Of a stretch of 34,999 nucleotides of DNA, positions 1 through 34,999 are shown piece by piece. Every line of letters starts with the position of its first letter. Within the stretch, counting starts at the first letter, position 1. A program made the position numbers and the translations under genes. The notes under the pieces are model-generated. The model did not search any database and was not told where the DNA came from. It saw only the letters and a list, made by a program, of their open reading frames with translations. The DNA comes from Lachnospiraceae bacterium (GTDB lineage Bacteria > Bacillota > Clostridia > Lachnospirales > Lachnospiraceae), in NCBI GenBank assembly GCA_017513625.1, contig JAFXEW010000048.1, forward strand, positions 1-34,999, read 5' to 3'.

Positions 1-40
1 GTAGAACCAAACAACGATTATACATATAAGGAGCAGTTAA

Positions 41-685
41 ATGGGCGAAAATTTCACTAGCCGGGTAGGCTATCTGATTAGAAACTTTAGAATTGCATCT
101 GATATGACACAAAAGGAATTAGCGGATAAATGCGGATTAAATGAATCTACCATCCGTAACTATGAACTTGGTAACAGATATCCGGATGCAGCAACACTAT
201 TGAATATAGCCAACAATCTTAATGTCAGCTTTTATGCGTTATCTGATCCAGATGTTGCAAATATATTCAGCGCACTCCATGTGCTGTTTGATATTGAGTG
301 GGCATACGGACTCCGCCCTACTATGAAAGGTGGGGAATTGACTTTTAAATTTGAAGAACGGCTTTCATCCACTGGTCCCCGTCCTCAGGAAGACCTTGAC
401 AACTTCCGAAAGATGGTTGAGTATTGGGCACGCTTAAGAGACAGATTAGAAGATGGGGAAATAACAGAATCAGAATACTATCTTAAAGAGATTAAATTCC
501 CGATGAATCCAGTAGAATCAGATAAAGAATATACAGTTTCATTGAATCTTGATGATGATGACCAATTAATGGTTCAGAATATGAACGAAGATGAAGATTC
601 AGAAGAAACAGCAGAATTATTAAAAGACTTGTTTCCGGATTTCTCTTATGTGAAGAGGAAGAGGAAACCGAAGAAGGGAGAATAG
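41..685 (+). CDS. XRE-family HTH transcriptional regulator
   Basis: A 214-residue protein. Residues about 8-62 form a classic Cro/C1-type helix-turn-helix, with the motifs MTQKELADKCGLNEST and IRNYELGNRYPDAATLL. The remaining ~150 residues match nothing I recognise. They end in a very acidic stretch (about 160-195, many D/E) and a basic tail (KRKRKPKKGE). The start is supported by an AAGGAG box just upstream. The gene is followed 4 bases later by a membrane-protein gene whose ribosome binding site lies inside this gene's end, so the two are co-transcribed. Family knowledge: such regulators often autoregulate small accessory or mobile cassettes. The target operator is not identifiable here. 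The promoter would lie left of the window. The DNA is visibly more AT-rich than guaA next door, which fits an acquired segment. Confidence 0.88.
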   Translation: MGENFTSRVGYLIRNFRIASDMTQKELADKCGLNESTIRNYELGNRYPDAATLLNIANNLNVSFYALSDPDVANIFSALHVLFDIEWAYGLRPTMKGGELTFKFEERLSSTGPRPQEDLDNFRKMVEYWARLRDRLEDGEITESEYYLKEIKFPMNPVESDKEYTVSLNLDDDDQLMVQNMNEDEDSEETAELLKDLFPDFSYVKRKRKPKKGE

Positions 686-689
686 CTAT

Positions 690-1238
690 ATGGAATACAA
701 TGTGAAAATTGATAAAGTAGATTCAGAAAATGTATCATATGATTCTTCTGCTGAGTGCTTAGAAATAACACTTGAAGAATATAGACATGTTACCGAACGC
801 GCCAATAAATATGACAACAAAGTCAATATTATGATTACCTTCTGTGGTATATTTTTCGCTTTCGTAGTAACCTTATTAGACAAATTAACAGAATTACCTT
901 TTCCCGAAACCACCAAACAGGGAATCGTTTTTGTAATCTGTATCATAATCTTTGTAATAATCAGTATATGTTACATATTATCTATGATTTTACTTGTCAT
1001 CGGATTGCGCCCAATCAAGTTACATCGTTTTAACCCCAAATTATTAATTGATTACAGTTTGTGGAATAAACCGTCTTGCCAAGCAAATATGCTTGCCGTA
1101 AAACAATATACAGAATTTGTTTTAGCAAACAACGATGCTCTTGAAAAATCTTATAAAAAAATACATACAGTAACAATTCTTATGAGCATTGTTGTATTCT
1201 TTAGTTTTTTAGAATACATACTTTTAATTTTTGCATAG
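690..1238 (+). CDS. 3-TM membrane protein, SLATT/Pycsar-TM-like in layout
   Basis: A 182-residue protein with a charged cytoplasmic N-terminus (1-44) and hydrophobic segments at about 46-64, 79-106 and 162-181. Just before the first TM there is an acidic helix with an RANKYDNKVNIM element. A charged helix followed by a Gly-containing first TM recalls SLATT/DUF5706-type membrane effectors, but this is only a resemblance by eye. AGGGAG at 675-680 supports the ATG at 690. It is tightly coupled to the upstream XRE gene. No enzymatic motif is visible. It could equally be an uncharacterised membrane protein of a mobile element, so the function is unknown. Confidence 0.75.
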   Translation: MEYNVKIDKVDSENVSYDSSAECLEITLEEYRHVTERANKYDNKVNIMITFCGIFFAFVVTLLDKLTELPFPETTKQGIVFVICIIIFVIISICYILSMILLVIGLRPIKLHRFNPKLLIDYSLWNKPSCQANMLAVKQYTEFVLANNDALEKSYKKIHTVTILMSIVVFFSFLEYILLIFA

Positions 1239-1253
1239 AAAGGAGGCACTATT

Positions 1254-1421
1254 ATGGATAATATTCAAGACTTTTTAAACACTATTGCCAGTGGGCAAGA
1301 TACAAAACCAAGTGATGTTGTAGTTCCTACTTCAGCTCCTAATGACAATTCACAATATTTATCTCATGGTCAAAATACCTGGAACTATGAATATCGTGGC
1401 AGTGATTCTTCAGAAAAATAG
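1254..1421 (+). CDS. Small 55-residue hypothetical protein
   Basis: A short reading frame beginning MDNIQDFLNT and ending GSDSSEK before TAG. It is supported by a near-perfect AGGAGG at 1241-1246, 7 bases before the ATG, and by its position 15 bases after the membrane-protein gene in the same direction. The composition is hydrophilic and rich in N, S, D and T, with no TM segment or recognisable domain. It is probably the third gene of the XRE cassette. Its function is unknown. Confidence 0.6.
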   Translation: MDNIQDFLNTIASGQDTKPSDVVVPTSAPNDNSQYLSHGQNTWNYEYRGSDSSEK

Positions 1422-1456
1422 TACTTTCCAAAAATTATTGTCATTTGATTGTCACA

Positions 1457-1505
1457 CCAAAAAACAAGAGCCAAGAAACGCCGTAAATTCGGCATTTCTT
1501 GGCTC
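1457..1505 (-). terminator. Rho-independent terminator of guaA (probably bidirectional)
   Basis: A 16-bp stem, GAGCCAAGAAACGCCG (1468-1483) pairing with CGGCATTTCTTGGCTC (1490-1505), has a 6-base loop and one wobble pair. On the minus strand it is followed by TTGTTTTTTG, a good U-tract for guaA, whose stop is at 1513. On the plus strand the trailing ATTTGTATT is weaker but could end the XRE cassette transcript. Confidence 0.9.
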
Positions 1506-1512
1506 ATTTGTA

Positions 1513-2805
1513 TTATTCGAACTCTATCGTTGCCACCGGCTTCTTCGTAATCTCATAGCACACTCTGTTAATGCTGGGAACTTCTGCAGTGATTCTGTCA
1601 GCAACACGCTCCAAAATATCGTAATCAATTCTCTCGATTGTAGCGGTCATGGCGTCCACGGTATTTACGGCACGGATAACTGCCATGTAGCCCATGCTTC
1701 TTGCGTTATCACGCACGCCTACTGCCTTGAAATCAGGAACTACGGTGAAGTACTGCCATACGGTCTTGTCCAGTCCGGCCTTGGCAAATTCCTCACGCAG
1801 GATGGCGTCGGATTCACGCAGCGCTTCCAGACGGTCACGGGTGATGGCACCCAGGCAGCGTACACCCAGTCCGGGACCGGGGAAAGGCTGACGGTATACC
1901 ATTTCAGCAGGCAGACCCAGTTCTACACCACAAGCACGTATTTCGTCCTTGAACAGCTGTGCCAAAGGCTCAACTAACTCGAACTGCAGATCCTCAGGCA
2001 GACCGCCTACATTGTGGTGGGACTTTACGCACTTTGCGGTCTTGGTACCGCTTTCAATGATATCGGGATAAATGGTTCCCTGTCCCAGGAAATCGATACC
2101 TTCCAGCTTTCTTGCTTCTTCTTCAAATACGCGGATGAATTCTCCACCGATGATCTTTCTCTTCTCTTCAGGATCTGCCACATTTTCCAGCTTACCCAGG
2201 AAACGGTCAGTTGCATCCACATAAATCAGGTTTGCCTTTAACTGATTACGGAATACTTCTACTACATTTTCAGACTCATTCTTACGCATAAGGCCATGGT
2301 TTACATGTACACACACCAGCTGCTGGCCGATAGCTTTAAGTAACAGGGCTGCCACTACGGAAGAGTCTACACCGCCGGACAAAGCCAGCAGTACCTTTTT
2401 ATCTCCTACCTGACGACGAACCAGCTCAATCTGGTCTTCGATGAAGTTCTTCATGTTCCAGTTTGCCTCTGCCTTACAGGTGTCAAACAGGAAAGCACGC
2501 ATGGTTGCATCATCCGGAAGCTGCGTAAGCTGCTGCTCACACTTTGCGGTAGGATGATCTACAGACATAACAGGATAACCGCATGCATAGATAGCAGGGT
2601 CCACGTCGATAGCCTGTCCGTCCACTACACGGTTCTCGCCACCGTTAATGATAATTCCCTTTACATTGTCCATTGCTTTTAATTCATCGGGAGTAATATC
2701 GTGGGGATGTATCTCACTATATACACCCATATCACGGATTTGTCTTGCAACTACTGTATTTTCTGTACTGCCGAGGTCCAGAATTACAATCATGTCCTGC
2801 TTCAT
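1513..2805 (-). CDS. guaA: GMP synthase with truncated, Cys-less glutaminase domain
   Basis: GuaA amidates XMP to GMP using ATP and ammonia. The synthetase half is intact: the PP-loop SGGVDSS at residues 143-149, then FLGQGTIYPDIIESG, HHNVGGLP, RQPFPGPGLGVR, and a C-terminal dimerisation domain ending KKPVATIEFE. The N-terminal class-I glutaminase half is abnormal. It begins normally (MIVILDLGS...GVYSEI...GIIINGG). At the position of the nucleophile motif (usually GICYG) it reads SVDHP, and it then jumps to DDATMRAFLFD, lacking the roughly 70-80 residues that hold the catalytic His and Glu. The protein is 430 residues, against about 510 for the family. The ORF is continuous, so this is not a frameshift. 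The start at 2805 (MKQDM) is chosen because AAAGGAG (2814-2820) lies 8 bases upstream; a longer frame to 2856 has no ribosome binding site. Confidence 0.95.
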   Translation of the reverse strand: MKQDMIVILDLGSTENTVVARQIRDMGVYSEIHPHDITPDELKAMDNVKGIIINGGENRVVDGQAIDVDPAIYACGYPVMSVDHPTAKCEQQLTQLPDDATMRAFLFDTCKAEANWNMKNFIEDQIELVRRQVGDKKVLLALSGGVDSSVVAALLLKAIGQQLVCVHVNHGLMRKNESENVVEVFRNQLKANLIYVDATDRFLGKLENVADPEEKRKIIGGEFIRVFEEEARKLEGIDFLGQGTIYPDIIESGTKTAKCVKSHHNVGGLPEDLQFELVEPLAQLFKDEIRACGVELGLPAEMVYRQPFPGPGLGVRCLGAITRDRLEALRESDAILREEFAKAGLDKTVWQYFTVVPDFKAVGVRDNARSMGYMAVIRAVNTVDAMTATIERIDYDILERVADRITAEVPSINRVCYEITKKPVATIEFE

Positions 2806-2876
2806 CGTCGTCTCTCCTTTATTAATCAGACTAATTACTTTTTCTTCCAAATTCATTCATCGGAAAATACTTTTTC

Positions 2877-2905
2877 ATTATATTACGAACTTTTCTTAAC
2901 TTCAA
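2877..2905 (-). promoter_or_regulatory. Sigma-A-type promoter of guaA
   Basis: On the minus strand, TTGAAG (2900-2905) and TATAAT (2877-2882) are separated by 17 bases. This predicts a start of transcription near 2870 and a leader of about 65 bases before the ATG at 2805. I saw no purine riboswitch in this short leader. Confidence 0.7.
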
Positions 2906-2923
2906 TATTTTTTCGTTGCGTAA

Positions 2924-3400
2924 TCAACGATTTGTGAACTTAGAAAAAAAGGACTTCATTCCATCGGTAATATTTTGTAATTTTTCCACTACGTCATTAA
3001 GGTTTTTCAGGGATACCGAAAGCTCTCTGGTGTCCAGATTGTCGATAACTTTGTTCAACGCATCCATATCCAGGCCGTTTAACTGTTCACTCACCTGCTT
3101 CCAGTCCACGCCTGCCATCGCCCCGGTCATGGTGTCCAGAGTCTTATTTAACGCTTCTATATCCATCTGCTCAAACTTATCCACCACAGGCAGTATATCT
3201 TCCATGTAACCTTCCACCTCTGCCATGGTAGCATTCATCTCAGCCTGCATTTCGGTTAAATATCCGCTGACTTCCTTATATAACAGAAAACCGCCCACCA
3301 GCACCGCAATCATGATTAAACTGAGTACACCTGTAAAAATACGTGTCACCAATAATTCTTTTCTTAACTTTTTAACCAAAACTTCCATCTCATTATTCAT
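2924..3400 (-). CDS. Single-TM coiled-coil protein of unknown function
   Basis: A 158-residue protein with a short basic cytoplasmic N-terminus, one TM segment (about 20-42) and a long helical, Met- and Asp-rich region with heptad-like spacing. The region contains near-repeats such as DIEALNKTLDTM and DMDALNKVIDNL, and ends in an amphipathic FFSKFTNR tail. The start at 3400 is supported by AAAAGGAGG (3408-3415); the longer frame to 3652 runs over the divergent gene's promoter and is rejected. The architecture resembles small DUF948-like or phage-tail-like coiled coils, but I do not recognise a family. It lies upstream of guaA with its own -10 and is divergent from the HD-GYP gene. Confidence 0.75.
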   Translation of the reverse strand: MNNEMEVLVKKLRKELLVTRIFTGVLSLIMIAVLVGGFLLYKEVSGYLTEMQAEMNATMAEVEGYMEDILPVVDKFEQMDIEALNKTLDTMTGAMAGVDWKQVSEQLNGLDMDALNKVIDNLDTRELSVSLKNLNDVVEKLQNITDGMKSFFSKFTNR

Positions 3401-3421
3401 ATTCTTACCTCCTTTTGCCAT

Positions 3422-3430
3422 ATTATACCA
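3422..3430 (-). promoter_or_regulatory. Candidate extended -10 promoter for the coiled-coil gene
   Basis: The minus strand reads TGGTATAAT, an extended -10, ending about 21 bases before the ATG at 3400. No convincing -35 is present. The leader would be only about 15 bases, just enough for the ribosome binding site. Confidence 0.4.
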
Positions 3431-3457
3431 ACATATTGCGGAAAACGCACGCATATC

Positions 3458-3487
3458 TTGACCAAAATAAGTATTAACGGGTATAAT
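3458..3487 (+). promoter_or_regulatory. Sigma-A-type promoter of HD-GYP gene
   Basis: TTGACC (3458-3463) and a perfect TATAAT (3482-3487) are spaced by 18 bases, placing the transcript start near 3494, about 22 bases before the ATG at 3516. AGGAG (3503-3507) is the ribosome binding site. Confidence 0.75.
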
Positions 3488-3515
3488 ATGAACATATACA
3501 ATAGGAGAACTATAT

Positions 3516-4481
3516 ATGCCAAATACTGATTCTACCAAGCGTGAAAAATCTTCCCCACGTTTAAATCGTTTACACCTCCAGCGAGTATTGGTACTGTGCA
3601 GTACCCTTTTGTGTCTGTTAGGTATATATTCCATGTTACACAGGGGAACCATCGACTATATTCTTTTGACTATTTTTATTATATTGGCTGTTTGCGGCCT
3701 TATTTCCTATATGCTGTATGTGTTCGGTTACACGGAAGCCACCCAGACCAGGGCAGCCAAAGAACAGTTGCAGGAAAAGGTAGCCGAGCAGGAAAGCCAG
3801 ATGGCTGACAAGACTCAGGAAATGCTTGAAATGCAAAGAGGCATCATCTTGGGTATGGCAACCATCGTGGAGCGTCGTGACCACAGCACAGGCGACCACA
3901 TCAGACGTACCAGCGAGTTTGCTGATTTGCTGGCATCCACTCTGTTGCAACGCGGCTTATACGCTGACGAGATTGATGAACGTTTCGTTTCCATCCTGCG
4001 TCAGGTAACACCTTTACACGACCTGGGCAAGATCCGTATTCCCGACTCTATTCTGAATAAGCCTGAGAAGCTTACCGAAGAAGAGATGTCTATCATGAAG
4101 ATTCATACACAGACCGGTGGTGAACTGGTTTGTCAGGTAATGCAGGATATCACAGACCCGTACACCGTACAGATGGCCTTTGATGTATCCACCTTCCACC
4201 ATGAACAATGGGACGGCAAGGGATATCCTTTCGGCATAGCAGGCACCAACATCCCGCTTTCTGCCAGAATCGTAGCCATTGCAGATGTATTTGAAGCCCT
4301 GACTGCTGTCCGTGTCTACAAAAAAGCCTTCTCCCCGGATGAAGCGTTCGCAGCCATCGAAGCCGGGCGGGGTACACGTTTCGACCCCGATATTACCGAT
4401 GTGTTCCTTTCATTGAAGCCGGAGGTAACTGCTTTCCTGGCCCTGATTAACGGAGAATATAATAAAATAGACATGGATTAA
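3516..4481 (+). CDS. Membrane HD-GYP domain phosphodiesterase
   Basis: A 321-residue protein with two TM segments (about 23-41 and 47-70), a charged coiled coil (about 76-108) and an HD-GYP domain (about 108-315). Signature residues are visible: RRDHSTGDH, HDLGKIRIP with H168/D169, the HHE and GKGYP motif at about 228-238, and RFDPDI near the end. The HD-GYP family hydrolyses c-di-GMP (to pGpG or GMP) with a di- or tri-metal centre. There is no extracellular sensor domain and no receiver, so the input is probably the short membrane segment or a partner. It is monocistronic, with its own promoter and terminator. The family call is secure; the substrate is inferred from the family. Confidence 0.92.
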   Translation: MPNTDSTKREKSSPRLNRLHLQRVLVLCSTLLCLLGIYSMLHRGTIDYILLTIFIILAVCGLISYMLYVFGYTEATQTRAAKEQLQEKVAEQESQMADKTQEMLEMQRGIILGMATIVERRDHSTGDHIRRTSEFADLLASTLLQRGLYADEIDERFVSILRQVTPLHDLGKIRIPDSILNKPEKLTEEEMSIMKIHTQTGGELVCQVMQDITDPYTVQMAFDVSTFHHEQWDGKGYPFGIAGTNIPLSARIVAIADVFEALTAVRVYKKAFSPDEAFAAIEAGRGTRFDPDITDVFLSLKPEVTAFLALINGEYNKIDMD

Positions 4482-4496
4482 ATCCATGTCTATTTT
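4464..4496 (+). terminator. Terminator overlapping the HD-GYP stop codon
   Basis: A perfect 15-bp stem, AAAATAGACATGGAT (4464-4478) with ATCCATGTCTATTTT (4482-4496), has a 3-base loop. The TAA stop (4479-4481) is exactly the loop. The stem is A/T-flanked in both directions, so it may also act on minus-strand transcripts from the channel gene. Confidence 0.8.
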
Positions 4497-4517
4497 AATG
4501 CATCCGGACTCATAGAT

Positions 4518-4554
4518 ATTCCCGGGCCGGACACACAAAACTCCGCCCGGGAAT
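4518..4554. terminator. GC-rich hairpin between convergent genes
   Basis: ATTCCCGGGCCGGA (4518-4531) pairs with TCCGCCCGGGAAT (4542-4554), leaving one bulged base and a 10-base loop. No T-tract follows on either strand, so it is not a textbook intrinsic terminator. It lies 26 bases past the stop of the channel gene and may be its 3' end or a stabilising structure. Confidence 0.5.
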
Positions 4555-4580
4555 CCTCCAATAACCTGACACATTTAGCT

Positions 4581-5786
4581 TCAGATTTCAATATGGTTTG
4601 CATTGGAGAAATGGAGCTGTGTATACAGGAACACTCTGTCTCCTTCCCTAAGTATCATATTTCCCTTGGGAATCAATGCCTTGTTGCGGCGCTTCACCAG
4701 TACGATTACGGCATGTCTGGAAATATCCAGTTCCCTGATACGCAGTCCGTTCCAGGGATTCTCACGCTGCAGCACAATTTCCTTCAGGTTAATACTTTCA
4801 TGGTCTTCAAAGGGTTCCGCACCCAACACAATGGTATCATCCTCTTCCAATACCACATCCCCTCTGGGCACCAGATGCTTTCCCTTGCGTTTAATCATGG
4901 CAACTATAATACCCTCTGGAAGTTTTAAATCGGTTATCCGCTTTCCGGTCCAGCTATCCACGTCGGTCAGTTGAATCCTGATAAAATGCATATCTGCCTC
5001 ATATCCATAGGTCATTTTCTTTTGAATACTGGAATACTGGCTCACAAAACCTGCGGAAATAATACCGGTAGGAATAGCTACCATACCCACTCCCAAAAAG
5101 GATATGAAAATACCAAATACCTTTCCCATAGTAGTAATGGGATATATATCCCCGTACCCCACCGTCAATAGCGTGGAGGATGCCCACCAGATTCCGGAAA
5201 ATGCATTTTCAAACACATCCGGCTGAGCTTTATGCTCCAGGCTGTACATACACAAACTGGAAGCCAGCATCAGCACCAGAATAATAAATACTGAAGAAAA
5301 CAGCTGCTGCCGTTTTCCGTATATAACTTCCCTGATAATACTTAACGAGTCATGGTAAGCATTAATTCGGAATAATCTAAGGATGCGTACTATACGTATC
5401 ATTCGGAATGCAATGGTTCCTGCCGGAAAGAAAAAAGGTAAATAGTACGGCAGAAAAGATAACAAATCCACTATACCCATGAAGGATGTCACATATTTGA
5501 ACACTGCTTTGGGTTCTGACATATCAGGATGCAAAAATCTGGCAGTCCATACTCTAAGCAGATAATCAGCCACAAACAGCAATACCGTTATATTTTCCAC
5601 CAACAACAAAACCGAACCATACTGCTGACGCACCTCTTCATAGGTATACAATATACTGACAACCAGGTTTGATATTATAGCTATGGCATTAATAAAATCA
5701 TATATTCTGCTGAAATGGTCCAGATCATTCCCTACTTCCAATATCTCAAACAGTCGCTTGCGACACTTGGCCAATTTTCCACTCAT
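4581..5786 (-). CDS. Voltage-sensor potassium channel with tandem TrkA-C domains
   Basis: A 401-residue six-TM cation channel. S1-S4 span about 30-145. S4 is RMIRIVRILRLFRI, with arginines every third position at 128, 131, 134, 137 and 140. The pore helix is followed by the K+ selectivity filter TVGYGD (208-213) and S6 (about 222-246). The cytoplasmic part holds two TrkA-C (RCK_C) units, about 262-325 and 333-392, each ending in an acidic, GD-containing loop (VVLEEDDTIVLG; MILREGDRVFLY). There is no Rossmann RCK_N domain between pore and TrkA-C, which is unusual for RCK-gated channels. It probably mediates K+ flux at the membrane, gated by voltage and possibly by a small ligand bound to TrkA-C. 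The start at 5786 is set by GGAGGG 6 bases upstream. Confidence 0.9.
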   Translation of the reverse strand: MSGKLAKCRKRLFEILEVGNDLDHFSRIYDFINAIAIISNLVVSILYTYEEVRQQYGSVLLLVENITVLLFVADYLLRVWTARFLHPDMSEPKAVFKYVTSFMGIVDLLSFLPYYLPFFFPAGTIAFRMIRIVRILRLFRINAYHDSLSIIREVIYGKRQQLFSSVFIILVLMLASSLCMYSLEHKAQPDVFENAFSGIWWASSTLLTVGYGDIYPITTMGKVFGIFISFLGVGMVAIPTGIISAGFVSQYSSIQKKMTYGYEADMHFIRIQLTDVDSWTGKRITDLKLPEGIIVAMIKRKGKHLVPRGDVVLEEDDTIVLGAEPFEDHESINLKEIVLQRENPWNGLRIRELDISRHAVIVLVKRRNKALIPKGNMILREGDRVFLYTQLHFSNANHIEI

Positions 5787-5891
5787 GATATTCCCTCCAT
5801 CCGAACTTACTTGTGCGGCGCTTACAGCCACACCCCGGATTTCTTCTATTCCTATTGTATTACATCTTATCCCAAATAACCAGTAGCAATA

Positions 5892-5921
5892 TTGCAACAA
5901 CATATAAAACTATGGTAAATT
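5892..5921 (+). promoter_or_regulatory. Possible promoter of the large membrane-protein gene
   Basis: TTGCAA (5892-5897) and TAAATT (5916-5921) with an 18-base spacer lie about 60 bases before the ATG at 5983. The match is modest. Confidence 0.3.
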
Positions 5922-5982
5922 GAATACTGAAGTATCTTAAACTATTTTTGAGCAAATCATTACATACAAAGGAGTGGTTCTT

Positions 5983-8190
5983 ATGAGCGAAAGACTTAAT
6001 AAAATACTGGCTTGCGAAAGGCAGTTGTTAAAAAACCGAGAAGAACTGCAACATCTGTTAACAGAAAGCAGCGAAGACGATTCTGCCCTTTTCCGGGACA
6101 AGCTGGACTTTATGTCCGTTGAGCTGAAGCATTTGGAAAAACAGATTACACTGCTAAAGCAGGAAGCTACCGGCAGGCAGACTGCCCCCGAAGCGGCGCA
6201 GCCCGCCCTCTCACAGGCCGTTACCGTATCATCCCCCATGCAGACTCCCGTTAACGAGCCTTCTGCTGAAGTCTCTTCAATTGCAGCAGCATCTCCCGCT
6301 ATTGCAACGCCCCCTGCACGCCCTGTTTCCCCTTACATGGTTCAGAAACAGGCTCCTGTCAAGTCCTTCTCCAAGGATTTGGAGCAGACCATCGGCAAAT
6401 CCATTATGGGTATTTTTGCTTCAGTACTGATATTTATCAGTCTGATTTTGTTTGCAACTTTACTTTTGCCTTATTTTAACGACACCGCCAAAATGATTAC
6501 CACTTATGTGGTAAGCTTTGGCTTTATCGGAACAGGTCTCTATAAACTGCGCAAAGATAAAGAAAACCGCTTTTATATAGCCCTGACGGGCTGCGGTGTG
6601 GGTGCACTGTATATATCACTGCTTCTCAGCAATCTGTATTTCAAAGCCTTCGGTGATATAACTCTCTATATCCTGATTGCTCTTTGGGCGGCAGGGGTCT
6701 GTTTCCTCTCACCCATTAGAAATATGCTGTTTGAAATTATCGGCCACCTGGGTATACTTATTGCTGTAATATTCGGTTGTATTCTCTGTCATCTCAATGA
6801 CGATACTACCAAATTTACCATCTTACTGTTCTTCTACCTGGCTGCAGCCGTAGTATTTTATATTGCTCACTGTAAAAGGGAACAGGAACATAATATCGTA
6901 TTCCACTGTTTTAACGTGGTAAATTTAGGAATCCTTAGTTTTTCTGCACTGATATTTACACCCGAAATATATTTTGTATGCGGCATTACTTCTGTACTTA
7001 CGGCCGCCTCAGTCGCTTTGATGCTGTGGACTGCTTCTGAGGAATCCTCCGGCGCTTTTACTGTATTTACATGCATTTATCTGCTTCTATTCCTGTTTTC
7101 CTTCAGCACCTTTGACGACCTTTCGCCTTTGGTATGCGGCCTTGCAATTTATTTGATATTCGGATCCCTTGTGGCGGTAATGGAATGGCATCCACGTATG
7201 AATCCTGTCTGCCGCTATATCCCCCAGGTCATTCTGGTATGCGCAGCCATGGTAGGTGTATACTGCATGGACATCCTGGTAGGCTACAGTGCTCTCCTTC
7301 TGGTGGCACTGCCCGTATTGATACTCGGTTTTATCCGCAATCATACTTTATTTAAATACCTGCCCTTTGTGCTTGTATATTGGATTCTGGATGAATATAC
7401 CCGGACACTTCCGCTTATTCTCTGTATTTATGCTATGGCAGCACTTGTATTTCTCTTCATTTACAGATTCCGTCAGCAGTACAGTGCTAAGTACAAATAT
7501 ATTGCTTACGTGCTCACACTGCTGCTCCTGGCCTGTACACTGCGGGACGTACTGACAGAATGCATCGGCTGGTTACCGGCTCTCACCTTACGCAGTGAGC
7601 TGAAGGATGTGCTGTGCTATACCCTCTTTGCTGCTCTGAATATCGGCATGCAAAAGAGCTGTTTTGGCCGCAATTTACAGACCGATGCTCCGGAAAATCC
7701 TGCCTTGTATAATATTGTCAATGCAATCCAAATGCTGGTCGGTATAGTATACATCGGCTGCACGGATACTTTATTCCTGCATATCTGGATTATCCTTGCC
7801 ACCCTGGTTGTATTCCTGGTAAACAGTAAAAATCTGCTGGATAAACGTGATAATATCTTATGGGGTATATATGTGGGCATCAAATTCGCAGTACTAATAT
7901 ATTTTATTCTGGATTCTTTTGACACCACAAATTACTGTGTAAGTATTATTTTCTTTGTATTTGCAATCTGCTGCATTATCCTGGGCTTCAGATTTAATTA
8001 CAAATCCCTGCGTATTTTCGGTCTGGCACTTTCCATGATCAGCACCTTCAAACTGATTATGGTAGACATTACTTACACCAACACTCTGGGACATGCACTG
8101 AGTTTCTTTGTATCCGGTATCCTCTGCTTTGCCATCAGTATGATTTATAATTATATTGATAAAAAGATTCACCACGAAATTAGTGCATAA
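5983..8190 (+). CDS. Large polytopic membrane protein, DUF2339-like
   Basis: A 735-residue protein. Residues 1-60 form a charged coiled coil. About 62-115 is an Ala/Pro/Ser/Thr-rich linker, and from about 130 to the end there are some 18-20 closely spaced hydrophobic segments with almost no soluble loops. This layout (coiled coil, disordered linker, dense TM array) is that of DUF2339-type proteins, which lack an established function. The true start is ATG 5983, 8 bases after AAAGGAG (5968-5974). A GTG at 5974 in the same frame overlaps that ribosome binding site and is rejected. No catalytic motif is visible. It is followed by the hybrid kinase gene after a 69-base gap with its own -10. Confidence 0.8.
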   Translation: MSERLNKILACERQLLKNREELQHLLTESSEDDSALFRDKLDFMSVELKHLEKQITLLKQEATGRQTAPEAAQPALSQAVTVSSPMQTPVNEPSAEVSSIAAASPAIATPPARPVSPYMVQKQAPVKSFSKDLEQTIGKSIMGIFASVLIFISLILFATLLLPYFNDTAKMITTYVVSFGFIGTGLYKLRKDKENRFYIALTGCGVGALYISLLLSNLYFKAFGDITLYILIALWAAGVCFLSPIRNMLFEIIGHLGILIAVIFGCILCHLNDDTTKFTILLFFYLAAAVVFYIAHCKREQEHNIVFHCFNVVNLGILSFSALIFTPEIYFVCGITSVLTAASVALMLWTASEESSGAFTVFTCIYLLLFLFSFSTFDDLSPLVCGLAIYLIFGSLVAVMEWHPRMNPVCRYIPQVILVCAAMVGVYCMDILVGYSALLLVALPVLILGFIRNHTLFKYLPFVLVYWILDEYTRTLPLILCIYAMAALVFLFIYRFRQQYSAKYKYIAYVLTLLLLACTLRDVLTECIGWLPALTLRSELKDVLCYTLFAALNIGMQKSCFGRNLQTDAPENPALYNIVNAIQMLVGIVYIGCTDTLFLHIWIILATLVVFLVNSKNLLDKRDNILWGIYVGIKFAVLIYFILDSFDTTNYCVSIIFFVFAICCIILGFRFNYKSLRIFGLALSMISTFKLIMVDITYTNTLGHALSFFVSGILCFAISMIYNYIDKKIHHEISA

Positions 8191-8202
8191 TCGTCCATTT
8201 TC

Positions 8203-8211
8203 TGATATAAT
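8203..8211 (+). promoter_or_regulatory. Extended -10 promoter candidate for hybrid kinase
   Basis: TGATATAAT is an extended -10 element about 49 bases before the ATG at 8260. There is no good -35. It suggests that the kinase can be transcribed separately from the gene before it. Confidence 0.4.
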
Positions 8212-8259
8212 TAAGATGATAACCCCTCAATCGGTTTCAACTTTTACAGAGGAAAAAAT

Positions 8260-10863
8260 ATGGAATTCATAAAGTATATTTGTCCCCTTATTCTGTTTGC
8301 AAGCAGTGTGCTTGCATATTTCTTAACGATACTTATTCTCTGGTCTCCTGAACGTAAGGAGACAGAGAATAAGCTTCTTGCCGCCCTCTGTCTGGGCAGC
8401 GGTATCTGGAGCATGGGCTTTGGTGCCCTCTTTCTGCAAACCGATCCGGAAATTGCCTATCACTGTCGCGCAATAGGTATGATCGGTACCATGCTGTACC
8501 TGATTATCGCACTTATTCTCACATGTTTTTTATCAAAGCTTCCCCGGAATCTTTCACGCTTTTTCTATATACTTGCTTCGGCCGGATTTTTCATTTATTT
8601 CCTTACCGTGGAACGCAGCCAGACCATATATAAGCTGGATACCCTTGGCATGACCTATTCCTTTAAACCCGGCCCTGCCAATACCATATACACCATATAC
8701 AGCGTCCTGGTGGCCCTATCCATTCTGGGGATCAGTATATATATGTGCTTTTCCCCCCTCAAACGTATCCGCCACTTCGGCAAACTTATTCTTTTGATGG
8801 ACGCCATTGTACTATTCGGAACCATTCTGGACACCGTATTGCCTCTTATGGGTATGGCTGCCATCCCCGGCAGTACCATTACACAATTCTGGGGCATGGT
8901 TGTAGCCTTTGTAGCCATCCGTGCAGATAAACGCTCCAAGATAAATATTACCAATATGTCTGAGTTCATATACTACTCCCTGTCCATTCCGGTACTGGTA
9001 TACGACAGTAAATATACTTTAAAGCTTGCCAATGATGCTGCTGCTAAATTCTTTGGCATCAGGCAGGACACACTTTCCCAGGCGGCTCTTACCCCTGAAA
9101 CCCTTTTCCGTACAGATGCCGACACCCTATTTGGTTTTACTTCAAACAGTCATTCCATAGACACTACCTGTTTATCCAATGATATCTACTGCAATCTGTC
9201 CGTAAACAAAATTATTGACCGTTACGACGATGTCATCGGTTATATTGTTATCGTAAGTGATCTGTCTGAGCGAATGAAAAACATGCAACGTCTGGAAGAA
9301 GCCCGTAAGGATGCAGAAGCTGCCAATCGTGCCAAAACGGCATTTTTGGCCAATATGTCCCACGAAATTCGTACTCCTATGAATGCTATCATGGGTTTCT
9401 CGGAACTGATTCTGAAAATGGATATCAGCGGTTCCGTATACGAATATGTATCAGACATCAGAAATTCCAGCCGCAACCTTCTGGCTATCATCAATGACAT
9501 TCTGGACATTTCCAAGCTTGACTCGGGCAAGACGGAGCTGTTCTGTACTGAATATCAAACCCGCAATCTGCTGCAGGATGTTTATCTGATTATAGACGTA
9601 CAGGCACAAAAAAAAGGCCTGTTATTCCAGATGACTGCAGACCCCCGTATTCCCAGCGAATTATATGGTGATGCCACGCGTATCCGCAGCATTCTGGTAA
9701 ATATTCTGAATAATGCCATTAAGTACACCAGAGAAGGCAGTGTACACTTTAACATCCGCCTGCTGGATGTGCAGGGCGAAATGGCCACTCTGGAATATTC
9801 CATCATTGATACCGGTATCGGCATCAAAGAGTCTGCCCTGGAGCATCTGTTTGACAGTTTCTCGCGTTTTGACAGCAAGAAAAACAGTGACATCGAAGGC
9901 ACCGGTCTGGGACTTTCCATCGTAAACGGCTACGTGAAATTAATGGACGGCTCCATAAAAGTTGACAGTATCTACGGTGTAGGTTCCACCTTTACGGTTA
10001 CCATACCTCAAAAGATAGTAAATTCTGCTCCCATGAGCACCCAGCCGGTAGCTCCTGCTTCCGAGCCTGTAACCACACAGGAAAATATTCGCATTCATGA
10101 CACTCACGTTCTGGTAACGGACGATAATCCGGTAAACCTCAAGGTTATAAAGAGCACCTTGGAAATGTTCGGCTTTACCGTGGATACAGCTGCCAGCGGT
10201 GAAGAAGCTGTCACCAGATGTGAAACCACACAGTATGATATGATTTTCATGGACCAGATGATGCCCCATATGGACGGAACCGAAGCCATGCTGCGCATCA
10301 GAGAAGTATCTCCTCTATACAATCATGGCGGCCCCTGTAAGATTATTGCACTGACTGCCAATGCACTAACCGGTGTCCGGGAAGAACTGTTAGCCAAAGG
10401 CTTTGACGAATATTTAAGCAAGCCTATTGACTGGGACATGTTGGAAAAACTTATTAAATTCTTTATCCCTGCAGACAAACTAAGTATCCGGGAAGTCCGT
10501 ACACAGGCAACTGTTTCACTGACTGTACTTGAGCCTGAAATTGATTTATCCGATGCCATGACACATTGCGGCGGCAAACAGGATTTATTCTTACATGTAT
10601 TAAAAATTGCCCATCATTCAGCACCGAAGCAAATTCGAGAATTGCAAAAATATACGGATGACAAGGATTATACCAATCTGACCATCCACGCACATTCCTT
10701 AAAAGGCCAGTTGCTGAATATGGGCGCAAAAGAATTGGGTGATATGGCCCGTAACATTGAATATGCAGCCAAAGAAAATCCCGGCACTGATATCAGCGAA
10801 ATGGTTTATCAGTTCGTAGACACTTATGAACATTTGCTTGCCAAAATAGAACAGCTATTATAA
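8260..10863 (+). CDS. 7TM hybrid histidine kinase (HisKA-HATPase-REC-HPt)
   Basis: An 867-residue membrane sensor kinase. About seven TM segments (8-28, 37-58, 72-92, 100-116, 143-163, 174-195, 207-222) form a 7TM-type N-terminal sensor. A PAS-like domain follows (about 236-335), then HisKA with FLANMSHEIRTPMNAI (phospho-His 368), an ATPase domain (N-box LVNILNNAIKYT, G1 DTGIG, G2 EGTGLGLS), a receiver (617-730) with phospho-Asp 665 in MDQMMPHMDG, and a C-terminal HPt with HAHSLKGQ (His 812). All phosphorelay residues are present, so it is a complete His-Asp-His relay that needs only a downstream receiver protein. The ribosome binding site is AGAGGA at 8248-8253. The nearest stand-alone receiver target in the window is the convergent HD-GYP/REC protein. 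Confidence 0.93.
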   Translation: MEFIKYICPLILFASSVLAYFLTILILWSPERKETENKLLAALCLGSGIWSMGFGALFLQTDPEIAYHCRAIGMIGTMLYLIIALILTCFLSKLPRNLSRFFYILASAGFFIYFLTVERSQTIYKLDTLGMTYSFKPGPANTIYTIYSVLVALSILGISIYMCFSPLKRIRHFGKLILLMDAIVLFGTILDTVLPLMGMAAIPGSTITQFWGMVVAFVAIRADKRSKINITNMSEFIYYSLSIPVLVYDSKYTLKLANDAAAKFFGIRQDTLSQAALTPETLFRTDADTLFGFTSNSHSIDTTCLSNDIYCNLSVNKIIDRYDDVIGYIVIVSDLSERMKNMQRLEEARKDAEAANRAKTAFLANMSHEIRTPMNAIMGFSELILKMDISGSVYEYVSDIRNSSRNLLAIINDILDISKLDSGKTELFCTEYQTRNLLQDVYLIIDVQAQKKGLLFQMTADPRIPSELYGDATRIRSILVNILNNAIKYTREGSVHFNIRLLDVQGEMATLEYSIIDTGIGIKESALEHLFDSFSRFDSKKNSDIEGTGLGLSIVNGYVKLMDGSIKVDSIYGVGSTFTVTIPQKIVNSAPMSTQPVAPASEPVTTQENIRIHDTHVLVTDDNPVNLKVIKSTLEMFGFTVDTAASGEEAVTRCETTQYDMIFMDQMMPHMDGTEAMLRIREVSPLYNHGGPCKIIALTANALTGVREELLAKGFDEYLSKPIDWDMLEKLIKFFIPADKLSIREVRTQATVSLTVLEPEIDLSDAMTHCGGKQDLFLHVLKIAHHSAPKQIRELQKYTDDKDYTNLTIHAHSLKGQLLNMGAKELGDMARNIEYAAKENPGTDISEMVYQFVDTYEHLLAKIEQLL

Positions 10864-10871
10864 TAAATACC

Positions 10872-10925
10872 AAATGCACTTCCTGCTGCCACACCGGGCA
10901 ATCTGCAGAAAGTGCATTTTTATTT
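10872..10925 (+). terminator. Terminator after hybrid kinase
   Basis: The outer stem is AAATGCACTT (10872-10881) with AAGTGCATTT (10910-10919). Inner pairings are CTGC/GCAG and TGCC/GGCA. On the plus strand it is followed by a T-rich run (TTTTTATTTC). It lies between convergent genes; the minus-strand side has a poorer T-tract. Confidence 0.8.
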
Positions 10926-10929
10926 CTCT

Positions 10930-12990
10930 TTATTGGTAATTCTCCAGGTTTGTACACTCTGTCATATTATGTACGATTTCCTTTACAACGATAGGCAGGA
11001 AGGGTTTTGTGATATAATCATCACATCCGTATTCAGCAAACTCTGCCGAAATATCCAGAGTCTTATCTCCTGTCATCAGAACCACCGGTGTCTGGTACTT
11101 CTCGCGAATCCTCTTCAGAGTCTCCAATCCATCCATTCCCGGCATTCTCACATCCAGCAAAATCAAATCATATTCCTTCTTTTCCAACATCTTCAGCGCT
11201 TCCATACCACTGGTTGCCGTCACCACTTCATACAACGGCTCGTCTTTCATGATATGACCTATGATTTTACTATTCATGGGCTCATCATCCACACTGAGAA
11301 TGTACCTCTTCATAACATCATACTGCTTCAGGGTATAATCCTTGTCCTCGTCAATCATGTTAAGCATAATGCGAGCCACCTCAGGATCAAACTGGCTACC
11401 GATACCGTTTTGAATCTCACTGCGTACCACATCCTGAGGCAATACTTTACGGTAACTTCTGTTACTAGTCATAGCATCATAAGAATCCGCAACCCCTAGA
11501 ATACGGGCCACCTCAGGAATATTACTTCCAAACAGTCCGTTGGGGTATCCTGTTCCGTCATACCTCTCATGGTGATACTTTGCTGCCACAGCAATAAAAT
11601 CATTATCCGATATTCCACGCAGAATATGATATCCGGCTACCGGATGAAGTTTAATGGTATTGTACTCTTCATCCGTTAGTTTACCCGGCTTGTTAATGAT
11701 TTCTGCAGGGATTCTGATTTTACCCACATCATGCAAAAGACCGGCACGGAAAATATCATCCTGTTCTTCCTTACTCTTACCCATTCTTTCTGCAATCATA
11801 CGTGCGTACTTTGCTACACGCTTGGAATGACCGCTTGTATATCTGTCCTTAGCATCCACCGCTTCCGTAAGGGCCGCAATGGTCTGCATATACAGCTTTT
11901 TCATTTTAGCCTGCTGAATACGCAGTTCCTCAGTCTTTACGGCCACTTCCTCTTCCATAAGGTCGTTATATTCTTCTATGGTATTATAATACTGCTTTTC
12001 AAGAGTACGGTCCGAAAATTCCAGCAGATATCCCACGTCTTTCTTTCTGCCGTAGGTTAACGCTCTGACATCCAGCTGATAATATTTATCATCTACACAT
12101 ACATATTTGTTCTCAGGCTCTTCCCCGTCCCAATCCCACAGATACTGAATAACCTCCTTATACAGGTAACTGTTGGATGCCGGAACCTGCTTATCTATGG
12201 TCCAGTTTTCTATTTCCGGGAAAAGCTTTCTGGCATAATCATTGGCATTGGCAAATCTGAGTTTACGGTCAAATGCAATATACCCGTAATCCTGCATCCT
12301 TTCGATGGAACTGGATATATTGCTGGTCATGTCATAAATAGTCACTCGTTCGTAATACTCAGTCATAAACATGATTCCCACCAGATAACCCACGGACAAA
12401 AGACTGAATTCACAGTGTATTACCAACTCAATCAGGTACAGTAAAATAATACTTACCGCGGTAATACAAATAGTCAGTACCAGCCGGAAGGAAACCTGCT
12501 TTCTTTTTTGGATAATCTTGTACAGATACCACAGAACTACAATGATGTAGACTATCATCATTATCGGATAGCATATATGCAGGGGACCGTAAGTTTTTAC
12601 CAGATAACTGTATCCATCCGCTTGAACCAGTTCCACGTGCCGGTAATAGATATCCGAATAACCGATACTGAACACAAGAATCAATAAGAAAGTGGAGATG
12701 GCCAAAAGACCGGCCCTGAACCATTTCGACATTTTTATATTGGAAAGCTCCGTCAATAAGATAACCGTCAAAAAGGGAGCATAACATCCACCTACATAAA
12801 GCAATTTGTTTGCCAGGATAGCCATATCCACACCGGTTGCCTTCGCTAATAAATATCGTCCAAGACAATTTATGGTTACCAGGATACAAAAAAGCATACA
12901 CAGAGAGTCCACTCTTTTATTTCGGGTCATAAAAAACACCGTCATCGTCAATGCCATAATAAAAACAATCAGATAAAACCACGATACCAT
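10930..12990 (-). CDS. 7TM sensor - HD-GYP - REC protein
   Basis: A 686-residue protein with a seven-TM N-terminal region (about 4-210) of histidine-kinase 7TM-sensor type. It continues with a PAS-like region (about 225-330), a coiled coil (332-370), an HD-GYP phosphodiesterase domain (about 370-555) and a C-terminal receiver (562-675). The HD-GYP motifs are intact: SGHSKR, HDVGKIRIP (H420/D421), YHHERYDGTGYP (GYP 481-483). The receiver has the acidic pair VDDEP, phospho-Asp 613 in LLDVRMPGMDG, and K in TKPF. In most HD-GYP response regulators the receiver is N-terminal; here it is C-terminal and the protein is membrane-bound. GGAGG 6 bases upstream supports the start. It is encoded 32 bases after a hybrid kinase ending in HPt, which could phosphorylate D613. 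Confidence 0.93.
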   Translation of the reverse strand: MVSWFYLIVFIMALTMTVFFMTRNKRVDSLCMLFCILVTINCLGRYLLAKATGVDMAILANKLLYVGGCYAPFLTVILLTELSNIKMSKWFRAGLLAISTFLLILVFSIGYSDIYYRHVELVQADGYSYLVKTYGPLHICYPIMMIVYIIVVLWYLYKIIQKRKQVSFRLVLTICITAVSIILLYLIELVIHCEFSLLSVGYLVGIMFMTEYYERVTIYDMTSNISSSIERMQDYGYIAFDRKLRFANANDYARKLFPEIENWTIDKQVPASNSYLYKEVIQYLWDWDGEEPENKYVCVDDKYYQLDVRALTYGRKKDVGYLLEFSDRTLEKQYYNTIEEYNDLMEEEVAVKTEELRIQQAKMKKLYMQTIAALTEAVDAKDRYTSGHSKRVAKYARMIAERMGKSKEEQDDIFRAGLLHDVGKIRIPAEIINKPGKLTDEEYNTIKLHPVAGYHILRGISDNDFIAVAAKYHHERYDGTGYPNGLFGSNIPEVARILGVADSYDAMTSNRSYRKVLPQDVVRSEIQNGIGSQFDPEVARIMLNMIDEDKDYTLKQYDVMKRYILSVDDEPMNSKIIGHIMKDEPLYEVVTATSGMEALKMLEKKEYDLILLDVRMPGMDGLETLKRIREKYQTPVVLMTGDKTLDISAEFAEYGCDDYITKPFLPIVVKEIVHNMTECTNLENYQ

Positions 12991-13022
12991 ATAGTGCCTC
13001 CATTCTTCACGTCATCATCCGA

Positions 13023-15272
13023 TTACTTCCGTGAAACCAGTTCTTGAAAACGTGAACATACTCTATCGTACATTTCATATAAGTGCTGTTGCATGTCCGG
13101 AATTTCTGCAGGAATGGATTCCCTTGTAAGCTTTTCCATCTCATAGGCTAAGTCGCCAATTTCCTTAGCTCCTACAGAATACGCACTTCCTTTAAAAGCA
13201 TGAATCCGAATACAGTAATTTTTATAATCCTGAGATTCCATGCACTGTTCTAACTCTTGTTTTATCGGCATTTCCGTAAAATCCTTCAGAAGCTCCATGT
13301 AGAAGTTCTCATCCCCGCTACTGGTAGCCAAACCTGTCTTAATATCCAGTTCCGGCAATTTCTTAATCAGTGCGGTAATCCCCGATTCCATAGGCTGATT
13401 TTCCTTTTCTACCTGTTTTTCCAACAAATCTTCAGGTAATAATTTCAATATTACCGCATCCAGATGACCGGGCAAGATAGGCTTGGATAATACATCATCA
13501 AATCCTTCCTGCAAATATTTAGCCCTATCATCCACCAGGGCATTGGCCGTAAACATTACAATCGGCACTCCTTCACAAAGCCTTTCCTCTTTAATAATAC
13601 GGAAGGTCTCTATACCATCCATCTCCGGCATCATATGATCCAAAAATACCATGTGGAAGGAATTCTTCTTAAGCATTTCAAGGCATGCTTTACCGCTGTC
13701 AGCTTCATATACCTGTATCTCGGTCTGACGCAGCAACTTGCTAAATACCTTTAGATTCATCCGGTTATCATCCACTACCAGTACTTTGGCAAGCGGCGCT
13801 GTATAAAGAATTCGCTCTTCTTTTTTATCCTGAGCCTGACGTAATCTCTCTTTAAAATTACCCAGCGGCGCCTTTTCGGCAATCTCTTGTTCCAAATCAA
13901 AAGAGAATACACTGCCCACACCGTATTCACTTTCTATCTGCAACTCGCTACCCATAAGCTTCAGGAATTGTCTGGATATGCTCATACCCAGCCCGGTTCC
14001 TTCCACGTTCTTATTCTTGGTAGAATCAAATCGCATAAAGTCTTCGTATATTTTGCTCAGGTTCTCTTTGCGGATACCGATTCCCGTATCTTTAACTGCA
14101 AAATGCAAGGTAGCCCTGTCCTCTGCCACTGTAGCATCTACCTTAAACGTAACTGAACCGTGTTCCGTATATTTCACTGCATTGGTCAGTATATTCAGAA
14201 GCACCTGTTTAATACGCTTTTCATCTCCGATATAGGCTCCCGGAATATTCCCGTTTACATCAAATATAAGTTCAAGATTCTTCTCCTTTGCCCTTATCTG
14301 AATCATATTATATAAATCGTTGAGCAGACTTGCCAGACCGTATTTTTCTTCCACGATTTCCACCACACCCGATTCTACCTTGGCAGAGTCTAAAATCTCA
14401 TTAATCAGATTCAGAAGAAGCTCGGAGGAATCCTTTACATCCTGTGCGTATTCAAGTATGGGTTCCTGATTACTTTCGCGTATAATCATCTCATTCATAC
14501 CCAATATAGCATTAATGGGCGTACGTATTTCATGGGACATCTTTGCAAGGAAACGGCTTTTAGCCCGGTTAGCATTCTCAGCCTCTATTTTGGCCTTTTC
14601 CAAATCCGCCGTAAGGCGTGCCTTCTCCACACTGCCGCTTACAATCACAAAGATACTTCTGCACACAAACATAAAGGTAATGTAAATCATACATCTGGGA
14701 AGCACAAAAAACAGCATCAGATTTAGCTTAGGATTAGGATTCACTGTCGTCAAAGTAAACTGTCCATCCTGCATATAACTCTGTAGTGTAGTTGAGGTCA
14801 AAAGTGCCATATTAGCATCACAAAGGCCGAAATAGTATCCCCCATACACAATAATAATTGTACTTGTCACAGTAAGTACGCACACGTAATACATCATCTT
14901 TTTTGACGAATACAATGTAGCATATAAAAAGGGCAACATGGTTAACAACAGTGCATGGTAAGTAATCGATACACCGATGACGGTGTAAACAAGTACCTCA
15001 CAGAATAATATAAAGTACTTTACCTTCGGGTCAGAACGGGATACCTTATGCGTCATAAAAACCGTTAGCAGATAAATACATAAAGAGGGGATAAAACTTT
15101 GATACATTAGTCTTTCATCCACGATAAATATACCCAACAGGTTTAAAATAAATACAATGGCATAAAGCAGCATCGTCACTGAAAAGCTCTTCAATACGTA
15201 AGTATTAGCTATAAATTCCTGGTCCTCAATATAGATAGATATGTCGTCTTTATTCTTTTGTGCCTGAACCAT
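13023..15272 (-). CDS. Hybrid histidine kinase (HisKA-HATPase-REC-HPt)
   Basis: A 749-residue membrane kinase. About five to six TM segments (30-50, 56-75, 84-103, 105-121, 126-148, 184-211) leave a short extracytoplasmic loop near 150-183. HisKA follows with FLAKMSHEIRTPINAI (His 247), an ATPase domain (N-box LLNILTNAVKYT, DTGIGI, EGTGLGMS), a receiver (about 495-605) with Asp 545 in LDHMMPEMDG, and an HPt (about 640-740) with HAFKGSAYS (His 691). The start at 15272 is supported by AAAGGAG (15280-15286); the longer frame to 15305 has no ribosome binding site. It is the first gene of a two-gene operon with the HD-GYP/REC gene, so the relay His247-Asp545-His691-Asp613 (partner) is a simple model. 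Confidence 0.93.
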   Translation of the reverse strand: MVQAQKNKDDISIYIEDQEFIANTYVLKSFSVTMLLYAIVFILNLLGIFIVDERLMYQSFIPSLCIYLLTVFMTHKVSRSDPKVKYFILFCEVLVYTVIGVSITYHALLLTMLPFLYATLYSSKKMMYYVCVLTVTSTIIIVYGGYYFGLCDANMALLTSTTLQSYMQDGQFTLTTVNPNPKLNLMLFFVLPRCMIYITFMFVCRSIFVIVSGSVEKARLTADLEKAKIEAENANRAKSRFLAKMSHEIRTPINAILGMNEMIIRESNQEPILEYAQDVKDSSELLLNLINEILDSAKVESGVVEIVEEKYGLASLLNDLYNMIQIRAKEKNLELIFDVNGNIPGAYIGDEKRIKQVLLNILTNAVKYTEHGSVTFKVDATVAEDRATLHFAVKDTGIGIRKENLSKIYEDFMRFDSTKNKNVEGTGLGMSISRQFLKLMGSELQIESEYGVGSVFSFDLEQEIAEKAPLGNFKERLRQAQDKKEERILYTAPLAKVLVVDDNRMNLKVFSKLLRQTEIQVYEADSGKACLEMLKKNSFHMVFLDHMMPEMDGIETFRIIKEERLCEGVPIVMFTANALVDDRAKYLQEGFDDVLSKPILPGHLDAVILKLLPEDLLEKQVEKENQPMESGITALIKKLPELDIKTGLATSSGDENFYMELLKDFTEMPIKQELEQCMESQDYKNYCIRIHAFKGSAYSVGAKEIGDLAYEMEKLTRESIPAEIPDMQQHLYEMYDRVCSRFQELVSRK

Positions 15273-15312
15273 AATTTTCTCCTTTGTCCCATACCGTATA
15301 TACATCTATTTT

Positions 15313-15341
15313 ATCATATAATCGTTTAAGTATCTACACAA
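15313..15341 (-). promoter_or_regulatory. Promoter of the kinase / HD-GYP-REC operon
   Basis: On the minus strand, TTGTGT (15336-15341) and TATGAT (15313-15318) have a 17-base spacer, about 41 bases before the ATG at 15272. Confidence 0.5.
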
Positions 15342-15367
15342 AAAAACCTATTTTTGCAAATTTTCTG

Positions 15368-15409
15368 AAAAAAAGAATGTATGGTAACCGTTTTATTTAC
15401 CATACATTC
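15368..15409 (-). terminator. Terminator of pdaA
   Basis: A perfect 13-bp stem, GAATGTATGGTAA (15375-15387) with TTACCATACATTC (15397-15409), has a 9-base loop. On the minus strand it is directly followed by seven T (15374-15368). It lies 10 bases past the pdaA stop. Confidence 0.93.
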
Positions 15410-15419
15410 AGAGCACCCT

Positions 15420-16265
15420 CTATTTAGTATCTTCACACAGTTCCTCCAACGGACATACGGTATACCCCATATTCTCCCATTTGGTCAGCAATTCATCCAG
15501 TATTTCTGCGTTTGTAGAGGATGTGTTGTGCAACAGTACAATGGCCCCGGGATGAATTCGGTCACACAACTTATCAATGGACTTACCAGGGTCCGGCTGT
15601 TTATCCTGCTCCCAGTCAACATACGCCAGTGACCAGAAAATAGTACTGTAACCGGCCTCCTTAGCCATTGCCAGGTTATTTAACGTATATCTCCCCTGGG
15701 GAGGCCTGTAATACTTTACCATATCCTGACCTGTCAATTCTTTATATGCAGCATTTACCTCTTCCAGTTCTTTATTAAAGGACTCCTGTGTACAGATTGC
15801 GCTCATATCAGGGTGATGATAAGTGTGATTACCTACTGTATGCCCTTCTTCAACCATTCTCTTTACTAACTCCGGTGCTGACTCCAGATAGTGGCCCACC
15901 ACAAAAAATGTAGCTTGTGTGTTGTGTTTTTTCAATGCATCCAGAATCTCCGGCGTATTACCGTTTTCAAATCCGCAATCAAAAGTCAGATATATCTTTT
16001 TCTCTTCCGCACTTCCCATGCAATACGCATTGTATTTCTTTAGTACTTCCTGTGAAAGCTCCGTTCCCGGTCTTTCTCCTGACTCTTTAAAACTAATCCC
16101 CCAATTCCGGACAGCTTCCCGGTTTTCGCCGGTAATATCCACACTGCTGCTCATAACTGCTTTTCCGCCATCTATATTTCCTACACAAATCCCTAGTGCC
16201 AGACATATGAGGCACGCCAGCAGTTGCCCCAAAAACGGCCATATTTCCCTTATTCCGTCTTTCAC
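15420..16265 (-). CDS. pdaA: PdaA-like polysaccharide deacetylase (muramic-delta-lactam pathway)
   Basis: A 281-residue protein with an N-terminal signal anchor (about 10-29) and a NodB-homology domain (about 85-280). The motifs are LTFDCGFENGNTPEILD (catalytic D96), NHTYHHPD with metal-binding H147 and H151, RPPQGRY, FWSLAYVDW, and LLHNTSSTNAE (H246). The FENG element after TFDxG and the WSxAYVDW motif are typical of PdaA, which N-deacetylates MurNAc in cortex peptidoglycan on the way to muramic-delta-lactam. The Cys after TFD replaces the usual second Asp; Bacillus PdaA also lacks Asp there. I chose GTG 16265, with GGAG 8 bases upstream, giving a normal signal-anchor N-terminus. A TTG at 16361 would add 32 residues and overlap the upstream gene. 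Probably co-transcribed with the S8 protease gene. Confidence 0.85.
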   Translation of the reverse strand: MKDGIREIWPFLGQLLACLICLALGICVGNIDGGKAVMSSSVDITGENREAVRNWGISFKESGERPGTELSQEVLKKYNAYCMGSAEEKKIYLTFDCGFENGNTPEILDALKKHNTQATFFVVGHYLESAPELVKRMVEEGHTVGNHTYHHPDMSAICTQESFNKELEEVNAAYKELTGQDMVKYYRPPQGRYTLNNLAMAKEAGYSTIFWSLAYVDWEQDKQPDPGKSIDKLCDRIHPGAIVLLHNTSSTNAEILDELLTKWENMGYTVCPLEELCEDTK

Positions 16266-16338
16266 ACCATCCACTCCATCTTCTGCTTGTTTTTCTAAGT
16301 ATATGCAGGCAAAAACAGCATCATGCAGGGTACTCTCA

Positions 16339-18123
16339 TTAAATACCTGCCAATACCTCAAAAACCCGTTGTAGATTTAATCTACCGTATCCCCAAAGCT
16401 CATTTGGATATGACATATCTCCCTCTCTTACTGCGCCACGTATCAAATATTGCTTTATCTCTCTTGTCTCCACCACCTCATTATTTCCATCTACCACAGC
16501 CCATTGTAAAAACTGTGCTACCGCTCCTGTCGTCATTGCAGCAGCAAGACTGCTCCCGGTTTCTTTACCGCGTAATGTAGATATATTTACTCCCGGTGCA
16601 GCAAGATCCGGTTTAATCCCCCCCAGACGCATAAATCCGCGCCCGGAATTAATATAGAAACTGTTATTCTCCCCGTTATATGCAGAAACAGTGATTACTT
16701 CCTCTGTCATACCGGGTTCTGTAATGGTGACATCCGGTGACGGTGTTATAAATGTGACCTGTGCGCTTAGGAATGTACTTACCGGAAGCCACATGTCGAA
16801 CCTTCCATTATATATATTTCCTCTGGCAGATATACGGAATGTCCAGATACCGGCAGTGGGAGCTATCATCCGGAACAACATAAGTTGCTCACCGGTGGCC
16901 GTTTCTACAGGTTCACTGTCTATGGTAAGCACCGTACTGTCATATACAAAGCGATAAGTGATACTTTGCTGTAATCCCAATGGTACTGCCGGTATTTCTT
17001 CGCCCCCCGGTGAACGGATTACCACGCTGTATAAATCGGGCGAGGCTCCCCAAAATTCCAGAAACAGTCCCTGGACCCCTTCTGCCACACGTATTTCCGC
17101 CTCCGCTCCTAATACCTGTTCGCCATTTTCTCCTCTATATTCTCCAGTCTCCCGTAAAATACCGCGATAATGATGTCCTGTATTTCCTTCATTTCCTCCA
17201 CACACAATCATAGCACGGCTCCGTTTGCGTGCCAGTTCATTTATATAAGAGGACAAGACTGAGCTTCCGTTATGGTCGCCCTGATTTGTCCCAACCCCTA
17301 GACAATATACCATCGGACGTCGGAAAGGCACTACGTAATTATCAGCAAATGCCATGGCTGCCATGATGTCATTCTCCTGATACGCAAGCGCACCTTCCGG
17401 CAAAAGATAAAAATCACGCAGATATTTTTTTGCTTCTTTTAATTTGACTACCACCAGTTCTGCCTCCGGTGCCGAACCTATGTATTGTTCCCGGATATAT
17501 CCGCATGCCACCGCTGCCATTCGGGTTCCGTGCCCCGACATATCTCTGCTGGGTACAATCGAATATGGATTTTCATCCTGTAATGCCCTATTAATATCCT
17601 GCCTTGAATACAAACTTCCATATGGGAAGTTATCCGGACTTTGTCCACTTTGCACAGTCTGATCCCATAGTGCAAGTATTCTGCTGTTACCGTTTTCATC
17701 TATGAAAGCCGGGTTTCTATAATCAATACCCGAGTCAATAATACATATCAACACTCCACGTCCCGTCAGATTAAGCGGTGGCCTTTGTACCGCTGTAATC
17801 CCCGAAATAAACCAATCATAGGAATCAAATACCATGCCGCCTCCCGGTATATCTCCAAGCGCATTACCCGGCACTTCATCCGGCAATACATTTTGAAGAC
17901 TATCCTGCATAGGAGCATACAGTTTAGGTATCCTTTGATACTCAAAAAAATTTTCTTCTAAATTTTGTATCCCCTGCATGTTAATATAGATAAGACTGTA
18001 TTTTTCTTCCAAATTAATTGAACATAAATCATACATACTGTTATTCTGTATATTTGTATTAAAAGCAAAATCCGTAATTACATCATAATAATTCTCAGAC
18101 AATATTTTTTCTTTACAATCCAT
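16339..18123 (-). CDS. Subtilisin-like S8 protease, CspA/B-like
   Basis: A 594-residue protein without a signal peptide. There is a propeptide-like N-terminal region (1-100), then a subtilase catalytic domain with Asp130 (ICIIDSGIDY), His198 (MSGHGTRMA), oxyanion Asn311 (CGGNEGNTG) and Ser525 (TGSSLAAAM). Between Asn311 and Ser525 lies a large insert (about 325-475) resembling the jellyroll insertion of clostridial Csp proteases. The full triad is present, so it should be active. Csp proteases process the cortex hydrolase SleC at germination in some Clostridia. Other members of this subfamily have unknown substrates, so a germination role is inference. It is helped by the pdaA neighbour 73 bases downstream. 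The start is supported by an AAAGG box. Confidence 0.88.
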   Translation of the reverse strand: MDCKEKILSENYYDVITDFAFNTNIQNNSMYDLCSINLEEKYSLIYINMQGIQNLEENFFEYQRIPKLYAPMQDSLQNVLPDEVPGNALGDIPGGGMVFDSYDWFISGITAVQRPPLNLTGRGVLICIIDSGIDYRNPAFIDENGNSRILALWDQTVQSGQSPDNFPYGSLYSRQDINRALQDENPYSIVPSRDMSGHGTRMAAVACGYIREQYIGSAPEAELVVVKLKEAKKYLRDFYLLPEGALAYQENDIMAAMAFADNYVVPFRRPMVYCLGVGTNQGDHNGSSVLSSYINELARKRSRAMIVCGGNEGNTGHHYRGILRETGEYRGENGEQVLGAEAEIRVAEGVQGLFLEFWGASPDLYSVVIRSPGGEEIPAVPLGLQQSITYRFVYDSTVLTIDSEPVETATGEQLMLFRMIAPTAGIWTFRISARGNIYNGRFDMWLPVSTFLSAQVTFITPSPDVTITEPGMTEEVITVSAYNGENNSFYINSGRGFMRLGGIKPDLAAPGVNISTLRGKETGSSLAAAMTTGAVAQFLQWAVVDGNNEVVETREIKQYLIRGAVREGDMSYPNELWGYGRLNLQRVFEVLAGI

Positions 18124-18143
18124 TCATTGCTGCCTTTGGTTTT

Positions 18144-18173
18144 TATATATCTTATGTAGAATACAGATACCAA
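18144..18173 (-). promoter_or_regulatory. Possible promoter of S8 protease / pdaA operon
   Basis: On the minus strand, TTGGTA (18168-18173) and TATATA (18144-18149) have an 18-base spacer. The match is weak, and sporulation sigma-factor promoters cannot be excluded by eye. Confidence 0.3.
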
Positions 18174-18217
18174 ATGCATGGCCACATTCTTGACACCGGG
18201 AGTTTTCGCACATACAA

Positions 18218-18256
18218 ACCCCCTCTTATCAGAAATTTATCCTGATAAAAGGGGGT
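18218..18256 (-). terminator. Terminator of chemoreceptor gene
   Basis: A 15-bp stem, ACCCCCTCTTATCAG (18218-18232) with CTGATAAAAGGGGGT (18242-18256), has one wobble pair and a 9-base loop. It lies 26 bases past the stop at 18283. The trailing T-tract on the minus strand is short (TTTGTATG). Confidence 0.75.
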
Positions 18257-18282
18257 GCAAATTCCATATGATATAAAATTAA

Positions 18283-20145
18283 TTATCTGTCCCAGTCTGC
18301 TTCAATATCGTCAAAGTTAAAAGCACTTCCTGCAAACTCGTCCTCTTCACTTAGCTTAAACTGACCAACCAGATTTTTTAGACTTTCAGCCTGTGCATAC
18401 AATTCTTCACTGGTTGCTGATGTTTCCTCAGCAGCTGCAGAGTTGTTTTCAATAACGCCTACAATCTGCTCAATACCAGTCTCTATCTGAGCAATAGACT
18501 CAGCCTGCGACAAAGCTTTTGCATTAACTTCCTGCATGGAACCTGCAATTACATTGATGCCTTCCACTACTTTGCTAAGTGCTTCACTGGTAGTATTGGT
18601 GATTTGATTACCTTTAGAAATTTCATCCAGGGACTTCTGAATCATTTCACGGGTATTAACAGCTGATTGTGCACTATCTGCTGCAAGCTTACCAATCTGA
18701 TCTGCTACTACTGCGAAACCACGTCCCGCTTCACCGGCTCTTGCAGCTTCGATAGATGCATTCAGCGATACGAGATTCGTCTGGTCTGCAATGTCTTCAA
18801 TCTCACCGATAATCTTTTCGATTTCCGTAGATGTCACACTGATTCTTTCCATTGCTTCCAAAAGTGCAGCCATATTCTGCTGTCCCATTTCTGCTTCATT
18901 CTTATATGAAATAGCCTGTTCGAAGGATGCTTTAGTATTCTCTGCAGTCTCCTTTGCACTGTCTGCCAGGTTATTAATCATTGCTGTAAGTTCCTGAACA
19001 GCTCCTGCCTGCTCAGTAGCGCCTTCAGCAAGCGACTGTGCACTTTCTGCCATCTGACTACTACCAAGTGCAACCTGTGCTGCATTCTCGTCAATATCTG
19101 TCAAAGTGCTGCGAAGCTGTGCTGTAAGTTTTCTGACGGATACAATCAGAGATTTGAAATCACCTATATATACTGCTTCATTCTCCGTATCAGTAGTGAA
19201 GTCTCCTCCTGAAACTCTTTCCAATAAGACATCCACATCCTTGATTACATTTCGGAGGAATATAAAAATCTCCCTCATACTGTCTGCTAATCTGCCCAAC
19301 TCATCATCACCTGAATAATCAATGGTTATATTCAGATTACCCTCTGACAGTCTCTGAGCCGCCTCTTCAATTTCATTTACCGGCTCTGTAATACTTCTGG
19401 AAATTCTGTTAGCAATTGATAATGCCACAAGGGACGAAATAATAACAACAACAATAACTGCACCAAACGCCAGTATCACCAGAACCTCCGCCACCTCGAT
19501 ACTATTCAATGCGGCTGCTTCCTCTTCTTGTGCTACTCTGGCCAAATCTTCACCTATGGAAGTAGTAAGGGGATGCACTTTATCTTTCAGGGTAGTATAG
19601 ATTTTGGAACCAAGGCCGAACGAAGCGTTCATTTCCATTTCAGGATACAATTCCAATATCTGTTGTCTCTTAACTTCTATAGCATCAAAAACGGAATCAT
19701 CACCGGTATAATGCACTCTTAACTGATCAAGCACTACTTTTATGTTTTCTATGGAGGCTTTGGATGCGGCCACCTGCTCAATTACATATTTTGCATCACT
19801 GTCCAAAGATGCATTTAACATCGCTTCCTCGGCAGAAACAAGCTCATATCTGGCCTCCCAGCACTCCGTAGTTACAATATAATTCTCTTCATAAAAATGC
19901 CTCATCTGAGCACCGATGTATACCAGCATAACCAATGCAACTATACTTCCGATTAAGGACAGTGCAATGGTAAATATGTAAGAAGAACGCAACTTACCTG
20001 CAATGGATGTAGTATCTTTACCATTCCCATCTTTGGAAATAAACAAATTTTTAAAGTTCGATAACAAACCATTCGATGCTTTCGCTCTCTTAGCGACTTC
20101 CCTTCCGTTTACCTTGGTCTTAAATTTCTTTACTCTTTTGCCCAT
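18283..20145 (-). CDS. Methyl-accepting chemotaxis protein
   Basis: A 620-residue transmembrane chemoreceptor. TM1 is about 55-78, followed by an extracytoplasmic four-helix-bundle-like sensor (80-219), TM2 (220-244), HAMP (246-300) and a long cytoplasmic signalling coiled coil. The hairpin tip is conserved (EDIADQTNLVSLNASIEAAR, then AGEAGRGFAVVADQI). TSEELYAQAESL and a short acidic tail ending DIEADWDR close the protein. It has an unusually long basic cytoplasmic N-terminus of about 50 residues (KRVKKFKTK and onward) before TM1. The usual role is to control CheA/CheW and flagellar rotation. No che or flagellar gene is present in the window, so it is an orphan receptor. The start has only a weak GGGG box. 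Ligand unknown. Confidence 0.93.
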   Translation of the reverse strand: MGKRVKKFKTKVNGREVAKRAKASNGLLSNFKNLFISKDGNGKDTTSIAGKLRSSYIFTIALSLIGSIVALVMLVYIGAQMRHFYEENYIVTTECWEARYELVSAEEAMLNASLDSDAKYVIEQVAASKASIENIKVVLDQLRVHYTGDDSVFDAIEVKRQQILELYPEMEMNASFGLGSKIYTTLKDKVHPLTTSIGEDLARVAQEEEAAALNSIEVAEVLVILAFGAVIVVVIISSLVALSIANRISRSITEPVNEIEEAAQRLSEGNLNITIDYSGDDELGRLADSMREIFIFLRNVIKDVDVLLERVSGGDFTTDTENEAVYIGDFKSLIVSVRKLTAQLRSTLTDIDENAAQVALGSSQMAESAQSLAEGATEQAGAVQELTAMINNLADSAKETAENTKASFEQAISYKNEAEMGQQNMAALLEAMERISVTSTEIEKIIGEIEDIADQTNLVSLNASIEAARAGEAGRGFAVVADQIGKLAADSAQSAVNTREMIQKSLDEISKGNQITNTTSEALSKVVEGINVIAGSMQEVNAKALSQAESIAQIETGIEQIVGVIENNSAAAEETSATSEELYAQAESLKNLVGQFKLSEEDEFAGSAFNFDDIEADWDR

Positions 20146-20213
20146 AAACTATGCCCCATACCTTTCCGAATTGTCATCTGCAGCATCCGGCAAACAACAC
20201 TCCAAGTATATTC

Positions 20214-20243
20214 AATATATAAGCATTTTATCACATTTCTCAA
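20214..20243 (-). promoter_or_regulatory. Possible promoter of chemoreceptor gene
   Basis: On the minus strand, TTGAGA (20238-20243) and TATATT (20214-20219) have an 18-base spacer, about 70 bases before the ATG. I did not see a good sigma-D (TAAA...GCCGATAA) motility promoter. Confidence 0.35.
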
Positions 20244-20342
20244 AAGAACACTATTCATTTTTTGCATAATTCACTTGAAACAAGTGATTTTTTGCTCTAT
20301 TTGAGACACTTTAAACAAAAAATTTATCTAATGTTTTGGACA

Positions 20343-20380
20343 ATATAAAAGTGGGATGGTACCCGGAAATGCCATCCCAC
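20343..20380 (-). terminator. Terminator of the ABC/DUF5696 operon
   Basis: A 9-bp GC-rich stem, GTGGGATGG (20351-20359) with CCATCCCAC (20372-20380), has a 12-base loop. On the minus strand it is followed by TTTTATATTG. It lies 36 bases past the stop of the last operon gene. Confidence 0.85.
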
Positions 20381-20416
20381 TTAAATTATTAGTTATGCTA
20401 TTATAAGAAACAAAAT

Positions 20417-21859
20417 TTATTTGTTAGCTTCGTCAAGCAGTGCCTGCCATGCATCTCTGATTTCTTCTGCCTTCTGTGCAGGAGTCTTGTCTGCGCTGAT
20501 ACCCCAAATGAAGTCATTGGAGAGATCAATACCAGGAACAAGTGCATGATAGGTTACGCGAGAGTTGTTAACCAGAGTTACTAAGGACTGATCAACAGAC
20601 TCGATATCGCGGAAGGACTGATAGTAGTTGTTCTTCCATGCTGCGAAATCTTCGAATCCAGGAATGGGCTCGGTGTACAGGTTGTAAGCAAATGCTAAGT
20701 TCCAAGCCTTCTGCTCATCGTAGCAAGCAGGAATTACATAAAGGTTATCAGATGCTACGTGGTTGTATTCAGTTGCCTTAGGTCCCTTAGGGAAAGGAAC
20801 GAAACCGAAGTCGTCTTCCATTTCCTTATATTCCTGACCAGCCATGTAGGTTTCACCATCTGCAAATGCAGCCTGACCGTTCTTGAATGCGGTCATGAAG
20901 TAATCCCAGTTAGAGCCTTCAGGATAGGTCTCAAGGTAAGTATTGTAGATATCAACTGCCCAGTTGATAGCTTCCATGGTAGCTTCGGTTTCCAGTTCGT
21001 TAACGAACTTGCCGTCTACCTTGTTAATGAAGTTAGCGCCGTTAGAGTAAACAGCTGCTACATAGAACCAAGAAGTCATGGTAGCTAAACCATATACATC
21101 GGTAACACCATCTGCGTTAACGTCACGCTGAACGGTCTTACAAACTTCTTCGAACTTATCCCATGTCCACTCACCGGACTCTGCCCACTTATAAACGTCA
21201 GCGGGATCGATACCAGCTTCCTGAAGCAGTCTCTTGTTGAAGTACATACCTCCACGAGGTTCTGCATCAATACCACGCATACCATAGATGCTGCCGCCGT
21301 CTGCATAGTACTCATGAACACCGTTGCTCCACTTCTCTTCGGAGAAGTCAAGGCAATCTAAAGTAGCCAGGTCATACATTAATCCGCTGTGCATAGCTTC
21401 AACTACAGCAGGGTCAGTTCTCAGAGTGAAGATGTAGTTCTCATCGCCACCGGTCTGTGCGTAGTTGTTGAAGTCTGCGGGAACATCTGCCCATCCGGAG
21501 ATAGCCTGCTCTTTAATAGTAAAGTTGTAGGTCTCCTGGATCCAGTCACGATATTCCTTCTGTGCCTGCTCGAAAGCAGTTTCAGGCTCTTTGGGTTCGC
21601 CAGAGAACCAGTCACGGATAATGATTTCCATGCCGCCTAAATCATAAACGTTACCATCAGCATCTTTGTAGATAGGGTAAGGGCTAACTTCGCCGGTCTC
21701 AGTAGAAGCAGCATCTGTGCTTACTGCGGGCTCTTTGCTGTCCTTATCTGCGTCGCTACCACCGGTAGATGCAGCATCATCACCACAGCCTGCCAGACCT
21801 ACGGTCATAACAGTTGCAAGCGCTGCAGCAATTAATCTCTTAACACTTTTCATTTTCAT
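20417..21859 (-). CDS. Extracellular solute-binding lipoprotein (sugar ABC importer)
   Basis: A 480-residue protein with a lipoprotein signal peptide: basic MKMKSVKR, a hydrophobic core and the lipobox LAGC with Cys25. A Ser/Asp/Thr-rich linker follows. The body is of family-1 (MalE-like) type: DWFSGEPKEPETAFEQAQKE near the start of the mature domain, YFNKRLLQEAGIDP, WTWDKFEEVCKTV, GYTF-equivalent GQAAFADGETYM, and FGFVPFPKGP. It captures a substrate, probably an oligosaccharide, outside the cell for the permeases encoded just upstream. Start ATG 21859 is 10 bases after AGGAGG (21870-21875). It is the last gene of the operon, preceded by a structured intergenic hairpin and followed by a terminator. 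The exact ligand cannot be read from sequence. Confidence 0.93.
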   Translation of the reverse strand: MKMKSVKRLIAAALATVMTVGLAGCGDDAASTGGSDADKDSKEPAVSTDAASTETGEVSPYPIYKDADGNVYDLGGMEIIIRDWFSGEPKEPETAFEQAQKEYRDWIQETYNFTIKEQAISGWADVPADFNNYAQTGGDENYIFTLRTDPAVVEAMHSGLMYDLATLDCLDFSEEKWSNGVHEYYADGGSIYGMRGIDAEPRGGMYFNKRLLQEAGIDPADVYKWAESGEWTWDKFEEVCKTVQRDVNADGVTDVYGLATMTSWFYVAAVYSNGANFINKVDGKFVNELETEATMEAINWAVDIYNTYLETYPEGSNWDYFMTAFKNGQAAFADGETYMAGQEYKEMEDDFGFVPFPKGPKATEYNHVASDNLYVIPACYDEQKAWNLAFAYNLYTEPIPGFEDFAAWKNNYYQSFRDIESVDQSLVTLVNNSRVTYHALVPGIDLSNDFIWGISADKTPAQKAEEIRDAWQALLDEANK

Positions 21860-21888
21860 TTTGAAATGTCCTCCTTTTTTATATACTT

Positions 21889-21945
21889 TTCCTTACAGAG
21901 CCTGTACTTTACTTTCCGGGTAATACAGGCTCCTTACGTAAGGAA
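21889..21945 (-). other. Structured intercistronic hairpin before solute-binding gene
   Basis: The inner stem GAGCCTGTA (21898-21906) pairs with TACAGGCTC (21924-21932). The outer stem TTCCTTAC (21889-21896) pairs with GTAAGGAA (21938-21945). A short CCTTACGTAAGG palindrome (21933-21944 region) offers an alternative fold. No T-tract follows on the minus strand, so it is not an ordinary terminator. It probably protects or processes the mRNA of the downstream solute-binding gene. Confidence 0.65.
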
Positions 21946-21962
21946 ACATATACCGTATTTAA

Positions 21963-22988
21963 TTACATCTTGATACCGGAACTGCTCAGGGACTCTACGA
22001 ATCCCTTCTGCGCAAACAAATACAATACTAACAGGGGAACTACCACCATCAATGTACCTGTTGCAACAATACAGTTGGTATAACCTACAGATGCACCTGC
22101 TGCGTTTCGCAGGTCGATCTGAATATACTGCATCAGTCTGTCACCCAATCTGGAAAGCTCTACTGATAACAGAGAGGTATTACCCAGGAAGGTCTTGGAA
22201 TAGAAGCTATCCGTCCACTGCCATACAAAACTGAACAGGAAGCAGGATGTAAGGATGGGCTTCGCATCCGGTAACATAATTCTGATGAAGGTCTTTAATG
22301 TACCACAACCATCCACATATGCAGCCTCTTCCAATTCCTTGGGAATATTACGGAAGAACTGACGAATCAGGTATATGTACAAACCGTTTTTCAGACCCAT
22401 ACAGGTCACACTCATAAGATAATAAGGCAATACAGAACCTCTTAAATTGAGTGCTTCACCCGTCAACAATTCTATTATACCAAATATATCAAAAAAACGG
22501 AAGTGTAAATATAAGGAAGTTGAAATTGCCTGTGTAGGAATTACAACTGTCAATATAACACACGCGAACCAGAAGTTCTTAAGAGGGAAATTAAATCTTG
22601 CAAAACCGTATCCAACCAATGTGGACATACCTACTTGGACAATTGCAATTGTAAGGGAAATAACAAAAGTATTCCTAAATGCAGTTGCATAATTGGTCAA
22701 ATAAGCGGTGAGCTGATAATTTGCAGTCGTAAAATGTTCCGGTATGGAAATAACCATTGCATTATAGAGATCCTGCTCCTCCATGAAACTAATGGAAATC
22801 TTATTTAAGAGGGGTTGAAGAATCATAAAGCACATACCAAAAAGCATAATTGCTCTACATACCTTTACTGCCGCACTCTTACAGCTCTTTTGGAATAAAT
22901 ATCCTTCAGATTTTTTATTTCTTTCCCAGTATGCTTCCCATCTGTTCTTCAAGGGAGCCTTTTTTGCTGTTGTAGCTGCTTTACTCAT
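21963..22988 (-). CDS. Carbohydrate ABC permease, MalG type (second set)
   Basis: A 341-residue inner-membrane permease with about six TM segments and the cytoplasmic EAA loop EEAAYVDGCGTLKTFIRIMLP (219-240), which docks the ATPase. It is longer than the usual ~280 residues because of an N-terminal cytoplasmic extension of about 42 residues rich in K/A and aromatics. It ends SSSGIKM, as is common for this family. The start overlaps the end of the upstream permease gene by 8 bases, so translation is coupled. It pairs with the MalF-type permease before it and the lipoprotein after it. The operon has no ATPase gene; a shared MsmX/UgpC-type ATPase elsewhere is the usual solution. Confidence 0.93.
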   Translation of the reverse strand: MSKAATTAKKAPLKNRWEAYWERNKKSEGYLFQKSCKSAAVKVCRAIMLFGMCFMILQPLLNKISISFMEEQDLYNAMVISIPEHFTTANYQLTAYLTNYATAFRNTFVISLTIAIVQVGMSTLVGYGFARFNFPLKNFWFACVILTVVIPTQAISTSLYLHFRFFDIFGIIELLTGEALNLRGSVLPYYLMSVTCMGLKNGLYIYLIRQFFRNIPKELEEAAYVDGCGTLKTFIRIMLPDAKPILTSCFLFSFVWQWTDSFYSKTFLGNTSLLSVELSRLGDRLMQYIQIDLRNAAGASVGYTNCIVATGTLMVVVPLLVLYLFAQKGFVESLSSSGIKM

Positions 22989-23889
22989 AGTAATAAACCC
23001 CCTTAGAAATAATCAGTGAAACAAGTCCGATGATTGCGATTACGATTGCAAAATAGGACCAGGCCATCGCAGATGAGAATCCGTATTCCAGACTAACCGT
23101 CATTACAAAGGTTATTCTGTCCATAACTTCATTATCCGTACGCATACTGAAATCTACAATCGTATAAATCATATTTACAAGGAATAAGGAGGAAATCATA
23201 GGGAAGGTAATCTTCCATAAGCTCTCCCATGCTGTACAGCCCTCAATAGCTGCTGCTTCGTACATACTCTCAGAAATAGTCTGCAGACCGGAAAGGAAGA
23301 TAATAATCTGAATACCGGAAGCAATTGCCACATCGTAGATTCCGTCCACGATATCAAATACTATCTCGAAAGGTTTTACACCTACACCTGCTGTAACCAG
23401 AATTTCCTTTACAATATCTGAAATTCCGCTCACACCGGTGGATTCCTGAATGGTATCCTGCAAAGCTGCAAGCAGCGTATTGTCATATTCAACACCAAGG
23501 ATAACACCGGAAGACAGGATAACGGGAAGGAAGAAAATAGCTCTAACCAACGCACGTCCTTTAAACTTCTGATTTAAAACCAGTGCAACGAAGAAACTGA
23601 AAACCATGATAGCCAGTGCATTAATAACCATTCGGCCAAGCTCATCCGTTAACAGCTGGTTAAATTGAACATCACGTAAGAATGTTCTTGCATAATTATC
23701 TAATCCGATAAAATGGTTGATTGGACCATTCGGAGTTACCTCCACATCACAAAAGCTCATGTACAATGAATGGACAAATGGCTTAACCATAAATCCCAAG
23801 AAACCTATGATGAAAGGTAAAATAAATATATAACCGGCAATTGCCTTTCTTTTCTGAAGGCCCGCTAATTTATTTTTTTGCTTTTTCAT
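22981..23889 (-). CDS. Sugar ABC permease, MalF type (second set)
   Basis: A 302-residue permease with six TM segments, the family's NHFIGLDNYARTF region near residue 60, and the EAA loop YEAAAIEGCTAWESLWKITFP (210-230). Between about 134 and 185 it carries an extra hydrophilic-to-amphipathic segment, longer than in typical MalF-like permeases of this size, probably outside the membrane. An AAAGGG box precedes the ATG. It follows the DUF5696-like gene with a 27-base gap. Confidence 0.92.
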   Translation of the reverse strand: MKKQKNKLAGLQKRKAIAGYIFILPFIIGFLGFMVKPFVHSLYMSFCDVEVTPNGPINHFIGLDNYARTFLRDVQFNQLLTDELGRMVINALAIMVFSFFVALVLNQKFKGRALVRAIFFLPVILSSGVILGVEYDNTLLAALQDTIQESTGVSGISDIVKEILVTAGVGVKPFEIVFDIVDGIYDVAIASGIQIIIFLSGLQTISESMYEAAAIEGCTAWESLWKITFPMISSLFLVNMIYTIVDFSMRTDNEVMDRITFVMTVSLEYGFSSAMAWSYFAIVIAIIGLVSLIISKGVYYYE

Positions 23890-23916
23890 CTTTATACCCT
23901 TTCTTTACTCTGACGG

Positions 23917-26514
23917 CTATTTAATTACCACATAATCTCTTGCAGGAATCTTTACGCCGCCTGCTGAATAATCCTGTTCACGATAGTTAACGTATACCTT
24001 TGTTCCGTCCTGATATGTCGTACAGGTAATCTCGGTATCCAGAACTTCGTGATTAACCATTCTCTGATTAAAGGTATGGCCTAAATCATCATTGTACTCT
24101 TTGTAAATGTCTAAAATCTTGTCATGCCATAAGGAATAATCTGCTGCGAAATACTGCGTATACAGTGTCTTCTGCAATGCAAAAGCAGTCTCTTCCATTA
24201 CGGTGAAGGATAAGCCCGCACCAAACTCTGCAGAACGAAGCAATACTTCATTCATGTGCTGTGCCAGGTTCAAAGGTTCATCCGTATAGTTGATATATCC
24301 GTGAAGCGCTAACTGATAAAAAGGTATCTCATAGTCGATAATGGTATATCCGGAACCACCCAGATCCATGTTGGTCACCATGTCAACATAAGGAACTGCA
24401 TAATCATTTCCTGTATTGATCATCATCTTAGCTCCTGCATCATCAGCAGCTTTCAGTTTCTCAATCTGTACTTCCAGAACATTCTGTCTGCTATGATAAT
24501 TGCCTCTCTTATAGTCGGATGATAAATCCTTACCCAGGTTTTCAAAGGATACACCTGCATTGTAAGAATCTGCAGTCTCCAGCATCGTATCTATACCTTC
24601 CATAATCAGGTCATGTCTTAACAGATAATATTCATCCAAATCATCACGCTGACTAAATGTAGTAGTAGAATACTCATACAGCTCAGCCTTTTCTTTACTT
24701 GCAAAGCGTGCCGCATCAGTGAATACCATAAATCCGTCAAATATATTGCTGTCCTTTGCATAGTCTGTCATACCGTTCAGATATACATCAATGCCCTTTT
24801 CAGCGGAACTGTCAATCAGACTTTGTAAGGATTTCTTATTTCCCAGCGCAGACACAGGTTTTACTTTATTGAGTACCTGCTGTTTAACACCACCGTTCAT
24901 CCAACCGGTTAACTTAACAGACATATTATCAATTCCGTCTGCATTTAACTCATGAACGATGTTCTCTGCTCCGCTAAAAGTAGTGAGCTTATGAGGTCTG
25001 GAAACAGGAACACCCAGAATCTGTCTTACCTTATCAACTGCACCAAGGATTTCAACAACTACGGGAGTACTATTATCATCATTTATGGTCAGATAATCAC
25101 CGTATTTATTTACCAGATACTTATTATAGTCGTTAGCCATATCCACATAGCTGTCAGAATTGATAAATCTGTATCTGTGCTTAATGCTGCCTTCCAAAGG
25201 ATTTTCATTGTAAACGAACATGTTACCATTATAGATGGTACCTACATCGTACTGTTCACGTGTAACGATATTGTACTGTGCGTTTACGTTATTAAAGCTG
25301 TTAATCTTTCCACTGATATTGGCCTGTACCGCACCGTAGGGAGCTCCCTCTTCCATAATACAGATATAGCTGTTTCCGTCACGTGCTATACCGAATACAT
25401 TATAGTGTGCTCTGGTCTCATGTACAACCGCTTTTCTTGCTGTTGCATAGTCCCAACCATATACATTTGCGTAGTAGCTGTTCTGTGCCACCTTACCATT
25501 ATTGAAGTTAATGACAGCACCGCCGCCTTCGGGTACTACCATATAACCTTCATCAGCAGTACCGCCTGCACCAAAGAAAGGAAGTACGCTCAGGTACAAA
25601 ATAGGATAATCCTTTTTGTATTCCATGGTTTCCATGGGAATCTCAACGATTAAATCTTCACCGTCAAAGCGATAAATCATATCCAGGTTGAAAACAGGCT
25701 TGTCGGATACCTTTTCCTTCAGATTTAATTCCTTATGTGCCAGATACTCTTCATAAGTATAACCTGCATCGCCGAATAACTGTTCAAACTTGGTTCTCAT
25801 GTTATCCTTGGTACCGTCACGGAGAACAAATATCGGCTCCTGTTCGATGATAGGATAGAACTGTAATAATTCTTCCTTATTGTCATTTTTACCAAGTTTA
25901 TTAAGATCGAACTTCTGGTAATACATTTCTATCAGAACGGTATCACTCTTGTTCATCTTAGCCATCCATTCTTCCATTTCCGCTACGGTAATAACGGGAG
26001 GAATCACATATTCCTTATCGGTATCACCGATAGAGTAGTGAATGGTAATAGCATCATCTGTTGCTTCGATATCATAAATCCGATTTACCATACTGTAAGT
26101 ATAGTTATTATAAATGGTATCAACACCATTGATGGTACTGTATGTAAGTACCAGTGTGGATCTTAAGTTACCACGTTCAACAGTCTGTGCAATCACATCG
26201 TTTTCTGCACCTTCGGGATTGGAATCCCATCTCATGCCGGAACGGGTATCTTCCACATAGAACTGGGTAGTGGTAGGATCCATAACAAATTTAATCTTAC
26301 CGCTTTTACTTTTCAGTTCAATAGGATCATCGGAGCCTTCATATCCGTTTACCTGAATTACCTCTTCAACTTCTTCAGGCACTTCGTATAACATTACGAC
26401 CAAAACACCTGCGAGAATAATTAAACAGAGAATGATGGGTCCTATGAGGCTTTTCAGCTTGGCTGCAAAAGCCGCGCCTAAACCGTTTTTCTTTGCTTTA
26501 TTGTTTTTCTTCAT
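23917..26514 (-). CDS. Large membrane-anchored protein resembling DUF5696
   Basis: An 865-residue protein with a basic N-terminus, one TM anchor (about 23-44) and a large extracytoplasmic part. About 60-480 looks beta-rich (many alternating-hydrophobic strands, GGGAVINFNNGK, FGIARDGNSYICIMEEG). About 490-790 has an alternating beta/alpha pattern compatible with a TIM barrel. Conserved-looking acidic stretches there are SFENLGKDLSSDY (656-668) and YTIIDYEIPFYQ (723-734). A small beta domain closes the protein. A beta-sandwich followed by a barrel is the plan of several glycoside hydrolase families, so a glycan-active role is plausible, but no named GH family is recognised. The family label is from memory. 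The start is supported by GGAGGG 11 bases upstream. It sits mid-operon between the two permease sets. Confidence 0.8.
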   Translation of the reverse strand: MKKNNKAKKNGLGAAFAAKLKSLIGPIILCLIILAGVLVVMLYEVPEEVEEVIQVNGYEGSDDPIELKSKSGKIKFVMDPTTTQFYVEDTRSGMRWDSNPEGAENDVIAQTVERGNLRSTLVLTYSTINGVDTIYNNYTYSMVNRIYDIEATDDAITIHYSIGDTDKEYVIPPVITVAEMEEWMAKMNKSDTVLIEMYYQKFDLNKLGKNDNKEELLQFYPIIEQEPIFVLRDGTKDNMRTKFEQLFGDAGYTYEEYLAHKELNLKEKVSDKPVFNLDMIYRFDGEDLIVEIPMETMEYKKDYPILYLSVLPFFGAGGTADEGYMVVPEGGGAVINFNNGKVAQNSYYANVYGWDYATARKAVVHETRAHYNVFGIARDGNSYICIMEEGAPYGAVQANISGKINSFNNVNAQYNIVTREQYDVGTIYNGNMFVYNENPLEGSIKHRYRFINSDSYVDMANDYNKYLVNKYGDYLTINDDNSTPVVVEILGAVDKVRQILGVPVSRPHKLTTFSGAENIVHELNADGIDNMSVKLTGWMNGGVKQQVLNKVKPVSALGNKKSLQSLIDSSAEKGIDVYLNGMTDYAKDSNIFDGFMVFTDAARFASKEKAELYEYSTTTFSQRDDLDEYYLLRHDLIMEGIDTMLETADSYNAGVSFENLGKDLSSDYKRGNYHSRQNVLEVQIEKLKAADDAGAKMMINTGNDYAVPYVDMVTNMDLGGSGYTIIDYEIPFYQLALHGYINYTDEPLNLAQHMNEVLLRSAEFGAGLSFTVMEETAFALQKTLYTQYFAADYSLWHDKILDIYKEYNDDLGHTFNQRMVNHEVLDTEITCTTYQDGTKVYVNYREQDYSAGGVKIPARDYVVIK

Positions 26515-26534
26515 AGTCGCTCAAACCCTCCATC

Positions 26535-27194
26535 CTATTGCATTCGGAAGATGATCTCTCTACCCATGGAGATAAAGTAAGAGACACCCTGGCTAATCAT
26601 ACTAAAGAACAGTAACAGAATAAACACTTCAACCAGCATTGCAAAAATGGTAGCAACACAGAAGAACAATGTTTTACCCAATTTATATTCATGTATCTGC
26701 ATCATTGCAAATATAATCAGGAACACTGCCCATACAAGGGAAAATGCACTGAGTATGCTATGGAACTCTGCCTCATCCACAGTTACACCGTTACTGAAAA
26801 TAATCAGCGGGAACTGAATCAAAGGATAAGGAATCATACAGTAGCATGTTGCCATATAAATCTGTTTCAGTCTGGCCTTACCTTCGAACAATGTGGTAAG
26901 CGCCCAGTTACCTACGCACCAGAGTGCAAGGGGGAACAGAATACTGGCAATGTACAGGAAGATATTGATATCTTCCCAGTATACCTTGTTGAAAATAAAG
27001 CTTGTATATTGAAGCTTCATAATTCTGGCAAGTACTGTTAAAAACAAGATTGTATTAGCAGCTGCCAGCGTACCTCTTTTTTCATGTGTGAGGTCCCAAT
27101 ACCCATCCAGGGGATGTGTGGTACAATACAAGGCAAACTTTAATGATTTAAAATACTTTGTATATGTTTCTTTCTTTGTTAATGAACTAAACAT
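26535..27194 (-). CDS. Yip1-family membrane protein
   Basis: A 219-residue protein with five hydrophobic segments (about 44-60, 75-98, 113-134, 147-166, 176-202). The N-terminal motif THPLDGYWDLTHEKRGT precedes TM1, typical of bacterial Yip1-like proteins. The cytoplasmic N-terminus is about 40 residues. The function of bacterial Yip1 proteins is not established; this one is encoded between an NHL-propeller protein and the DUF5696-like protein, suggesting an assembly or scaffolding role in the same envelope complex. The ribosome binding site AGGAGG is perfect. Confidence 0.85.
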   Translation of the reverse strand: MFSSLTKKETYTKYFKSLKFALYCTTHPLDGYWDLTHEKRGTLAAANTILFLTVLARIMKLQYTSFIFNKVYWEDINIFLYIASILFPLALWCVGNWALTTLFEGKARLKQIYMATCYCMIPYPLIQFPLIIFSNGVTVDEAEFHSILSAFSLVWAVFLIIFAMMQIHEYKLGKTLFFCVATIFAMLVEVFILLLFFSMISQGVSYFISMGREIIFRMQ

Positions 27195-27206
27195 GTCTGC
27201 CTCCTA

Positions 27207-28706
27207 TCACCTTCTAAAATATTCGTCAGTATCGATTTCATGCTTAATGGCTTTTATCTTGCCGATAGCTGTGGGAACACCGAATATAACCACAAGTGCA
27301 ATAATTACCCAGAGAATATTCTCTTCCACCACATCTTTTCGGTACTGCTTGAAGGCTTTGGAGTAATTTTCTTCATCATACTTTAATTCAAAGTACTCAA
27401 GAGACTCGCCAAATCTTTCCTGACGCATCAGCGCTCTACCTACACCGATGTAAGCAAGGTCGTAGTTACCGTTATAAGCGATAACTTCCTGCCAGGTATC
27501 ACCGGACTTGGTATACTCACCTGCCTGGAACTGCTCAACCGCATCGAATATCTTCTGACCGAACTCTGTGGGTCTGAATACGGTAATACTACAATCCAGT
27601 GAATCTAATACTAACAGATCGTGCCCCATATGTTCAATCGCTGCAGGTTGTCTGAAATATCCATCCTGATTACCGGCTCCGCCGAATGCGTAAACCAGAT
27701 TACCCTGGTCATCATACGCAAATATACGTCCGCGGTTCTTATCCAGAAGATAATAAATATCATTATCCATCGCAGTTACGTCAATAATCTGGGAAGGTCC
27801 GGTATATCCACCGCCTTCGTCCCAATGGATATCACCAATTACGAACCAGTTACCGTTACGTACCAGGATATCGGAACCCATCAGATTCAGTCTCTTAACC
27901 GCATCTGCATCTCCGGCATCCAATTCAGCAGGAGAAGCCTTACTGGTACATACATAAATGAATCCTTCATGATCCATGAAAATATTTTCGTACTCTGTAG
28001 GAACAAATGCTTCCATCTGAGCTCTCTGCTCTTTGGTGGACAACTTCTTCCACAACCAATCCTTAAAGGAATAGGTTACTTCTGCCGCACCGATGAATCC
28101 TGAGAATTCACCATCCTCTTCAAACTTGATAACACCCTTGTTTACGTTTGTAGCGATACAATATACACGGTCAGCAGTATCAATACAAAGCTTATCGGGC
28201 AGGAAGCTCAGGTCCTGAGGAAAGTTAGGGTCATCAGGCTTAGTGAACTCCATAATAAATCTCAAGTCTTTATCAAGCTTTACAATACGGTTGTTATTCT
28301 TATCAGCGATAAAAATATTACCCGCTTCGGAAACTGCGATATCGGTAGGAGTATTAAATGTGTTAATCTCTACATCACCGTAGAAACTGTCGAACTCTCT
28401 TACCAAAGAGAAAATACCCTGGTCATCGCGTTCCAGCTCAATAATTCTGTGATTATTGGTATCACAGATATACACGTGATTGTCACGTACATAAAGCGCA
28501 CTGGGATTCACCAGCTTGGAATCCAGACCCATGTCAACACCGGTCAACACCTGGGCTACAGTGTATGCATCGGGTGAGTACTGTACGTCTCCCCAATAGT
28601 CAAAGTTATAAGTATAACCTTTTTCAGCATTTACTACCATGGATGAACTTAAGCCTATGATAATACATGCCAAGAATACAGAAAGTCTTTTCATTGTTTT
28701 TCTCAT
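27207..28706 (-). CDS. Secreted NHL-propeller protein with C-terminal TM anchor
   Basis: A 499-residue protein with a cleavable signal peptide (AxA-type site near VVNA-EKG, residue 27). Repeated NHL blades follow (LVNPSALYVRDNHVYICDTN; FNTPTDIAVSEAGNIFIADK; further weaker blades to about 390), consistent with a six-bladed propeller. A TPR-like helical pair comes next (about 395-450: YDLAYIGVGRALMRQERFGE), then a C-terminal TM (about 462-482) and a short charged tail. The propeller would face the outside. NHL propellers usually bind proteins or polysaccharides. It lies between the first permease pair and the Yip1 gene, in the same operon. Ligand unknown. Confidence 0.87.
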   Translation of the reverse strand: MRKTMKRLSVFLACIIIGLSSSMVVNAEKGYTYNFDYWGDVQYSPDAYTVAQVLTGVDMGLDSKLVNPSALYVRDNHVYICDTNNHRIIELERDDQGIFSLVREFDSFYGDVEINTFNTPTDIAVSEAGNIFIADKNNNRIVKLDKDLRFIMEFTKPDDPNFPQDLSFLPDKLCIDTADRVYCIATNVNKGVIKFEEDGEFSGFIGAAEVTYSFKDWLWKKLSTKEQRAQMEAFVPTEYENIFMDHEGFIYVCTSKASPAELDAGDADAVKRLNLMGSDILVRNGNWFVIGDIHWDEGGGYTGPSQIIDVTAMDNDIYYLLDKNRGRIFAYDDQGNLVYAFGGAGNQDGYFRQPAAIEHMGHDLLVLDSLDCSITVFRPTEFGQKIFDAVEQFQAGEYTKSGDTWQEVIAYNGNYDLAYIGVGRALMRQERFGESLEYFELKYDEENYSKAFKQYRKDVVEENILWVIIALVVIFGVPTAIGKIKAIKHEIDTDEYFRR

Positions 28707-28725
28707 ATCTTACCTCATCCTATCA

Positions 28726-29625
28726 TTAATCTTTTAATCCGGAGCTTGCCATTGTTTCAAGAATCTGGCTCTCGGACATAATAAATATTGTAATGGGCAC
28801 TACCATGATAACGATACTTACCGCCTGAACCTGACCGGTTCTTGCGATACCGCCGCCACCTACCTGCTGCAGTGCATATACCAATGTCTTCTTCTCTTCG
28901 GAGTAGATAAACATATTTGCAGGGTTGTTCCACAAGCTCTGTACGGAGTAAATAATCATGGTCAACCATGCAGGCTTAACGTTAGGCATTACGATGTCAA
29001 TAAATACTCTCCACTCTCTCGCACCGTCAATCTTTGCCGCTTCAATCAGTGACATGGGCAAACCTTCCATAAACTGCTTCATCAGGAAGAAGCCCATGGG
29101 GAATGCAAATGCGGGGATAACCAGTGACCAGTATGTATCAATCCAGCCGAATGCATTCAGAATCAGATAGTTAGGAATCTGAGTAATGTATCCGGAAAAC
29201 ATCAGGGATACGGTAACTACTTTAAAGAATGTCTTTCCGCCGGGGAAATCATACTTTGCAAGTACGAATGCACCCATGGAAGCAACAATCAAATGTCCTG
29301 CCGTACCGGCAAATGTCAACCATACGGTATTAAATATATATCTGGAGAATGTAACCCAGGACTTACCCATGGTTACAAACAAATCTGCGAAATTGTCCAA
29401 AGTAGGGTTCTGCGCCAGAATCTTAGGCGGGAACAGGAACAATTCGTCCAGTGGCTTCAGGGCACTGCTGACCGAGAACACCAAGGGGAAAACCATTAAA
29501 AACGCCATACCCAGCAGGAAAAGATACAGAAAGAAGTCTCCAACTAAGGAACGATTGGGTTTTCTCTTTTTTAAAATTTTCGCTTTCGGCTTGTAAGCCT
29601 TTTCTACTTTCATCTTTTTGCTCAT
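28726..29625 (-). CDS. Carbohydrate ABC permease, MalG type (first set)
   Basis: A 299-residue permease with a basic 28-residue N-terminal tail, six TM segments and the EAA loop IEAAKIDGAREWRVFIDIVMP (194-214). It ends SSGLKD, as typical. ATG 29625 lies one base after the TGA of the preceding permease gene, so translation is coupled. It forms the heterodimeric channel with the MalF-type protein before it. Confidence 0.94.
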   Translation of the reverse strand: MSKKMKVEKAYKPKAKILKKRKPNRSLVGDFFLYLFLLGMAFLMVFPLVFSVSSALKPLDELFLFPPKILAQNPTLDNFADLFVTMGKSWVTFSRYIFNTVWLTFAGTAGHLIVASMGAFVLAKYDFPGGKTFFKVVTVSLMFSGYITQIPNYLILNAFGWIDTYWSLVIPAFAFPMGFFLMKQFMEGLPMSLIEAAKIDGAREWRVFIDIVMPNVKPAWLTMIIYSVQSLWNNPANMFIYSEEKKTLVYALQQVGGGGIARTGQVQAVSIVIMVVPITIFIMSESQILETMASSGLKD

Positions 29626-29626
29626 A

Positions 29627-30568
29627 TCAGGTTCCTACTCTTCTCAATAAACTTTGAATTCCCTTGTTACATAAAATCATAACTACAAACAGTACTGTTG
29701 CAATTGCTGATGCATAACCCATTTCGAATCGGGTGAAACCGTAGTCGAAAAGGTGTGTAACAACTGTACGCGCCTCATAATCGGTACTGGGGTAGCCACA
29801 CAGCTGCATGGTAACATCACAAACACCGAAGGACTGGGTAATGGTCATAACCGCACCGAACAGAAGCATGGGCTTCATATTAGGCAGTGTAATGAACCAT
29901 AGTTCCTGCCAACGGTTCTTAATTCCGTCCATGTAACCTGCTTCAAACTGTGCACGGTCAACACCCTGCAGACCTGCAACAAAAGCAAGGAAGCCGGAAC
30001 CCAAACTCATCCAGAGAATAACCACCATACAAATAGGAAGCATATATCTGGGATCCTGGAACCAAAGAATAGGTGTGTCAATAATGCCCATCTCCATGAG
30101 CAGTGCATTCATATTACCGTATGCATCACCTCTAAAGAGAATGGAGAATACTACCAGACACGCTGCACCTGCAATGGAAGGAGCATAGAATACCACGATT
30201 GCAATGGTTCTGATCCAACGGGGTAATTCGTTGATCAGCCAGGCAAACAGGAAGGACATCAAATATCCCAAAGGACCTGTTATAACTGCAATCATAAAGG
30301 TGTTTTTAACACCTTTCAGGAAGATATCATCATCCAGAATCAAGCTGGTGTAATTGTCCAAACCAATAAATCTGGGCATTTCCAAAATATTGTAATAAGT
30401 AAAACTGAAGAAAATAGATGTAACCAGCGGTACAATATAGAATACCGCAAATACTAATGCATACGGTGCCAGGAACGCATAACACATTTTACTCTTCTTG
30501 GCTTTCTTCACGCCAACCTGGAAGTTGTGCTTGCGCAAGGCAAAATACTTCTTAATATACTCTTTCAT
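29627..30568 (-). CDS. Sugar ABC permease, MalF type (first set)
   Basis: A 313-residue permease with six TM segments, the family's PRFIGLDNYTSLI segment (about 65-77) and the EAA loop FEAGYMDGIKNRWQELWFITLP (208-229), in which the usual EAA is EAG. AGGAGG just upstream supports the start. It follows the large solute-binding protein gene by 9 bases, which indicates one transcriptional unit. Confidence 0.94.
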   Translation of the reverse strand: MKEYIKKYFALRKHNFQVGVKKAKKSKMCYAFLAPYALVFAVFYIVPLVTSIFFSFTYYNILEMPRFIGLDNYTSLILDDDIFLKGVKNTFMIAVITGPLGYLMSFLFAWLINELPRWIRTIAIVVFYAPSIAGAACLVVFSILFRGDAYGNMNALLMEMGIIDTPILWFQDPRYMLPICMVVILWMSLGSGFLAFVAGLQGVDRAQFEAGYMDGIKNRWQELWFITLPNMKPMLLFGAVMTITQSFGVCDVTMQLCGYPSTDYEARTVVTHLFDYGFTRFEMGYASAIATVLFVVMILCNKGIQSLLRRVGT

Positions 30569-30577
30569 GCCTGCCTC

Positions 30578-33529
30578 CTATTCAGTGGGTAAACCGAACT
30601 CGCGTCGTTTCTTCGTAAGCTCTTCGTTAATTACGATACCATAGTCCAGAATGGTCTCTCTGGGATCTTCATGATTAATCATAATCATACGGCAAGCATT
30701 GGAGATATGACGTCCGGTGTAATAACCGCCGGGAACTTCACGGATACCTACGTTCCAATCCCACTGTTCATCCAGAACTTCAATCTCTTCCGGACTCCAT
30801 GCCAGTTCTTTCATTGCTGCTCTGTTAGCAGTTGCATATCGAGCAGAAGAACCGAGCAATGCTTCGATTTCACGACCGAAACGAACCTGTGTATCCTTAG
30901 ACACCCACCACTTCATGAATTCCCATGAATTATCTCTGATGTTCTGGTCATCGGTCTTTATCATCATACATGCGGAACCGGATGTAAAGTTGGATCTGTC
31001 AATGTAGGTTCTGCCGTTTTCATCCACTCTCTCGGTACCGGGGATTACGGTAAAGTCCCAAAGACCTCTGATTTCGGGAGCGGAAACAACCAATGTATTG
31101 TATAAAGTATAACTCTGGATACCGATAGGCATTTCACCTGAACGGAATCGGCTGGGGAAGTCATAAATAATAGGAATGCCGTAGTCGGTAAACCACTTGG
31201 TGTAATCGGCAAATGCCTCTACACCTGCTTCCGTATCAATTACGGTTCTGGTACCCTTTTCATTATATAAATCACCGCCGTACTGGAACAGCAACGTGAA
31301 ATACATGGTAAGGTCAGGGTTGTTAGTGGTTACTACAGTAGCACCGGGTGCAGAAGCACTGCTACCGCCGGCTGTAGGAATAGCAACCGTCATGTTGTTA
31401 CCCTGAATGGTAGGAAGCATTTCAATCAAATCCTGCCATGTCTGAGGAACTTCAAGTCCCAGTTCCTCTAAAATATCTGTACGATAGAACATTACGTTGA
31501 ACTGCTGACTCTCAGGCAATCCGTATAATGCACCGTCCAGACCAATCTGTTCGTATGAACTGCGTGAGAAATCTGTCAGTACCTCGTCAATGTCATCGAA
31601 CTGTGTCAAATCTTCAACTGCATTACGAAGGGCGTAGTTTACAGGCTGATCAGCACCTACGGAAAGTGCCACATCCGGACCTCTTCCTGCAAGTACTGCA
31701 TTCAGCAGTGAACCGGGGTTAACGATTTCCACGTTTACCTTGATTCCTGTCTCGGGAGTAAAGGTGTCGTCAATCATGGTCTTTAAGATGGTACCCTGGT
31801 CACGACCGGTGGTTACCCAAACCTTGATCGCATCTTTTCCTTCGGAACCTTCGTATACATCACCTACTGCATCATAGTCTACGATGAAGGATGCAAAGAA
31901 GGACTTGATTTCATGGAAGATACTTGCGAAAATACCCGCCTTATCCTTCTTAACTTCTGCGTCTGCACCGGAAACTACCAGGTAGTCAACATCCAGCTTG
32001 ATTTCCGCCATGTTCAGGATAGCAGTACCAAGTGCAGAAACATTTTCCTTAAAGTTTGCAAACTCTACAGTAATCTTTTCGGGTTTCTCTACAAATCTTT
32101 CAAGCTGAACAGCCAGTGTCTGCGCTGTGGCAATCTTATCAGCCTTCTGACCGGTATAAGCAACTACGTCATCTACAATCTTATATAATCTTTTTGCTTC
32201 CAGATCCATTGCAGTGATTACTTCAGGGTACTGCTGATGAATCTTGTAATCCCTGTATTTATCAGGAGTAGCACCGGTGTATACCAGCAGCTTACGGTAA
32301 ATCAGATTCAAACGTGCGGTGGAATTCTCCAATTCTTCAAGAATAGGTCCCATATCGCCCAGTGTAGCTTCCAGACGAATGGTATGATCACCCTTCTTTA
32401 AATAGAACTTGTAAGGATCACCGTTTTCATCTGCCAGGGTCTGAAGATTCCAGTCATTGTCATAATCAAAGCTGATTGCTTCTACTTCACTGAAAGGAAT
32501 CTCGCCGTCGATATATACGCTTCTGCTGGAAACGGAACCACGCTGATAATTCTGACGTCCCTTTACGGAGATGTTGTAATAACCATCCTCAGGAACGCTG
32601 AATTCCCACTCAATCCACTGACCGGATGAACGCCATGAATCACCGCCGGTGTAGTTCATCAGGGTCTTCATTACACTGTTGGGCTGTGTGGTAGGTGAAG
32701 AACGGTCGTACTTCGCATACAGGGATGCATCGGAACGAACAGTGGATGCCTCACCCTGAATCTGCTGGTAATAGCTTAAGCCTTCGCCTGTAGCCTCTTT
32801 ACCGCCCACCTTTGCAATATACTCTTCGTATGTATCTCTCTTTTCAACGCCTTTAATATTAATCGCACCGATGACCAACGGTTCATTAACAGCTTTAATG
32901 GCAACTTTGTTAGCACCCTTCTCAAAATAGAAGCAGTACGGCTCGGAGATATATCCCATATCGTCTTTCAGATATGTACTCTGCCACTCAAAACGCTCAA
33001 TCTGGGTAGGACGGATTTCATTGCCCTGGTTATCTTTCTTAACAGGACCGGCATCCACCCAAAGTCTGCTAAACGTCATGTTCTCTGCATCGTCAAAAGG
33101 CAGTTCTCCGTTAATATAGAAAGCACGCTCTGCGGCAACACCGCGGGACTCTACAGTCATATACTCCATTTCTACATTATAAAAACCGCTTTCAGGGATA
33201 TTAACCTCCCATTCAACAAAAGAACCGGATTCTGTATACAGAGCGTCTCTGCCGTAATCAATACTGCGCTCTTCAATTCCGGCTCCGGACTGAAAATCCA
33301 TCACGGAAATCTCCACATTCTTCTGTGGATACTTCGCATCCGCATGAGCGCTCAGATAAAGAGAATATGTCCCCTTTCTCTCTGCACCCTTTACGTCTTC
33401 CGTCAGGTCATAGCCTTCGTATTTAGCGCGATAACTATCAGCGGTGGTCAGTCCGTTGATGGCATAAATTAACACGATAAACAATGCTATGCCGCCTAAT
33501 AACAACAACTTCTTTGTAGAGTCTTTCAT
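30578..33529 (-). CDS. Membrane-anchored solute-binding protein with two beta-sandwich modules
   Basis: A 983-residue protein with an N-terminal signal anchor (about 7-26) and no lipobox Cys. Two homologous beta-sandwich modules follow. Module 1 is about 100-228 (FVEWEVNIPESGFYNVEMEY, FYINGELPF, YCFYFEKGANKVAIKA). Module 2 is about 302-390 (WIEWEFSVPEDGYYNISVKG, VYIDGEIPF, YKFYLKKGDHTIRLEA). Their layout resembles CBM6/35-type carbohydrate-binding folds. A helical region spans 395-555, then a family-1 solute-binding domain about 566-960 (IKVWVTTGRDQGTILKTMID, GRGPDVALSVGADQP, LYGLPESQQFNVMFYRTDIL, SGSACMMIK). It is about twice the usual length. Start ATG 33529 is supported by GGAGG; the frame to 33625 has no such site. 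It is the first gene of the operon. Confidence 0.9.
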   Translation of the reverse strand: MKDSTKKLLLLGGIALFIVLIYAINGLTTADSYRAKYEGYDLTEDVKGAERKGTYSLYLSAHADAKYPQKNVEISVMDFQSGAGIEERSIDYGRDALYTESGSFVEWEVNIPESGFYNVEMEYMTVESRGVAAERAFYINGELPFDDAENMTFSRLWVDAGPVKKDNQGNEIRPTQIERFEWQSTYLKDDMGYISEPYCFYFEKGANKVAIKAVNEPLVIGAINIKGVEKRDTYEEYIAKVGGKEATGEGLSYYQQIQGEASTVRSDASLYAKYDRSSPTTQPNSVMKTLMNYTGGDSWRSSGQWIEWEFSVPEDGYYNISVKGRQNYQRGSVSSRSVYIDGEIPFSEVEAISFDYDNDWNLQTLADENGDPYKFYLKKGDHTIRLEATLGDMGPILEELENSTARLNLIYRKLLVYTGATPDKYRDYKIHQQYPEVITAMDLEAKRLYKIVDDVVAYTGQKADKIATAQTLAVQLERFVEKPEKITVEFANFKENVSALGTAILNMAEIKLDVDYLVVSGADAEVKKDKAGIFASIFHEIKSFFASFIVDYDAVGDVYEGSEGKDAIKVWVTTGRDQGTILKTMIDDTFTPETGIKVNVEIVNPGSLLNAVLAGRGPDVALSVGADQPVNYALRNAVEDLTQFDDIDEVLTDFSRSSYEQIGLDGALYGLPESQQFNVMFYRTDILEELGLEVPQTWQDLIEMLPTIQGNNMTVAIPTAGGSSASAPGATVVTTNNPDLTMYFTLLFQYGGDLYNEKGTRTVIDTEAGVEAFADYTKWFTDYGIPIIYDFPSRFRSGEMPIGIQSYTLYNTLVVSAPEIRGLWDFTVIPGTERVDENGRTYIDRSNFTSGSACMMIKTDDQNIRDNSWEFMKWWVSKDTQVRFGREIEALLGSSARYATANRAAMKELAWSPEEIEVLDEQWDWNVGIREVPGGYYTGRHISNACRMIMINHEDPRETILDYGIVINEELTKKRREFGLPTE

Positions 33530-33913
33530 AGTCGCCTCCATGTGTAAACTAAAAAAATCATTGGATTTCATCCGCCAAAAATCACATTTTCCCCAAAAAA
33601 GGGCGCAAATATGACCATAGCACACTCCATCTTATATCACATTATATATTACCTTCTTCCAAAGCGCTTCCTAATTCTTGCTCTTTTTTCTTCACAGATT
33701 GCTTATTTATGCCTAAACTTTTGAAATTTTATTGTGCAACATTTACTTTTATGCAAACAGATGATACAATAATTATACTCTATACACGGTACATTTTCAC
33801 AAAAATGAGAGTTTTTAATCAAGTTGCCGTTAATTGACCACAAGATTTGCCAACGCAAAATTTGCGACATCATCATCTTGGGGTTTCGTACTATTTCGAC
33901 AAAGGACAAAACG
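33530..33913. promoter_or_regulatory. Divergent regulatory region between ABC operon and AraC gene
   Basis: A 384-base gene-free stretch. On the plus strand TTTACT (33742-33747) and the extended -10 TGATACAAT (33762-33770) are spaced 17 bases and could drive the AraC gene, with a long leader of about 135 bases. On the minus strand TATAAT (33641-33646) is a candidate -10 for the operon, without a good -35. Just upstream of it lies the palindrome-like CCAAAGCGCTTCCT (33659-33672), a partial match to CcpA/LacI-type operators. A weak -35 is what one expects of an AraC-activated promoter, but no AraC half-sites could be assigned. Confidence 0.55.
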
Positions 33914-34855
33914 ATGGAAAAGGAATTTGAAGCACCTAATTACAATTCTGTAAACATTGACTTTTCGGGTTACCGCAACGTGGACAATGCCCAAGAGCTT
34001 GTAGATTACTACAAAGACTCCAATATCCGCATCTGGCTGAACGACGGCAACTACCCCTTCGACACACACTGGCACAATGCTTTGGAGATACTTATGCCTG
34101 TGGATGAACCCTACAAAGCAGTGGTCAAAGAGACTACTTATGTAATCCAGCCCGGCGAGTTTCTGATTATCCCACCCAGGGAATTACATTACCTGCCGGC
34201 TCCCACATGCGGCAGCCGTTTTATTTTTCTGATTGATACATCACCTCTTGCAGGCATCAGAGGATTTACCGGCCTTCAGGCACTGCTGTTGCAGCCCGTT
34301 CTGTTTAATAAAGAGCACTTCCCTGCCATTCACAGCGAAGTGTATCATGATTTACTGCAGATACGGAACACCTATTATAATATGAATGAATACGCAGAGC
34401 TCACCATATATTCCCTGCTGATTACTATCCTGGTCAAAATCGACCTGGCGCAAAAAAACATTGCGGACATGTTCCCCAATGTACGCCTCTATAAGCAGAA
34501 GGAATATAAGCAAAAGTTTACCAATCTGCTGGAATATCTGAACAGCCACTATATGGAAGATTTGGATCTTGAACAGGTTTCTGCCGAAATCGGCTTCTCC
34601 AAATTCCATTTCTCCAGACTGTTTAAGCAGTATACCGGCTATACATTCTGCGATTATGTAAATTACTGCCGTCTGCGCGTAGCCGAAGAAATGCTGGCCA
34701 AGCCCGACTGCTCCATTACGGAAATTGCACTACAGTCCGGTTTCCCCAGCATCTCAACCTTTAACCGTCTGTTTAAGCAGCATAAGGGCTGCAGCCCCAG
34801 TGAATACCGGGCTAAAAACACCACGGATGTACGCAGACATAATTCCCGCAAATAA
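33914..34855 (+). CDS. AraC-family transcriptional regulator with cupin sensor
   Basis: A 313-residue protein. The N-terminal cupin domain has HWHNALEILMP (about 52-62) and YVIQPGEFLIIPPRELHYL (76-94), typical of sugar-responsive AraC regulators. The C-terminal double HTH is about 204-300: DLEQVSAEIGFSKFHFSRLF, then SITEIALQSGFPSISTFNRLF, and the family tail GCSPSEYR. ATG 33914 is preceded by AAAGGA and is preferred to the non-ATG start at 33824. It is divergent from the ABC operon and is its likely activator, responding to an imported sugar. The ligand is not identifiable. Confidence 0.93.
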   Translation: MEKEFEAPNYNSVNIDFSGYRNVDNAQELVDYYKDSNIRIWLNDGNYPFDTHWHNALEILMPVDEPYKAVVKETTYVIQPGEFLIIPPRELHYLPAPTCGSRFIFLIDTSPLAGIRGFTGLQALLLQPVLFNKEHFPAIHSEVYHDLLQIRNTYYNMNEYAELTIYSLLITILVKIDLAQKNIADMFPNVRLYKQKEYKQKFTNLLEYLNSHYMEDLDLEQVSAEIGFSKFHFSRLFKQYTGYTFCDYVNYCRLRVAEEMLAKPDCSITEIALQSGFPSISTFNRLFKQHKGCSPSEYRAKNTTDVRRHNSRK

Positions 34856-34999
34856 AAAGGGTTATAGGACAAAATGTGTTGATGGCTAATCCCAATTATT
34901 AAATGTTTTGTCATATTTATGAAAGTCACTCCATACTATTGCATCACCCCAAATTGATAGGCTTTTTTCTAATCGGTTTTTCTCATTCATTCGCTGATA
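34856..34999. other. Window edge, no gene seen
   Basis: AT-rich sequence after the AraC gene. I found no convincing terminator hairpin, RNA gene or start of another coding region. A short ACAAAA/TTTTGT pairing is too weak to call. Confidence 0.4.

Follow-up and report, generated by a model that had tools for sequence, protein, structure and literature searches.

A block of eight genes, encoding a solute-binding protein (SBP1), two permeases (F1 and G1), an NHL beta-propeller protein, a Yip1-domain membrane protein, a DUF5696 protein and two further permeases (F2 and G2), recurs with its order unchanged across many bacteria of gut and soil and looks like one machine that catches complex plant sugars on the outside of the cell and imports them. 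We think it probable, on balance, that the cassette constitutes a single glycan-import machine and not a pair of adjacent importers; this machine would have two pairs of permeases and a capture scaffold made up of NHL, Yip1 and DUF5696. The capture of long glycans in Gram-positive gut and soil bacteria is less understood than the SusCD route of Bacteroidetes, and if our reading is true, the eight-gene core, of which Paenibacillus mendelii has 16 copies and which adjoins enzymes acting on several plant glycans, would serve as a general engine of uptake. It offers a testable role for DUF5696 and for the NHL and Yip1 proteins of bacteria, as well as a genomic marker with which substrates may be predicted.

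The window, by which we mean the whole stretch of 34,999 nt analysed, is an entire contig of a Lachnospiraceae genome, so sequence past 34999 is not visible. Its cassette ends with a ninth gene, for a second solute-binding protein (SBP2), and the order is SBP1, F1, G1, NHL, Yip1, DUF5696, F2, G2, SBP2:

33914..34855, + strand: AraC-family regulator (Pfam HTH_18, 5.7e-25)
33530..33913, no strand: divergent intergenic region between SBP1 and AraC, 384 nt with the preferred starts
30578..33529, - strand: SBP1, solute-binding protein with an N-terminal membrane anchor, a CBM35-like region and a helical spacer (Pfam SBP_bac_8, 5.1e-25)
29627..30568, - strand: F1 (PF1), CUT1-type permease with EAA loop (Pfam BPD_transp_1; EAA glycine)
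28726..29625, - strand: G1 (PG1), CUT1-type permease with EAA loop (Pfam BPD_transp_1; EAA glycine)
27207..28706, - strand: NHL beta-propeller protein (Pfam NHL, 1e-14; PDB propellers matched)
26535..27194, - strand: Yip1-domain membrane protein (Pfam Yip1, 4.8e-11; four hydrophobic segments)
23917..26514, - strand: DUF5696 protein with an N-terminal anchor and a large GH129-related ectodomain, without a conserved catalytic pair (Pfam, 8e-191)
22981..23889, - strand: F2 (PF2), permease with EAA loop (Pfam BPD_transp_1; EAA glycine)
21963..22988, - strand: G2 (PG2), permease with EAA loop (Pfam BPD_transp_1; 8-nt overlap with F2)
20417..21859, - strand: SBP2, lipoprotein-like solute-binding protein that varies more than any other member (PDB 6rjy match; translation)
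20349..20382, - strand: terminator-like hairpin 3' of SBP2 (11-bp stem, U-rich tail)

ORF coordinates, Pfam matches and translations place the nine same-strand genes and the divergent AraC gene where the sequence-only reading had put them, with the gaps of -8 to 103 nt that it gave (9, 1, 19, 12, 20, 27, -8 and 103 nt in transcription order, from SBP1 to SBP2). Inspection of the DNA indicated probable starts at ATG 33529 for SBP1, with GGAGG upstream in an ORF that reaches GTG 33625, and at ATG 33914 for AraC, whose ORF reaches TTG 33824. The profile matches of SBP1 comprise PDB solute-binding proteins, the CBM portion of a cycloisomaltooligosaccharide glucanotransferase and coiled coils; by hydropathy it has a single hydrophobic segment, and the NHL protein has signal-like N-terminal and C-terminal hydrophobic segments. 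For SBP2, Pfam gave nothing at E<=0.01; in the PDB it matches the arabino-oligosaccharide-binding protein 6rjy (9.8e-13), and it carries a lipobox-like LAGC close to its N-terminus. The hairpin behind it has a z of -2.78, with 4 of 200 shuffles folding equally well, and was not listed by a consensus terminator scan, probably for having a longer loop than that scan allows. A promoter scan returned 34 sites vs 36.9 expected, and Rfam gave no match.

The earlier proposal of an NHL, Yip1 and DUF5696 trio depended on its conservation in other genomes, and the trio is conserved. Our survey started from 182 loci, or 176 distinct DUF5696 loci once repeats were removed, 27 of which lack enough flank; of at least 536 places confirmed in one search, the 80 best were taken. 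In 143 of the 149 testable loci the order SBP1-F1-G1-NHL-Yip1-DUF5696-F2-G2 is exact, a recurrence that exceeds chance, and the median gap is 5 nt. These recurring neighbourhoods and orders led us to reject the view that the trio is not conserved. Across 200 genomes from the family of the window, those with NHL and those with SBP1 are one and the same set of 43, and DUF5696 exceeds 100 bits in those 43 plus one more (G030); the latter count was taken at >100 bits because weaker matches span just part of the profile (79 genomes at E<=0.001, 59 above the Pfam cut-off, 44 above 100 bits). The co-occurrence of Yip1 was assessed by gene neighbourhood, and 77 of the 176 loci have an NHL-Yip1 fusion. 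An apparent Yip1-DUF5696 fusion in L046 (a 1101-aa ORF) was discarded, its initial portion overlapping a distinct Yip1 ORF in another reading frame. The DUF5696 alignment (A1) covered 58 of 60 family loci, L046 being dropped by hand and L086 for its length, and a 59-row alignment held no stretch conserved enough for scanning.

Pairwise identities among the eight genes correlate at 0.82-0.93 over 115 loci and at 0.78-0.98 among paralogous cassettes within single genomes (eight gene pairs, 13-25 comparisons each); such correlations in part reflect shared descent. SBP1, with its CBM35-like sequence and membrane anchor, belongs to the invariant core. The divergence of SBP2 tracks the core nearly as closely (0.76-0.88) in the 85 loci where a common profile finds it, so the idea of an exchangeable SBP2 rests on the loci where SBP2 goes unrecognised.

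The importer sets on either side of the trio had been likened to carbohydrate CUT1 systems, and this is supported: solute-binding proteins are present (SBP1 by SBP_bac_8, SBP2 by its resemblance to 6rjy), and all four permeases carry the EAA motif, its glycine being found in 99% of 121 aligned homologues of F1, 100% of 128 of G1, 100% of 137 of F2 and 100% of 134 of G2. F2 scores barely above the BPD_transp_1 cut-off (27.2 vs 26.4 bits), and G1 does not form a single clade in the permease tree, which has no outgroup. The description of the importers as ATPase-less is right for this locus, where none of the nine genes encodes one, but does not extend to all cassettes: 15 of the 176 loci, all from Paenibacillus, Cohnella or Lederbergia, have one MalK-type ATPase gene directly upstream of SBP1 (-15 to 100 nt). 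Neither the 60 family loci nor the 80 top-ranking named loci showed such a gene alongside. Elsewhere, the window's genome has candidates for serving the cassette importer, one UgpC-family protein over the cut-off and one weaker match.

Profile comparison indicates that DUF5696 is distantly related to the GH129 glycosidases: its ectodomain has PDB hits at 2e-10 to 2.6e-7, and hhalign pairs it with GH129 relatives at 98.7-99.2% over 440-478 columns, PF11308 giving no match to the window protein at E<=0.01. This homology would suit an active surface glycosidase trimming glycans before import, which we nevertheless consider quite unlikely. The catalytic positions were read off the profile alignment from NagBb, whose residues we take to be Asp435 and Glu478. 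These acids are invariant in five aligned GH129 relatives, whereas within DUF5696 acids reach at best 40% along the nucleophile strand and 37% for the acid/base site, the exact nucleophile counterpart being uncertain because the profile alignments are gapped there. The window protein has E658/N659 and N700/T701 at these sites and lacks the pair. Among 134 DUF5696 proteins, an acid is present at the nucleophile strand in 63, at the acid/base position in 64 and near both in 21, so that some could be enzymes. A soluble DUF5696 relative apparently retains the GH129 acids. Other acids are well conserved (E763, 99% acid; D727, 83%; D667, 72%), and a different catalytic pair could therefore exist. 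Against this, a single family occurring beside mannan, arabinan and xylan enzymes would fit binding better than one cleavage activity. Membership of GH129 was rejected, homology being found and the catalytic Asp/Glu not. Since GH129-type acids vary in the family and the window pair is absent, the second half of the earlier suggestion that the trio captures or trims a glycan is weakened, and DUF5696, its catalytic pair not being conserved, probably binds rather than cuts.

Alternatively, the two importer sets could act as independent CUT1 systems that handle two products of one glycan and share only their regulation, the trio assisting just one set, probably that of F2/G2. Either set has its own EAA-loop permeases and solute-binding protein, F1 and F2 are 24% identical and fall in separate clades, and in L146 the trio stays with F2/G2, SBP1-F1-G1 being absent alongside and another SBP-F-G set lying 4 kb downstream. 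We regard this explanation as unlikely, however: the trio sits between both sets in the 143 ordered loci, the MalK-bearing loci show one ATPase gene per two pairs, and no free-standing SBP1-F1-G1 was found at the 11 places opened. These had been picked, in a search for free-standing SBP1 or NHL genes that covered part of the 70 SBP1 places, for a missing DUF5696 partner; 10 were cut by contig ends and the other, L232, was a whole cassette. It is highly improbable that the trio is a transport-coupled sensor, signalling glycan binding to regulators from outside the transport path. AraC genes and histidine kinases do adjoin several cassettes, but these regulators vary while the trio is constant, and Pfam finds no signalling domain in the trio proteins of the window.

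In the single import machine that we favour, the trio proteins would form one surface machine. The membrane-anchored, CBM35-like SBP1 would retain fragments of glycan on the cell exterior, together with the DUF5696 ectodomain, a GH129-related barrel whose catalytic pair is not conserved. The NHL propeller and Yip1, in many cases a single chain, would be a membrane scaffold placing these binding parts beside both MalFG-like pairs of permeases. Power for both pairs would come from a MalK/MsmX-type ATPase, whose gene directly precedes SBP1 in some Bacillales cassettes and has candidates at other sites in the window's genome, and SBP2 and the flanking glycosidases would tune the core to its substrate. 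Complex formation, transport, hand-over, the role of each trio protein and the substrate here are what we infer. More tentatively, the cassette may be a double-barrelled ABC importer, a single complex in which one type of ATPase and a propeller/Yip1/pseudo-glycosidase scaffold serve two MalFG-like channels and a common capture platform passes large pieces of glycan to them. This would be a Gram-positive counterpart of SusCD whose specificity comes from varying SBP2 and enzymes.

The combination had been put forward as having no described function, and our searches of the open-access literature turned up no description of the cassette, though its parts are individually annotated. It nonetheless resembles several known systems: (i) The SusC/SusD systems of Bacteroidetes have a conserved capture-and-import core, several copies per genome and varying enzymes (PMC5320581). 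The cassette shares these traits, but is ABC energised and without a TonB-dependent channel or SusD, neither of which has a Pfam match in the nine genes. (ii) GH129 glycosidases (NagBb, PDB 5wzn; PDB 5opq, a 3,6-anhydro-D-galactosidase presumably of GH129) are homologous to the DUF5696 ectodomain, which differs in its non-conserved catalytic Asp/Glu, its membrane anchor and its place in a cassette. (iii) CUT1 importers work with multitask MsmX/MalK-type ATPases (PMC7658222), and the cassette likewise has SBP, EAA-loop F and G permeases and, putatively, a MalK-type ATPase in trans or upstream; unlike them, it joins two pairs of permeases to NHL, Yip1 and DUF5696 proteins within a single conserved block, and its SBP1 has a CBM35-like sequence and a membrane anchor. 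(iv) The Gram-positive polysaccharide utilisation locus (gpPUL) is a locus-level definition, and many cassette loci similarly combine transporter, regulator and varying glycosidases, the window locus having a transport system and an AraC regulator by Pfam; the eight-gene core, by contrast, goes unmentioned in the available part of PMC5320581, whose main text has 0 occurrences of "NHL" or "Yip1".

The glycan setting proposed for the window was borne out in many relatives by glycosidases in the cassette flanks (tallied on ORFs of 280-1200 aa drawn by seeded shuffle, 108 of 148 in one set and 102 of 215 in the other), which differ between cassettes and include mannan, arabinan and xylan enzymes. 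In the window itself no glycosidase turned up, the ten other ORFs scanned giving only a polysaccharide deacetylase and the contig ending 144 nt past AraC. Because its four nearest cassettes have GH10 (L039, L043, L050) or GH115 (L033) neighbours, the substrate here is most likely a xylan-derived oligosaccharide; the window's genome has 7 GH10 matches. In L059, whose cassette is the fifth nearest, a GH5 gene and sugar isomerase/kinase genes take the place of GH10, and a plasmid cassette of P. cellulosilyticus is located among flavin oxidoreductases. AraC homologues occupy the equivalent place in L033 and L043.

The cassette SBP1-F1-G1-NHL-Yip1-DUF5696-F2-G2, in which SBP stands for a solute-binding protein and F and G for CUT1-type permeases, is conserved well beyond the window. 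The sequence-only reading had placed the NHL, Yip1 and DUF5696 proteins (the trio) between two importers and looked to other genomes for their co-occurrence; the trio is indeed kept together, and the exact core order, on one strand and with a median gap of 5 nt, was found in 143 of the 149 testable loci. We compared 182 loci (60 from the Lachnospiraceae, the window's family, the best 80 of at least 536 named-genome places, two on plasmids and 40 more), 176 of them distinct and 149 of these with enough flank for gene order to be scored. Among 200 family genomes, DUF5696 (>100 bits) was present in 44, and NHL and SBP1 (both E<=1e-30) in 43 each, with identical genome lists; the co-occurrence of NHL and DUF5696 has a Fisher p of 4e-43. 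The only genome that DUF5696 adds to the list, G030, carries a shorter, soluble relative. In a phylum-level search, DUF5696 (E<=1e-60) was found in 37 of 398 genomes, and seven of these loci (L213-L219) were inspected. Paenibacillus or Cohnella account for 30 of the best 80 of the at least 536 named-genome places, among which Caldicoprobacter, Lederbergia, Gracilibacillus and Oscillospiraceae also appear.

Departures from this order are few in kind: (i) four loci (L051, L112, L162 and L193) keep the core order but have genes divided between two ORFs; (ii) in L081, G1 is shifted to the cassette end; and (iii) one testable locus, L146, has the trio and F2/G2 without an adjacent SBP1-F1-G1, an ordinary SBP-F-G set lying about 4 kb downstream. 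Three of the 143 exact-order loci (L109, L191 and L208) contain an insertion of 1.6-2.7 kb. The cassette can be multiplied within a genome, with 16 copies in P. mendelii and 10 in P. castaneae, and the eight core genes are present in 26/26 of these, L193 having the split genes. A complete cassette also occurs on the large Butyrivibrio fibrisolvens plasmid pNP243 (242,710 nt; L171), accompanied by a GH43 gene and a histidine kinase/response regulator pair.

In the window, a complete contig of a 2.17 Mb genome (completeness estimate 82%), ORFs, Pfam and translation bore out the proposed nine same-strand genes and divergent AraC-family regulator:

33625 to 20417, minus strand: nine genes, 5' to 3' SBP1, F1, G1, NHL, Yip1, DUF5696, F2, G2, SBP2
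33529: probable ATG of SBP1, GGAGG upstream
33914: probable start of the divergent AraC-family gene
15420-20145, just downstream of the cassette: chemoreceptor gene, then subtilase and polysaccharide deacetylase on one strand, their ORFs overlapping by 23 nt
8260-15305: three large sensor proteins in succession: two are hybrid histidine kinases carrying Hpt and receiver domains, one is a receiver-bearing HD-domain protein, and HisKA_7TM sensor regions occur in two of these three

Intergenic spacings in transcription order are 9, 1, 19, 12, 20, 27, -8 and 103 nt, and a hairpin with an 11 bp stem lies 3' of SBP2. With these starts, 384 nt would separate SBP1 and the AraC gene.

Across 115 loci, the eight genes have pairwise identities that correlate at 0.82-0.93; for paralogous cassettes within single genomes the values are 0.78-0.98 (eight gene pairs, 13-25 comparisons). 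NHL and Yip1 form a single polypeptide in 77 of 176 loci, and this fusion is a strong hint that the two act together. In the NHL protein, a propeller lies between a signal-like start and a hydrophobic segment at the C-terminus. By the same simple hydropathy analysis, four hydrophobic segments were counted in Yip1, and DUF5696 has one N-terminal segment followed by a large ectodomain. Besides a single N-terminal hydrophobic segment, SBP1 showed in profile and Pfam searches a solute-binding domain, a region similar to coiled coils, and sequence matching the CBM part of a cycloisomaltooligosaccharide glucanotransferase in the PDB; we read this last part as probably two CBM-like repeats.

Most simply, the cassette would encode a single importer that combines two permease pairs with a surface scaffold; that these parts form a complex, which way hand-over runs and what each trio protein contributes are inferred. 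The main rival reading is a pair of co-regulated importers. The EAA-loop glycine is kept in 99-100% of members of each of the four permease families (121-137 aligned). F1 shares 24% identity with F2, and G1 20% with G2 across the part that aligns; in a tree of 40 loci, single clades were recovered for F1, F2 and G2 but not for G1. In 15 loci, all from Paenibacillus, Cohnella or Lederbergia, SBP1 is immediately preceded by a gene for a MalK-type ATPase (spacing -15 to 100 nt), which gives one ATPase gene per two permease pairs; no adjoining MalK-type gene was found at the 60 family loci or the best 80 of the at least 536 named loci. The window's genome has one MalK-type ATPase above the family cut-off, away from the cassette, and one weaker match. 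Sharing of a single ATPase by several sugar importers is an established phenomenon (PMC7658222). Searches of an open-access collection of papers yielded none describing this combination of genes.

A DUF5696 profile built from 39 sequences matched PDB entries 8rzg ('conserved hypothetical periplasmic protein', 2e-10), 5opq (3,6-anhydro-D-galactosidase, 2.6e-10) and 5wzn (alpha-N-acetylgalactosaminidase NagBb, of glycosidase family GH129, 2.5e-7), and in profile-profile comparison five GH129-related proteins scored 98.7-99.2% probability across 440-478 columns. L175, which is among these five, can be aligned with NagBb over its length; the NagBb catalytic residues, which we take to be Asp435 and Glu478, correspond to D418 and E461 of L175, invariant among the five. 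In 134 cassette DUF5696 proteins, the best single-column acid share is 40% on the nucleophile strand, where the profile alignment is gapped and the counterpart uncertain by a few residues, and 37% at the acid/base position; acids lie near both in 21 of the 134, and the window protein lacks the pair. The G030 relative, whose gene adjoins one importer, still has YID and SSE motifs at the catalytic places, so the GH129-type acids seem to have been lost in the cassette branch. Other acids are conserved in that branch (E763, 99% acid; D727, 83%; D667, 72%); their role may be structural, or they may make up a different active site. A 560-aa relative without the N-terminal part (L238:9675-11357), adjoining one importer and its SBP, has apparently intact GH129-type acids and is possibly a new glycosidase clade.

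SBP2 had a counterpart in 98 sequences with a common profile (>=60 bits) vs 138 for DUF5696, upstream or downstream of the core. It is variable rather than freely exchanged, since its divergence, where found, tracks the core (0.76-0.88, 85 loci). The flanks differ in gene content, and many of their ORFs are non-enzymes. The Bacillales-rich flanks (108 ORFs) hold GH26 (5), GH43 (5), GH38 (2), GH76 (2), ABC_tran (13) and OB_MalK (9), and the family flanks (102 ORFs) GH43 (10), the GH51 C-terminal domain (6), GH130 (5), GH26 (5), GH3 (3), GH5 (2) and GH10 (2); CBM65 proteins, CBM35 proteins and GH115 were also found. One cluster of 13 ORFs after G2 in family loci has a CBM65-bearing representative (L034:14845-16773 and related), and another, of 17, a DUF624 representative.

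For the window cassette, our best guess at the substrate is xylan or glucuronoxylan fragments. No glycosidase was found among the window ORFs scanned; of the four nearest cassettes, three have GH10 neighbours (L039, L043, L050) and one GH115 (L033), the window's genome has 7 GH10 matches, and the next nearest cassette, L059, adjoins a GH5 gene together with genes for sugar kinase and isomerase enzymes. An unusual setting is that of L172, on Paenibacillus cellulosilyticus plasmid NZ_CP054609.1, where the cassette includes a ugpC ATPase of its own and its neighbours are additional solute-binding proteins and LLM-class flavin oxidoreductases, a hint that the substrate is modified or not a glycan.
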